Part shown: piece after piece, positions 1 to 46,684 of the stretch | Numbering within the stretch: the stretch's first letter is position 1 | Layout: every line of letters starts with the position of its first letter | Source of the DNA: a virus | DNA length: 46,684 nucleotides | Strand: one strand, 5' to 3' | IMG/VR virus record: IMGVR_UViG_3300003324_000105 | Location: 1-46,684 of that record | Translations under genes and position numbers: made by a program | Notes under the pieces: generated by a model | The model's database searches: none | What the model saw: only the letters and a program-made list of their open reading frames with translations | Told to the model about the DNA's origin: nothing

Positions 1-267
1 CGTTATCCTATGCGAGGATAGGCAACACACTACAGGTTAACGGTGTATATGCCTTCTGACCTGGGAGTTCGCAAATGCTAAGGCATGTTTGTAATTTGTG
101 GGGTATGTAGGAACTCGAGACGTCGTAACTTGGTTAGGCAATCCCGTAGACGAAGTTAGGCAGACCCTAAGCGAGAACTAGCGCCAGGACCGAAACTGAC
201 CCCCCCTCTATAGGGGGGTCAGACGGGTGGCGCACGCCTCCGAGGGGACTCCTGGCAGAAGACTCGA
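1..267. repeat. Left copy of 267-bp terminal direct repeat
   Basis: These bases recur base for base at 46418-46684. The molecule is therefore linear with a 267-bp direct terminal repeat, or a 46417-bp circle read past its origin. The repeat lies wholly within a gene-free stretch (46309-46417 joined to 1-474), which suits a packaging or end region better than a random assembly overlap. It contains a small hairpin (TATCCT/AGGATA, 4-20), two copies of GTTAGGCA (133-140 and 155-162) and a GC-rich perfect hairpin (196-222). No plausible gene is seen in it. Confidence 0.9.
196..222. other. 10-bp GC-rich perfect hairpin in the terminal repeat
   Basis: CTGACCCCCC (196-205) and GGGGGGTCAG (213-222) are perfect reverse complements around a 7-base loop. 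No T-run follows on the + strand and only TTT on the - strand, so it is a poor intrinsic terminator. Its place inside the terminal repeat makes a packaging, end-processing or replication role possible, but that is inference. The copy in the right repeat lies at 46613-46639. Confidence 0.7.
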
Positions 268-410
268 GATTCCCGCTCGAGATGAACAGTCGAGCTAACA
301 ACTACTGACTCAGATTGAGCTCAACCAAGCTCAGTATCTACTGGCTTGAGCAGGCTCTGAGCTGGCGGCTCCCGAACGACGACCGCGAGCGTTGCGCTGC
401 GGGCATGACA
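268..410. other. Gene-free stretch after the left repeat
   Basis: No gene is seen. It holds paired CTCGAG hexamers (the first spans the repeat edge near 264, the second near 279), a 10-bp palindrome TTGAGCTCAA (315-324), and several further GAGC/GCTC segments up to 360 that could fold. It separates the terminator at 411-452 from the terminal repeat. Confidence 0.5.
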
Positions 411-452
411 AAGCGCCCGGCCGATCCCCTTTCGAGGACCGACCGGGCGCTT
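411..452 (-). terminator. Intrinsic terminator of the leftward gene 475-1176
   Basis: AAGCGCCCGG (411-420) pairs perfectly with CCGGGCGCTT (443-452), with further CG pairing inside. Read leftward, the stem ends in CTTTGTC, a short U-run. It starts 23 bases after the stop codon of the leftward gene at 475, where a terminator is expected, and would stop transcription before the terminal repeat. Confidence 0.7.
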
Positions 453-474
453 GTCCCTTCTGTGTGACTCGGTG

Positions 475-1176
475 CTACTTGTTGCCCGACTTGTCAGGTT
501 CGGGAGTCGCAGCTGGTTCGGCGACGATCCAGCCGGTCGTTACGTCCTCGCCTCGCACCTTGACAGTGAACTCGGCCGACGTGGTCAGAGTGCCGTCCCA
601 ACCGGCGGCCTTCAAGAGTTCTTTGAACTCGGCCACCGGCATCTTGAATGGTGCGTAGAACGCCATGGATGACAGAGTGTTCTGGCCCTCAGACTTGAAC
701 ACCTTCTCGCCGTTCTTGACGTAGTAGTAGCTGACGCCCTTCGAGGCAGGCGTGCTACCGCCGGTCGAACGAGTGGCTTTCGGTGCGGTCGGCAGTTCGA
801 CCTTGTCGGCACCCTCGAGGCCGAGTTGGATCATGACGTTCTTCATGGACTCGGCCTCGGTGACCAGCGTGTCCCGTTGCGCCTTGAGTGCATCGATCTC
901 GGCGGTCGACACGTTCGCCTTGATCCACGCATCCCGGCACTCGGTGTGGACCTGCTTGACGATGGACAGTTGCAACTCGAGTTGCGTGATGACGTCACGA
1001 AGAGTGTCGCCCATGCCCAGGAATGCGAGGCTGTCGGCGGCCTCTTCGCCACGCTTGAGTTGTGTGGCCATGTTGCCACGAGCGGCCGTCAACTTCTCGT
1101 CGATAGCCTTGAGTTGATCGACCTTCGTCGTGAGTGCCGACAGGTCGAGTGAAACGGATTTCTTGGCGTTTGCCAT
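475..1176 (-). CDS. Phage protein with N-terminal coiled coil, paralogue of 38762-39601
   Basis: The 233-aa product has a long helical N-terminal half (about residues 5-125, heptad-like, rich in Leu, Ala, Lys, Glu) and a small C-terminal domain with SSMAFYA, FKELLKAAGW and an aromatic/basic end. The gene at 38762-39601 has the same order: coiled coil, Ser/Gly/Thr linker, SSLAFYA, KELKELLAKNG, then a short beta-like end. The two are therefore diverged duplicates. I chose ATG 1176 because its own promoter (1234-1262) lies inside the longer reading frame, and AGAAGGGA sits about 12 bases upstream. It is followed by a terminator, so it forms a single-gene unit, with the SOS-like palindromes at 1308-1403 upstream. 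The function is not recognised. The coiled coil suggests an oligomeric, perhaps DNA-binding, protein. Confidence 0.85.
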   Translation of the reverse strand: MANAKKSVSLDLSALTTKVDQLKAIDEKLTAARGNMATQLKRGEEAADSLAFLGMGDTLRDVITQLELQLSIVKQVHTECRDAWIKANVSTAEIDALKAQRDTLVTEAESMKNVMIQLGLEGADKVELPTAPKATRSTGGSTPASKGVSYYYVKNGEKVFKSEGQNTLSSMAFYAPFKMPVAEFKELLKAAGWDGTLTTSAEFTVKVRGEDVTTGWIVAEPAATPEPDKSGNK

Positions 1177-1233
1177 TGTGATCGAGTGTCCCTTCTGACC
1201 GGTGGTCGGGGGTCCTTCCCCCTTCCAAGTACA

Positions 1234-1262
1234 ACAGTACGCTCGTCGTGGTCTAGCGTCAA
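1234..1262 (-). promoter_or_regulatory. Leftward promoter of 475-1176
   Basis: Read leftward, TTGACG (1257-1262) is followed by a 17-base spacer and TACTGT (1234-1239), giving a start near 1227 and a leader of about 50 bases. The spacer holds TGGTCTAG on the + strand (1249-1256), the element shared with the other early promoters. The -10 is weak, so activation or regulation is likely. Four GAAC-N4-GTTC palindromes begin 46 bases upstream of the -35. Confidence 0.65.
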
Positions 1263-1520
1263 CCCCCACTCGTGACTATTTGGCGAATGACCCAAACGAG
1301 CTAGTCCGAACGAGCGTTCGACGAACGAGTGTTCCCGAACGTGTGTTCGTTGCGAGCGCAACTGTTGCGAGCGCAAACATCGCCGAGGGGCGAACGTCTG
1401 TTCGACTCGGAAGTCGATCGAGGAAACTCAGGGCCACGGCGAGATAATCGAGCCCCTAAGTCTGCGGGAGATTCATCTTCTTCCCACTAGACCACAATTT
1501 CTTCCAACACTAACTCAGAG
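1263..1520. promoter_or_regulatory. Palindrome array: four SOS-type boxes and two 12-bp palindromes
   Basis: This gene-free stretch of about 260 bp contains four GAAC-N4-GTTC elements at 1308-1319, 1323-1334, 1337-1348 and 1392-1403, most flanked as CGAAC....GTTCG. Between the third and fourth lie two identical perfect palindromes TTGCGAGCGCAA (1350-1361, 1365-1376). Start-to-start spacings are mostly 13-15 bp. GAAC-N4-GTTC is the known LexA (Cheo) box of Bacillus and Actinobacteria. Two readings are possible: DNA-damage control of the downstream gene, or an iteron-like replication or partition site. The remainder (1404-1520) shows nothing clear. Confidence 0.75.
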
Positions 1521-1709
1521 TTACGCAACATGCTTGGGTGGCCACTCTTTGTCGAATTCCTTCTCGGCCGCTAAGGCTTCCTCCTTCGTGTGGTAGTACC
1601 CGAGCGAGATGCCTCGGCCACCCCTCCTCCTGTAGGCTTGCCAGGGCTTCTTTCGGGCTACTCGGATACCGTCTTGTCGGACGTGACTATATGGAACTAG
1701 CTTTGGCAC
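1521..1709 (-). CDS. Small AP2-like DNA-binding protein
   Basis: The 62-aa product has one recognisable segment, from GIRVARKKPWQAYR through GRGISLGYYHTKEEALAAE to FDKEW. This matches the AP2/ERF-like pattern (W-x-A-x(n)-LG-x-(Y/F)-x-T-x-EEA-x-A) seen in phage homing endonucleases and small phage DNA-binding proteins. There is no nuclease domain, so it is a stand-alone AP2 unit. GTG 1709 was chosen because a strong AGGAGG lies just upstream (1716-1721); an in-frame TTG at 1715 is less likely. It overlaps the end of the next gene upstream by 23 bp and so is translationally coupled. It lies beside the palindrome array at 1308-1403, which makes it a candidate binder of that array. Confidence 0.75.
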   Translation of the reverse strand: MPKLVPYSHVRQDGIRVARKKPWQAYRRRGGRGISLGYYHTKEEALAAEKEFDKEWPPKHVA

Positions 1710-2226
1710 GAGCAACCTCCTGAATCGAGTCGGACATAGGTCGAGTGCGAGAAATGTTCACTATTAACGGAAAGAATGCTTTGTTGGGAGCTAATTCTCG
1801 CATCTTGGCGAGGAGATACCCACTGAGCGGCATGTGAGGGGCGTCGTGCCCCTTCTCGAGGGTACAGATGGCATCTAAGTCGTGGAACTCGTACTCACAC
1901 GGCTCGACTTTGATCTGCTCGCCCTCGTGATTCGTGACGTACCAAATTCTCGACATGTCGATCACCGTGAACAGGAGACCTGATAGTGAGTGAGCTTCAG
2001 CTACCGCCACCTGTAGTAGGTTGCTGGAGGATTCTCGGGTGAAAATAGGTAGGTCGGTCGGCCAGGCTCGCTCGACAAAGCATTCTTCCCAACCCCAACC
2101 TGCTTGGTGACAGTGCTCTCGTGAGGAGTCACAGGTGATTTTGTGATTGTCGCCTTCCAGTGCTCCACAGTCTCCGCAGTACCGGAAGTCTGAACGGGAA
2201 TCTGAGTCGTAATTAGAGCTAGACAT
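1687..2226 (-). CDS. Hypothetical protein with N-terminal zinc-ribbon-like cysteines
   Basis: The 179-aa product has CGDCG at residues 17-21 and later Cys/His (C32, H38-C39-H40, C49), consistent with a small metal-binding N-terminus. A mostly beta central part and a helical C-terminus follow. The family is not recognised. ATG 2226 overlaps the stop of 2226-2552 (TGATG), so the two are translationally coupled. Its 3' end overlaps the AP2-like gene by 23 bp. It belongs to the chain of small leftward genes that begins at 5634. Confidence 0.7.
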   Translation of the reverse strand: MSSSNYDSDSRSDFRYCGDCGALEGDNHKITCDSSREHCHQAGWGWEECFVERAWPTDLPIFTRESSSNLLQVAVAEAHSLSGLLFTVIDMSRIWYVTNHEGEQIKVEPCEYEFHDLDAICTLEKGHDAPHMPLSGYLLAKMRELAPNKAFFPLIVNISRTRPMSDSIQEVARAKASSI

Positions 2227-2552
2227 CAGTTCTGAGTGTTAGGAGGAACGATACCGAATTCTGCGAAGGTGGCTTGACCTTCTGGACTCGCAGCCCAAGC
2301 ATCTGCCTCCTCCTTGGTGGCATCGAACAGGCCAGACACTGCTCCAGATGCCACAATTTCGAGTCCTGCCGCTCTAGCGTCATGATACAGAGCGATCATA
2401 TTCATTGCGATCGGACTCAAGTAATCGTGATAGTAGTGAGTCTGAGCCTTGCGGATAATTTCGAGCGGGATGCTCTTGCCTTGGTCAGCCTCCATTTCTA
2501 GGGCTTCAAGAAGCCTGTCGGTTGAGGTTACTCCAGTCCGTGGGATTCTCAC
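2226..2552 (-). CDS. Hypothetical early protein
   Basis: The 108-aa product is acidic and mostly helical, with a C-terminal segment rich in Ala and Glu. No motif was recognised. The GTG start at 2552 is supported by AGGGAG 6 bases upstream on the leftward strand. Its stop shares one base with the ATG of the next gene. Small early genes like this in phages often encode host-takeover or anti-defence proteins, but nothing in the sequence shows that here. Confidence 0.65.
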   Translation of the reverse strand: MRIPRTGVTSTDRLLEALEMEADQGKSIPLEIIRKAQTHYYHDYLSPIAMNMIALYHDARAAGLEIVASGAVSGLFDATKEEADAWAASPEGQATFAEFGIVPPNTQN

Positions 2553-2561
2553 TCTAACTCC

Positions 2562-2831
2562 CTATGAGACGTACTGTTTAAGGTCGGGCCAACGGTCGAG
2601 CGACGTTCGCTGATCGTGCCACTCGAGCATTCCGTACAGGTTTCGGAGCATTGGTTTGAGGACCATTAGCTCTCGCTCGGCGTAAGATGCTCGATCTTCG
2701 GCAGCCACAGCGAATTTGGCCTGGTCGGTTCGTTCTCGTCTGCACGTTGACAGTTGAAGCTCAAGTTCTCGTTTCTCTGCTTCGAGTGAACGGAGCTTCT
2801 CGAGAAGGGCTTTTTCGTCGAGTCCACTCAC
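2562..2831 (-). CDS. Coiled-coil early protein
   Basis: The 89-aa product has residues 4-55 as an almost continuous charged coiled coil (LLEKLRSLEAEKRELELQL and onward), followed by a short Trp-containing tail (W72, W81). The start is GTG 2831, overlapping the previous stop as GTGA, a typical coupling signal. It is likely to oligomerise. No family is recognised. Confidence 0.7.
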   Translation of the reverse strand: MSGLDEKALLEKLRSLEAEKRELELQLSTCRRERTDQAKFAVAAEDRASYAERELMVLKPMLRNLYGMLEWHDQRTSLDRWPDLKQYVS

Positions 2832-3199
2832 TTGATTTCTCCTGATGGAACTCCGGGCTTGGGCATTGAGCCAAACGCCACAACAGAGGCCTCGAGCATG
2901 GCGTGCATGGTTACGAGTGCCTTTCCAAGGGCCTGCCGACCCTGTAGCGTGTCTAGGCCGTATTGCTGAGCTCTCTTGTAGTAGTTGAAGATGAAGTTGA
3001 TCCAGTAGGTCTCTTCCTCTTGGTGTGGGTCATTGATGAGCCGGAGAATTCCGTTGGCTCGTTTCTCAGGGTCCCATTTCTTGTCGGCGTAGAACTCTCG
3101 CTCTCGAAACAGCCAGGTGTTGACCTCGGTTCTGGCGTGGGATAAAGCTCTCTTGACTTCTGTGGGGTCTGAGAAGTTAATTCGGTCAGTCGATGTCAC
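2828..3199 (-). CDS. Hypothetical early protein
   Basis: The 123-aa product is helical, with aromatic residues in the middle (TYWINFIFNYYKRAQQYG) and a conserved-looking C-terminal helix with MHAML. The GTG start at 3199 lies 14 bp inside the end of the preceding gene, and its stop overlaps the next start as GTGA. It may be a structured protein-binding module. The function is unknown. Confidence 0.65.
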   Translation of the reverse strand: MTSTDRINFSDPTEVKRALSHARTEVNTWLFREREFYADKKWDPEKRANGILRLINDPHQEEETYWINFIFNYYKRAQQYGLDTLQGRQALGKALVTMHAMLEASVVAFGSMPKPGVPSGEIK

Positions 3200-3485
3200 T
3201 GCCTACCTCGATTCTCATTGGGTTTATTTGAGTGGCTCCAATGATTTCCAGCCGGATTGGAGCGCCTTTCTTGAGTTGCTCGACTTCTTCTTCGGAGGGT
3301 TGCCACCAACTGATCCATCTTGCAGATATTGGAGGTTTCCCCTGTAAAACGGCTCGAAGGTCCTCGACAATTAAGATTTCGAGGTCTCCAATGCCTGAGT
3401 CTGGAGGACCTTGAAAAACGGTTGGCATAGCGGTACCTGGTGCGAGTGCCTCTAGTGCCTTTCGAGGGATTGGCTTTGGCTCCAT
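3186..3485 (-). CDS. Hypothetical early protein
   Basis: The 99-aa product starts at ATG 3485, which shares one base with the stop of 3485-4006 (TAATG). A longer reading from 3548 would run back through that gene and lacks support. The centre is acidic and beta-rich (DLEILIVEDLRAVL), with WISWWQPSEEEVEQLKKG in the C-terminal half. No family is recognised. Confidence 0.7.
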   Translation of the reverse strand: MEPKPIPRKALEALAPGTAMPTVFQGPPDSGIGDLEILIVEDLRAVLQGKPPISARWISWWQPSEEEVEQLKKGAPIRLEIIGATQINPMRIEVGSDID

Positions 3486-4006
3486 TAAATCTCCATTTGG
3501 TCGATCAGCCAATCGAGACGGTTGGTTTGAGTAACCAATTGTGCCCAAAGGCTTGAAAATGCTTGAATGGTCTCGGATGCTGAGTCATCACAAAGACCGT
3601 CAAATGGGGTAGTTGGACTCGCCATGTTGTTGCGGATAGTGTGGGTTCGGTGATCTAGTCGATCGAGACGATCTGAGAGACGACCAATGGCCTCACTGAG
3701 AGCAGCGTGAACGTCAGGTAGCGTGGTACGACTTGATCCCTGGGCTGGAGATTTTCCAATGTTGGCTGTTATCATGGCACGCTCAGACAGATCAGATAGT
3801 TGCTCCATGTCCCGTTCAATCATGTTGACCTGGGCTTTTGCGTTGTGGTTCTCAGGAAGATTGACGATGATGTCTCCGTGAAGGTGAATCTCAGGCTCAG
3901 TACCTTGAGACTTGCTGTTTATTTCCTCCTCTATTGCGAGAGTCCAGGCGGTGTGATTCATACCTGGGTGAGTGTCACGGCACAGATACGGCTTGTGATC
4001 GGGCAT
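3485..4006 (-). CDS. Hypothetical early protein
   Basis: The 173-aa product starts at ATG 4006, with AGAGGAG 6 bases upstream and only one base after the stop of the zinc-ribbon gene 4008-4184. A GTG at 4078 in the same frame would overlap that gene and has no such site. The N-terminus has C9 and a HTAWTLAIEEEI helix (residues 18-29). The middle is beta-like and the C-terminal half is helical with repeated RLDRLDHR-type heptads. The function is not recognised. Confidence 0.65.
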   Translation of the reverse strand: MPDHKPYLCRDTHPGMNHTAWTLAIEEEINSKSQGTEPEIHLHGDIIVNLPENHNAKAQVNMIERDMEQLSDLSERAMITANIGKSPAQGSSRTTLPDVHAALSEAIGRLSDRLDRLDHRTHTIRNNMASPTTPFDGLCDDSASETIQAFSSLWAQLVTQTNRLDWLIDQMEI

Positions 4007-4007
4007 G

Positions 4008-4184
4008 TTAATCTCCTCTACAATCGACGCAGTCGTCTCCGTCGAATCTGAATTGGCTGATGTGTTTCCAGAGTCCACAGGATGGACAGATCATCCTGCG
4101 GTTTACTACTGTTCCCTCCTCAAAGGAGACTTCGATTACTTCCTCCTTTTTAGGTTCTGATTGTGGTTCTTGCTCCTTTGACAC
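4008..4184 (-). CDS. Small zinc-ribbon protein
   Basis: The 58-aa product was found by reading the gap between larger genes. It has an acidic, lysine-rich N-terminus, then CPSCG (C33, C36) and DCVDCRGD at the C-terminal end (C52, C55). The pattern CxxC-x(15)-CxxC is that of a zinc ribbon. The start is GTG 4184, with GGGAG 5 bases upstream, and it overlaps the previous stop as TAGTG. Its stop is one base from the ATG of the next gene. It is likely to bind nucleic acid or a protein partner. Confidence 0.7.
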   Translation of the reverse strand: MSKEQEPQSEPKKEEVIEVSFEEGTVVNRRMICPSCGLWKHISQFRFDGDDCVDCRGD

Positions 4185-4717
4185 TAAGCTCCCTTCGGGT
4201 TATTTGGGTCCGCATTGAGCCACTCCCGCATGTCGCCCTTGTGGGTAACAATTACGAGTGGTTCTCCTGTGTCCCAACGATATGCAACATCTATCCAGTA
4301 TCTAAATCTGGGATCAGGAGTCCAGACTTTCCTACTAACTCTGATGACGATGTATGTCACCATAATATTTGGTGAGTCGACTGGTTCTACTAGCGAGTTT
4401 GGAGCGTAGGGTTTGGTTTTGACTATCTCAAACTCACGTTGATAGTTGTTGACGTTGTTGAGTTGTTCTGTAATGTAATCGATGTCCTGCTCGTTTATCT
4501 CATTCCAGGCTTGTTCAGGCTCCGGCTCAATAGGAGGCAGATGAGGTGGAGATTTGGATTCTTTCTCAATAAGAGGAAGGTATTTTTCGGCGAACTCTTT
4601 GGTGATTTTGCCTGATCCAATGAGATAGCTGATCCACTCAGCCGAAGAGGGATTGTCGGGAGAATCTTCGCTGGCAGATGTCGATATATTTGTCGGAGAG
4701 CTCAAATCCAACGCCAA
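4184..4717 (-). CDS. Hypothetical protein overlapping the methyltransferase 3' end
   Basis: The secure part lies beyond the methyltransferase stop (below 4638). It is a helical, acidic, proline-containing middle (LIEKESKSPPHLPP) and a beta-rich C-terminal domain with VTYIVIRVSRKVW and WIDVAYRWDTGEPLVIVTH. The start is unclear. The frame stays open to 4909 inside the methyltransferase gene, but no ATG or good ribosome site lies near 4638. In-frame TTG codons at 4717, 4711 and 4705 are the nearest options, with an ATG at 4783. The coordinates given use TTG 4717 and may be wrong by tens of bases. A frameshifted read-through from the methyltransferase is another possibility. The function is unknown. 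Confidence 0.55.
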   Translation of the reverse strand: MALDLSSPTNISTSASEDSPDNPSSAEWISYLIGSGKITKEFAEKYLPLIEKESKSPPHLPPIEPEPEQAWNEINEQDIDYITEQLNNVNNYQREFEIVKTKPYAPNSLVEPVDSPNIMVTYIVIRVSRKVWTPDPRFRYWIDVAYRWDTGEPLVIVTHKGDMREWLNADPNNPKGA

Positions 4718-5492
4718 CTCGGCCGTGAATGCGTGCAGCCTCGACTGTAGTACCTGAACCAACAAATGGGTCGAGGACAACATCTCCTGCGAAGGAGTAA
4801 AGTCGTATGAACCGCTCTGCAAGACTAACGGGGAAGGTGAAAGGGTGTCCGAGAGCTCGAGCTTCCCTGTCAGCCGATATTTTCCATACGGGGTCCATGA
4901 GCCAGCCATGCTCTACCGACCCCAACTCTGATCGTTGTCGCTGCTCTTCTGAGTAGTCTGAGGCTTGCTTTCGACGTCGTTGGGAGAACTGGAGAGGCTT
5001 CTGAAAGACGAGTATGGGTTCGTACGTATTTGCAGATAGGATTCCCTTTGGGTACGGCCACGAGCCGCTAGGAGGACTGTAAGAGGCTCCTTTGTGCCAG
5101 ATGTATGTTTCACGGAGAATGAAACCCGCTCCCAAACATCGTCTGATGGTGGCCGCCACGTTTGGATACATACCGAGATCCCCGCCAGTTGGAATGTCGT
5201 AGAGGTTGATGGCCAACCACCCCAAGTCCTCGAGGAGGTCGAAACAAACCTTCCAGACCTGTTCGAGAATTTCGTGTGAAGCATTGAAATCTTTCGGATC
5301 AGGGAAGGTAACGTAATCAGGCTCTGGCTGTGCGACTCCTGGATAGGGAGGCGAAGTGAAGATGAGGGACACACTCGATCGCTCAACCACTTGTAGAGCG
5401 GCTCGGCAATCCCCTTGGTAGATTCTGACATTCTCATCCTCAACCTTCAACTCCGGGGTTGGGTACGGGGTACTGGACTCCTGGTCGGACAT
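4638..5492 (-). CDS. DNA methyltransferase (amino-methyltransferase, beta-type motif order)
   Basis: The 284-aa product modifies an exocyclic amino group of DNA, using S-adenosylmethionine. Motif IV is TSPPY at residues 46-50, the SPPY form common in N4-cytosine enzymes but also found in some N6-adenine enzymes. The SAM-binding motif I, DPFVGSGTT, lies near the C-terminus (about 241-249), so the motif order is the beta class. A central recognition region lies between them. There is no restriction partner nearby, so it probably protects phage DNA from host enzymes. ATG 5492 is preferred, with GGAG 10 bases upstream. ATG 5501 is too close to that site. The gene overlaps the RHH regulator by 53 bp and should share its transcript. 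Confidence 0.9.
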   Translation of the reverse strand: MSDQESSTPYPTPELKVEDENVRIYQGDCRAALQVVERSSVSLIFTSPPYPGVAQPEPDYVTFPDPKDFNASHEILEQVWKVCFDLLEDLGWLAINLYDIPTGGDLGMYPNVAATIRRCLGAGFILRETYIWHKGASYSPPSGSWPYPKGILSANTYEPILVFQKPLQFSQRRRKQASDYSEEQRQRSELGSVEHGWLMDPVWKISADREARALGHPFTFPVSLAERFIRLYSFAGDVVLDPFVGSGTTVEAARIHGRVGVGFELSDKYIDICQRRFSRQSLFG

Positions 5493-5634
5493 CTTTGACA
5501 TACTCCTTAACGGCCCGTCGGACCAGCTCGTAGATGGGAATTCCTGTGCGTTCCTCAAGAATTTGGAGTCGGAGGTAATCATCAGGAGGGATTGTACTCT
5601 TGACACTCACTCCTGGCTCTTTTCTCCTTACCAT
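5440..5634 (-). CDS. Ribbon-helix-helix transcription regulator
   Basis: The 64-aa product has a short basic N-terminus, a beta strand (GVSVKSTIP, residues 8-16) and two helices (DDYLRLQILEERTG, then YELVRRAVKEYVKD). This is the Arc/MetJ-type fold, which dimerises and inserts the strand into the major groove. It is the first gene of the leftward block. ATG 5634 lies about 7 bases downstream of the -10 (5641-5646), so the mRNA should be leaderless. Longer frames run back through the promoter and are rejected. It probably regulates the divergent promoters beside it, perhaps through the TGGTCT/TAGACCA elements, though that is inference. Confidence 0.85.
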   Translation of the reverse strand: MVRRKEPGVSVKSTIPPDDYLRLQILEERTGIPIYELVRRAVKEYVKDVRPGVQYPVPNPGVEG

Positions 5635-5640
5635 GTGTCC

Positions 5641-5670
5641 AGTATAGACCACATAGGCTTGACTTGTCAA
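5641..5670 (-). promoter_or_regulatory. Leftward early promoter (leaderless for the RHH gene)
   Basis: Read leftward, TTGACA (5665-5670) has an 18-base spacer to TATACT (5641-5646). The -35 is extended as CTCCTTGAC, as in four other early promoters. The predicted start falls on or beside the ATG at 5634. TAGACCA (5645-5651, + strand) overlaps the -10. It shares bases with the rightward promoter at 5659-5686, so polymerase binding on one side should exclude the other. Confidence 0.85.
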
Positions 5671-5686
5671 GGAGAAATGGTATAAT
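5659..5686 (+). promoter_or_regulatory. Rightward promoter of the late block
   Basis: TTGACT (5659-5664), a 16-base spacer and TATAAT (5681-5686), with TGG just before the -10, form a near-consensus primary-sigma promoter. TGGTCT (5686-5691) overlaps the end of the -10, placing the putative operator over the start of transcription. It overlaps the leftward promoter almost completely. The first gene starts at 5726. It is the only clear rightward promoter before 29245. Confidence 0.85.
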
Positions 5687-5725
5687 GGTCTTAGCGGGAA
5701 GGGAGCCCGAGCTGAAAGAAAGAGA

Positions 5726-6238
5726 ATGGACAACCCTATCAAAACCGCTCGAACTCGAGTTGGAAGAACACTGAAAGAGTTTGCTGAGGACTGTGGAGTC
5801 CATGAGCAAGCTGTGTTTCTTAACGAGCAGGGTGTTTATCCCCATGTTCTCCCGGCCATTGGGGCTCATCTACGAACTCTCGGTGTGAGTCGTCCATTTG
5901 AGGACTACGCTCAGTTCCAGCTTGAGCGTCGGCAGGCTGCCGGGGCCAGGTTTGACCTGTATATATACAGCCTTCCTGCGCCTGACGACAGGCACCCGGT
6001 GGTGGCCTTCCGAGAAGCGTTCGGAATGAGTAGAATGAAGTTCGCAAAGAGCTTCTGCGTGCATCCTGCTGAGCTTTACAGACTCGAGAACGGTCAGAAG
6101 CACGGTCTTTCTGAGCAATTCAAGGAAGCCATGCGGCAGGCTGGTCTGCGTGATACGGTCTTGGACGAACTCGAGTTTCGTATCAGGGAGTATGCCGAAG
6201 GTGAGTGGATCGGGAGTAATCAGCGGGGAGCAGCTTGA
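5726..6238 (+). CDS. Double helix-turn-helix regulator (XRE-like)
   Basis: The 170-aa product contains two HTH-like segments: residues 7-36 (TRVGRTLKEFAEDCGVHEQAV) and residues 94-123 (AFREAFGMSRMKFAKSFCVH, then PAELYRLENG). Both fit the pattern of lambda-Cro/XRE repressors, with the second ending in the usual YRLENG. It resembles a tandem repressor binding two half-sites. ATG 5726 lies about 33 bases after the predicted start of transcription, behind GAAAGAAAGAGA. It is transcribed divergently from the RHH gene, so the pair could form a switch. No integrase is present, so it could govern early/late timing rather than integration-based lysogeny. Confidence 0.75.
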   Translation: MDNPIKTARTRVGRTLKEFAEDCGVHEQAVFLNEQGVYPHVLPAIGAHLRTLGVSRPFEDYAQFQLERRQAAGARFDLYIYSLPAPDDRHPVVAFREAFGMSRMKFAKSFCVHPAELYRLENGQKHGLSEQFKEAMRQAGLRDTVLDELEFRIREYAEGEWIGSNQRGAA

Positions 6239-6911
6239 CGTCCTAGCTGCCTATGAGCAGCTCTTCTGGACACATGGTGCAGTTCCGACTGAGGAACGAG
6301 TAGCTGAGCTTACCGGCGTCCGACTTGAGACCGTCAAGAAGTATTGGCAGGACGATGAGTTTCGTCAACGCCTCCAGAAGCGTGGACTCCCTCTTGATGG
6401 TGGACGTTCTGAGCAGCTTCTGACCGTCCAACAACTCGATGTAGCCAATCGAATGCTCAATTTGGCTGACAACCGCTCTAAGCGTGAGAAGCTACAGGAA
6501 TGCGGGGTTTCGCCTCAACAGTACTCAGCCTGGTTGAGACAACCTGCCTTCCAGCAATATATGGCTCGACGAGGCGAAGAGCTGTTCAAATCTGCCGACG
6601 GGGATGCCTATAGAGCACTCGTCGGTATTGTTGAGGCTGGAGATGTTCAGGGCCTTAAGCTCTTCTTCGAGATGCGAGGAATCTACAACCCTCGTATGCA
6701 GGTCGATATAAATGTCGATGCTGTGATGCTCCAGGTGGTCGAGGTTATCTCCCGTCATGTCCGTGATCCTGAGACTCTTATAGCAATTGCTGAGGACTTG
6801 GAGCGTCTGGATATCCTTCCATCTGGCGGTGCCGGTCAGATATCTCGAAGTTCTCATGCCACCGCCATCCCTGTAGCATCAACTCAGGTCTCAGGTCAGT
6901 TCTCGATTTAA
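6192..6911 (+). CDS. Probable terminase small subunit (HTH protein)
   Basis: The 239-aa product has an N-terminal HTH (VPTEERVAELTGVRLETVKKYW, about residues 26-47), a second helical repeat with GVSPQQYSAWLRQPAFQQYM, and a helical oligomerisation region (FKSADGDAYRALVGIVEAG, then FFEMRG) like small terminases of the phBC6A51 type. It precedes the large terminase by three genes. Small terminases recognise phage DNA and load the packaging ATPase. ATG 6192 was chosen because AGGGAG lies 2 bases upstream and the longer frame from 6150 would lie deeper inside the previous gene. The family match is from memory of the pattern only. Confidence 0.65.
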   Translation: MPKVSGSGVISGEQLDVLAAYEQLFWTHGAVPTEERVAELTGVRLETVKKYWQDDEFRQRLQKRGLPLDGGRSEQLLTVQQLDVANRMLNLADNRSKREKLQECGVSPQQYSAWLRQPAFQQYMARRGEELFKSADGDAYRALVGIVEAGDVQGLKLFFEMRGIYNPRMQVDINVDAVMLQVVEVISRHVRDPETLIAIAEDLERLDILPSGGAGQISRSSHATAIPVASTQVSGQFSI

Positions 6912-6932
6912 TTAAGTAAAGGAGACCTCGTT

Positions 6933-7784
6933 TTGCCGAGTCTTGCTGATCTTCGTCGAGCCTTTTACAACGGCGGTGCGGATGCTGAGTACGCTGCGTT
7001 GATGCAGTTCTATACTGGAGGATACACGTTCAATGACGTGTATAACGTGGCAAAGGACTACCATAATGGTCTCCTAGGTGGTGGCGGGGGCGGAGGAATT
7101 CCTGCGACCACGTTTACTGCTAAAGGCCAGCTACTCATTGCAACTGCGGCAGGAGTAGTTGGAGTACATGCAGTTCCGGCAATTCGAGACCAAACTATCG
7201 TTGCTGATCCAGCTACAGCAGACGGTTGGATTGCCGACTTTGCGTTGGATCGAGGCGAGGCATACGCACGACCTACTGGAGCTATTGCTGAGACGTTTAG
7301 TCGTCGTAACCAGCTAGCAAACATTACAAACTCTGGAACGGCATCTGGAACTTTGAGAGTTATTGCCATCTTTCTTCCTAAAGATGTCTCGATAACTTCC
7401 ATTAGTTTTATGAGTGCCGCTACGGCTGGTTCGGCTATGACCAACCAGTGGTTTGCTTTACTGGATCAAAATATGAATGTGCTCGGCAAGACAGTAGATG
7501 ATGGAGCTGGTACATGGAATTCTAACGCCATTAAAACCCTCAACATAAGTGGAGGCCCATTTGTCACTACTTATGCAGGTCTCTACTACCTTGGGATTGT
7601 GGTTGTGGGTACGACTCTACCGACACTCTCAGGATTTATTGACACAGCTAGTGGACCTGATATGATGAATCCTGTGATGGCAGGTGAGTCTACTGGTGGT
7701 TTAACTGACCCAACGACTCTTGGCCCAATAGCAGCAGCTATTGGAGGGCAGAATCAGCGTAAGCCGTGGGCTTTTGTCTCTTAA
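6933..7784 (+). CDS. Virion surface or fibre-like protein with poly-glycine linker
   Basis: The 283-aa product starts at TTG 6933, with GGAG 8 bases upstream. Residues 1-46 are a small helical, aromatic domain that may anchor it to the virion. Seven consecutive glycines (about 49-55) then lead to a beta-rich C-terminal domain of some 225 residues rich in Gly, Thr, Ser and Ala, including a TSISFMSAATAGSAMTNQW segment. This looks like a jelly-roll or lectin-like domain as found in fibres, decoration or receptor-binding proteins. Its place between the two terminase genes is unusual for a fibre. The role is inferred from composition only. Confidence 0.6.
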   Translation: MPSLADLRRAFYNGGADAEYAALMQFYTGGYTFNDVYNVAKDYHNGLLGGGGGGGIPATTFTAKGQLLIATAAGVVGVHAVPAIRDQTIVADPATADGWIADFALDRGEAYARPTGAIAETFSRRNQLANITNSGTASGTLRVIAIFLPKDVSITSISFMSAATAGSAMTNQWFALLDQNMNVLGKTVDDGAGTWNSNAIKTLNISGGPFVTTYAGLYYLGIVVVGTTLPTLSGFIDTASGPDMMNPVMAGESTGGLTDPTTLGPIAAAIGGQNQRKPWAFVS

Positions 7785-7792
7785 GGAGTTAA

Positions 7793-8089
7793 GTGCCACT
7801 TAACCATATTGAAATCAATCGTACGGCCGATAAGATTTTCTCTGACATTGTCGACGACAATGGAAAGGTCGTTGGTAAGACGGTTGAGAGAATTCGTACG
7901 GCTGAGGATGATAGTCGAGATACGGTTCGCAACGGTTTGGCAGGCTCCTTTGACGATTTGAGAACCTATGTCAATACTCCTGCTGCGAGTGTAACCAATG
8001 CTCTGGTCGTATCCACCCTCAGAACAGTCTGTAAAGTGCTCATTTGGATGCTTCGTGAGCGTTTTCAGGATTTCTCAGGCTCGAATTAA
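7793..8089 (+). CDS. Hypothetical protein upstream of the large terminase
   Basis: The 98-aa product starts at GTG 7793, after GGAG. The N-terminal half is charged and beta/turn-like (SDIVDDNGKVVGKTVERIRT). The C-terminal third is an amphipathic to hydrophobic helix (NALVVSTLRTVCKVLIWML), too short and interrupted to be a sure membrane segment. It sits 8 bp after the fibre-like gene and could be its partner or chaperone. No family is recognised. Confidence 0.65.
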   Translation: MPLNHIEINRTADKIFSDIVDDNGKVVGKTVERIRTAEDDSRDTVRNGLAGSFDDLRTYVNTPAASVTNALVVSTLRTVCKVLIWMLRERFQDFSGSN

Positions 8090-8106
8090 CTCGAATTGGT
8101 TTAGAA

Positions 8107-9609
8107 ATGCCCGTAAAGTCGAAGATTTCTAGTTCCAGGGACCTCATTCGAGGGATTTCTGAGGGTCTTAAACGTTCTGCAACTCGCCCGACAGCTTATG
8201 GCTATGTTCCTCATCCTAAGCAGCGTCTTTTCCACTCGTCTGAGGCTCGTGGTCGGCTCTTTATTGGTGGAAACCGCTCAGGGAAAACGGTCGGTGGAGG
8301 AATTGAGCTTGTAAACAAGGCTATTGGGCGTGACCCATTTAAGCCGATCAAACATGAGCCTCCTGTGGACCTTCGAGCAATCGGAGTTGACTTCGATCAC
8401 GGTGTTGCAAAGATCGTAATGCCGGAAATTGCTCGATGGATGCCTCCCTCTTTCTTGAAAAACGGCTCGTGGGAGGATTCATACGACAAGCAGCTCAGAA
8501 CTCTCACATTGACCAACAAGTCAACCATTGAGTTTATGTCGTATGAGCAGGATTTGGAGAAGTTTGCTGGTACTAGTCGTCATGGCATATGGTTCGATGA
8601 GGAGCCTCCTCAGGACATCTACGTGGAGAATCTGCTCCGACTTCTAGACGTTGGTGGAACGTATTGGATCACCATGACTCCTGTTGACGGAATGACGTGG
8701 ACTTACGATGACTTGTATCTCGCTGCTCGAGTGAGTGACGAGATAGACGTGATCGAAGTGGACGTTGAAGAAAACCCTCATATCAATGCCACCGAAATTG
8801 ATGCGATCTTCTCTGGTCTGGATGAGGATGAGAGACAAGCTCGTCGGCACGGACATTACGTCCAGGTTGGTGGACTCATTTATAAGATGTTCGGTGAGCA
8901 TAACATCATCGAACCGTTCATCCCACCGAGGCAGTGGCTCCATTTTGCCAGTATGGACCACGGACTCAACAACCCCACCTGCTTTGGTTGGTTGGCCTGT
9001 AGCCCTGATGGAGACCTATTCCTCTATGACGAGCACTACAAATCGGGAGAAGTAGTGTCATGGCACGCTTTTCGAGTTCACGAGAAGAATCTCGAACATG
9101 AGCGTGTTCCTGATTACTATGTGGGTGATCCTTCAATACGAAACACTGACCCGATTACTGGTACGTCGGTGCAAATTGAGTACGTGGAGCATGGAATCCC
9201 GATTGTTCCTGGTAATAATGATGTCCACGCTGGGATCAATCTTGTTGCTTCACGTCTTAAGCTGAATACTCACACAGGTCGTCCACGACTCTTCATTATG
9301 AAGAATTGTGAAAAGACGATTTGGGAGGCTAACAAGTACCGATGGGCAACATGGGCCTCGAAGAAACATATTCGGGAGAAGAATAAGAAGGAGGAGCCAC
9401 ACAAGAAGGACGATCATGCGATGGATATGCTTCGGTATGGAGTTGCTTCTCGTCCACAAATAGGTGATGACTCCACTTATATTCCCGAGTTTGTTGATCC
9501 CAGGGGTGCCAGTGAAGCAGTTAACCCGTACGCTTCCCAATCGGACGACTGGCTTCGGAATTCGGCCGGGGCCGAGAACCAAGACTACACTCTCGGAAAT
9601 GAGTGGTGA
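8107..9609 (+). CDS. terL: Terminase large subunit
   Basis: The 500-aa product is the packaging motor that translocates DNA into the prohead and cuts it. The ATPase part has Walker A GGNRSGKT (residues 54-61) and Walker B IWFDEEPP (161-168, with the catalytic Glu), followed by coupling motif WITMTP. The RNase H-like nuclease part has its acidic residues in FASMDHG (D284) and in DDHAMDMLRY (D436, D440). Both halves are complete and the length is normal. It lies in a typical terminase, portal, capsid order. The short terminal repeat of this genome suggests cutting at fixed ends. Confidence 0.95.
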   Translation: MPVKSKISSSRDLIRGISEGLKRSATRPTAYGYVPHPKQRLFHSSEARGRLFIGGNRSGKTVGGGIELVNKAIGRDPFKPIKHEPPVDLRAIGVDFDHGVAKIVMPEIARWMPPSFLKNGSWEDSYDKQLRTLTLTNKSTIEFMSYEQDLEKFAGTSRHGIWFDEEPPQDIYVENLLRLLDVGGTYWITMTPVDGMTWTYDDLYLAARVSDEIDVIEVDVEENPHINATEIDAIFSGLDEDERQARRHGHYVQVGGLIYKMFGEHNIIEPFIPPRQWLHFASMDHGLNNPTCFGWLACSPDGDLFLYDEHYKSGEVVSWHAFRVHEKNLEHERVPDYYVGDPSIRNTDPITGTSVQIEYVEHGIPIVPGNNDVHAGINLVASRLKLNTHTGRPRLFIMKNCEKTIWEANKYRWATWASKKHIREKNKKEEPHKKDDHAMDMLRYGVASRPQIGDDSTYIPEFVDPRGASEAVNPYASQSDDWLRNSAGAENQDYTLGNEW

Positions 9610-9618
9610 GGAGAAAAA

Positions 9619-10500
9619 GTGGCTTTCGAGGTCAGAGTCAACGGCCAGACCGTCTACAAGGAAGATGCTCAGGTTACGGGTGTCTCCGTCCAGTCGGCTC
9701 GTGGCGAGCTATATCGAGCTGGAATCTCTACGGAAGGTGTTATTGACGTCGTTCTGGAGACAGTGGCTTCCGGCGGTCCGATCCGTCTCGATCAACTTGA
9801 GGCGGCTCAAAGTCGAGCTGAGGAAGCTCGACGTGAAGGTCAGGTGTCGGGAAATCTGCGTGACTCGGCTGAGTCCATCAACCGTGGTGCGATGCAGCAG
9901 CAGGTAGCGCAGGATGACACTCTTCGACCTGGCGGTCCAAACAAGCAGATCGCTCAGCTTGGGAGTGGTGGAGTTCCGCAGGTTGATCTTGCTGCTGGAC
10001 TCGATCCGCTGGATTATGAAACTCTCACTGCTCGTGTCAATAGCTTTGCTGAGCATGGTGACGCTCAGAAGGCTGTTGACGACAATCCTCCGCAGTTCGA
10101 GTCAGGTACTGCGGAATCGGGTGCGTCCGGTCGTGACGAAGCACGTCGTGAAGCCCGTCGTCGTGCTGAGAACCCGACTCCCGAAGAGCAGCTTCCCGAT
10201 CAGCCTGATCGGGTTGGTCCGACTGAGGGTGAGTTCCCGATCGCCACCGAGTCGGTCCAAACTCCTCAGACCGCAGTTGTTCCTCCGCCTGAGACGACTC
10301 CTGAGGGGAATATGGAAGCAAGAAAGGCCGCTGAGTCGGGGACCACGACCTCCGAACAGCGGTCAGCTTCTGTCGGTGAGGCCAACCAGGCTGATCAGAC
10401 TTCTGATCAGACGGTCGGTCAGACCTCAGATCAGACTCCCGACTTCAATCTCGGTGAGAACGAGTCGGGAACCACTGGTCAGGAACCGAATAACGCATGA
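9619..10500 (+). CDS. Hypothetical protein with long disordered tail
   Basis: The 293-aa product starts at GTG 9619, behind GAGGAG. Residues 1-75 look folded (a beta-rich start, then helices). Residues 150-293 are low complexity, rich in Glu, Gln, Pro, Thr and Ser, with SDQT-type repeats (about 264-280). It is flanked by the terminase and a zinc-ribbon protein, just before the portal. Such proteins can be minor head components or assembly factors. No family is recognised. Confidence 0.7.
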   Translation: MAFEVRVNGQTVYKEDAQVTGVSVQSARGELYRAGISTEGVIDVVLETVASGGPIRLDQLEAAQSRAEEARREGQVSGNLRDSAESINRGAMQQQVAQDDTLRPGGPNKQIAQLGSGGVPQVDLAAGLDPLDYETLTARVNSFAEHGDAQKAVDDNPPQFESGTAESGASGRDEARREARRRAENPTPEEQLPDQPDRVGPTEGEFPIATESVQTPQTAVVPPPETTPEGNMEARKAAESGTTTSEQRSASVGEANQADQTSDQTVGQTSDQTPDFNLGENESGTTGQEPNNA

Positions 10501-11042
10501 GCATGTTACCGTTCGAGCAGAGTCCGACGGATAGGTGGAAGGTCGTTACCCATCCGCCGGCTCTGCCCGGTGAATGTTTTCTCTGTCGTGGAGTCTCGCT
10601 TGGTCGAGATTGGTTTGTGGACCTCATGCTCGATTTTGAGTTCCACGGTCGGGTCTATCTCTGTAATGAGTGCTTATCGGAAATTGCAGAGATAGTTGGG
10701 TACCTGACGCCAGATCACGCTACCCAGCTTAAGGATCGGGTCGCCTCTCTTGAAGAGGAGAATTATCGGCTACAGGCGGAGGTTGCCGCCTTCCACGAAA
10801 TGGAGAAAGCCATTGGGGTATTTGTGGATCGTGGTAATGTCCGCTCTGTCAGTGATTCTCCTGGTAGTGGGGGTATTGGGAGTGATGGTCTGGCTCCTGA
10901 TGACTCAACAGAAGAATCATCGGGAGGAGCGGATCGGTTGGGAGAGGGAGAGGGAGCGACTCCTGAACCGCAGCATGACGAGGGAATGGACGTCGTACAT
11001 GCAGATGACGGCGGCAATGCAGACTTCTCCCTCAATCTCTGA
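10497..11042 (+). CDS. Zinc-ribbon protein with coiled coil and disordered tail
   Basis: The 181-aa product begins at ATG 10497, overlapping the previous stop as ATGA. CFLC (27-30) and CNEC (55-58) form a CxxC-x(24)-CxxC zinc site. A helical segment, then a coiled coil (LKDRVASLEEENYRLQAEVAAF), covers about residues 77-100. After about residue 110 the sequence is low complexity (Gly, Ser, Glu, Asp). That tail coincides with another open frame encoding a membrane segment (10831-11172), so part of it may be a by-product of that overlap. Confidence 0.75.
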   Translation: MSMLPFEQSPTDRWKVVTHPPALPGECFLCRGVSLGRDWFVDLMLDFEFHGRVYLCNECLSEIAEIVGYLTPDHATQLKDRVASLEEENYRLQAEVAAFHEMEKAIGVFVDRGNVRSVSDSPGSGGIGSDGLAPDDSTEESSGGADRLGEGEGATPEPQHDEGMDVVHADDGGNADFSLNL

Positions 11043-11172
11043 CAACCAAAACCTCGGAATGTCTGATGATGAGGAGCTTCGTCGATCTGGGCTCTATGGA
11101 TTGACGGAGCAGGGAGTGGGAGAGACGTTTGTTGATCTTGGTGAGGAAGCTCGGGAGCTAGGACTTGTCTGA
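10831..11172 (+). CDS. Overlapping membrane protein with charged tail
   Basis: This frame, +1 relative to 10497-11042, encodes about 113 aa. It opens with a strong membrane segment (VVMSALSVILLVVGVLGVMV, then WLLM), followed by a very charged amphipathic region (HREERIGWERERERLLNRS) and a tail ending 8 bp inside the portal gene. GTG 10831 or ATG 10837 could start it, but no good ribosome site is seen. The frame is open from 10750, so entry by frameshift from the zinc-ribbon gene is also possible. Its end meets the portal start as neighbouring genes do here, which favours it being real. Function unknown; the layout resembles a small anchored coiled-coil protein. Confidence 0.5.
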   Translation: MVMSALSVILLVVGVLGVMVWLLMTQQKNHREERIGWERERERLLNRSMTREWTSYMQMTAAMQTSPSISDNQNLGMSDDEELRRSGLYGLTEQGVGETFVDLGEEARELGLV

Positions 11173-13135
11173 CGCTTCTGGAGCACTTCTCCAGTTACCT
11201 CAACCAAAAGGTCAGGATAACCTCCTTCTGTCAACTCAGAATGGGGTTATCCTTGACTTTTGCCGTACTCGGCTTGAGGAGTGTCGCAAAGCCAGGTTGC
11301 AGTTTGAGACTGGTTGGTATACCAATCTTGCTTTCTATTTCGGAAAGCAGTACGTCCAGTGGAGTCCAACGTTTGGAACGTCTGCTGGTCAGTACCAACG
11401 TCTCTATGAGCCTCCAGCTCCTCCCTGGCGTGTTCGTCTCGTGTCGAACAAGATTCGACCGATTGTTCGGGCTGAGATTTCTAAAATCACGAAGGAGAAT
11501 CCTGAGGCCTTTGTGATCCCTGCCTCGTCAGATGACGACGATTTGGCGGCGGCTCGAGCGGCTGAACGAATCTTTGAGTGGGCTCATCGGGATATGAAGC
11601 TCCGACGGACGATGCGTCGAGCTGCATTCTGGCAAGTTCTCTGTGGAAACTCCTTCATCAAGGATTGGTTTGATCCCAACTCAACAGACTCCTCAGGATT
11701 GCCTGGTCAACTCAAAGCCGAGCATGTAACTCCATTTCATATCTATGTTCCTGATATGGAAGAGGAGGACATTGAGAATCAACCCTGTGTGATCCATGTT
11801 TCGGCCAAGACGCCTGGATGGGTTGAGGACAAATACGGCGTCCGATTGGAGCCGGACTCCCTGTCTGGCGGTGGAGTTCTTGAATCCAAGTTCCTCCAGG
11901 CGATTGGGGTTCAGCGACAGGGTGCTCCCGATCATGTGGCTGTGAAGGAGATTTGGGTCAAGCCGTGCGGAGATTGGCCTGATGGAGCGGTGTTTACATG
12001 GGCTGCTGAAACGGTTCTCTCTGCGATCCCGTTTCTTCCATTCGATCATGGGGAGTATCCCTTCACCAAGTTCGATCATATTCCTACTGGACGATTTTAC
12101 TCGGAATCTGCGGTTACTGACCTGATTCCACTCCAGAAGGAATACAACAGGACTCGCTCGCAGATTATTGAGTCGAAAAACAAGATGTCCAAGCCACAGC
12201 TTGCGGCACCACGAGGCTCCGTTGATCCCAACAAGATCACGTCTGAGCCTGGACTCATCGTGTTCTACACGCCGGGGTTCAATCCGCCCACTCCGATTCC
12301 GTTGCTCCCGATACCTGATTACGTCATTCAGGAGTTGGACCGTTGCCAGAGAGATATGGATGACATCTCTTCGCAGCACGAAATCACGAAAGGTCATGCT
12401 CCGCCAGGTGTCACAGCCGCTACTGCCATCTCGTATCTGCAAGAGCAGGATGACTCGAAACTTGCCGATGCTGTCTCCTCTATTGAGGAGGGGACGGAGA
12501 AAATCGGCAAGCACGTTCTGAGCCATGTTCAGCAATTTTGGGATTTGCCTCGAACAATCAGGGTTACAGGCTCTGATGGTGGGTACGAGGCGTACATCTT
12601 GTCTGCGGCCGATATTCGAGGAAATACCGACCTGAACATACAGGCTGGCTCTGCCATGCCTCGTTCTCGGGCTGCAAAGCAGGCGTTCATCATGCAGCTC
12701 GGTCAGATGGGCTGGATTCCTCCCGATCGTGCCTTGCGTTATCTCGACATGGCTGAGACTGGTCGCCTGTACGAGGAAATGCAGCTTGATGCTCGTCAGG
12801 CTCAGCGTGAGAATCTCAAGATGCTGAACGGTGAACAAGTTCTCCCGAACACTTGGGATGAGCATATCGTTCACATCATGGAGCACAACAATGAGCGAAA
12901 GAAGCAGAAGTTCGAGTCTGCTCCTGACAATATTAAGATTGCTTTCGAGCAACACGTTCGACTTCATCAGATGCAGATTCAGGTGATGCAGCAACAGCAA
13001 GCCGCTCAAGCTGCTCAGATGGGGCAGGGCCCCTCGAGTCCGCTTGCTCCGCCAGGCTCCCAGGGTCACCCTGCCTCCCGTCCCATCACTCAGCCGGTTG
13101 AAATGCCGCCAATCAACCCATTGGCCTCCCAATAA
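11165..13135 (+). CDS. Portal protein (P22-like)
   Basis: The 656-aa product forms the dodecameric ring at the capsid vertex through which DNA passes. The length and the N-terminal pattern (FETGWYTNLAFYFGKQYVQW, RPIVRAEISKITKENPEA, FWQVLCGNSFIKDWF) match P22-type portals of podoviruses. The stem/wing region includes VKEIWVKP, then SAIPFLPFDHGEYPFTKF and YNRTRSQIIESKNKM. The C-terminal 70 residues are Gln/Ala- and Pro-rich. TTG 11165 is used, with GGGAG 7 bases upstream. It follows the terminase cluster and precedes the scaffold and capsid. Confidence 0.92.
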   Translation: MSDASGALLQLPQPKGQDNLLLSTQNGVILDFCRTRLEECRKARLQFETGWYTNLAFYFGKQYVQWSPTFGTSAGQYQRLYEPPAPPWRVRLVSNKIRPIVRAEISKITKENPEAFVIPASSDDDDLAAARAAERIFEWAHRDMKLRRTMRRAAFWQVLCGNSFIKDWFDPNSTDSSGLPGQLKAEHVTPFHIYVPDMEEEDIENQPCVIHVSAKTPGWVEDKYGVRLEPDSLSGGGVLESKFLQAIGVQRQGAPDHVAVKEIWVKPCGDWPDGAVFTWAAETVLSAIPFLPFDHGEYPFTKFDHIPTGRFYSESAVTDLIPLQKEYNRTRSQIIESKNKMSKPQLAAPRGSVDPNKITSEPGLIVFYTPGFNPPTPIPLLPIPDYVIQELDRCQRDMDDISSQHEITKGHAPPGVTAATAISYLQEQDDSKLADAVSSIEEGTEKIGKHVLSHVQQFWDLPRTIRVTGSDGGYEAYILSAADIRGNTDLNIQAGSAMPRSRAAKQAFIMQLGQMGWIPPDRALRYLDMAETGRLYEEMQLDARQAQRENLKMLNGEQVLPNTWDEHIVHIMEHNNERKKQKFESAPDNIKIAFEQHVRLHQMQIQVMQQQQAAQAAQMGQGPSSPLAPPGSQGHPASRPITQPVEMPPINPLASQ

Positions 13136-13147
13136 TGGAGTAACACA

Positions 13148-13330
13148 ATGCCTTGGACGGGAAAGTCGTTCGCTCAGAAACACAACAAATCCTTGAGTGG
13201 GGCACAAGCCGACAAGGCAGCTCAGATAGCCAATGCCGTCTTGAAGAGTGGTAAGGACGAGGCTTCCGCAATAAGAATCGCCAACGCCACAATCCGACGA
13301 GTGAAATCAGGAGGAAAGAAGAGTGGCTGA
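13148..13330 (+). CDS. Small basic conserved phage protein
   Basis: The 60-aa product is basic and helical, beginning MPWTGKSFAQKHNKSL and continuing AAQIANAVLKSG, DEASAIRIANATI, with a Lys/Gly tail. This short pattern (KSFA-x-KHNK, then IANAVL and AIRIANA) is familiar from small uncharacterised proteins in phages and plasmids. ATG 13148 follows GGAG (13137-13140). It overlaps the next gene by 8 bp. The function is unknown; DNA binding is possible from the charge. Confidence 0.75.
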   Translation: MPWTGKSFAQKHNKSLSGAQADKAAQIANAVLKSGKDEASAIRIANATIRRVKSGGKKSG

Positions 13331-13568
13331 CCTACAGATCGGTAACAAGGCTGGATTTGCTGCTGTTGCAGGAAAGAACATCAATGGTGGAGATGATGTT
13401 CAAACCGGGTACAGCGAGGGTGGCAATGCTCTGACCATCGCAGCTATGAGGGCTCGACTCACCGCCATCAACGCTGGTTACTTCACAGCGTCCAAGCTCA
13501 ACTCCATGACGGCAAATGACATGGAGTACGCAATTCGTTTGTCAGACCACCCCTCAACCATCAAGTAA
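13323..13568 (+). CDS. Hypothetical small head-region protein
   Basis: The 81-aa product starts at GTG 13323, behind GGAAAGA. It has a Gly/Asn/Asp-rich N-terminal half and a helical C-terminal half (ALTIAAMRARLTAINAGYF, KLNSMTANDMEYAIRL). It lies between the portal and scaffold genes, where head accessory proteins are usual. No family is recognised. Confidence 0.7.
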   Translation: MADLQIGNKAGFAAVAGKNINGGDDVQTGYSEGGNALTIAAMRARLTAINAGYFTASKLNSMTANDMEYAIRLSDHPSTIK

Positions 13569-13578
13569 GGAGAAGGAC

Positions 13579-14013
13579 ATGGCTGGTACATCCTCCAAGT
13601 CCGCACCCGACCCTGTAGCTTGGATGCAGGAGCATATGGGACATGCTGGACCCTCTGGAGGGAGTGGTCAGCCTGTTTCTGCTTCTGGCTCTGACAAGCC
13701 AACTCAGCATGATGGAGCCAAGGTTGGCTTCAAGAATGTCAATTCTCATGGCAAGGCTGAGCACGGTCGTAAAGAGCCTTCATCAAAGTTCCGTGGGAAC
13801 GGTCAGAAGAAATCTGAGTTGGCTCCGAACAACAAGAAGCACGCAGGCTCTTCAACAAAGGGTAAGCCTGCCTTCGGTATGCCGACTCGAAATGCGATCG
13901 CTCGACGACTCAACAAGCCAGTCGGCCAGTCTCAGGCTCCTTCTGCTCAGAATGCTCGTGGGAGAACTGGTCAGTTGAAGAACTTCGAGGGGTTCAACAA
14001 GAACAACGGTTAA
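13579..14013 (+). CDS. Low-complexity basic protein
   Basis: The 144-aa product is rich in Lys, Ser, Gly, Asn and Gln throughout and probably disordered, with PTRNAIARRLNKPVGQ near the C-terminus. ATG 13579 is used, with AAGGAGAAGG just upstream; a longer frame to 13516 would run into the previous gene. It sits in the head operon. It may be an internal DNA-associated head protein, a guess from charge and position only. Confidence 0.65.
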   Translation: MAGTSSKSAPDPVAWMQEHMGHAGPSGGSGQPVSASGSDKPTQHDGAKVGFKNVNSHGKAEHGRKEPSSKFRGNGQKKSELAPNNKKHAGSSTKGKPAFGMPTRNAIARRLNKPVGQSQAPSAQNARGRTGQLKNFEGFNKNNG

Positions 14014-14014
14014 C

Positions 14015-14323
14015 ATGAGTGAAGCCTCTGAATACCATCGAAATCGTCGTTCACCTGGCCGTGTAACTCACCCTGCTACAGAGCGAAAGCAGTATACGGT
14101 CGATGTGCTGAGCGGCAAAGCGATGGGTCAGAGGGTGAACTTGAGACCATCCCATCAGGGGGAATCTCCATGTTCTGGCTGCGAGAATTTTGAAGATCAT
14201 GGAAGGTTCTTGGGGACGTGTTCTAAGGTGGCAGGCAGTATCCAACTAACGGATACTTGCGACTCGTATACGCCGAGCCAGGGTCTCACTCCGAGTGTGG
14301 ATACAGCTCAGGACGGAGGATGA
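14015..14323 (+). CDS. Hypothetical protein with four-cysteine cluster
   Basis: The 102-aa product has a basic N-terminus and a C-terminal half with CSGC (53-56), C69 and C82, in a pattern CxxC-x(12)-C-x(12)-C. That spacing could bind zinc or an iron-sulfur cluster. ATG 14015 follows the previous stop by one base. It is immediately upstream of the scaffold gene. No family is recognised. Confidence 0.7.
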   Translation: MSEASEYHRNRRSPGRVTHPATERKQYTVDVLSGKAMGQRVNLRPSHQGESPCSGCENFEDHGRFLGTCSKVAGSIQLTDTCDSYTPSQGLTPSVDTAQDGG

Positions 14324-14324
14324 A

Positions 14325-15260
14325 ATGTCGATGGGCCAGGGTTCTACAGATACTGGTGCTCCTGCGAACCAGGGGAACGGGAATGGGAACACAGCTCCGG
14401 CATCCCAAGGAGGGGGAGGCCAGGGGTCAGGCACTCAAACGGGTGAGCCGGACTACAGCCTTGCAGCGGGGTTCTTGGAGCGTGTAGCTCCTGAACACCG
14501 AGACATTGTGGCGCCGTACGTCAAGCAGTGGGACGCTGGTGTCACTCGTCGATTTGCTGAGCTACACTCTCAGTATGCTCCCTACGAGGATTTGGGTGAT
14601 CCCGAAACCTTAGCCTCTGCTGTGGAACTCATGAACGCTCTCAACTCGAATCCGTGGCAAATCTACGGAATCCTGCATGAGAACCTCATGGGACAGACTC
14701 CACCGTGGATGGACGGTCAACAGGGTCAGCCGGCTCCCGGCCAGGCTCCAGGACAGCAGTTCCCTCAGCCTGGTCAGCAGCAGTTTCCTCAGCAAGGAGT
14801 GCCTGGGCAGCAGGGGCTCCCAAATCAAGGTCCTGCGGGAGAGTTCCAGCTTCCTCCACAGGTTCAAGAACGGTTGGACAAGCAGGAGCAGATTCTTCTG
14901 GCTCTTGCTCAGCACATCACCAGCCAACGTCAATCAGAGACGGAGGCCGAAGAGGACGCCCAACTTGAAGCCTTCGTGGAGAATCTCCATGATGAGTTCG
15001 GCGACTTCGACGACAATGCTGTGCTGTTTGCCATTTATCAGGGCACAAAACCTGAGGATGCCGTCAAGGAGTACCAGTCAGGTATTGACCAACGGGTACA
15101 AACGCATCTTGAGAAGATGGGGAAGATTCCCCCGATTCTCGGTGCAGGCGGCGGTGGTGGAGTTCCAACTGGTGGAGCAGGAGTCAAGGACCTCTCCCGC
15201 AAGGACACGCAATCGCTGGTAGCAAATGTCCTTGCAAAGGCCGCTCAAGACCGTCAGTAA
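14325..15260 (+). CDS. Probable scaffolding protein
   Basis: The 311-aa product has the usual features of a phage scaffold: very polar, Gln/Pro/Gly-rich (residues 127-180 carry repeated PGQQ-type runs), a coiled helical part (PQVQERLDKQEQILLALAQH, about 182-201), acidic helices, and a short basic helical C-terminus (DLSRKDTQSLVANVLAKAA) that could contact capsid subunits. It lies directly before the major capsid gene, as scaffolds do. ATG 14325, with GGAGGA close upstream (14315-14320), is preferred over the upstream frame. Confidence 0.8.
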   Translation: MSMGQGSTDTGAPANQGNGNGNTAPASQGGGGQGSGTQTGEPDYSLAAGFLERVAPEHRDIVAPYVKQWDAGVTRRFAELHSQYAPYEDLGDPETLASAVELMNALNSNPWQIYGILHENLMGQTPPWMDGQQGQPAPGQAPGQQFPQPGQQQFPQQGVPGQQGLPNQGPAGEFQLPPQVQERLDKQEQILLALAQHITSQRQSETEAEEDAQLEAFVENLHDEFGDFDDNAVLFAIYQGTKPEDAVKEYQSGIDQRVQTHLEKMGKIPPILGAGGGGGVPTGGAGVKDLSRKDTQSLVANVLAKAAQDRQ

Positions 15261-15275
15261 AGGAGTACTGATCCA

Positions 15276-16457
15276 ATGCCCGCTTCCATGACCACGGTAG
15301 ACGCTCTGTTGAAGGAGGTTTACGCTCTACGTCTCGAGGACCAGCTCCAATCGGAGACGGTCGCTGTGAAGCGGATCGAGCGAACCTCTGACGGAGTCGT
15401 CAATACCGTTGGTGGTCGATACGTCGATTTCCCGATCCGAGTCACTCGGAACTCGGGTATCGGGTCCCGAAACGAGAACGAGCAGTTGCCCGACGCTGGC
15501 AACGCTGGTTACGCAGCGGTCCATGTTCCGCTCCGTTACCAGTACGGTCGAGTTCGTTTCACTGGTCAGGTCATGACCCTGGCAGACTCCAACTACCAAG
15601 CCTTCGCCTCGGCGATGGACAATGAGATGGAGTACTTGAAGGATGACCTCGCCAAGGACTCCAACTTCCAGGCGTACAGTGATGGTTCCGGCCTTCGAGC
15701 CACCATCACCGACGCCTCCGCCACCGCAGTTCACACGGTGGACAACGCTCAGTACCTCGACATCAACATGGTTGTCGACATTCTCGTGAAGGCGAACGGA
15801 ACCGTCCTCTCAGCAAAGAGGACAATTACCGACATCAACGGTCTCACGGTGACCTTCGATGCAGCCTTCACCACGGTTGCCAACACTCACGGTATCTACC
15901 GTTACGGCAACTACAACCGTGAAATCTCGGGTCTCGGACTTATGCTGGACAATACCGCTGCCTTGCATGGTCTGAACCCGGCCACTCAGCGGAAGTGGGC
16001 AGCGTATGTCGACTCCAACGCTGGAGCCAACCGTGCCCTGTCTGAGGGTCTGATGATTACCGGAGTCGACTCGATCCGCCGAAATGGTGGAAAGGTCTCG
16101 GTGATCTTGACCAGTCTCGGTGTTCGTCGTGCGTACTTCAACTTGCTCACGCAGCAGCGTCGCTACGTGGACACGAAGGAGTTCGCTGGCGGATTCCAGG
16201 GACTCGCCTTCAACTACGGAACCGAGATTCCTGTCGTTGAGGACGTCGATGCCACCCCGAATCAGATGAAGCTCCTCGAAGAGGACAAGATCAAGATTTT
16301 CCGGGACAAGGAGTGGCATTGGGCTGACGACGACGGTACCGTGCTCAAGTGGGTGCGGGACTTCGATGCCTGGGAGGGCATCATGCGTCAGTACTCCGAA
16401 TGGGGTACCACTCAGCGAAACGCCCACGGAGTCATCAAGGACATCACCGAGGGCTAG
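15276..16457 (+). CDS. Major capsid protein
   Basis: The 393-aa product is the likely HK97-fold shell subunit. Supporting features are an N-terminal helix, a beta hairpin/E-loop region (VKRIERTSDGVVNTVGGRYV, DFPIRVTRNSG), the spine-helix-like FASAMDNEMEYLKDDLAKDS, an A-domain rich in small residues, and the C-terminal VILTSLGVRRAYFNLL, FEIPV-like GTEIPVVEDVDATPN and IKIFRDKEWHWAD. ATG 15276 has AAAGGAG upstream. It follows the scaffold and precedes the adaptor genes. Its codon use is visibly more GC-rich at third positions than its neighbours, as expected for a highly expressed gene. Confidence 0.9.
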   Translation: MPASMTTVDALLKEVYALRLEDQLQSETVAVKRIERTSDGVVNTVGGRYVDFPIRVTRNSGIGSRNENEQLPDAGNAGYAAVHVPLRYQYGRVRFTGQVMTLADSNYQAFASAMDNEMEYLKDDLAKDSNFQAYSDGSGLRATITDASATAVHTVDNAQYLDINMVVDILVKANGTVLSAKRTITDINGLTVTFDAAFTTVANTHGIYRYGNYNREISGLGLMLDNTAALHGLNPATQRKWAAYVDSNAGANRALSEGLMITGVDSIRRNGGKVSVILTSLGVRRAYFNLLTQQRRYVDTKEFAGGFQGLAFNYGTEIPVVEDVDATPNQMKLLEEDKIKIFRDKEWHWADDDGTVLKWVRDFDAWEGIMRQYSEWGTTQRNAHGVIKDITEG

Positions 16458-16460
16458 TAA

Positions 16461-16955
16461 TTGTCCTCTGATCCTCTGCTCCAACAGCGGAAACTCATCA
16501 ATGTGGGGGGTGTCCTGGTCGAGCAGGATGCCCTCCGCATTGCTGAGCGCATTCATGAATACGACCCCAACTTGAAGGTCGTATTTCTCAATGATGCTGC
16601 AAGGTCGGTTTCCGAGCCGCCTTACAAGATTGTTGAGAGGTGCAAAGATGGAGTCGAACGACCTGTCCTTTCTTGCTGGAAACTCGACGAAACCGTGTTC
16701 CAAAAGCTGTTTCTCGCTGATACTGCTCGATGGGACGTTTCTGGCAGGCTTGATGGTATTAACAGTCAAGCTCGTCAGGCTCAGAACCGGCGGTACAAGG
16801 AACAACGAGATGAGGCGAAGGAGATAGTTACTACTGTTCTCAAATCGCCGAAATCCAACTACACTGTCCCAGAGACGGTTGTGAAGGGTGAACGAGGTGA
16901 AGAGGGCAAGAAGATCACGTTCAGCGATACTCCGCATGATCCAAGAGGTCGCTAA
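16461..16955 (+). CDS. Hypothetical structural-region protein
   Basis: The 164-aa product starts at TTG 16461, just after the capsid gene, with only a weak ribosome site. The N-terminal half is mixed alpha/beta (NVGGVLVEQDALRIAERIHE, NLKVVFLNDAA). A basic helix with RQAQNRRYKEQRDEAKEIV lies in the middle, and the end is charged. The TAATG overlap with the next gene couples it to the adaptor. Its position suggests a head or connector protein. No family is recognised. Confidence 0.7.
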   Translation: MSSDPLLQQRKLINVGGVLVEQDALRIAERIHEYDPNLKVVFLNDAARSVSEPPYKIVERCKDGVERPVLSCWKLDETVFQKLFLADTARWDVSGRLDGINSQARQAQNRRYKEQRDEAKEIVTTVLKSPKSNYTVPETVVKGERGEEGKKITFSDTPHDPRGR

Positions 16956-17590
16956 TGGCGAGAACATTACAGAACGTCGCTGACAGAGTAAGAACTCTAG
17001 CTGGCGATTTGTCTGGAGTGATGATTACTGATCCCATCATCACTCGATGGGTGAATGACGCTCAGCTTGATGTGCTCCGTAAGACTGAGTCAGCCAAAGC
17101 GGACGTCTCAGTCATCTCAGTCGCTAACACCTTCCGTTACCCTGTAGCTGGTGGCTTCCTCTATGTTGACGCTATCTACTACAACGGCACTCTGTTGTGG
17201 AGACGCTCCAAGAGGGAAATTGACTATCAAGATCGCTACCGTCAGGCGACTACAACATCAGGAACTCCAGCCTACTACTGGCTAGAGGCTGATGCTGTTT
17301 GTCTATACCCGACTCCTCAGGTCAGTGGAGATACCGTAACTGTTACGAGGATTCCTCGTCCAGTTGATTTGGTGAATCTCACTGATGTTCTTACAATCTC
17401 CGATGACCAACTTGAGCTGATTGTTGAGCGTTGTCTCCAAAAGGCCAAGGAAATGGAGGAGGATTACACCGCCGCTTCGTGGTTCAAGGCTCAATACAAA
17501 GAGGAAACTGCTGAGTCTGCCTTTGAAGAGTCTATGCGTGGAACTGACTCTTATCCGGTAGTCCGTGATGCTCCGGGGGAGAATTGGTAA
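16955..17590 (+). CDS. Head-tail adaptor protein
   Basis: The 211-aa product fits the adaptor that sits beneath the portal in podoviruses. It has an N-terminal helix bundle (ADRVRTLAGD, IITRWVNDAQLDVLRKTE), a central beta section with FRYPVAGGFLYVDAIYYNG and AYYWLEADAVCLYPTP, and C-terminal helices (LELIVERCLQKAKEMEED, SWFKAQYKEETAESAFEES). This order is typical of gp4/gp11-like adaptors in metagenomic podoviruses. ATG 16955 shares one base with the previous stop. It is followed by fibre and nozzle genes, which supports the call. Confidence 0.75.
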   Translation: MARTLQNVADRVRTLAGDLSGVMITDPIITRWVNDAQLDVLRKTESAKADVSVISVANTFRYPVAGGFLYVDAIYYNGTLLWRRSKREIDYQDRYRQATTTSGTPAYYWLEADAVCLYPTPQVSGDTVTVTRIPRPVDLVNLTDVLTISDDQLELIVERCLQKAKEMEEDYTAASWFKAQYKEETAESAFEESMRGTDSYPVVRDAPGENW

Positions 17591-18301
17591 ATGGCAACTA
17601 ATACTCCTCGACTTGGTCTCCGTAAGCCTGGTGGGGCAGACAACGTCACTGTTTTGACGGACCTTGACAACAATTACGACATCCTCGATCGAGCTGTTCT
17701 CGTTGCTGTTGGTACAGAGCGGGCTGTTGTAACGGGTGGTATTGATGTCTCTGGAGGTCCAACAGGATACGGCAGTGGTGAGATCCGCTTTCCAACAGTT
17801 GGAGCCGGTGATATTGGTATTTACTCTATGTCAACAGGTGCTCCTGGAATGCGATTTGAGTTTCGAGGAGTTGGCAACACCGGATTCTGGCTCTGGGCCA
17901 ATGGTGCAAACGCAGCGACTGTTCGTATGCAACTCAATACCACAGGACAGTTGGCAGTAACAGGCACTCAGCATGGGTTTGGAACAGGAGCTAATGGGGC
18001 AGCAGGCTCGTTTGCCTCCATTGGAGACTTTGCTGATCCCAACAATGTTTACTACCGTGCTGCCGGTACTAACGCCAATATTGGTCTCGTTGTTCAGTCT
18101 AAGGGTACGGGTGAGGCTAGCCTAGCTGCTGGAGACGGAACCGCTAAGGTTAGAGTCTCTAATGGTGGATTGGGGTTCTACGGAACGGCTCCCTCTGTCA
18201 AGCAGACCATCACTGGGAGTCGAGGCGGAAATGCTGCCCTTCAATCTCTGATAAATAACCTCGTCTTTATGGGGTTAATGATAGACGGAACAACGGCGTA
18301 A
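17591..18301 (+). CDS. Tail fibre-like structural protein
   Basis: The 236-aa product has an N-terminus of NTPRLGLRKPGGADNVTVLT and DLDNNYDILD, seen in many actinophage fibre proteins. A Gly/Thr/Ala-rich beta body follows, then a C-terminal APSVKQTITGSRGGNAALQS plus hydrophobic end, a motif recurring at the end of phage surface proteins. It probably forms trimeric fibres or spikes. ATG 17591 follows the adaptor stop directly. Confidence 0.75.
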   Translation: MATNTPRLGLRKPGGADNVTVLTDLDNNYDILDRAVLVAVGTERAVVTGGIDVSGGPTGYGSGEIRFPTVGAGDIGIYSMSTGAPGMRFEFRGVGNTGFWLWANGANAATVRMQLNTTGQLAVTGTQHGFGTGANGAAGSFASIGDFADPNNVYYRAAGTNANIGLVVQSKGTGEASLAAGDGTAKVRVSNGGLGFYGTAPSVKQTITGSRGGNAALQSLINNLVFMGLMIDGTTA

Positions 18302-18501
18302 TGGACCCCGAGGAAGCATTCGGACTTCTCAAGGTGATTGGCAGATTAAGTGCAAATCTTGATGCTGCGATCCAAGAGAACATTCAATTAAAAGTAGCCC
18401 TTAAGGAGGCTCGAAATGGAGTGGATTCCGGCGAAGTGGTTCACTCCGACCAACGGGAGGCAGATCACTCTGGCGGTGATACACCGGATGGAGGCTCCTG
18501 A
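18301..18501 (+). CDS. Small coiled protein overlapping the amidase
   Basis: The 66-aa product has residues 5-40 as a helix with heptad-like leucines (FGLLKVIGRLSANLDAAIQE and onward). Its acidic tail overlaps the first 86 bp of the amidase gene in another frame. ATG 18301 shares a base with the previous stop (TAATG). It contains the ribosome site AAGGAGG for the amidase. It may be a small regulator or simply couple translation. The family is not recognised. Confidence 0.6.
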   Translation: MDPEEAFGLLKVIGRLSANLDAAIQENIQLKVALKEARNGVDSGEVVHSDQREADHSGGDTPDGGS

Positions 18502-19282
18502 CAAGCCGAATACGGCAGAGGGAACGGCTCATTTCTTTCAGAACCTACCAGCGAACAGGAAGGCAAGTGCTCATCGCTGCTATGACTCTGATTCTGTTGT
18601 TCAGTGTGTGCTTGATAAGGACGTAGCTTATCATGCTCCAGGAGCCAACCACAACGGACTTGGATACGAGCTCGCCGGCTACTCTAAGGACGATGACTGG
18701 TCCCATTCAACTATCGAGTCAATGTTGCGAAACGTGGCTCATGATGTCGCCGAGGCAGCGGCTACTTACAAATTTCCGCTTATTTGGAGAACTGCCAACG
18801 ACCTCAAGCGAGGACTCACCTTTGGGGTGACAAGCCATGTGGAGATTACGAACGCATGGCACCTTACCGACCACACAGACCCTGGACCGAGTTTTCCAAT
18901 CGGTCGATTCATGGAGCTTTGTGGAGCTACGCCCTTCGCTCATGAAGCTCCTGCCTCTGTAGCTACAGCAGTTGGATACGATGGGAGAATAGACGTGGAC
19001 ATCAATGGGACCGCTCACATGGCAACTCTCATGGCACGAGACTGTGGCATGGGAGATGTTGGTTGGTACGAGTTGACGGCTGACGGTGGGATTCAGGCAA
19101 AGGGTGGTGCTCCACTCCCATTCGATGGGATTCCCTTCTCGTATCCTGGGCTTCCTCAGAATGTCAGGAATGCTTTTAGGGTGTTCTTTGGTCTAAGTCC
19201 AAGTCCGAGTGGTCGTGGGTGGATTGAGTGGTCTCATGATGGTGCTCACTACGAGTTCATTCCCAATCGACCGAATCCGTAA
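18416..19282 (+). CDS. N-acetylmuramoyl-L-alanine amidase (endolysin)
   Basis: The 288-aa product cleaves the bond between muramic acid and the stem peptide. The N-terminal Amidase_2/PGRP domain spans about residues 1-170: VIHRM with zinc ligand H23, YHAPGANHNGLGYELAG (72-88), H141 in SHVEI, and D155 in HTDPGPSFP, the last being a hallmark of actinophage amidases. Residues 185-288 form a separate C-terminal region with VDVDINGTAH and GWIEWSHDGAHYEF, perhaps a wall-binding domain. AAGGAGG lies 6 bases before ATG 18416. Its site among tail genes suggests it could serve either at lysis or as part of the virion. Confidence 0.9.
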   Translation: MEWIPAKWFTPTNGRQITLAVIHRMEAPDKPNTAEGTAHFFQNLPANRKASAHRCYDSDSVVQCVLDKDVAYHAPGANHNGLGYELAGYSKDDDWSHSTIESMLRNVAHDVAEAAATYKFPLIWRTANDLKRGLTFGVTSHVEITNAWHLTDHTDPGPSFPIGRFMELCGATPFAHEAPASVATAVGYDGRIDVDINGTAHMATLMARDCGMGDVGWYELTADGGIQAKGGAPLPFDGIPFSYPGLPQNVRNAFRVFFGLSPSPSGRGWIEWSHDGAHYEFIPNRPNP

Positions 19283-20766
19283 TGCCTGAAACGCTCATCA
19301 AGGTCAATAGGTTCTCAGGACTTAACAATCGGGATGCCGCTGGTCGAATTCAGGATTCCGAGTTGATGGAGTGTCAGAACTTCGATCTTGGCCGAGCGGG
19401 TGAGTTAATTCGACGGACTGGTATTAACCAGTTAATCTCTGGCGTTGGTGCTAGTGGAAATGTCTACCTCCTAGGACTCTTTCAAACTAGCACGGTTAGT
19501 CAGATTCTCTTTCGAGTTGGCGTACAGTTGTATTACTACGATGGAAATAATTTCACTCTCATTGGAACATACAACAACATGGAGCAGGGAGTTCAGTACG
19601 CTGACAAGTTCTACATCGTTCGGCGTGACGATGTAATACTCCAATGGGATGGAGCTGCTCTTACCACCATTCCAACCAGTCCCTCTGGGACGACATGCCG
19701 TATTTACAAAGATCGCATGTTCGTCTCGAATTCCTTTGGTCCATTCCCGTCTCGAGTTTATTACTCGAAGGTTGCTGATTTCTCTACGGCTGGGTGGAAC
19801 GCACTCGGCTCCTTTGTTGATGTGCAACCTGGCGATGGAGATGTTGTAGTTGCCTTTGCTCTGTTGCAGGACAATTTCATCATCTTCAAGGCTTTCTCAA
19901 CTTGGATTCTCTACGTTGCACCTGATGTGACTGCTTGGCAACTTCGGAATGCGAGTCCAGAGATTGGTTGTACGTCAAAGTATACCCCTCGGGAAATAGA
20001 GGGTTTTCTCTATTTCGTAGGCCCCCGAGGGGTATATAAAACTGACGGAAGTACCTTCGACGAGATTTCGACAGCAGTTCATCCGATCTTTCGTCAACAG
20101 GTTGTTGCTCCAACTACACTCAATCAGACGTGTGCAGCTTGGTGGGAGGACAAGTATATCGTTCTCTTCCAGTCTTTTGCTGTTCCTCCGACATGGGGTT
20201 CTTGGGCAACTCTGACTTGGGACCAGTTAGCAAACCAACCATGGGACTCTGCTAACGCCACATATACCTGGCTAGTCTATCACCTTCGTTCAGGAGCTTG
20301 GACTCACTGGAAACTTGGTGATGCGAGCATGGTCCCATACACGTTTACGGAGGTACGTGGTCCGTCAGGTCTCAAAGGTTTGTACCTTGGGTCTCGAAAC
20401 GGGGATGGTAAACTCTTTCGGTATGGAGACGCAATCTATGCCGACAATGGGTTTGATTACCTCGGAATTATCGAGACTAAAGACTTTGACTTTGGAGAGC
20501 CCACCTTCGCAAAACGTGCTCGTTGGATGACGGTGGAGTCAGATGGTCCTGTGTTCCTCCAAGCTGCTCACATAGCGGATGAGAATGAACAGGCTACTAC
20601 GCCGTATCTTCTCATGCCTAGTGGTAGATCTACTCGAAAGTTCGCTGGACCTGGGTTCTGTAGGACGTGGAGAGTTCGAGTAACCTCATCCGGTCCGTCA
20701 GCACAAACACTCTACGGGATTGAACTGAGTGTAATTCCGAAGAAAGTAACGGTTGGTGCTGTCTGA
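19282..20766 (+). CDS. Tail nozzle / tail tube B-like protein
   Basis: The 494-aa product is almost entirely beta. It opens with RFSGLNNRDAAGRIQDSELM and ECQNFDLGRAGELIRRTGIN, the standard start of podoviral nozzle proteins (T7 gp12/P22 gp10-like), which bind the adaptor and close the DNA exit. The body shows propeller-like repeats with conserved DGAAL-type turns, YKDRMFVSNS and GPRGVYKTDG. ATG 19282 overlaps the amidase stop. Within the gene, 19981-20036 carries a nested perfect inverted repeat (see separate entry). Confidence 0.85.
   Translation: MPETLIKVNRFSGLNNRDAAGRIQDSELMECQNFDLGRAGELIRRTGINQLISGVGASGNVYLLGLFQTSTVSQILFRVGVQLYYYDGNNFTLIGTYNNMEQGVQYADKFYIVRRDDVILQWDGAALTTIPTSPSGTTCRIYKDRMFVSNSFGPFPSRVYYSKVADFSTAGWNALGSFVDVQPGDGDVVVAFALLQDNFIIFKAFSTWILYVAPDVTAWQLRNASPEIGCTSKYTPREIEGFLYFVGPRGVYKTDGSTFDEISTAVHPIFRQQVVAPTTLNQTCAAWWEDKYIVLFQSFAVPPTWGSWATLTWDQLANQPWDSANATYTWLVYHLRSGAWTHWKLGDASMVPYTFTEVRGPSGLKGLYLGSRNGDGKLFRYGDAIYADNGFDYLGIIETKDFDFGEPTFAKRARWMTVESDGPVFLQAAHIADENEQATTPYLLMPSGRSTRKFAGPGFCRTWRVRVTSSGPSAQTLYGIELSVIPKKVTVGAV
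19981..20036. repeat. Nested inverted repeat inside the nozzle gene
   Basis: TATACCCCTCGGG (19981-19993) and CCCGAGGGGTATA (20024-20036) are perfect 13-bp reverse complements. Immediately inside, AAATAGAG (19994-20001) and CTCTATTT (20008-20015) form 8 more pairs around a GGTTTT loop, with an 8-base bulge (20016-20023) on one side. The mRNA would form a stem of 21 pairs in the middle of a coding region. Its function is unknown. Confidence 0.85.
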
Positions 20767-21095
20767 TGCAGTTCAATTTTCGACCAATTCCTCAAGACCC
20801 CGAGCAGCTTACAGGCTGGCTTCGTGAGACCGTTCGAGAGATTCAGAACCAGCTACAGGGATTGGACACAGAGAAGAAGGGCACGGCACTTGTCACTGGC
20901 AATGCCTCGATTGTGACTGGACTCACGAAGGTGACGAGTGTGGCTGCTGGTCTTTATGACGATCCAATGGCGGGGGCAGCAGTAGTCTCAGCAAGACCGT
21001 CAGGTGGAAGCGCCATTCTTCGAGTGTTTACCTCTGCTTTCGCTCTTTCAACAACTCCAATAAATGTGTGGTGGATAGCCTACGGCATCCCCTGA
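20766..21095 (+). CDS. Hypothetical virion-region protein
   Basis: The 109-aa product has an N-terminal helix with PQDPEQLTGWLRETVREIQN, typical of small phage neck or tail proteins that dock by a coiled coil. A beta-rich C-terminal domain rich in Ala, Val and Thr follows, ending in PINVWWIAYGIP. ATG 20766 overlaps the nozzle stop by one base. It may decorate the tail, but the role is inferred from position. Confidence 0.7.
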   Translation: MQFNFRPIPQDPEQLTGWLRETVREIQNQLQGLDTEKKGTALVTGNASIVTGLTKVTSVAAGLYDDPMAGAAVVSARPSGGSAILRVFTSAFALSTTPINVWWIAYGIP

Positions 21096-21113
21096 TCGGG
21101 TAAGGTGAGAACA

Positions 21114-21590
21114 ATGGCGATGTTCAACAAGAAAGCGATTGAGCGTCGTCTCGGGATGCAGGACTCCCGAGGCCCTCAGGGTATTATGTCTCGTGGTGCC
21201 AACGTGTATAACGGTGGTACTCCTCAGGCACAATCCGGTGGCGGTCCTCAATTCGGTCGTCCATCCAACCAGTCCGGTCAAGCTCCTCAAGCTGGTGGTG
21301 AGGATGCGGGAGCTTTGTCTCCCTCTCTTACTACACTCCTAGGGTCTCTTCCGCCGCAGGCTGCTGGTCCCCCCTCAATGGCGGCGGCGGGAGGGGCTCC
21401 ACTACCTCCTGGGATAGCCTCACAAGCTGGCATTCCAGGTGGACTTCCTGGAGGACTTCCTCCAACTGGAGCGCCGGTTCCCCCTGGTGCTGGACTTGGT
21501 CAGCAGGGTGGCTCTGATCCGACTCAGATGGCTGCCATAATGGCTATTCTCCAGAAGAGATATGGGGGAGGGGCTGGTGGCGGATACTGA
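21114..21590 (+). CDS. Gly/Pro-rich virion-region protein
   Basis: The 158-aa product is mostly low complexity (Gly, Pro, Gln, Ala) between a basic N-terminal helix (FNKKAIERRLGMQ) and a C-terminal helix (TQMAAIMAILQKRYG). ATG 21114 is preferred to GTG 21105, because AAGGTGAG sits just before it. It begins the run of Gln/Ala-rich genes 21114-24410 that probably encode internal virion proteins. No family is recognised. Confidence 0.65.
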   Translation: MAMFNKKAIERRLGMQDSRGPQGIMSRGANVYNGGTPQAQSGGGPQFGRPSNQSGQAPQAGGEDAGALSPSLTTLLGSLPPQAAGPPSMAAAGGAPLPPGIASQAGIPGGLPGGLPPTGAPVPPGAGLGQQGGSDPTQMAAIMAILQKRYGGGAGGGY

Positions 21591-22620
21591 TACCTCCAAC
21601 ATCACTGACATTCTCAGGAAGAAGTGGTTTCCTGACTGGCCTGCTAGCACATCTCTGACGCCGACTTACTCTGGTGGAGATGTCGTGGGAAGTTATGCTC
21701 CATTGTCGCTTCCCGCTGTCAGTACTCCAGCAGATGCTAATAAGCCGTCTGCGCCTACTCCTGCTGTTGCAACTCCGGTGACACCTGCTGATCCTACAAA
21801 GCCGTCTACTCCCCAGACGTCGAGTGTATCCCCTACTGGTCTCGATCAGTACGGGTACTACGATCCTGACTACGATTCGGCTATGAACTCGTTTACGGCT
21901 CAGGAGAATGCAGCAAACAGTGCATACACTCAAGGGTTGGTGAACCTTCAAGGTCAGTTTGATGTTCCCCTAGCTCAGCTATCAGCGCAGAGGTCTGATG
22001 ATTTGGACACTCTTGCTGCACAGATGGCTCAGCAGGGAATCCTTCGATCGAGTAACAACCTGGTTGGACAAGGCAGATTGGAGAACAACTACCAAACTGC
22101 CTTCGGGAACATCGCTCAGCAGATTCAGCAGGGCCAGCAAGGACTTGAGCAGAATCGTCTGAACATCTTGCAGCAGATTCTCCAAGGTCGCAACCAGGCT
22201 GACACTGCTCACGCTGCCTTTGTCGCCAATAAGGAGCAGGAACGAGCACAGGCTATCGCTCAGGCTGCTGCGGCTGCTGAGGCTCAGCGGAAGCAGGATG
22301 AAGTCAATGCTCAGTTGCAAGCTCAGGCTCAGGCTGCACAGCAGGCGTACCAGCAGGCGAACACCCCTCAAGTGACTCCCACTGGACAGATAGCACCGCC
22401 TCCTGCTCAACCGAATGGGTGGGGTTTCACTCCAACATTTGACCAGCCGACGATGACAGAATGGGGACAAACTACTGGAGCGACCTGGGGTCAACCCCCT
22501 CAACCCCCGCCCCCTGTAGTTTCTCCTCCACCCATGTCATATCCGTCTGCTCCTTCTGAGTGGAATAATGTTCCTGCTGGTTGGTTTGCTGACATTAACA
22601 AGCCTCTATGGTGGTCGTGA
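21577..22620 (+). CDS. Gln/Ala-rich helical protein, probable internal virion protein
   Basis: The 347-aa product has a short folded N-terminus (DTSNITDILRKKWFPDW), a Pro/Thr-rich linker, and a long helical middle (about residues 95-260) dominated by Gln, Ala, Asn and Leu. It ends in a Pro/Trp-rich tail. The composition is like ejection proteins stored in podovirus heads. GTG 21577 is chosen because GGGGGAGG (21564-21571) precedes it well; ATG 21562 would place that site inside the gene. It overlaps the previous gene by 14 bp. Confidence 0.65.
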   Translation: MADTDTSNITDILRKKWFPDWPASTSLTPTYSGGDVVGSYAPLSLPAVSTPADANKPSAPTPAVATPVTPADPTKPSTPQTSSVSPTGLDQYGYYDPDYDSAMNSFTAQENAANSAYTQGLVNLQGQFDVPLAQLSAQRSDDLDTLAAQMAQQGILRSSNNLVGQGRLENNYQTAFGNIAQQIQQGQQGLEQNRLNILQQILQGRNQADTAHAAFVANKEQERAQAIAQAAAAAEAQRKQDEVNAQLQAQAQAAQQAYQQANTPQVTPTGQIAPPPAQPNGWGFTPTFDQPTMTEWGQTTGATWGQPPQPPPPVVSPPPMSYPSAPSEWNNVPAGWFADINKPLWWS

Positions 22621-22634
22621 GAGTGGTGAGATAA

Positions 22635-24410
22635 ATGGCAGGAATTAACATTCTCGATCCTGACTATTGGAAGAAGCTACTCTCTGTTGGTCAGGCAGCA
22701 GGGTCCCCTCCACCAAGCATTGGGGTTACCGGTAACCCAAATCTCACTTTGCAGGGACCTCCTACTTCTCCAGTTCCGTCTACTCCGACTATTGGTGCTC
22801 CATATGGGATTGCCGCTCCTCCTAGTGCTCCGTACGGAATTGCTGCTCCTCCTCCGCCTCCAGCAGCCCCATATGGCATAGCTGCTCCCCCTGGACCTCA
22901 GTATCCAGGGTTGAAGCCTGGAGGCTCTGTTCAGACTTGGCTTCTCCAAGACAAGTTGAACAAGGCTGGAGCTGGCATTGCAACTGATGGTCTCATGGGA
23001 CCTCAGACTAGAGCAGCTATGGCAAAGTACGGGCTCGATGCGAGTGGAAACCCAGTCTCTGTCACTCCGGTACAGTCTGTGCCACCTTCGGGCGGTGGGG
23101 GAACACCCGTACCTGTCCCGGCTAGCGCCCCTGCGGGCAGCCCAGGGGGGTCTAATGACTTCCTGGCGCAACTCGTTGCACAGCTAGGTCCTGCTCCGAG
23201 TATGCCGAGTTTCGATCCTGCTCAAGTGGCGAAGGATCAGATTCAACTCCAGTACGGTCAGCAAGAGGATGCGCTTAAGAATGCTCTAGCGCAACTCGGC
23301 ATCTCGTATGACGCTGGAGTTAAAGAGCAGCAGACGTATGGCAAAGAAGCTGGCGATCGTCTGACTCAAGTGTTCAATGCCTTGGCGAGTGACCTGAATG
23401 CGAATCAAGGAAAGACTCAAGGCTATTACGACACTGCTCAACAAGGCATTGGCTCTGCGTACGATCAAGCTGCTGGCACTCTCCAAAAAACAAACTCGGA
23501 TATCGTCAATAACTTGTTGGCGAACGCAGATCGTTTAGGGATTGCTCAAGGAGCAGGAACTCCACTTTCTAGAATTGAGGAGTTGTATGCTCAGATGGCG
23601 GGGAGTAACGCAAGTCGGAAAGCTACCTCTTTGGCTGGCCTCGACACTGATCGGGCTAATCAGCTTGCTCTGGGACAGTCGCAAATCTCATCGTCTCAAC
23701 GTCAAGGCGCTCAAGCACAGACAGACCTAGCTCAGCAGGTTGAGACCGCTCTGGCGCAGCTTGGGCTACAGAACTCGCAGCAGCAAGGTAACATCTACCA
23801 GCAGCAGGCAAGCCTTGAGAACAACAAGGCGGCAGACCTTAGGAATACTACTGCTCAACTTGCCAACTCACTCTACAACCAACAACGTCAGTCACGACTC
23901 GACCAGCTTGCAGAGTTGATCCAATTGGGGACGCTAGATACTCAGCGTCAGAAGCTGGCTATAGATTCTCAGACTGCACAGAATAGTAGTGCTCTTGATT
24001 GGGCGAAGTTGGCTGAGACCACTCGAGCGGATGACCTCCAGCATCAACTTGATGCGCTCAAGGGCAATCAAATGGATACTCAAACCGCTCTTGACCAAGC
24101 TAAACTCGACCAGTTGAATCTCGGTCCTGGTCCGACGTATGGCAATCAACTCCAGGACTTTCTCCAAACTCCACAAGAGGGGTTGTGGGGAGCTGGTGGA
24201 GCAGGTCCAATCTTCCAGACAGTTGTTAATGACCTCATCAACAAGGCAAACCAGCAGGCGATCAGTCCTGCTGGAGGTAAATCTGGAGTTGATCCCTTCC
24301 AATACGCTCTGAGTCAGTCTCTGAATTTTGGTGCGAACTCAGGGCATCCTGACATCAACATTGCAGGACTCCAGGAGGCCATTCGTAGGTACTACACCGG
24401 GAAGCCATAG
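22635..24410 (+). CDS. Internal virion protein with peptidoglycan-binding domain
   Basis: The 591-aa product has three copies of APYGIAAPP near the N-terminus (residues 55-63, 65-73, 78-86). A probable PG_binding_1 domain follows at 97-135 (VQTWLLQDKLNKAGAGIATD, then GLMGPQTRAAMAKYG). Residues 190-500 are a long Gln/Ala/Asn-rich helical region, and 525-591 are a compact C-terminus. I infer an ejection protein that contacts the cell wall during DNA entry, since muralytic genes follow at 27124 and 27674. ATG 22635 has GAGAGTGGTGAG upstream. The repeats also show at DNA level. Confidence 0.7.
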   Translation: MAGINILDPDYWKKLLSVGQAAGSPPPSIGVTGNPNLTLQGPPTSPVPSTPTIGAPYGIAAPPSAPYGIAAPPPPPAAPYGIAAPPGPQYPGLKPGGSVQTWLLQDKLNKAGAGIATDGLMGPQTRAAMAKYGLDASGNPVSVTPVQSVPPSGGGGTPVPVPASAPAGSPGGSNDFLAQLVAQLGPAPSMPSFDPAQVAKDQIQLQYGQQEDALKNALAQLGISYDAGVKEQQTYGKEAGDRLTQVFNALASDLNANQGKTQGYYDTAQQGIGSAYDQAAGTLQKTNSDIVNNLLANADRLGIAQGAGTPLSRIEELYAQMAGSNASRKATSLAGLDTDRANQLALGQSQISSSQRQGAQAQTDLAQQVETALAQLGLQNSQQQGNIYQQQASLENNKAADLRNTTAQLANSLYNQQRQSRLDQLAELIQLGTLDTQRQKLAIDSQTAQNSSALDWAKLAETTRADDLQHQLDALKGNQMDTQTALDQAKLDQLNLGPGPTYGNQLQDFLQTPQEGLWGAGGAGPIFQTVVNDLINKANQQAISPAGGKSGVDPFQYALSQSLNFGANSGHPDINIAGLQEAIRRYYTGKP

Positions 24411-24427
24411 GAGTCACGGGAGTAATA

Positions 24428-27121
24428 GTGGCATCCAAACCCAAACCTGTTGTAGTCGGTGACATCGGGAAAGCCAGTCTCTCTCCCGAGGCATCAGCTA
24501 ATCTTGCCAAACTCATGGCACAAATCAACCAGCAGCGGGCTCGACTTGCTGCCCAAGGTGGAGCTGTGCCTCAAGCCCATCATCCGAGTATTCTTAATCG
24601 AGTACTTGATGTAATCAGTCGTCCGAACTATGCGATGGCTGGCATGTTCAACAACGTCTGGCAAGACATGATTAATAAGGGTGGAGCAAAGAACGCTCAT
24701 CTTGGGTTGGGAACAATCGCCAAAGATATGGGGAGTGGGTTCGTTAAAGGTCTCGAAGGGAAGAGCAAGGCTCGATTCTCCGACATGATGAGCAATGCTG
24801 TTCAGGCTGGAGCAGCTACAGGGCCGTTTGCCTGGGAGAAGAATCGTATTGCTCGGACTGGTGTGGGTCTCCTGGCTGACATCACTACTGATCCTCTCAC
24901 CTACATCGGTCCTGGGATCGAGAAAGCTGTACCTGCCGCTGGTATAGAGGCTGGGGGAGCCGCAGCTAAAGCGATTGAGTCTGGTGCTGGTCCTGGTGCA
25001 AAGGCTTTGGACCTCTACAATGCTGCTGAGGCTGCTCGACAAGGAGTTGGTAAGCCTGGAGCGCTGTCATTGGAAGTGCTCGGTAAGCCAGTTCTCAAGT
25101 CTGAGGCAGCCTACGAAGCTCTCGCCAAGATCGGACGACCAATTGCAAATACCGAGACCGCTCAGGCCCTTCGCAGATCGCTGAGTACAGCCGCAGCATA
25201 TCCAGGTAAGCTCAAGCAGTTCTGGCGAGTTGGTAAGCAGGCAGGAGTCGCCAACTTCATCGACTTTGATAAGTCGATGACTGAGGAGATTGCCAAACAT
25301 CTGACAGCAGACGAAGGAACTCGAGTCTCTAAGGCCATCGAGCAAGGTGTATCTCTTGCTGGTCAGACGTCTAAGTCTGGAGGACTCGATCTTGGGGACG
25401 CTCAGAAGTATTGGCTCGATCATGTGAACGGTTGGTCGCAAGAGGAGAGAGCTCTTGGGATTCACCGTCCTGGTCAGTTCATGGATAACTACATTCCTCC
25501 GTACTTCAAGACGTCTGCTGAGAAGAAAGCCTTCATGGAGCAGTTTGGCTCCAGGTTCAGTCAGGCCACTAAGCTCGCCAATCAAGGAAACACAGCAGCC
25601 GCAGCCGCTAAGCTGCCTACTCTCACTGAGATTGAGGCGGCGGGGTTTCATCCTCACACCAATATCGTTGACGTGATGAAGATGCGAGCGGCCCAGCATT
25701 GGCGGGACGTTGGCAAAGCCTCCTTCTTCCACAACGCTGTAGCAGAGTATGGTGTTGAGGCGGCAGGTAAGGGAGCTAAGGCGGCGGAGAAGGCAGCTCG
25801 AGACCAGGGCCTCGTCAAGCTCACTTACAAAGACTCCGAACATGCTGCTGGTCGGAATATCTTTGTCCCTCCTGAGGTCAAGCGAGCGATCGGAAACCTC
25901 AACAAGTTCTACGCCAGTGAAGAGGATACTGCCAAGCTGCTCAGGCAGTTCGACCAAGTCCAGCGCATCTGGAAAACTGGAGTAACCACCATCAACCCAG
26001 GTCACCACATGCGGAACATGGCTGGTGACATCTTCCTCAACTACGAGGCTGGAGTTACGAATCCGGCTGACTACAAGAGGGCGTATCAAGTCCTGTTCGA
26101 GCATCCTGGCGACATGGTGCTTGGTAACACTAGACTCTCAAACGCTGAGGTCCACAACTTCTACAAGATTAAGGGTGGAGCCTCAGGGTTCTTCAACACA
26201 GAGCTGGTTGGTAGCCGACTTGGTGCTCCGCTCGAGTGGCTTCGTGACATCACCGCCAAGCGTGAGGACCTAATGCGACTGGCGAACTTCACCCATGAGT
26301 TTCGTACTCTTGCTGAACGAGAGGGCGCCTCAACAATGGCTGACCTCGATCGAATTGCAGAGAAGGCTGCCGCCAAGGTTCGCAAATTCAACTTCGACTA
26401 TGGAGACCTGACTCCATTCGAGACTTCCATCCGAAGAGTCGTTCCGTTCTACACGTTCATGCGGAAGAACATTCCGTTGCAGCTCGAAATGTTGGCTTTG
26501 CACCCCAACAAGATTGCGAGAATCCCACAGGGGTTCAACGCTCTGGCTTCGATTCTTGGGACTGACCCTCAACACCTTCCGGTTACTGAGGTCATTCCTG
26601 ATTACATCAAGCAGATGGGTGCAGTAAGACTTCGTGGTGAGGGTGACGGAGGTCAAGCCCTGTATGGTGAGCTTCCCAACCCTGTAACTGATGCTCTCCA
26701 ACTGTTCGGGACAGGCTCTCCAAACGAGATGCTTCGGAAAGGAATTGGGCAGACATTCTTCCCACTCAGAATGGCTGCTGAACTCGGGTTCCAGAGGTCA
26801 GCGTACAGTGGTGCTCCTATTGGGAGTAACACAAACTACCTGATTAACCAGTTTCCCATCAGCCGGAATATCCTCAAGACGGCGGCTCCACATCAGCCAA
26901 ATCGAGTCGTTCAACCAGGTGAGACCGTTAATGCTAACCCACTCTTTGATTGGGCGGCATGGTTGGCAGGAGGACGAGTAACGCCGATCACAAATCAGAT
27001 GGAGCTTTCTGAATTGAAACGGCAGCAATCACCTGTGCAAGCTAAGTTGCGGACACTTCGTAACAAGAGGATCAACCAAGCGATCCGAGACCGTGGCAAG
27101 TCGAGTTTCGGTAAGAGGTAG
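24428..27121 (+). CDS. Large internal virion (ejection-type) protein
   Basis: The 897-aa product is the largest protein in the genome. It is mainly helical. A segment around residues 345-357, FMDNYIPPYFKTS, and a later RRVVPFYTFMRKNIPLQLEM (about 660-680) match what I recall of large polyvalent or inner-core phage proteins (LPD38-like). It has no enzyme motif that I recognise. GTG 24428 has GGGAG about 6 bases upstream. Size, position after the Gln-rich genes and lack of a tape measure suggest the equivalent of T7 gp16. Confidence 0.75.
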   Translation: MASKPKPVVVGDIGKASLSPEASANLAKLMAQINQQRARLAAQGGAVPQAHHPSILNRVLDVISRPNYAMAGMFNNVWQDMINKGGAKNAHLGLGTIAKDMGSGFVKGLEGKSKARFSDMMSNAVQAGAATGPFAWEKNRIARTGVGLLADITTDPLTYIGPGIEKAVPAAGIEAGGAAAKAIESGAGPGAKALDLYNAAEAARQGVGKPGALSLEVLGKPVLKSEAAYEALAKIGRPIANTETAQALRRSLSTAAAYPGKLKQFWRVGKQAGVANFIDFDKSMTEEIAKHLTADEGTRVSKAIEQGVSLAGQTSKSGGLDLGDAQKYWLDHVNGWSQEERALGIHRPGQFMDNYIPPYFKTSAEKKAFMEQFGSRFSQATKLANQGNTAAAAAKLPTLTEIEAAGFHPHTNIVDVMKMRAAQHWRDVGKASFFHNAVAEYGVEAAGKGAKAAEKAARDQGLVKLTYKDSEHAAGRNIFVPPEVKRAIGNLNKFYASEEDTAKLLRQFDQVQRIWKTGVTTINPGHHMRNMAGDIFLNYEAGVTNPADYKRAYQVLFEHPGDMVLGNTRLSNAEVHNFYKIKGGASGFFNTELVGSRLGAPLEWLRDITAKREDLMRLANFTHEFRTLAEREGASTMADLDRIAEKAAAKVRKFNFDYGDLTPFETSIRRVVPFYTFMRKNIPLQLEMLALHPNKIARIPQGFNALASILGTDPQHLPVTEVIPDYIKQMGAVRLRGEGDGGQALYGELPNPVTDALQLFGTGSPNEMLRKGIGQTFFPLRMAAELGFQRSAYSGAPIGSNTNYLINQFPISRNILKTAAPHQPNRVVQPGETVNANPLFDWAAWLAGGRVTPITNQMELSELKRQQSPVQAKLRTLRNKRINQAIRDRGKSSFGKR

Positions 27122-27123
27122 AC

Positions 27124-27657
27124 ATGGCGTTTGATGCTCGTTCATACATCAAACAAGCTCTTGGATCGTTGGACACGCTCGTTCAGGATTACCAGGACGA
27201 GCATCCAGTTAACGTCATGTCTGACGTCCTGCATCAAGGTACGCCACTCAATAATCCTATGAGTGCGTGGGACCCTTCTGATCCTCTCCGAAATGCGGGC
27301 AGACCGTCCCCGAACATGGGAGCGACACCACTCAATGGTGTATTCCGAAATGGGCTCCAAAAGCTCATCAATGATTTCGGCGGAAAGGTCAAGGTCGTCT
27401 CAGGATCAAGAGACTCAAGCGAGCAAGCCAAACTGTACGCAAAAGCAGTTGCAGAGCATGGTGCTGCTGATGCGGCGAATTGGGCAGCTCCTCCTGGTCA
27501 CTCGAATCATGAGCGTGGTATTGCTGCTGATCTGTCTTTCTCTGATCCCGCAACACAAGCAGCAGTTCACAGTAAAGCTCAGCAGTACGGACTCTGGTTC
27601 CCTCTCAACAACGAGGCTTGGCATATTGAGCCGCTCGGGTCACGAAAGGGCAAGTAG
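27124..27657 (+). CDS. M15 (VanY-like) L,D/D,D-peptidase
   Basis: The 177-aa product is a zinc peptidase that cuts the peptide part of peptidoglycan. Its VanY signature SxHxxGxAxD is complete (S127, H129, G132, A134, D136), and the WHIE motif (W166, H167, E169) supplies the third zinc ligand. VSGSRDSSEQAKLYA (residues 92-106) is the usual upstream motif. Residues 1-70 are an extra N-terminal part. ATG 27124 follows the large virion gene by 2 bp. It may be a virion enzyme or a second endolysin. Confidence 0.88.
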   Translation: MAFDARSYIKQALGSLDTLVQDYQDEHPVNVMSDVLHQGTPLNNPMSAWDPSDPLRNAGRPSPNMGATPLNGVFRNGLQKLINDFGGKVKVVSGSRDSSEQAKLYAKAVAEHGAADAANWAAPPGHSNHERGIAADLSFSDPATQAAVHSKAQQYGLWFPLNNEAWHIEPLGSRKGK

Positions 27658-27673
27658 GGGAGCAAACAGAGAT

Positions 27674-28204
27674 ATGCCGAAGCGGATCACACTTGCTGAT
27701 ATTCTCAACAAAAATCCATCGAGTACGATCTTCGATCCAGCGCCCGGCTCACCCCTTGGTTCGATCCTTGGAGCAGGTGAACAGACCGAAGCACGAGACG
27801 ACCCACAGTCATACATCGACGATGCTTTATCTGCTCTTACTGCTGGAGACGACACAGCAGACGGCAGTCAGTCCTCTGATCCGCAGAGTGACATGACTCC
27901 TTCATCTCCCCCTCCTGTAGCTACAGGGAATGGGAGAGGCTCGGGAGTTGATCCAGATTTGGCCTGGATTATCGGTAAGGAGTCTGGTGGTCGGACTATT
28001 GCAAAGAATCCTACCTCCTCAGCATTTGGCCTTGGTCAGCTTCTCGACTATAATCGAGCCTCGTACGCCAAACGGTTGGGAATCTCGAACCCCAATACGA
28101 CCGACTACAACCAACAGCTCGCCATGATGAAAGAGTACGTGAAGGAGCGGTACGGGACTCCAGCTAAGGCTCGGCAGTTCTGGGAGTCACATGGGTGGTA
28201 CTGA
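27674..28204 (+). CDS. Lytic transglycosylase-like (SLT/lysozyme-fold) protein
   Basis: The 176-aa product has a disordered N-terminus (1-92) joined to a compact domain with WIIGKESGGRTIAKNPTSS, AFGLGQL, YNQQLAMMKEYVKERYG and ARQFWESHGWY. This is the pattern of soluble lytic transglycosylase-like domains in actinophages, with catalytic Glu103 in KESGGR. It cleaves the glycan strand, complementing the M15 peptidase next to it and the amidase at 18416. ATG 27674 is used; a longer frame back to 27263 overlaps the M15 gene and is rejected. The palindrome CCTGTAGCTACAGG (27914-27927) lies inside it. Confidence 0.85.
   Translation: MPKRITLADILNKNPSSTIFDPAPGSPLGSILGAGEQTEARDDPQSYIDDALSALTAGDDTADGSQSSDPQSDMTPSSPPPVATGNGRGSGVDPDLAWIIGKESGGRTIAKNPTSSAFGLGQLLDYNRASYAKRLGISNPNTTDYNQQLAMMKEYVKERYGTPAKARQFWESHGWY
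27914..27927. repeat. Palindromic copy of the dispersed CCTGTAGC motif
   Basis: CCTGTAGCTACAGG is a perfect 14-bp palindrome made of the dispersed 8-mer CCTGTAGC in both orientations. The 8-mer occurs, on either strand, at 2941, 6491, 6870, 10769, 13612, 17141, 20852, 24815, 27914, 32902, 33084, 39504, 39891, 41745, 43704 and 44268. Shorter palindromes CTGTAGCTACAG lie at 18957-18968 and 45810-45821. Confidence 0.7.
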
Positions 28205-28628
28205 TGTTGCTGAGCGACTGATCGGAGCGGCTGATGACACACTCAGAGTTGCCGTCGTTGGTGGGATCGTCTCAATCATTGTCGCTGGAATTGCAGCCGC
28301 TGCTCCAATTCTCACGAGACAGGATCGTAAGGAAGCGAAGTCTGCGGCAACATCTGCTGCTCGATCAGCCAAAGCTGCCAAGGCAGATGCTCAGACCATA
28401 AAAGCTCAGGCGGGAACAATCACTGCTCTTGAGGAACGAGTTAGAATTCTTGAAGAGCTGGTTGACGACATGCGAGATGCGTGGGCTAGAGAAAGGGAAG
28501 AGTGGAAACTCCAACTGGTGGAGAAGACGATAGCGGCGGAGGCGGCTACGAAACTAGAGAAAGAGTATTCGAGCCGAATACAATCTCTGGAAAGAGCCGT
28601 GGCCGAATTATCTCCACCATTATTCTGA
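28191..28628 (+). CDS. Membrane-anchored coiled-coil protein (holin or spanin-like)
   Basis: The 145-aa product has one membrane helix (VAVVGGIVSIIVAGIAAAAP, about residues 20-39). A basic region and a long coiled coil follow (about 55-140, LEERVRILEELVDDM, and repeated Ala/Glu/Lys heptads). ATG 28191 overlaps the transglycosylase end by 14 bp. A second membrane protein begins inside its 3' end. Position beside hydrolases suggests a lysis role. The single-span plus coiled coil form is like an inner-membrane spanin, though spanins are not usual in Gram-positive hosts. Confidence 0.7.
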   Translation: MGGTDVAERLIGAADDTLRVAVVGGIVSIIVAGIAAAAPILTRQDRKEAKSAATSAARSAKAAKADAQTIKAQAGTITALEERVRILEELVDDMRDAWAREREEWKLQLVEKTIAAEAATKLEKEYSSRIQSLERAVAELSPPLF

Positions 28629-29023
28629 CCTTCTCAGCTATCATCATCATTGGAGTTGTCTGGCTTGTGTCAGCTTATGTGAGTCAAGCTGATCGAGCTG
28701 ATCGTCTATCTCAGACCAACAGGGATTTAGCTAGAGTGAACTCTTTGTTGACAACTGAGAACAGTACCTTGAAGAGTGTCTCTGAGACATCAACTACACT
28801 GACAACCTCAGACACGGTTGGTACACTCGTGACGCCTAGATCGTCCCTACCGATCATCCTGGTGCCCCCGCTAGCGGTCCCCCTGGGGCCACAGACAGCC
28901 CCCACAGGACCGACTACGACCACTTCTCAATCGACAACCACCACATCTACGAGTACATCAACAACTCAGCCGCCTCGGCCTGGGCCAGTGTGTTCGATTA
29001 CTCGTATCTGCCCTCAACAATAA
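28502..29023 (+). CDS. Overlapping membrane protein with Thr/Ser/Pro-rich outer tail
   Basis: The 173-aa product starts at GTG 28502, with AAGGGAA about 5 bases upstream, 127 bp inside the preceding gene. The N-terminus is Gly-rich and cytoplasmic in style, followed by basic KSRGR and a membrane helix (IISTIILTFSAIIIIGVVWL, about 36-55). A short coiled part with SQTNRDLARVNSLLTTENS comes next, then a long Thr/Ser/Pro-rich wall-spanning type tail ending with two Cys (C163, C169). The overlapping pair recalls nested spanin genes. Function unproven. Confidence 0.7.
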   Translation: METPTGGEDDSGGGGYETRERVFEPNTISGKSRGRIISTIILTFSAIIIIGVVWLVSAYVSQADRADRLSQTNRDLARVNSLLTTENSTLKSVSETSTTLTTSDTVGTLVTPRSSLPIILVPPLAVPLGPQTAPTGPTTTTSQSTTTTSTSTSTTQPPRPGPVCSITRICPQQ

Positions 29024-29031
29024 GGAGACCA

Positions 29032-29217
29032 ATGACAGAGCCAGTAACAACCAGCAACCCCGGTTACAGGACAACAGAGTTTCTTGTAACAGTTCTTGTG
29101 GTCATCGTACTCCTGATTCTGTGTCTCGCCGACAAGATCACTGGTGGAGCAGCGACTGAGGGAATCACTGCCGTAACAGCAGGGTACGCTGTCTCACGAG
29201 GAATTGCCAAGAATTAA
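29032..29217 (+). CDS. Small membrane protein, candidate holin
   Basis: The 61-aa product has a membrane helix (EFLVTVLVVIVLLILCLADK, about 16-35) and a second weakly hydrophobic Gly/Ala segment (GITAVTAGYAVSRGIAKN). The size and layout suit a small holin. ATG 29032 is preceded by AAGGAG. It is the last gene of the rightward block before the whiB promoter, in line with a holin at the end of a lysis cluster. Confidence 0.7.
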   Translation: MTEPVTTSNPGYRTTEFLVTVLVVIVLLILCLADKITGGAATEGITAVTAGYAVSRGIAKN

Positions 29218-29244
29218 CGGTGTTCAATTTCTCCGAGAAATCTC

Positions 29245-29273
29245 TTGACAACGGAGGTCTAGTCAGGTAGCTT
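29245..29273 (+). promoter_or_regulatory. Promoter of the whiB-like gene
   Basis: TTGACA (29245-29250), a 17-base spacer and TAGCTT (29268-29273) predict transcription from about 29280, leaving a very short leader before ATG 29292. The spacer contains GGTCTAG (29256-29262), the element shared with the leftward early promoters. The whiB-like gene may therefore be regulated with the early genes despite lying at the end of the late block. Confidence 0.7.
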
Positions 29274-29291
29274 AACGAGCAGCGGTCGCAC

Positions 29292-29606
29292 ATGGGGAGA
29301 ATCGTGCGAGAGCGTTGGCGCCAAGAGGCGGCTTGCCGTAACCGACCGAAAGATTTGTTCTTCTCGGAAAGTCAAGGGCAAATCAACCTCGCAAAGCACA
29401 TTTGTAAAACAGAGTGCTCAGTCCGTGCGGACTGTTTAGAGTATGCCTTGCGTCATGACGAAGTTGGAGTATGGGGGGCTACAGATTACGACGAGCGGAA
29501 GAAGATGCTAAGACTCTTTGGGCCAAATCTTCCTGACGCTCTTTCCGCAATGACAGTTGAGAACTCTAGCCCCGACAACGAAGGTCTCATGTTCGGCTCC
29601 ACATGA
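29292..29606 (+). CDS. WhiB-like iron-sulfur regulator
   Basis: The 104-aa product has the actinobacteria-specific Wbl fold: a first Cys (C15), then ICKTECSVRADCLEYAL with C38, C42 and C48, and the turn GVWGATDYDER (59-69) before a basic helix. Wbl proteins bind a [4Fe-4S] cluster and act with the primary sigma factor. Phage members are known to reprogramme host transcription. Here the middle cysteines are CX3C rather than the usual CX2C. It has its own promoter and a terminator, and its last 99 bp overlap the convergent gene 29508-29750. Confidence 0.92.
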   Translation: MGRIVRERWRQEAACRNRPKDLFFSESQGQINLAKHICKTECSVRADCLEYALRHDEVGVWGATDYDERKKMLRLFGPNLPDALSAMTVENSSPDNEGLMFGST

Positions 29607-29750
29607 GTTAGACCTACACTTGAACACGCCAGTCACCCCTCGGTCAATTCGATCGAGGGTTTTTGTGTATTTGTCCAAGTGCTCAGGAAGTTGATAGCCT
29701 CGCTCACGAGCTATCTTAGCGGCTTGTTTGAGGCTCATTGGTCGGCCCAT
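29508..29750 (-). CDS. Zinc-ribbon protein, convergent with whiB
   Basis: The 80-aa product has a helical N-terminal part (LKQAAKIARERGYQLPEHLD) and a ribbon with FKCRSNSCGAEHETF and LNCHCGK, giving Cys pairs suited to bind zinc. ATG 29750 is chosen, with GGGGAG 4 bases upstream; a TTG at 29774 would extend it. It is the last gene of the leftward block, and its 3' end is antisense to whiB by 99 bp. The N-terminal part may be an HTH. No family is recognised. Confidence 0.7.
   Translation of the reverse strand: MGRPMSLKQAAKIARERGYQLPEHLDKYTKTLDRIDRGVTGVFKCRSNSCGAEHETFVVGARVLNCHCGKSVRKIWPKES
29637..29664 (+). terminator. Intrinsic terminator at the end of the rightward block
   Basis: CCCTCG (29637-29642) pairs with CGAGGG (29654-29659) and is followed by TTTTT (29660-29664). 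It is 31 bases past the whiB stop and should end rightward transcription, keeping it out of the convergent early block. It lies within the coding region of 29508-29750 on the other strand. Confidence 0.75.
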
Positions 29751-29886
29751 TGAACTCCCCGTCTCGAGAACCAAACCGTTCCTTGTGCTCTTCTCGAGTC
29801 ATCCACTTCTTGACAACCGGGCACCAAAGCTCTTGGGTTGGATCGTCAACTCGAATAGTCTCGCCCCGTCGAACGTGATGAATCAT
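29716..29886 (-). CDS. Small hypothetical early protein
   Basis: The 56-aa product contains DDPTQELWCPVVKKWMTREE followed by HKERFGSR. It probably folds as a short beta/alpha module and has one Cys. ATG 29886 lies 10 bases after the resolvase stop, with only a moderate AGAAGAAA site. ATG 29943 would overlap the resolvase. It overlaps the next gene's start by 35 bp. The function is unknown. Confidence 0.6.
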   Translation of the reverse strand: MIHHVRRGETIRVDDPTQELWCPVVKKWMTREEHKERFGSRDGEFNGPTNEPQTSR

Positions 29887-29896
29887 GGAGTTTCTT

Positions 29897-30319
29897 CTAG
29901 GCACGCTTCTTCCTCCCTCCTGTTCTCCCTTTGTTGGTGACATTTCGGAACCACCAATACATGCCGTGGAGAACAGCATCGAACTGGTGGGAGCCATTGT
30001 TAGGAATGTCGAACATTCCAGAGGCTACTTTCTTGATGCTGGATTGTTGCTCGTAGACTTTCACTCCAAGACTAGCGGCGTGTAGTTTGATCGCTCCGAT
30101 AATCTGGAGAGTTTCGCCCTTATTCCAGGAGTGGTTGAATCCACCTGAACCTCTCGGTCGGATGATGTAGGACTCGACTACGAAGAACTCTGGTTTTTGT
30201 TCATCAAGCCAATGTTTCAACTCAGACAGAGGAACTTCACCCATCGACGTTGGCTTTCCGTCCTCCATCCACGCCCACCCTGTAGTACCTCCAGGGTCAA
30301 TCGCCAGGTATCGAGTCAT
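29897..30319 (-). CDS. RuvC-like Holliday junction resolvase
   Basis: The 140-aa product is a short RNase H-fold nuclease. It begins YLAIDPGGTTGWAW (D8), has FFVVESYIIRP (E49) and ends with HQFDAVLHGMYW (D114), giving the three acidic metal ligands. This is the usual order of RuvC-like resolvases of phages, which resolve branched DNA before packaging. It follows the polymerase by 9 bp in the replication operon. The C-terminus is very basic (GRTGGRKKRA). The start is ATG 30319. Confidence 0.82.
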   Translation of the reverse strand: MTRYLAIDPGGTTGWAWMEDGKPTSMGEVPLSELKHWLDEQKPEFFVVESYIIRPRGSGGFNHSWNKGETLQIIGAIKLHAASLGVKVYEQQSSIKKVASGMFDIPNNGSHQFDAVLHGMYWWFRNVTNKGRTGGRKKRA

Positions 30320-30328
30320 GCCAGTCTT

Positions 30329-32227
30329 CTAAGCAACCGACAACAGCTTGACGTCGACATCGAATGGAACTACAAATCGTTTGTCACGACTAGGCCACTC
30401 CATTAGGTACTTGACCTCCTTAATCCACTTCTCTCGGAAGTCGTCCACAATCTCAACCCAAATCGAGTCGTGGACTTGGTTGACCATTCGGTAGGCGTAC
30501 CCCTTGCCTTGGTCTGCAATCCTCAACATAGACTCTTCCATAACTACAGAGGCTCCACCCTGACAGATGACATTGAATGCGGCGTGAGTGTTATCCATGA
30601 CTCTCTTATACTTTGGAGAGTAACCTCGCCAATAACGCCTGCGCTGACCATCCCAGAGCTGCACGTATCCACGGCGCTTCATGAGAAGTGAGGCTTGTTG
30701 TGCTACCTTTCGCATTCCAGGGTATGTCTCGAAGAATCGGTCAAGAACAGCTTGAGCGTCCTCCACTGGATAGGAGACAATCTTACCAGTGGTCTGGAAC
30801 TCGAGTCGCTCGATAGTCCGTGCAAGAGTCGAAGCTTGTCCACCGTAGAGTACAGTGTATGTTGCGTGCTTAGCTGTCTGCCTCGAGGAGTTGATAAGAC
30901 TAGCAGTGACTTTGTGAGGGTCTTGTCCAGCTCGTAGAGCTGCCAGGAGAGGAGTAGCGTCTCCGTACATAGCGGCAAAGCGAAGCTCGATTTGGGAGTA
31001 GTCGAATTCGTATAGTCGCCATCGTGGTCGCCCTGCCCGGAAGAGCTTCTTAGTCTCTCGCTTGATATGGACATCGACTTCCTCACTCTCTCGAGGAATC
31101 TGATTTAGATTAGGCTCGGATTCAGAGATGCGGCCCGATAGAGTTCCTGTTGGGTTGATGGTCGGATGCAGCCTCCCATCTGGTCCTTTGTCACACCTAG
31201 CCGTGAAGCCATCAAACCATGTGGATTTGGCCTTGACAAGACCTCGGTACTGTAGGACACTGTTCACAAGAGGGACATCTGTGTACCGGCTGAGAATCTC
31301 TTGCGAGGTAGATGGAGTCCCATGAGGCCAGCCTGGAGAGGGGGTGTCAGACAATGCGCCAGGAAGAAGTCCTAGCCCTTCTGGAGGACTACCGAACAAC
31401 TTATTCACCAGTACGAGTCGCTTCCCAGGATCGAACCCCATCTGATCCTCGAGAACTCGCATCTGGCGTGCCGCCTCGGCGGATAGTTCTTCGCAACGCT
31501 GACGGTCTACACCAACTCCGTATTGCTCGATCCGCTGGAGCAGACGGACAAACCGATACTTCCGCTGGAGAATCTCAAGCTGCTTAGGATCCTCAGCCCT
31601 GAGTTTCTCCAGCAGGACGTGGCCGACATTCCAGTGAAGCTCGGCGTCCATGCAGGCGTACGGCTCCATCAACTTCGGTGGGATACCTGAGTAGCCTCCG
31701 TACGTCTGAGATAATTTCTTTTTACCGCCCTTGCGGTACTCTTTAAGAAGCTCTTTCAGCTTCTTCTCCTCTGCCGAGGATTCAGGGTCGATATGCAGGT
31801 CTGCTACTTCTTTTAGACCATGCTCTCCCCAATTCCTGAGCAGGTGTGCCATAATCGAGCCATCATGGAATGGAGACCTTCGTATGTCGATTCCATCCAT
31901 GAGCAACATCGTGGTGTCGAACTTCCAGTTGTAACACCAATACTGCTCGATGTCGGAACGTACGAAGCAATTTCCCAGCTCCTTCAACCATTCCATCGGA
32001 AGGTTCTCGCTTACGTCAAGTAAGCTCTCACCAGGCCGATGTCGGAATGGAAAGTATGCTGAGAGGAAATAATCAGTTCCCTCGATCTTACAGAAGGTTG
32101 AGACTCCACACAGCCGATCCCCCTCGTAAGGCAGCAACCCTGTCGTTTCAGTGTCAATGGATATCTCTTTGGCAGCCATCAACACTGTACGAACCCGCTC
32201 GAATTGATCTCTGCTTTGTACCAGCAT
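30329..32227 (-). CDS. Family A DNA polymerase with 3'-5' exonuclease
   Basis: The 632-aa product is the replicative polymerase. The exonuclease domain shows IDTETTG (D25, E27), NWKFDTTML (D104) and YACMD (Y190, D194). Polymerase motif A is DYSQIELR (409-416). Motif B runs R449, K453, Y457, Y461-G462. Motif C is VHDS (D587). There is no 5' nuclease domain, as is usual for phage enzymes such as T7 gp5. Tyr457 stands where E. coli Pol I has Phe762, as in T7. ATG 32227 shares a base with the helicase stop, so the two are coupled. Confidence 0.95.
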   Translation of the reverse strand: MLVQSRDQFERVRTVLMAAKEISIDTETTGLLPYEGDRLCGVSTFCKIEGTDYFLSAYFPFRHRPGESLLDVSENLPMEWLKELGNCFVRSDIEQYWCYNWKFDTTMLLMDGIDIRRSPFHDGSIMAHLLRNWGEHGLKEVADLHIDPESSAEEKKLKELLKEYRKGGKKKLSQTYGGYSGIPPKLMEPYACMDAELHWNVGHVLLEKLRAEDPKQLEILQRKYRFVRLLQRIEQYGVGVDRQRCEELSAEAARQMRVLEDQMGFDPGKRLVLVNKLFGSPPEGLGLLPGALSDTPSPGWPHGTPSTSQEILSRYTDVPLVNSVLQYRGLVKAKSTWFDGFTARCDKGPDGRLHPTINPTGTLSGRISESEPNLNQIPRESEEVDVHIKRETKKLFRAGRPRWRLYEFDYSQIELRFAAMYGDATPLLAALRAGQDPHKVTASLINSSRQTAKHATYTVLYGGQASTLARTIERLEFQTTGKIVSYPVEDAQAVLDRFFETYPGMRKVAQQASLLMKRRGYVQLWDGQRRRYWRGYSPKYKRVMDNTHAAFNVICQGGASVVMEESMLRIADQGKGYAYRMVNQVHDSIWVEIVDDFREKWIKEVKYLMEWPSRDKRFVVPFDVDVKLLSVA

Positions 32228-34011
32228 TAGATAGTGAAACTCCCCCCTAGCTCACTCTCGTTCACAGACTTTTGCTGCTCTTCACCATCATCCTTTAAGG
32301 TAATATCGGTGAGGATGACGTCCCCCTTTTCGTCGACAATCCCATTGACCATGCGAGTATAGTGCAGGTCAGCACTCCGTTTGATACGGAACTTTCCTGG
32401 ATTTGCACGAAGTCGAACCTTAAGAGGGATGAACTCAAGAGTGTTAGCGATCCCCGAGTCCCAGAGACAGACAACACTGGTTGCCCGAGCAGTGATGTAT
32501 TGATTCCCATATACATCAGAGAGTTTATTCGGTCTCTTATTCTCGCCCGACGCTTTGCGATGATGATGTATGAACCAGGTGAAGGCTCCCAACCGTTGCC
32601 GGAACCTGTCATTCCAGTCCATGAGGCTCTTAACTGCGGTTTCGTCAGAGAGAGAACCGTCCGTACTTGAACCCATCGAGTCAACAACGATACCGTCCAA
32701 CTTAAGGTCCCCCACAACTTGCTCAACTTGTTCTCGCACTTCTGGACGGGACAAATAAAGCGGTTCACCCAACGGGAAGATTTGAAAGTTCTTCTCAAGA
32801 AGCTCTAACTCCTCCTGGGAATACCCCTGCTTCTGCAACTCAAGGAAGTATTTAAGTTCTGGAAGATTCATCTCCAGCGAGAAGAACCCTAACTTGACCG
32901 GGCTACAGGGGGCATCAAGGGCAGGTTGGCCGAGTGCAATCTTCGCTGCGACGTCCAGAGATACCTGTGTCTTACCAACTCCAGATGGTCCTGTGAGACA
33001 CATATACCCGTGTTTTTGGAGCCAACCATCCCATATCCACTCGACATGAACGTTTGTCTTGAGTAGGCTCAGGAACCCTAGTGCCTGTAGCTTGGTGTGA
33101 GACTCTCCGTCAGTATTGCGCTCAGGAAACTTCTGACGAGCGATGGTGACGATTTCCATGAGTCGAACGTCACGATCAGCTCGACCATAGAACTTTCCCC
33201 ACCGTTGGTCGGCATTGAGTAGCATTGCCAGAATTTCCTCGTTGGAAAGACCGGCTTCCGCCAAGTAGAATCCGAGGGACATAAGAGCCCCTGACCGCTT
33301 ATGGCTGTCTGCACCGACTCCCTTGCGGAATAGCTTAATCGCCTGCTCGGGAAAGCGGTACTTGAGAACGACATCTTCGATAGGTGGAATACGCTCAGGA
33401 AGTGGTGCTTCCACCAGTGGAGGGGGCTCAGGCAGTCCATCAAATACAACTCGAGGGAACTGTCTGCTCGGTGACCAGTCAAGAAGCTCAACAGCCCGCT
33501 GGCGCTTGTGGTTAAGCGTTCGGGGAGGGCGAAGTATCTGCCCAGCGTCCCATCCCGAAGTGTCCGCTCCAAGAAGATAGGTGATAGCTCGATTGACCCG
33601 CTCAAGTTCGGCGGTTTCCACAAGCTCTCCGACGAGCCAGTACCAATGCTCATGATCGGCAGTAGACGACTGGATGCGAACTGATGGCTCTGGTACTCCG
33701 TCCAGCTTTGGTGGGAGGAACCCATCGAACTCACACCAAAAGACTCTAGCACCCTTAATGTGCTCTTTCTTTGCGGAAGGTTCCCGAAAGAGAGCAGGTG
33801 CTGTGTATACCTCGAATCGAGGTCGTTTGTCAACGACATGCGCTATCAACTCCTGACGTTGTCGAGGCCACTCGAAGAACGTCTGTTGGAATTGGAGTTG
33901 CATACCGGGGGCTTTGTGTGCAACGTAGACGTAACCGTTCTCTGCCCCATAGAGAAACTCGAAGAAGTCGGAAAGCGCCCTCTCATCGACGCTTAGTTCG
34001 TTCTGGCTCAC
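32227..34011 (-). CDS. Primase-helicase (AEP-type primase fused to RecA-fold helicase)
   Basis: The 594-aa product combines two activities. The N-terminal 200 residues resemble archaeo-eukaryotic primase/RepB-type domains: VFWCEFDGF (90-98), SSTADHEHWYWLV with H120 and H122, and RPPRTLNHK (161-169). After a helical linker with a PriCT-like part (about 210-300), the C-terminal RepA/AAA_25 helicase has Walker A GPSGVGKT (341-348), FFSLEM (376-381), Walker B GIVVDSM (440-446) and HHHR (482-485). It opens and primes the fork for the downstream polymerase. The C-terminal tail is acidic. Confidence 0.88.
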   Translation of the reverse strand: MSQNELSVDERALSDFFEFLYGAENGYVYVAHKAPGMQLQFQQTFFEWPRQRQELIAHVVDKRPRFEVYTAPALFREPSAKKEHIKGARVFWCEFDGFLPPKLDGVPEPSVRIQSSTADHEHWYWLVGELVETAELERVNRAITYLLGADTSGWDAGQILRPPRTLNHKRQRAVELLDWSPSRQFPRVVFDGLPEPPPLVEAPLPERIPPIEDVVLKYRFPEQAIKLFRKGVGADSHKRSGALMSLGFYLAEAGLSNEEILAMLLNADQRWGKFYGRADRDVRLMEIVTIARQKFPERNTDGESHTKLQALGFLSLLKTNVHVEWIWDGWLQKHGYMCLTGPSGVGKTQVSLDVAAKIALGQPALDAPCSPVKLGFFSLEMNLPELKYFLELQKQGYSQEELELLEKNFQIFPLGEPLYLSRPEVREQVEQVVGDLKLDGIVVDSMGSSTDGSLSDETAVKSLMDWNDRFRQRLGAFTWFIHHHRKASGENKRPNKLSDVYGNQYITARATSVVCLWDSGIANTLEFIPLKVRLRANPGKFRIKRSADLHYTRMVNGIVDEKGDVILTDITLKDDGEEQQKSVNESELGGSFTI

Positions 34012-34039
34012 CCCACCTCGCCTCTGGACCGGACACCGA

Positions 34040-34075
34040 AGTAGGGGCTCCTATGGGGAACTCGGAACCCCTACT
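34040..34075. other. Intercistronic hairpin before the primase-helicase
   Basis: AGTAGGGG (34040-34047) and CCCCTACT (34068-34075) pair perfectly, between the stop of 34109-34738 and the primase-helicase start. No U-run follows leftward (TTCGG), so it may be an RNA-processing or stability element rather than a terminator. Confidence 0.6.
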
Positions 34076-34108
34076 CACGGTACTTGCGCTAGCGGTGAAA
34101 CGATACTA

Positions 34109-34738
34109 CTACAACTGGAAGGATGAGGCCGTCTGCGGTGTTGCTCCTGAGTTGTCCGCAGCCTGTGTTCCTGTTGGTGCAACTCCAGGCGCTTGAGGAG
34201 TCGGCTGACCAGCGTTCTTCTTGGCGAGCGGATTGATATACCGACTGACCTCGTTCTTTGGCGGGTACGGATTACCGTGCTCGTCCTTGTCCTGCTTGAC
34301 TGTGACATAGACTGAGCAATCTTGACCGAGCAGTTCCTTCGGCTTGAGTTGGAAGGAGCCTCGTACTTCTTCCTTCGTCAGAGCTTCAACCCGTTGCTGG
34401 AGGAACCCCAAGGTCTTGCGGAACTTCTCCGGCTCCTGCTTCCCTTTGTTGGGCATCACCCAACGATCAAAGATCAGACGGTTCTCGAACTGACCGTCTT
34501 GAGGGGAGCCCTTCGGACCGCTCTGGACCTGGAGGGTGACATTCAACATCTTGCCACCCGTACTTGTCGGCTCGACCGAGACGTCGGTCAACAGAACGTG
34601 GTACTCACCAGCCGGAACTGGCTCGAACCCAACCGGGGCAATGGCCTCGTCGAAGTCGTATGAGAAGTCCTCAGACCCCTCGAAGTCCACATTGAAGTCT
34701 CGAACGTCACCACTACCAACGCTCATACTGTCGCTCAT
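34109..34738 (-). CDS. DUF669-type single-strand DNA-binding-like protein
   Basis: The 209-aa product has the core VPAGEYHVLLTDVSVEPTST and GGKMLNVTLQVQSG, then GQFENRLIFDRWV, KTLGFLQQRV, and LLGQDCSVYVTVKQDKDEHG. This fits the OB-like DUF669 family found beside phage recombinases and replication genes. An acidic N-terminus (1-35) and a Pro/Gln/Ala-rich tail end it, as in SSB-like proteins. ATG 34738 overlaps the stop of the Sak4-like gene by 4 bp (ATGA). It probably coats or channels single strands for the annealing and primase enzymes. Confidence 0.78.
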   Translation of the reverse strand: MSDSMSVGSGDVRDFNVDFEGSEDFSYDFDEAIAPVGFEPVPAGEYHVLLTDVSVEPTSTGGKMLNVTLQVQSGPKGSPQDGQFENRLIFDRWVMPNKGKQEPEKFRKTLGFLQQRVEALTKEEVRGSFQLKPKELLGQDCSVYVTVKQDKDEHGNPYPPKNEVSRYINPLAKKNAGQPTPQAPGVAPTGTQAADNSGATPQTASSFQL

Positions 34739-35586
34739 GCTGGCTGCTCCTGTTCCTGGCTCGCATGTTCGGCCTCGGTAACTGCTTGTGCAGCTTCCGA
34801 TACTGCTGTATCAGCTAGTTGTTGCTCTTCACGCTGCTCTTGCATCTCACGCAAAGTTGTGACCATCTTGACCTTTGCATCGAGAAGCATTTGCATCGTT
34901 GGTTCCTCGATCAGTGGAGGAAGCCCACCGATACGGGTCTTTGCTTTGACGAGCCTGGATGGCATAATTTGAAGTGTACGAGTTGTAACGAACTGAGAGT
35001 TCGTTTCAGCCGTCATGTACCCGAACACGTCAAACGTACCTTCCATTGTGCTCGACAACTTCGGAGTGAGAAGTGGACGTGTGGTGACCCTTCCAGTCAT
35101 TTCATTTCGATCCTCGGTCTCATGGGCAATACACACGAGATTGTAGTCGAGGTCTCGGAACCACGTCACGATCTTCCTCATAGCTTCCGTGTTCGTCTTG
35201 TAGTCAGACTGGAACGGAATAGCCGCCCGCTGAGGGTTGATTCGTTTCTCCTTATCGACTACCTCGTCCAGGTGACGCTGTTGTAGCGCCGAGAGAGTGT
35301 CGATGATGATGGTCTCCCGATCGGGATACTTGCCTTTGTGCAAGTCCTCCAAAATGTCGAGCACGTCCTGGATGGTCTTGACCTCCTTTCGGAGAGTCTT
35401 AAAGGCAAGATCAGGATGGTTGGCAAGAGTTAGAGCACCAGTGACGTCCGAGTCCAACAACAATGGATTCGGAGCTTCACAAGCGAACTTTGTCTTACCA
35501 ACCCCCGGCGGACCGTAAATGAGCGCCTTGACCTTGAAGGTCATAAGCTGCTCACTTACTGGTCGTACTGCACTTTGGTTGCTCAT
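34735..35586 (-). CDS. Sak4-like RecA-fold ATPase (single-strand annealing)
   Basis: The 283-aa product has Walker A GPPGVGKT (25-32), LLLDSD (42-47) and Walker B TIIIDT (92-97), with LVCIAHETEDRNEMTGRVTT as the sensor region. This is the AAA_24/Sak4 pattern, a reduced RecA-like family that promotes single-strand annealing in phages together with an SSB. The C-terminus is acidic and Gln-rich. ATG 35586 has AGAGGA upstream and a promoter at 35630-35659. It leads the operon with the DUF669, primase-helicase, polymerase and resolvase genes. Confidence 0.85.
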   Translation of the reverse strand: MSNQSAVRPVSEQLMTFKVKALIYGPPGVGKTKFACEAPNPLLLDSDVTGALTLANHPDLAFKTLRKEVKTIQDVLDILEDLHKGKYPDRETIIIDTLSALQQRHLDEVVDKEKRINPQRAAIPFQSDYKTNTEAMRKIVTWFRDLDYNLVCIAHETEDRNEMTGRVTTRPLLTPKLSSTMEGTFDVFGYMTAETNSQFVTTRTLQIMPSRLVKAKTRIGGLPPLIEEPTMQMLLDAKVKMVTTLREMQEQREEQQLADTAVSEAAQAVTEAEHASQEQEQPA

Positions 35587-35629
35587 GTTTCCTCTCTACC
35601 CCAATCTCGTGGGAAGGGGCTGCTGGTCT

Positions 35630-35659
35630 AGCATAGCATACACTAGACCTAAATGTCAA
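35630..35659 (-). promoter_or_regulatory. Leftward promoter of the replication operon
   Basis: Read leftward, TTGACA (35654-35659, extended as CTCCTTGAC) has an 18-base spacer to TATGCT (35630-35635). Transcription should start near 35623, with a leader of about 37 bases. Two copies of the shared element face each other here: CTAGACC (35643-35649) in the spacer and GGTCTAG (35625-35631) across the -10. Confidence 0.8.
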
Positions 35660-35673
35660 GGAGTAACTACCAG

Positions 35674-35844
35674 CTATTGAGGCTCGACGTCGTGTTCCTC
35701 TTTAAGAGTTATGAGTTGAGCGTCGATTTGATTTGCTATCTCTCCCAATAAAGTAGCGGCCTCTTGTGGATCGTCGTCAAGCTCAGAGTCTATAACGTCC
35801 ATCACTCTTTGAAGTTTGAGTAGACGATAATTCGACTCAGTCAT
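35674..35844 (-). CDS. Small acidic helical protein
   Basis: The 56-aa product was read from the gap upstream of the replication promoter. It is acidic and helical (NYRLLKLQRVMDVIDSELDD, then EAATLLGEIANQIDAQLITL), probably a short coiled pair. ATG 35844 overlaps the previous stop as ATGA. Such tiny acidic proteins are common among phage early inhibitors, but no function can be read here. Confidence 0.65.
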   Translation of the reverse strand: MTESNYRLLKLQRVMDVIDSELDDDPQEAATLLGEIANQIDAQLITLKEEHDVEPQ

Positions 35845-36068
35845 GTGCGTACTACTCCATTCTCCAAGAGTGCCTTGATAGATTCGACGCAGCCGGGGCA
35901 GTTTGACTTGTGGTCCATGTCGAACACAGCGTTACTCATGTCTTGCAACACAGCTCCACACAGGGCCAAGTCAGACCTTGTTGAAGCTCTGGCATGAACA
36001 CGTTTGCCATTTGAGACTCCCGTAAGAATCTCATATTCCTTCTGCTGCTTCGGATACACGAGCTTCAT
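35841..36068 (-). CDS. Hypothetical small protein with C-terminal cysteines
   Basis: The 75-aa product is basic at the start, then carries C37 and a CPGC motif (57-60) near the end (DHKSNCPGCVESIKALLENG). It may bind a metal with partners. ATG 36068 is two bases after the stop of 36071-36283. No family is recognised. Confidence 0.65.
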   Translation of the reverse strand: MKLVYPKQQKEYEILTGVSNGKRVHARASTRSDLALCGAVLQDMSNAVFDMDHKSNCPGCVESIKALLENGVVRT

Positions 36069-36070
36069 GA

Positions 36071-36283
36071 TTAGTCCTGGAGAAACAGGTCATTACCACT
36101 CAGCCGACCGTCCATGAACTCCTCCAAGCAACCGGAGTCTAGATGAACCGTCTTGGGTTCCTCGAGCACTTTGGACGACAGCCTCAAGGATGAGATGCCA
36201 AAATCCTGGGGGTCCTCACCCTCAGGAACAGACGTGTCGGTTTGGCAACCGTCACAGGTATATGTCGAGCTCTTCACTGTCAT
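36071..36283 (-). CDS. Small zinc-finger-like protein
   Basis: The 70-aa product has CDGC (10-13) at the N-terminus and C51 later in SGCLEEF. It is likely to be beta at first and helical at the end. ATG 36283 has GAGGAGGAAG just upstream and lies 32 bp inside the end of the nuclease gene. A longer frame to 36466 is only the nuclease's antisense-phase shadow and is dropped. Confidence 0.65.
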   Translation of the reverse strand: MTVKSSTYTCDGCQTDTSVPEGEDPQDFGISSLRLSSKVLEEPKTVHLDSGCLEEFMDGRLSGNDLFLQD

Positions 36284-37211
36284 TTGACTCTTCCTCCTCA
36301 CTACCCTGAGTGAAATCCACCGGCAGGACAGTGTAGATGTCGATTCCCCTGAGTCCCTCGAAACAGGGCATCTGATACTTACAGCGATTGCAGTCTCGGC
36401 GAAGCCGTCTGCGTGGATGAGTTCCTTTGTTGAACTCGATCCACTGTTGAGTTTCCAGCATGGCATCTACCGCTAGGCCAACCTCCCACATCGTGTTGTC
36501 GAGTTGTACATCGGACAGGTGATTTGTCTCCTCACGGAACAACTTCTCCGGTGAGACGTTCGACTTGTCTTTGTACTCGTAAGTATTGAAGAGTCGATGA
36601 ATAGTCGTAGTTACAGGGATTCCGTTCTGACGGTAGGCTCCAGCGTAGAACGGGAGTTGTGGGTCCATCATCGACTCGATGGGGGACATGAACTTGGTGC
36701 TCGATTTCCAGTCGATGAGCACCATCCAGTCCCGAATCTTGGCTCGAAGATCGGTGTAACCCTGGAGATAGTACGGGTTGCCCTTTGGCGAGACCATTTG
36801 AGCGACGAAGTGCTCCTCAATAGCGATGACTTCAAGGTCAGCATCCATGTAGCCAGCCCAATCGTCCACAAATCTCATGACCAGCCAACTAGCCTCAGCT
36901 AGAAGCGGGAGAACTCGTGACGAGGTACCATACTTAGCCATCTGCTCATAAATGGCTGCCTGTACCTGCTCGCGACTGCGAGTATGATACCACACCGCTA
37001 ACAACTCGTGGATCATCGTCCCAAGGAGCAATGCTGGTCCTTCGTCTCGTGCCTTCCACCCCTCGTTATATGAGAGATTCCAGGCGAACTCACACCTGTC
37101 GTATGACATGATTTGTGAGAATGAAACGACAGGAACTCCGGGATTGTGTTCCCGGAGTTCGTCTATGAAAGACTTTGACTCTTCTCGACTGAAGAGTTCA
37201 AGCAACGCCAT
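36252..37211 (-). CDS. PD-(D/E)XK nuclease with Cas4/AddB-type iron-sulfur cysteines
   Basis: The 319-aa product is a RecB-family exonuclease. It has GTMIHELL (H68), GYTDLRAK (D154), LIDWKSS (D167, K169) and QLPFYAGAY (the QxxxY motif). Cys40 together with C274, C277 and C283 (CNRCKYQMPC) matches the four-cysteine iron-sulfur site of Cas4/AddB nucleases. Upstream of Sak4, it probably resects ends for annealing. ATG 37211 overlaps the previous stop (TAATG). The acidic tail (EEEESNDSEELDIYL) is notable. Confidence 0.88.
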   Translation of the reverse strand: MALLELFSREESKSFIDELREHNPGVPVVSFSQIMSYDRCEFAWNLSYNEGWKARDEGPALLLGTMIHELLAVWYHTRSREQVQAAIYEQMAKYGTSSRVLPLLAEASWLVMRFVDDWAGYMDADLEVIAIEEHFVAQMVSPKGNPYYLQGYTDLRAKIRDWMVLIDWKSSTKFMSPIESMMDPQLPFYAGAYRQNGIPVTTTIHRLFNTYEYKDKSNVSPEKLFREETNHLSDVQLDNTMWEVGLAVDAMLETQQWIEFNKGTHPRRRLRRDCNRCKYQMPCFEGLRGIDIYTVLPVDFTQGSEEEESNDSEELDIYL

Positions 37212-37507
37212 TACTTGCCCTCCAACATATCCATAATGCTTAAGGCAATTCGAGGCGCTAGCTCTTTGTGCTCGTGCATTATCCTTGCAGCGAGCGGTTT
37301 GGCAAACTTCAACCAGCTCTCAGCCTCAATGCTGATGGCCGCAACTCCCTGCACGAACTCCCACAAGGCATCGAAATCCTCATCTGTCAAGAATTTCGAG
37401 AGAGATACAATCATCCTATCGTATCCCTCGATAATTTTGGAACGCTTCAAAGGTAGAGCCTCCGAAATTATTTCAAGAACAGCTCGCTCTTCAGCGTCAA
37501 TTGCCAT
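37211..37507 (-). CDS. Hypothetical helical protein before the nuclease
   Basis: The 98-aa product is helical, beginning MAIDAEERAVLEIISEALPL, with an IVSLSKFLTDEDFDALWEFV segment and an amphipathic C-terminal helix. ATG 37507 is used, with TAGGAG about 10 bases upstream; the longer frame to 37570 has no such site. It is coupled to the nuclease by TAATG, so it may be an accessory subunit. No family is recognised. Confidence 0.65.
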   Translation of the reverse strand: MAIDAEERAVLEIISEALPLKRSKIIEGYDRMIVSLSKFLTDEDFDALWEFVQGVAAISIEAESWLKFAKPLAARIMHEHKELAPRIALSIMDMLEGK

Positions 37508-38081
37508 CGTGGTGGCTCCTAGATTGTGATTGCACCCCGTTAAACGTTTCGGAGAGGTAGCCCACATCAATAAGACGAGCTACGTAGGTACCAGTTTCGC
37601 AGAGAGCGTTTGAAGTTTCCAGGGTTGCACTCGCCCCATCATCCAACTACTAACTCTCTGGCCTACTCGGACTCTCCGATACGGGCTCCGTGTTGCTGTG
37701 CGTTCAACACATCGCCGTGATAGTTGAGTGCCTCAGGTAGCCTAGCCCAATCTCTAATCGTATTAGACTGACTACACCCTGTGCTCCGTGCGGTAGAGCA
37801 CATGCGTGGTATGGACTGAGGCACTCAGTAGAACACAGGAGTTCACCACGCCAGCAGTTAGAGCTGAGAGGACTGGCGTCATTACCCTCTCTGGGCCTAG
37901 TTGGATTCTGAGTCCAGTTCAGCACTACTCTCTCCTGTGTTCTACTGAGTGCTCCGGCCGATCGAAGGGAGCAACAACTACCGGCCGGAGACTCAGCGCC
38001 CGGTCAGGCGGGCTAGGTGTGGGGAGTGAGCACTCATCTACCTGGAGTTGAACCAGGTACCGATAGAACTCCCCACACGAT
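37508..38081. ncRNA. 574-bp gene-free region packed with inverted repeats
   Basis: No gene is seen. The repeats are: TGAGTGCCTCAG (37725-37736) pairing with 37816-37827; a 7-bp hairpin (37780-37786/37796-37802); a 21-bp perfect repeat (37821-37841/37932-37952) enclosing ACGCCAG/CTGGCGT (37848-37854/37873-37879); CTCCGGCCG (37952-37960)/CGGCCGGAG (37982-37990); TGAGTGCTC (37946-37954)/GAGCACTCA (38028-38036); and an 11-bp stem (38017-38027/38068-38078) enclosing a 7-bp stem (38039-38045/38053-38059). Some arms overlap, so foldings compete. It lies between genes of the leftward block and may be a structured RNA or an origin. The type label is a candidate only. Confidence 0.55.
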
Positions 38082-38594
38082 CTAGGCGTTGCAGAGCAGC
38101 TTCGCAGCTTCCTCGCAACCAGGAATCATGTCCACGGTCAGCTCACCCGACTCGAGCTCTTCCTTGAACTTCGTCGCCTGGGACTTGTACTCGTATCCGC
38201 TGACAATACGAGTCAGACCGGCGGAGGGATGGTTGGCCCTGGGCGGTGTGCAGATGCCGACCTTCTCGAGCAGAGCCATCAGGTGCCGACTCGCCGCTCC
38301 GTCGTTGGCGAACGAGAGCGAGTCCCAAGCGTGGATGAATCGCTCCACATCTCTCTGCTGCATCTCGAACATACGAGCTGCCTCAACCGAACCGTGGACT
38401 CCGCCAGCCTTGTTGAAGGCGCAGCCATTCCATGTCCGACGTCGCATGACTCCACCACTCTTGAGGACGGCATACATGGCTTGCTTCGCCTTCACGCTCA
38501 GTCCGCCGACAGCCTTCTCAAGGTCGAATTGAGGGAAGATACCGTTGTACGCCGTGCTCCTGTTAACTGCACCCTCAGGTAGGAATCCCACCAT
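38082..38594 (-). CDS. Hypothetical protein upstream of the structured region
   Basis: The 170-aa product is compact, mostly alpha, with RRRTWNGCAFNKAGGVHGS and EAARMFEMQQRDVERFIHAWDS. The length and composition suggest a folded single domain. ATG 38594 has GAAGGAG just upstream and lies about 55 bases after the predicted transcript start. It is the only gene between its promoter (38656-38685) and the 574-bp structured region. No family is recognised. Confidence 0.7.
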   Translation of the reverse strand: MVGFLPEGAVNRSTAYNGIFPQFDLEKAVGGLSVKAKQAMYAVLKSGGVMRRRTWNGCAFNKAGGVHGSVEAARMFEMQQRDVERFIHAWDSLSFANDGAASRHLMALLEKVGICTPPRANHPSAGLTRIVSGYEYKSQATKFKEELESGELTVDMIPGCEEAAKLLCNA

Positions 38595-38655
38595 GTTCTC
38601 CTTCTCTAGCTCTGACCGGAACACTCATTACTGAACTGCTCTTTCCAACATGACT

Positions 38656-38685
38656 ACTATACCATAAGCTCGTGGTCTAGGTCAA
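38656..38685 (-). promoter_or_regulatory. Leftward promoter of 38082-38594
   Basis: Read leftward, TTGACC (38680-38685, extended as CTCCTTGAC) has an 18-base spacer to TATAGT (38656-38661). TGGTCTAG on the + strand (38673-38680) abuts the -35, and with ACCA at 38661-38664 it forms an imperfect ACCA...TGGT palindrome across the spacer. Confidence 0.8.
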
Positions 38686-38698
38686 GGAGGAATTCCCC

Positions 38699-38745
38699 GA
38701 GGGGCTAGTCAAGCCTGACGCTTGGTAGCACTCAGCTAGCCCCTC
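38699..38745. other. Hairpin after gene 38762-39601
   Basis: GAGGGGCTAG (38699-38708) and CTAGCCCCTC (38736-38745) pair perfectly, starting 16 bases after the leftward stop at 38762. No U-run follows leftward, and the stem ends 14 bases before the next promoter, so it may be a weak or factor-dependent terminator insulating the two units. Confidence 0.55.
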
Positions 38746-38761
38746 AGAGGATTCTGCCTTG

Positions 38762-39601
38762 TTAGGCGTTGGTTGTGGCCGACTCAGTCGCCGGAGGAGT
38801 GGTGCCATCAGCAGCCGGAGTCTCGGCCGGCGTGTCGGTCGCAGCCGCAGCCTCACGCCGAGCACCGATAACCTTGCCATTCGGGAGGGTCAGCGACCAC
38901 TCGTCCTGCTCACCGAACTTGATGCCGTTCTTGGCGAGCAGCTCCTTCAACTCCTTGGAGCCGAGCTTACCTTCGTCGCCCTTCTCCCGGACGACAACAT
39001 CTCCAGTGGAGGGATCGACCTTCAACCCCTCGGTGGCGTAGAAAGCGAGACTCGAGAAGCTGTTCTGCGAGTCCGGCCGATCCTTGCCGTCGAGGGTGAA
39101 GCGATACCCCTCCTTGTTCTTTCCGCTCTTGACGGTGCCACCACCACTCGAACGGCCACCCGAGCGCTTGGGCTCCGGCACGTCGCTCGTGTCGATACCG
39201 ACGCTGTCAAGGATGGTCTTGAGAGCCTTGAAGGCATCCAGCTCGGCCTTCCTGGTCTCCTTGAGGGCGTTCACGTCCACACCCTCGCCGACCTTCTCTT
39301 TCATCTTCGAGTTGATGACATCATCGGTCAGGGCCTTCAACTCGCCACTGAACGCCTCTTCGACCCGAGCCTGGAGTCCGACGAGGACTGCCGGGTCCAG
39401 CTTCTTGAGCTGCTCGACGATCTTCCCGGCAACCGAGTTGACCTGATCGGAGTTGGCGGTGGCCAGCTCCTCGATGACGGCCTTGCGGACCGAGGCATCG
39501 TTTCCTGTAGCCGCAGCGATCTGCGAGTCGATCTGAGTGATCTTCGCAGCGTGATCCTTGAGCATGTCTGCGCTGATCGAGACCTGCTTTGCTCCTGCCA
39601 T
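38762..39601 (-). CDS. Coiled-coil protein, paralogue of 475-1176
   Basis: The 279-aa product has a helical N-terminal part (about 5-140), a Gly/Ser/Lys linker (RSGGRSSGGGTVKSGKNK), and a C-terminal domain with NSFSSLAFYATEGL, SKELKELLAKNGIKFGE and WSLTLPNGKVI. An Ala/Thr/Pro-rich tail follows. The same order and the SSxAFYA plus KELL-type motifs occur in the 233-aa protein at 475-1176. Both genes are single units behind TTGACG promoters. Codon use is GC-rich, suggesting high expression. ATG 39601 lies about 45 bases after the predicted transcript start. The function is not recognised. Confidence 0.85.
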   Translation of the reverse strand: MAGAKQVSISADMLKDHAAKITQIDSQIAAATGNDASVRKAVIEELATANSDQVNSVAGKIVEQLKKLDPAVLVGLQARVEEAFSGELKALTDDVINSKMKEKVGEGVDVNALKETRKAELDAFKALKTILDSVGIDTSDVPEPKRSGGRSSGGGTVKSGKNKEGYRFTLDGKDRPDSQNSFSSLAFYATEGLKVDPSTGDVVVREKGDEGKLGSKELKELLAKNGIKFGEQDEWSLTLPNGKVIGARREAAAATDTPAETPAADGTTPPATESATTNA

Positions 39602-39651
39602 TTTCTTGCTCCTCTTCTCGTGACCGGGCGCACGCTGCGCCCAACACGTCC

Positions 39652-39681
39652 ATTAAACCACAGATTCCATCGAGGCGTCAA
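39652..39681 (-). promoter_or_regulatory. Leftward promoter of 38762-39601
   Basis: Read leftward, TTGACG (39676-39681) has an 18-base spacer to TTTAAT (39652-39657), with transcription predicted near 39645. It lacks the CTCCTTGAC extension and the TGGTCTAG element. Its TTGACG -35 is shared only with the promoter of the paralogous gene at 475-1176. Confidence 0.65.
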
Positions 39682-39685
39682 TGGT

Positions 39686-39961
39686 TTAGGCCGACATTTC
39701 TTGATGCTTTATCAGCATATGACGTCGTCGATACTGGTCGGCGACATCGGCCCATGTCCGACCACCACATCGCTCACACTCATCACTGACCGGACTTGAG
39801 AAGCTACGACCACACTCATCGCAATACTTCTCGAACTTCAACCACCACTCAAACGACGGCTTGAGACACCTACCGTGTACCCATACCTCAGCTACAGGGT
39901 GGAGGATATTCAGGTGGCCGGAGTTGAGGTCGGTGCAATCACACCATTCGTTGTCTGGCAT
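39686..39961 (-). CDS. Zinc-ribbon protein next to homing endonucleases
   Basis: The 91-aa product has early C7 and C9, C32, and a clear ribbon: YCDECGRSF (C46, C49) with CERCGGRTW (C62, C65). The C-terminus is basic (QYRRRHMLIKH). ATG 39961 has AGGTG just upstream and overlaps the LAGLIDADG gene end by 23 bp. It may bind DNA or RNA. No family is recognised beyond the ribbon. Confidence 0.7.
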   Translation of the reverse strand: MPDNEWCDCTDLNSGHLNILHPVAEVWVHGRCLKPSFEWWLKFEKYCDECGRSFSSPVSDECERCGGRTWADVADQYRRRHMLIKHQEMSA

Positions 39962-40346
39962 AATCACCTGGCCTCGTGGATAACTCTCTTCGTTCTAACC
40001 AACTCTCTCGAACGAATCGGAGAGTATTAACTATCTGTGTTCTACGGCGGAGTCCGAGCCAGGGCCAAAGAAGGCAAGCGACCTGTTGCGGTTTCTCAAA
40101 GCCATTAACACTCACTTGCCACCAAGGTTTCTTGCCGAGTCTGCTAGTGTTAACTCGAGGACCATAAACAACCCCTAGTTGAATGATAGAGTGCCACTTA
40201 CGGATGACGTCCTCATCAGTCATGTTGATTATGGCTTGAGCATAAGTGTACCCTTCACCAACAGGCTTTATTCCGAAGTACCCCTCACCCTCGAACAGAC
40301 CGGCTGCCCAGGCCAGTGACTCTTTATCCGTAACCAAACTCGTCAT
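39939..40346 (-). CDS. LAGLIDADG-type homing endonuclease (single motif)
   Basis: The 135-aa product has LAWAAGLFEGEGYF (residues 11-24), the LAGLIDADG helix with its terminal acidic residue (E19/E21 region). Downstream, YAQAIINMTDEDVIRKWHSI and GRRTQ-like basic parts match small single-motif enzymes that act as dimers. No intron or intein is evident nearby, so it is free-standing. ATG 40346 has AAAGGAG about 12 bases upstream, and the gene overlaps the HNH gene by 23 bp. Confidence 0.82.
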   Translation of the reverse strand: MTSLVTDKESLAWAAGLFEGEGYFGIKPVGEGYTYAQAIINMTDEDVIRKWHSIIQLGVVYGPRVNTSRLGKKPWWQVSVNGFEKPQQVACLLWPWLGLRRRTQIVNTLRFVRESWLERRELSTRPGDYARQRMV

Positions 40347-40671
40347 CTATCGGTGATACTCCTTTCGCTGTTTGTTGATCCTTCTCCTTATGGCACGAGG
40401 CGCATAAATACTGGAGATTCACTGGATCGTTGTCCATTATATTCTTACTCACATGATCTACTTGAAGAGTGCCAATGCCAGGATAAACACCGCCATGAGC
40501 ATAGTCACTCCAGGCAGGATCAGGAGTGCGACCGCACCCGTCCGGTCCCTCTTCACCGGATGCCCGAAACCCGCATACAACGGGGGTGTTACGTGCTTCA
40601 AGGATTTTCCTCGCTCTCTTGCGTTGAGTCGAACGTGGGTCCTTCGGCTCTTTGACTGACATCTCAGTCAC
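40324..40671 (-). CDS. HNH endonuclease
   Basis: The 115-aa product has the HNH finger LQVDHVSKNIMDND...NLQYLCASCHKEKD (H73, N85 and H94), with CxxC-type zinc ligands at C90/C93 and earlier C33/C46. The basic N-terminus (STQRKRARKILEAR) could bind DNA. The start may be GTG 40671 or ATG 40662. It is next to the LAGLIDADG gene, a second mobile-type nuclease, and overlaps it. Confidence 0.85.
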   Translation of the reverse strand: MTEMSVKEPKDPRSTQRKRARKILEARNTPVVCGFRASGEEGPDGCGRTPDPAWSDYAHGGVYPGIGTLQVDHVSKNIMDNDPVNLQYLCASCHKEKDQQTAKGVSPIDDEFGYG

Positions 40672-40710
40672 GCCCCCCGAGTGAGGAACAGGTTGAATAT
40701 CACAGGAGAA

Positions 40711-40944
40711 CTACTTGTCAGCATGGTTGGTTCTCCATTTGAGAAGAGCAGACAGCCAGGCATCTCCTTCCTCTGTTCTGTCGTAGACCACTGTGATCGT
40801 GGCAAGGTTTGGTGGCTCAATCTCCGCCATGTGCTTATGTCTATGCTCACGGTAGAACGCCGTGATGTTCTCGTAACTTCTCAGATACGAGAATGACTCA
40901 CAGGTGGCACAGACAGCAAGATGCCGTTTCTCCTTATCGAGCAT
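40711..40944 (-). CDS. Hypothetical small early protein
   Basis: The 77-aa product has C12 and C15 (CATC) and several His in a REHRHKHMAE stretch, which could form a CCHH-like metal site. A beta segment ATITVVYDRTEEGDAW and a C-terminal helix follow. ATG 40944 overlaps the end of the small membrane protein 40934-41047. No family is recognised. Confidence 0.65.
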   Translation of the reverse strand: MLDKEKRHLAVCATCESFSYLRSYENITAFYREHRHKHMAEIEPPNLATITVVYDRTEEGDAWLSALLKWRTNHADK

Positions 40945-41047
40945 GACTTACAGCGACGTACATGAGCTGCTCGACAGCCAATATGCCGACAAAGCAGAAG
41001 AGCCAGAAGAATAGAACCTCAAACCGGCTCTTAGGTCTTTGACTCAC
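40934..41047 (-). CDS. Tiny single-span membrane protein
   Basis: The 37-aa product was read between larger genes. A short basic start (SQRPKSR) is followed by one membrane helix (FEVLFFWLFCFVGILAVEQL). GTG 41047 has AAGGGAG 11 bases upstream, overlaps the end of 41031-41273 by 17 bp, and its stop overlaps the next gene's start. Positive residues before the helix predict the N-terminus inside. The role is unknown. Confidence 0.5.
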   Translation of the reverse strand: MSQRPKSRFEVLFFWLFCFVGILAVEQLMYVAVSHAR

Positions 41048-41273
41048 GAGTAATTTCGCTCCCTTCTATGTTCTCAATCCAGAAGATCATGTGCTCCATG
41101 AATTGACGTCCAGAGAACACCTTACCGGACTCACTGGCTCGATAATCAGCCGAGTAGTTGGTTTCGATTTGATACCGTGGTCGATTGGTCTCATCAAACT
41201 CGAGGATCAGCTCTGTGCCGTCCTCGAGTTTGAGGGCCATCGACACGACGTGCCGCTTACTGATGAGCGTCAC
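41031..41273 (-). CDS. Hypothetical beta-rich early protein
   Basis: The 80-aa product begins at GTG 41273, overlapping the preceding stop as GTGA, with GGAAGAA close upstream. It is beta-rich (VSMALKLEDGTELILEFDET, YQIETNYSADY) with a C-terminal helix (FMEHMIFWIENIEG). A much longer frame to 41513 is the antiphase shadow of other genes and is rejected. No family is recognised. Confidence 0.65.
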   Translation of the reverse strand: MTLISKRHVVSMALKLEDGTELILEFDETNRPRYQIETNYSADYRASESGKVFSGRQFMEHMIFWIENIEGSEITRESKT

Positions 41274-41422
41274 TTGAATTTCTTCCAGTATTTCCGAGGA
41301 GCGGTAAACCACCCGAAGATGAGAAATGGACCGATCCTTAACTCGTGCCTGGTGAGGTAGTGGTACCCAGAGTCGGGACCCTTGAGCGCCACACCTTTGG
41401 GAGGACGTTTGATGTGAGTCAC
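41270..41422 (-). CDS. Small basic early protein
   Basis: The 50-aa product starts at GTG 41422, overlapping the previous stop as GTGA, with AAGGAG about 9 bases upstream. It ends in another GTGA overlap with the next gene. It is basic and aromatic: IKRPPKGVALKGPDSGYHYL, then GPFLIFGWFTAPRKYWKKFK. The double coupling is strong support that it is translated. The function is unknown. Confidence 0.65.
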   Translation of the reverse strand: MTHIKRPPKGVALKGPDSGYHYLTRHELRIGPFLIFGWFTAPRKYWKKFK

Positions 41423-41775
41423 ACACGCTCCTTGCAAGCAGAAGTGCACTCAGCTCCGAACTGGTGCATGTGGACGAACACGAGTGTATTGGGACCGTGC
41501 ATCCTACGCTCACGGCTACCGTTCACCCGAACAGCGCCCTCAGGCTCGTCGGGACGCTGGTAGATGTGCAGAGCGGCGTACACCGACTCTTCACCAGGTT
41601 GAGCCTGACCAGCAGATGGGTCGGTCACTGTGACCTTCTTGCTCTTGGCAGGCTTGGCACTCGTTGGCGACTGCGAGCAGCTTTCCCCGTTCGCCGCTTG
41701 CTCCTTGGCGAGCCGCTTGACGGCATCCGCCAAGCTCTCACCTTCCTGTAGCTGAATCTCAACCTCGCTGGACAT
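41419..41775 (-). CDS. Hypothetical early protein
   Basis: The 118-aa product has a helical start (ESLADAVKRLAKEQAANGES), a low-complexity Lys/Ser/Pro/Thr middle, and a beta-like C-terminal part (SVYAALHIYQRPDEPEGAVR, NTLVFVHMHQFGAECT). ATG 41775 overlaps the RHH stop as TAATG, and its own stop overlaps the next gene as GTGA. No family is recognised. Confidence 0.7.
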   Translation of the reverse strand: MSSEVEIQLQEGESLADAVKRLAKEQAANGESCSQSPTSAKPAKSKKVTVTDPSAGQAQPGEESVYAALHIYQRPDEPEGAVRVNGSRERRMHGPNTLVFVHMHQFGAECTSACKERV

Positions 41776-41981
41776 TACTTTGCTCCCTTCTTGATGAACT
41801 TGCTTATTAACTCTTCACGCCACGGCGCAAGCAGGTCCTCGATGTTATCTTCTGTGGCGTGGTTCTGAACGAACTCTTGGAGAGCTGTTTGGACGACAGC
41901 CGAGACTGACTTATCGTGAGGGTGGCACAGCTTCGCCAACGCCCACAAGTCATCCGGTATCGAGACCGACGTCTTTGCCAT
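41775..41981 (-). CDS. Ribbon-helix-helix protein
   Basis: The 68-aa product begins KTSVSIPDDLWALAKLCH, the beta strand plus first helix of an Arc/CopG-type fold, then SVSAVVQTALQEFVQNH as the second helix. A C-terminal tail (LAPWREELISKFIKKG) follows. It is a likely DNA-binding regulator or an antitoxin-like partner, the second RHH protein of this genome. It is coupled on both sides by TGATG/TAATG overlaps. Confidence 0.8.
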   Translation of the reverse strand: MAKTSVSIPDDLWALAKLCHPHDKSVSAVVQTALQEFVQNHATEDNIEDLLAPWREELISKFIKKGAK

Positions 41982-42142
41982 CAGACGATCCCCAACAGAG
42001 CGTGCTTCCAGTGAATCTCCGGCATAAGCTGCTCACACGTCAGCGACAAGCCAACGTAGCTACCCAACTCAATATCGTCGATTTCTTCCTGCATTGACTC
42101 TGTGATCTGGACAAACGACTCGGTATTCCAATCCCACACCAT
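41981..42142 (-). CDS. Small acidic protein between helicase and RHH gene
   Basis: The 53-aa product was read from the 160-bp gap after the helicase. It is acidic (TESMQEEIDDIELGSYVGLS) with one Cys and two Trp near the start. Both ends share a base with neighbours as TGATG, a coupling signal. A tiny acidic partner of the helicase or of the RHH protein is possible, but nothing proves it. Confidence 0.68.
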   Translation of the reverse strand: MVWDWNTESFVQITESMQEEIDDIELGSYVGLSLTCEQLMPEIHWKHALLGIV

Positions 42143-44034
42143 CAGATCAGCCCCTCGTTAAGAGCCTTTTTCAGCTCGTCCTTGCGAAACTCGCCAGCTT
42201 CGACGATGCCGTCGATCATGTTCTGCTTCTCTTCCAGCTTGAGAGCGATGAAACCATCGACAGTATCCTCAGCTTGGATGATGTGAATGGTGACAGCGTT
42301 CTTCTGACCCTGCCGATGGAGACGATCCTCAGCCTGCTCGTTGACGCCAGGGTTCCAGCCAAGATCGAGGAAGATGGCGTTCGAGCATGACTCCTGCAAG
42401 TTCAGACCGAGGCCCATCGCTGCGATGTTGCCCAGGACCACACGCAGCTTTGAGTGCGGATCGTTGAACTTCGCCTGAGTCTCGGCACGCCGCATGTCGT
42501 TCTGCCCGCCGATGATGTAGTCGACCTCGACTCCAGGATAGGCAGCCTTGATGCGCTCACCAAGAACCTTGAGTGGTTCGTTGTAGTTGCTGAACACAAG
42601 GCACTTCTCCTCGTTGTCCAGCAGTTCAGTGAGTACGTCCATCGCCTCATCCAGCTTGGCGCCCTCGGTGCAAGTTACCTGGTGAGTGTTGCCATCGACG
42701 TCCATGATCTTAACACCAGCCGGGTACAGAGCAAGCTGACGCAGACGAGTCAGTTGTGCCAGAATGCTGGTCGCCGAGATGAAGTCTGACTTCTGCTCGT
42801 CGAGCCAGATCATGAACGAGTCACGCATCTGATCGTAGATCGCTCGCTGCGCCTGACCGAGTTCGACGAACCGAACCTCACGCACCTTGTCGGGCATGTC
42901 GAGAAGAACCTCATCCTTGCGACGACGAATTACCATGTCCGAGACGTCACGAATGAGGTTGTTGTAGTTGACTGTCCCGTAGTACGAGCAGTACTCGTTC
43001 TGGAACCGCCACTTCTCCTTGAACTTGTCTTGGTACTTGCCTCGTAGCGACAGCATATGAAGCATCGCCCAGAGTTCCTCGGGACGGTTCATGATCGGAG
43101 TGCCAGTCATCGGCAGCACGAAGCCAGCCGACTCACAAAGCTGCTCGACCCTGGCGAACGTCGACGAGTCGTCGTTCTTAAACTTGTGAGCCTCATCCAA
43201 CACCACGACCGGCCACTCGTGCTCGAACAGTTCAGGAGTTACAGGGTTGCCCTTGCGATCACGAAGCTGCTCATACGCAACGATCAACACCATGCCGAAC
43301 TGGTGAGCAAGCTTGACGATGTTGTTTCGGACCTCGGGCGTGCCCTCGAGCTTGATAGTCTTACGGTCCGGCGACCACTTGCGGATTTCTCTCACAGTGG
43401 TTTCCTTGATCGAGTTCGGGCAGACCCACAGAACTGAGTTACCCTCAGGCAAAAGTGTGTTGACGTTTGGGCACTTGTCCCCGATGACGTCCATGTAGCT
43501 CGGCATTGTCTGGATGATGTCGAGGCTTGCTGTGGCCTCGAGCGTCTTGCCGAGACCCATCTGATCGGCAACGAGGACACCATGCAGGTCACTCTCGAAA
43601 CCGTTGACGACAAAGCGAGCAGCAGTCTCTTGGAACGGCCGAATGGCAGCCTTCCAGACCCAATCGTTCTCGTCCATGAGAGCGATCCACTTGGCCTCTG
43701 CCTCCTGTAGCCTGGTGGACGCTTGAAGCATTTCGACGGTCTCGCTGATCTGACCGTGAATGCTCTGCTTGACGGACTCAGCGTCACGAATCAAGCGCTC
43801 GATTTCCAGCCGCTCACTGTCAGCCTGACGGAGTTGGTTGTCGTAGCCAGCGAGTTGTGCGTTGATCGACTCGAGGAAATCTTCCTTCTGCTTCTTGACT
43901 TCCCGGTAGTGAGCGTTGAGTTGATCCAGCTTCGGCACAGCCGACTGGATGCGAGCCTCGAGTTCGCTGATTTTGCTCAGCAGTTCTTTGACCCGAGGAT
44001 CGTCGTAGAAATTGTCGGACGACATGGTACTCAC
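42142..44034 (-). CDS. SNF2-family helicase with N-terminal coiled coil
   Basis: The 630-aa product is a superfamily 2 ATPase of the SWI2/SNF2 kind. About residues 12-110 form a coiled coil (ISELEARIQSAVPKLDQLNA onward). Motif I is MGLGKT (159-164), motif II DEAH (280-283), then MTGTPIMNRPEELWAML, and motif VI QAEDRLHRQGQK (about 567-578). Such proteins translocate on duplex DNA and remodel complexes; phage ones may aid replication, recombination or defence evasion. GTG 44034 follows GGGAGC; ATG 44025 is possible. Its promoter is at 44083-44112. Confidence 0.9.
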   Translation of the reverse strand: MSTMSSDNFYDDPRVKELLSKISELEARIQSAVPKLDQLNAHYREVKKQKEDFLESINAQLAGYDNQLRQADSERLEIERLIRDAESVKQSIHGQISETVEMLQASTRLQEAEAKWIALMDENDWVWKAAIRPFQETAARFVVNGFESDLHGVLVADQMGLGKTLEATASLDIIQTMPSYMDVIGDKCPNVNTLLPEGNSVLWVCPNSIKETTVREIRKWSPDRKTIKLEGTPEVRNNIVKLAHQFGMVLIVAYEQLRDRKGNPVTPELFEHEWPVVVLDEAHKFKNDDSSTFARVEQLCESAGFVLPMTGTPIMNRPEELWAMLHMLSLRGKYQDKFKEKWRFQNEYCSYYGTVNYNNLIRDVSDMVIRRRKDEVLLDMPDKVREVRFVELGQAQRAIYDQMRDSFMIWLDEQKSDFISATSILAQLTRLRQLALYPAGVKIMDVDGNTHQVTCTEGAKLDEAMDVLTELLDNEEKCLVFSNYNEPLKVLGERIKAAYPGVEVDYIIGGQNDMRRAETQAKFNDPHSKLRVVLGNIAAMGLGLNLQESCSNAIFLDLGWNPGVNEQAEDRLHRQGQKNAVTIHIIQAEDTVDGFIALKLEEKQNMIDGIVEAGEFRKDELKKALNEGLI

Positions 44035-44082
44035 TTTCTGTTTGCTCCCTTCATTTGACACAGAACTCGCCGTGACTAAGAT

Positions 44083-44112
44083 AGTATACCATAGGCTCTA
44101 TGGTCTAGTCAA
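44083..44112 (-). promoter_or_regulatory. Leftward promoter of the SNF2 helicase operon
   Basis: Read leftward, TTGACT (44107-44112, extended as CTCCTTGAC) has an 18-base spacer to TATACT (44083-44088). The spacer is an almost perfect palindrome (ACCATAG-AGC-CTATGGT), with TGGTCTAG on the + strand at 44101-44108. It is the clearest example of the shared operator. Confidence 0.85.
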
Positions 44113-44164
44113 GGAGAAGTTCACAGCCGTCGACGAACCGATGCTCGCCGGCGACTGTGAGCCG

Positions 44165-44410
44165 CTACTTGTTCTTGGCGTGGAACTGGTCTGCTTCGAC
44201 TCCTCCCCCTGGTCGAGCCTTGTGTTCGACCTTTGTGGTCTCTCCGTTGTCCCACTCGAATGTGGTAGCTACAGGAAACTCATAGCACCACTGGTTGTGT
44301 GTCTTGCAGAAGTAGGCTCGGCATGGTTGCCTTGGCTTGATGCTCTCATACCGGAACTCGATGTCGCAGTCCTCGGTATGGTGGTCGAAGAACCCAGGCT
44401 TGAGACTCAT
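44165..44410 (-). CDS. Hypothetical Cys/His-rich early protein
   Basis: The 81-aa product has HHTEDC, CRAYFCKTHNQWC and other Cys/His, so it could bind zinc with CxxxCxxH..C ligands. The rest is mixed. ATG 44410 overlaps the previous stop as ATGA. It is the last gene of the unit from 45574 to 44165, before the helicase promoter. No family is recognised. Confidence 0.68.
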   Translation of the reverse strand: MSLKPGFFDHHTEDCDIEFRYESIKPRQPCRAYFCKTHNQWCYEFPVATTFEWDNGETTKVEHKARPGGGVEADQFHAKNK

Positions 44411-44718
44411 TCGTCGCAATCCGGGAGTCCTGTGTGAACATGACGGTAACCTCGAGGCGGAGCCTCACGGTCGGCGTCGAAAGTATTCGGACACCACACG
44501 AGCAGACCGTTGCACGACCCACACAGCTCGAACAAATCGAACTCACCTTCGGGCAGTGACCCCTCTTCCTCGATGAGGTCTGCCAGGTACTGCTCGAGGT
44601 CCTCGACCCGTTCCTTCATGCCGAGGACGTTCAGGACGTCTTGTCCGTCGAGAAGACCATCGGCCACACTGTTTAGCGTGACGTTTAAGTCCTCGTATTG
44701 CCTGAGTGTCAGGTCCAT
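44407..44718 (-). CDS. Hypothetical early protein with CGSC motif
   Basis: The 103-aa product begins MDLTLRQYEDLNVTLNSVAD, with a helical acidic centre (MKERVEDLEQYLADLIEEEG). LCGSCNGLLVWC then gives closely placed cysteines (C66, C69, C76) and a later C101, which could hold zinc. ATG 44718 shares a base with the previous stop (TAATG). No family is recognised. Confidence 0.68.
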   Translation of the reverse strand: MDLTLRQYEDLNVTLNSVADGLLDGQDVLNVLGMKERVEDLEQYLADLIEEEGSLPEGEFDLFELCGSCNGLLVWCPNTFDADREAPPRGYRHVHTGLPDCDE

Positions 44719-44906
44719 TACTTCACCAACTCCCATTCCTCCGGGGTGTAGTACCCCTCAGCCTGGTCGTCCTCCGTCAGAACGACAACTTCTTCGATGA
44801 CGAGACCATCGGGAATTTCAGTTACCGTGCCGAACTCCCACTCGCCGCAGACTTGTCGCTTGACACGGTCACCAACCTCGTAGGTCATGTCAGCCGCCAA
44901 CAACAT
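44718..44906 (-). CDS. Small beta-rich protein
   Basis: The 62-aa product has TYEVGDRVKRQVCGEWEFGT and VTEIPDGLVIEEVVVL, the shape of a small SH3-like or Tudor-like barrel with a Trp near the end (YYTPEEWELV). It starts at ATG 44906, sharing a base with the previous stop. It is likely to bind a protein or nucleic acid. The assignment rests only on strand pattern. Confidence 0.65.
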   Translation of the reverse strand: MLLAADMTYEVGDRVKRQVCGEWEFGTVTEIPDGLVIEEVVVLTEDDQAEGYYTPEEWELVK

Positions 44907-45112
44907 TACTTGCTCCCTTCGGGAAGTTCTCCGGTTGTGGATTGGTGCAGCCGCCCATCTGACATCTGATAGAGGTAGAAGCCTCCCGACATGCCGATGA
45001 ACTTATGAGGAAAGCAGTTGCCTAGCAGAGCGACAACCACTTGACGGATACGGATGATGTTGGTGAGCAGCTCTGCTGTGCTCATGCTGTCCCAATCGAG
45101 CCCATCAACCAT
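44906..45112 (-). CDS. Hypothetical small early protein
   Basis: The 68-aa product has an N-terminal helix (STAELLTNIIRIRQVVVALL) and a short Gly/Tyr-rich beta end (GFYLYQMSDGRLHQ). ATG 45112 has AGAAGG 9 bases upstream and overlaps the previous stop by 8 bp; GTG 45118 is an alternative. No family is recognised. Confidence 0.65.
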   Translation of the reverse strand: MVDGLDWDSMSTAELLTNIIRIRQVVVALLGNCFPHKFIGMSGGFYLYQMSDGRLHQSTTGELPEGSK

Positions 45113-45308
45113 CGGCACTCGCCTTCTTCTGATTGGCTCGATCGGCCAACTTGTCCCCGAGGTTGATGAGCTTGGTTCGTGCCGTGTAGCGAGACTGTCC
45201 GTAGTCCCGCCGACAGAACCTGTAGTATCTGAGCAGGTCCTCCCAGATTTCGGCTACAGCAGGGTGCTGGTTGGCACGAGTGAACACTTCCCGCTTGTGA
45301 GGACTCAT
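45105..45308 (-). CDS. Hypothetical small basic early protein
   Basis: The 67-aa product is basic and helical (SPHKREVFTRANQHPAVAEI, LLRYYRFCRRDYGQSRYTAR). ATG 45308 shares a base with the previous stop (TGATG), which decides the start over the longer frame to 45386. It could bind nucleic acid, judging from charge. The family is not recognised. Confidence 0.65.
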   Translation of the reverse strand: MSPHKREVFTRANQHPAVAEIWEDLLRYYRFCRRDYGQSRYTARTKLINLGDKLADRANQKKASADG

Positions 45309-45574
45309 CAGACGAAGTTCCCGTCTCGCAAGGTCTGCGCCAGTCGGAACATGCCCATGATGATGTTCCACGCCGCATGATCCCACGTCGTGTCGAGGTA
45401 GACCTCCCGCTTGAGTGTCTTGATGAAATCTCTCATCGTTTCCGAAAGCTGGAGGTAGTTCTCAAACCGCTCGTCCGTGGTGGTAACCCACGTGCCGAAC
45501 TCCCACTCGCTGTTGCTGAGTGGCTTGGGTTGCGGCAGTTCACGTGAGTACGGCCCATACCAGTTGCTTGTCAT
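45308..45574 (-). CDS. Hypothetical early protein, first gene after promoter 45633
   Basis: The 88-aa product has an aromatic, Pro-rich start (NWYGPYSRELPQPKPLSNSE) and a helical remainder (FENYLQLSETMRDFIKTLKR). ATG 45574 is preceded by AAGGGAG at the usual distance and lies about 52 bases after the predicted transcript start. It heads the chain of small coupled genes down to 44165. No family is recognised. Confidence 0.68.
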   Translation of the reverse strand: MTSNWYGPYSRELPQPKPLSNSEWEFGTWVTTTDERFENYLQLSETMRDFIKTLKREVYLDTTWDHAAWNIIMGMFRLAQTLRDGNFV

Positions 45575-45632
45575 CTCTTACTCGCTCCCTTACTGAGTAC
45601 TCCAACAACGGACATGCGTATGTCCAGGTAGG

Positions 45633-45662
45633 GTTATAACATACCCTCTGGTCTAGTGTCAA
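45633..45662 (-). promoter_or_regulatory. Leftward promoter of the 45574-44165 unit
   Basis: Read leftward, TTGACA (45657-45662, extended as CTCCTTGAC) has an 18-base spacer to TATAAC (45633-45638). TGGTCTAG on the + strand at 45649-45656 directly abuts the -35. Half of the palindrome seen at 44083-44112 is kept. Confidence 0.8.
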
Positions 45663-45687
45663 GGAGCAATTTTTAGGAGCCATGCCT

Positions 45688-46308
45688 TCAACTTCCGTGT
45701 CGGTTCTCAAACGCTTCACCAAGCTCCACCATCTGTGCCGAGACCACCGGCCCGTACGCAGCTATCACGTCCGAGTCCTCGTCCCAAATGGGCGCAAGGA
45801 GGCATTGCTCTGTAGCTACAGCTAGGCGGCGGAGGAACTCAAGTGTGAACCTGAGCTTGGACTTCGTTTCGAGGACAGACATCGACCCTGCTAGGTGTTC
45901 GTGCTCAGGGTCACCGACGTAGACTCGATACCTCCACAAGTGAGCGAGCGCTCCCGACAAGTCTCGAATAGCATCTAGTCCTTTCCCTGGCTGCATGTTC
46001 TCCTCGGTAATCAGGCTCGCCCACCAACCTATAGGCCTCGACCCAGCCGGAGTGACAATGTTCACAACGCCTTCGTCTGTTGTCTCACCAATGGCAATGA
46101 ATGTAGCCTCACGGTCGTGTCGAAATGGTGTCTCAACCACACGACCTAGGTCCCTCAACTGCTTGACGAGTCTCCAGGCTGTTTGCTTGTGAACCCCAAA
46201 CTGCTCAGCGATTTGGTTGTAGGTCTTTGGCTGGGCGAGGAACTCCATGAGAGCGTAGAGTTGTCGCTCATTTCTGTCCCCGTCTTGGCGAGGAAGGGTT
46301 ACTGTCAT
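45688..46308 (-). CDS. Winged-helix regulator (MarR/IclR-like N-terminus)
   Basis: The 206-aa product has an N-terminal winged helix: RNERQLYALMEFLAQPKTYN, QIAEQFGVHKQTAWRLVKQL, then a beta wing with ATFIAIGE. A C-terminal part of about 120 residues, with no clear family, may sense a ligand or partner. The start is ATG 46308, since the upstream ATG at 46344 lies within the promoter spacer (46341-46357). It heads the leftward block just inside the right repeat, so it should be transcribed first from that end. Confidence 0.8.
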   Translation of the reverse strand: MTVTLPRQDGDRNERQLYALMEFLAQPKTYNQIAEQFGVHKQTAWRLVKQLRDLGRVVETPFRHDREATFIAIGETTDEGVVNIVTPAGSRPIGWWASLITEENMQPGKGLDAIRDLSGALAHLWRYRVYVGDPEHEHLAGSMSVLETKSKLRFTLEFLRRLAVATEQCLLAPIWDEDSDVIAAYGPVVSAQMVELGEAFENRHGS

Positions 46309-46334
46309 GCTCTTAGTGTCCTTGTCATACTCTG

Positions 46335-46363
46335 ATTGTACCATATACTCTGTTATGTGTCAA
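46335..46363 (-). promoter_or_regulatory. Leftward promoter of the winged-helix regulator
   Basis: Read leftward, TTGACA (46358-46363) has a 17-base spacer to TACAAT (46335-46340), near consensus. Transcription should begin near 46328, with a 20-base leader. It lacks TGGTCTAG, unlike most early promoters, so it may be unregulated by that element. It lies 55 bp from the right repeat. Confidence 0.8.
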
Positions 46364-46417
46364 GCAATAGCCAATAATTGCTCTGTATTACTCTAGGCAC
46401 TTTCTCATGCCTATCGA

Positions 46418-46684
46418 CGTTATCCTATGCGAGGATAGGCAACACACTACAGGTTAACGGTGTATATGCCTTCTGACCTGGGAGTTCGCAAATGCTAAGG
46501 CATGTTTGTAATTTGTGGGGTATGTAGGAACTCGAGACGTCGTAACTTGGTTAGGCAATCCCGTAGACGAAGTTAGGCAGACCCTAAGCGAGAACTAGCG
46601 CCAGGACCGAAACTGACCCCCCCTCTATAGGGGGGTCAGACGGGTGGCGCACGCCTCCGAGGGGACTCCTGGCAGAAGACTCGA
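46418..46684. repeat. Right copy of 267-bp terminal direct repeat
   Basis: This is an exact copy of positions 1-267. Just upstream, GCCTATC (46409-46415) can pair with GATAGGC inside the repeat (46434-46440), competing with the repeat's own TATCCT/AGGATA hairpin. The junction of unique and repeated DNA therefore sits in a small switchable palindrome. Confidence 0.9.

Follow-up and report, generated by a model that had tools for sequence, protein, structure and literature searches.

The window analysed here, that is the whole stretch of DNA under study (46,684 nt of an actinobacterial phage genome), carries within a 111-base non-coding stretch (1307-1417) eight short palindromes placed end to end, several of which have the shape of a LexA box. 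Such a locus raises the question of whether the host SOS repressor is drawn to the phage genome or whether the palindromes serve a protein of the phage itself.

The palindrome array and its genomic setting

The ends of the window, 1-267 and 46418-46684, form a perfect 267-bp terminal direct repeat, which indicates a probably complete genome of 46,417 bp; the repeat may be physical or a product of circular assembly. The terminase, portal, capsid and replication genes group the window with podoviruses of Actinobacteria. By TerL, the nearest records are MW202795 (metagenomic, 43%), Arthrobacter phage Jasmine and its relatives, Microbacterium phage Shocker and Cellulosimicrobium phage DS1, and the nearest isolated phages have Actinobacteria as hosts. 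No near-identical relative was found by blastn in phage records. The features relevant to the array are the following.

475-1176, minus strand: P0001, a coiled-coil protein that has a small domain at its C-terminus; contig L239 contains a homologue (32%), and a weak paralogue lies at 38762-39601
1177-1520 (344 bp), no strand: non-coding stretch with the array, between the minus-strand genes 475-1176 and 1521-1715
1234-1262, minus strand: weak sigma-70-like promoter TTGACG-17-TACTGT for 475-1176, read by eye, under the promoter-scan threshold
1521-1715, minus strand: protein of 64 aa, similar to a portion of HNH endonucleases and AP2-like by eye (weak AP2-type match, E 0.2), adjoining the array
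5726-6238, plus strand: Xre-type HTH protein whose conserved gene opens the rightward operon; second candidate for binding the array
6150-6911: terminase small subunit, the array lying 4.7 kb from its gene
29292-29606, plus strand: transcription factor of the WhiB family (E 5.9e-18), its gene closing the structural operon
30329-32227: DNA polymerase
32227-34011: primase-helicase
45688-46344, minus strand: winged-helix protein, MarR/OhrR-like; candidate array binder

Jasmine and MW202795 carry annotated WhiB genes as well.

The four copies of GAAC-N4-GTTC (1308, 1323, 1337 and 1392) and the two of TTGCGAGCGCAA (1350 and 1365) were found exactly where the initial annotation had placed them. Its extent of the array was too short, since two further palindromes, at 1380-1393 and 1402-1417, join these six and render 1307-1417 almost wholly palindromic. 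The eight palindromes, to which no strand is assigned, are listed below.

1307-1320: palindrome 1, CGAACGAGCGTTCG, core GAACGAGCGTTC at 1308-1319; LexA-shaped
1323-1334: palindrome 2, GAACGAGTGTTC; LexA-shaped, right flank C, not G
1336-1349: palindrome 3, CGAACGTGTGTTCG, core GAACGTGTGTTC at 1337-1348; LexA-shaped
1349-1362: palindrome 4, GTTGCGAGCGCAAC, core TTGCGAGCGCAA at 1350-1361; TTGC-N4-GCAA type, as in contig L017
1365-1376: palindrome 5, TTGCGAGCGCAA; second copy of the palindrome 4 core
1380-1393: palindrome 6, TCGCCGAGGGGCGA; missed initially
1391-1404: palindrome 7, CGAACGTCTGTTCG, core GAACGTCTGTTC at 1392-1403; LexA-shaped
1402-1417: palindrome 8, TCGACTCGGAAGTCGA; missed initially

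The array is thus built of two main half-site types, GAAC-N4-GTTC and TTGC-N4-GCAA, with a pitch of about 14 bp (14-15 bp). Neighbouring centres (1313.5, 1328.5, 1342.5, 1355.5, 1370.5, 1386.5, 1397.5 and 1409.5) are 11 to 16 bp apart.

This arrangement is non-random. Only 0.96 copies of GAAC-N4-GTTC are expected in the whole window, and the sole exact copy outside the array lies within a gene, at 26780. When 1177-1520 was dinucleotide-shuffled 20,000 times, GAAC-N4-GTTC reached a maximum of two copies per shuffle, never three, and TTGC-N4-GCAA a maximum of one. When palindromes were counted with a minimum arm of 5 and a maximum loop of 4, seven were found in 126 bp at the array and at most three in every other 126-bp window of the genome. 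Together these results exclude chance, and the array is probably functional. An array of single-strand hairpins was also considered and rejected, its stability being just modestly above that of shuffles (z -2.6).

Across IMG/VR, three-box arrays of GAAC-N4-GTTC occur in 107 stretches and those of the unrelated half-site TTGC-N4-GCAA in 56, the latter search permitting a longer second gap than the former. Viral contigs therefore often carry palindrome arrays, which are not confined to the LexA motif. The array is probably an element of an ordinary kind, a phage-specific palindrome array. A literature search found no paper on such arrays in actinophages.

GAAC-N4-GTTC arrays of 6 to 8 boxes are present in L162 (128,966 bp; 3893-4056), L115 (17,919 bp; 12048-12179), L031 (68,530 bp; 13046-13253) and L184 (46,411 bp; 1305-1447), whose protein similarity to the window is at most weak; a search for a GenBank isolate matching the L162 or L031 arrays gave nothing useful. 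Other GAAC-N4-GTTC arrays lie inside HTH genes (L147, L155, L168, L199 and five others; L144, L146, L151 and five others). These genes resemble replication initiators, as in lambda-type origins, and the pitch of their arrays is mostly 21-24 bp.

LexA-shaped boxes and the host SOS response

The GAAC-N4-GTTC LexA box is in use in Actinobacteria. All four boxes of this type in the array fit the Gram-positive LexA core, and three of them carry the CGAAC...GTTCG flanks. Two of the options in the initial annotation were that host LexA binds here, either to place 475-1176 under DNA-damage control or to be titrated by the array as a LexA sink. The actinobacterial hosts of the nearest isolated phages are compatible with this proposal, as are the clustering of six LexA-shaped boxes in L184 and the use of host LexA at more than one box by Bacillus phage GIL01 (PMC4551915).

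Several observations argue against it. The boxes are located 45-140 bp upstream of the -35 element and do not overlap the promoter, itself a weak sequence match; the distance of about 45 bp reported initially is correct by eye, and a stricter promoter scan did not report the promoter. At 14-15 bp, the pitch falls short of the 18-20 bp footprint described for Bacillus LexA (PMC4551915), and TTGC-N4-GCAA and other non-LexA palindromes are found inside the same array. TTGC-N4-GCAA triple arrays are, moreover, common in IMG/VR, as counted above. Six-frame searches of the genome detected no LexA, S24 peptidase, tyrosine integrase, serine recombinase or ParB family, so that nothing points to a temperate, SOS-induced life. 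Finally, MW202795, Jasmine, Shocker and DS1 carry zero or one GAAC-N4-GTTC box, and none was found in the stretch upstream (2442-3098) of the 475-1176 homologue of L239. Absence of the boxes where the gene is kept was what the initial annotation had named as evidence against its own proposal, together with a lack of LexA or phage-protein binding; the L239 result partly bears out the first of these points, for a gene just 32% identical. Neither SOS control of 475-1176 nor a LexA sink is thus supported, and occupancy of the boxes by host LexA appears improbable. A purine-pyrimidine (R..Y) bias of the four central bases was tried as a LexA mark and discarded, since it reaches about 70% outside three-box arrays too.

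The coiled-coil protein encoded next to the array had been described as duplicated. The duplication is real, though the two paralogues are only weakly alike (27% over 84 aa, E 8e-5). The products of 475-1176 and 38762-39601 share a small C-terminal motif, SSxAFYA, and a homologue is present in L239. The structure model of P0001 is of low confidence (pLDDT 55), and a single-sequence search with P0001 returned no relative in IMG/VR, in phages or in seven TerL-related or array-bearing records. L239 was reached solely through the TerL profile, and a P0001 profile then recovered the same contig. In Jasmine, the gene at the place matching 475-1176 encodes an Lsr2 DNA-binding domain. Assignment of P0001 to the Lsr2 type was rejected, the Jasmine protein having no demonstrable similarity to the paralogue P0002; the paralogues may be members of a phage family of nucleoid-type proteins whose C-terminal domains are exchangeable.

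Repeats at the matching place in related phages

The nearest relative found is L239 (TerL 58%, methyltransferase 59%, Xre-type HTH 42% identical). It alone among the relatives has a clear 475-1176 homologue, 32% identical over 217 aa (E 1.7e-14). In L017 (TerL 48%, helicase 33% identical to the window) the gene order is that of the window: winged-helix gene, array-adjoining gene, non-coding array, Xre-type HTH gene, small and large terminase. The matching non-coding stretch of L017 (4812-5399), adjoining a minus-strand gene, contains five TTGC-N4/5-GCAA palindromes at 5168-5346; a count of two was attained in just 1 of 5,000 shuffles.

Repeats of yet other sequence occupy the matching interval of further relatives, some with AT-rich flanks: GAAC-N-GTTC and GGAACCTC with an AT-rich tract in L012, GTTAGGTATACCTAAC repeats in L315, ACTGACA and one GAACATGTGTTC in L015, TTGCCA/TGGCAA in L276, and GAGAAT/GTCTC in L242. 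In MW202795 (42.6 kb), all four genomic copies of the DnaA-box-like TATCCACA are gathered at 34185-34432, two of them being full TTATCCACA DnaA boxes. The Jasmine-like podoviruses (Jasmine, Shocker, DS1 and ctEqG8) have rightward structural and leftward replication genes, as in the window, and most carry repeats near the divergence point; none has a GAAC or TTGC array, and their nucleotide similarity to window 1-8000 is not detectable.

The location of these repeats was examined with an 8-mer based measure in 400-bp windows. Among the 14 relatives having a strongly repeat-dense window, nine have it 1.5-6.5 kb upstream of TerL, compared to 3.1 expected (P about 0.0005). This statistic is merely supportive, because it was framed after looking and because the matches include simple (L236, L256), coding (L269) and gene-start (L237) repeats. 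The top window lies outside this interval in L238, L244, L253 and L273, among others, and in the window itself the top region by this measure is 37.7-38.1 kb, not the array.

It should be noted that this last region has features of its own. The minus strand of 37690-38100 (non-coding gap 37571-38081) contains nested perfect inverted repeats of 21, 12 and 11 bp and folds as RNA at -183 kcal/mol (z -7.6, 0 of 100 shuffles as good), with no match in Rfam; L017 3090-3480 is likewise structured on the minus strand (z -3.4). The region may encode a structured phage RNA or be a second repeat element.

The GAAC boxes are not kept in the relatives; in several of them repeats of other sequence stand at that place. 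As judged from these comparisons, a repeat-bearing place seems to be kept in several relatives while the repeat sequences differ, which makes an origin or control site of the phage's own likelier than a switch operated by a host repressor.

Candidate binding proteins and possible roles of the array

Taken together, these sequence data lead us to favour, with a probability of roughly 0.45, a reading in which the array is a platform for a phage-encoded dimeric DNA-binding protein and most likely the initiator-binding part of a replication origin. Dimers of the phage protein would occupy successive palindromes about 14 bp apart and form a nucleoprotein array over the non-coding stretch, which would let the primase-helicase (32227-34011) and the DNA polymerase (30329-32227) load. 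The palindrome sequence would co-evolve with the binding protein, so that relatives would carry different repeats at the same place. Both the binding of the array by a phage protein and the start of replication there are inferred.

Of the two halves of the iteron-like origin or partition site suggested initially, the origin is the best fit among the options then given, and nothing supports partition, no ParB family having been detected. Clustered repeats in a short non-coding stretch, as in iteron origins, are present in the form of the eight palindromes, to which a protein would presumably bind. Known iterons are usually spaced by about 20-22 bp, compared to 14-15 bp in the array. No DnaA box was found in the window and no marked AT-rich tract was seen by eye in 1177-1520; AT-rich tracts or DnaA boxes occur in some relatives (L235, L012, L315 and L011). 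The cumulative GC skew has its minimum at 1631, and in relatives the minimum falls close to the switch of gene direction. Little weight was given to the skew, because no clean replichore switch is seen at 1.6 kb when four-fold degenerate sites are considered.

The main candidate for the binder would be the MarR-like protein encoded at 45688-46344, followed by the Xre-type protein of 5726-6238; both have counterparts in relatives. A profile of the winged-helix family, whose members in the window, L017 and Jasmine are about 20% identical to one another, has a PDB match to the MarR-family protein OhrR (E 5e-4). TTGC...GCAA half-sites occur among MarR sites, which offers a lead.

The same two proteins figure in the chief rival to the origin, in which either one binds several palindromes and switches the 475-1176 promoter on or off, perhaps along with the early region, and has no role in replication. 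Multi-palindrome arrays suit cooperative regulators, MarR-family sites are short palindromes, and the promoter-like TTGACG-17-TACTGT lies 45 bp downstream of the array. However, eight contiguous units are many for one weak promoter, array and promoter do not overlap, and some of the relatives' repeats at this place accompany AT-rich tracts or DnaA-like boxes. We regard an operator array as possible, though less likely than an origin.

Tandem palindromes are also able to form centromeres, and the array is located about 1 kb from the terminal repeat and 4.7 kb from the terminase small subunit gene, as might befit a partition or packaging-recognition site. ParB_N, however, had no match in the genome, no lysogeny genes were found, and the terminal repeat may merely reflect circular assembly. 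Such a site is very unlikely. Also very unlikely would be a mixed-array origin on which host LexA and a phage protein compete or cooperate, making the time at which the phage replicates depend on the host's SOS state.

If the array is an origin, it would represent a replication start that evolves rapidly within a little-studied group of podoviruses of Actinobacteria, its cognate protein would be among a few candidates and the replicon might be usable for plasmids. In any case, a run of near-perfect SOS-like boxes in a phage need not imply SOS control.

Among known systems, the P1 promoter of GIL01, with its cluster of Gram-positive LexA (DinR) boxes, resembles the array in box sequence and in having more than one box close together in a phage, but GIL01 is a temperate phage whose boxes immediately follow the transcription start (PMC4551915). 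The array, by contrast, lies upstream of a promoter, is tiled at about 14 bp with other palindromes and belongs to a genome in which no lysogeny genes were found. A parallel to an origin is offered by lambda-type origins, where a cluster of short dyad repeats (the O-protein iterons) in one small stretch is bound by the dimeric winged-helix O protein. The array shares this clustering of short dyad repeats but is intergenic, has a pitch of about 14 bp and two main half-site types, and adjoins no recognised initiator gene. The operators of MarR-family proteins (OhrR, MarR) are, like the units of the array, palindromes of about 12-14 bp, and on the circular map the gene of a MarR-like protein lies close to the array; these operators usually comprise one or two sites over a promoter, whereas the array consists of eight tiled palindromes.
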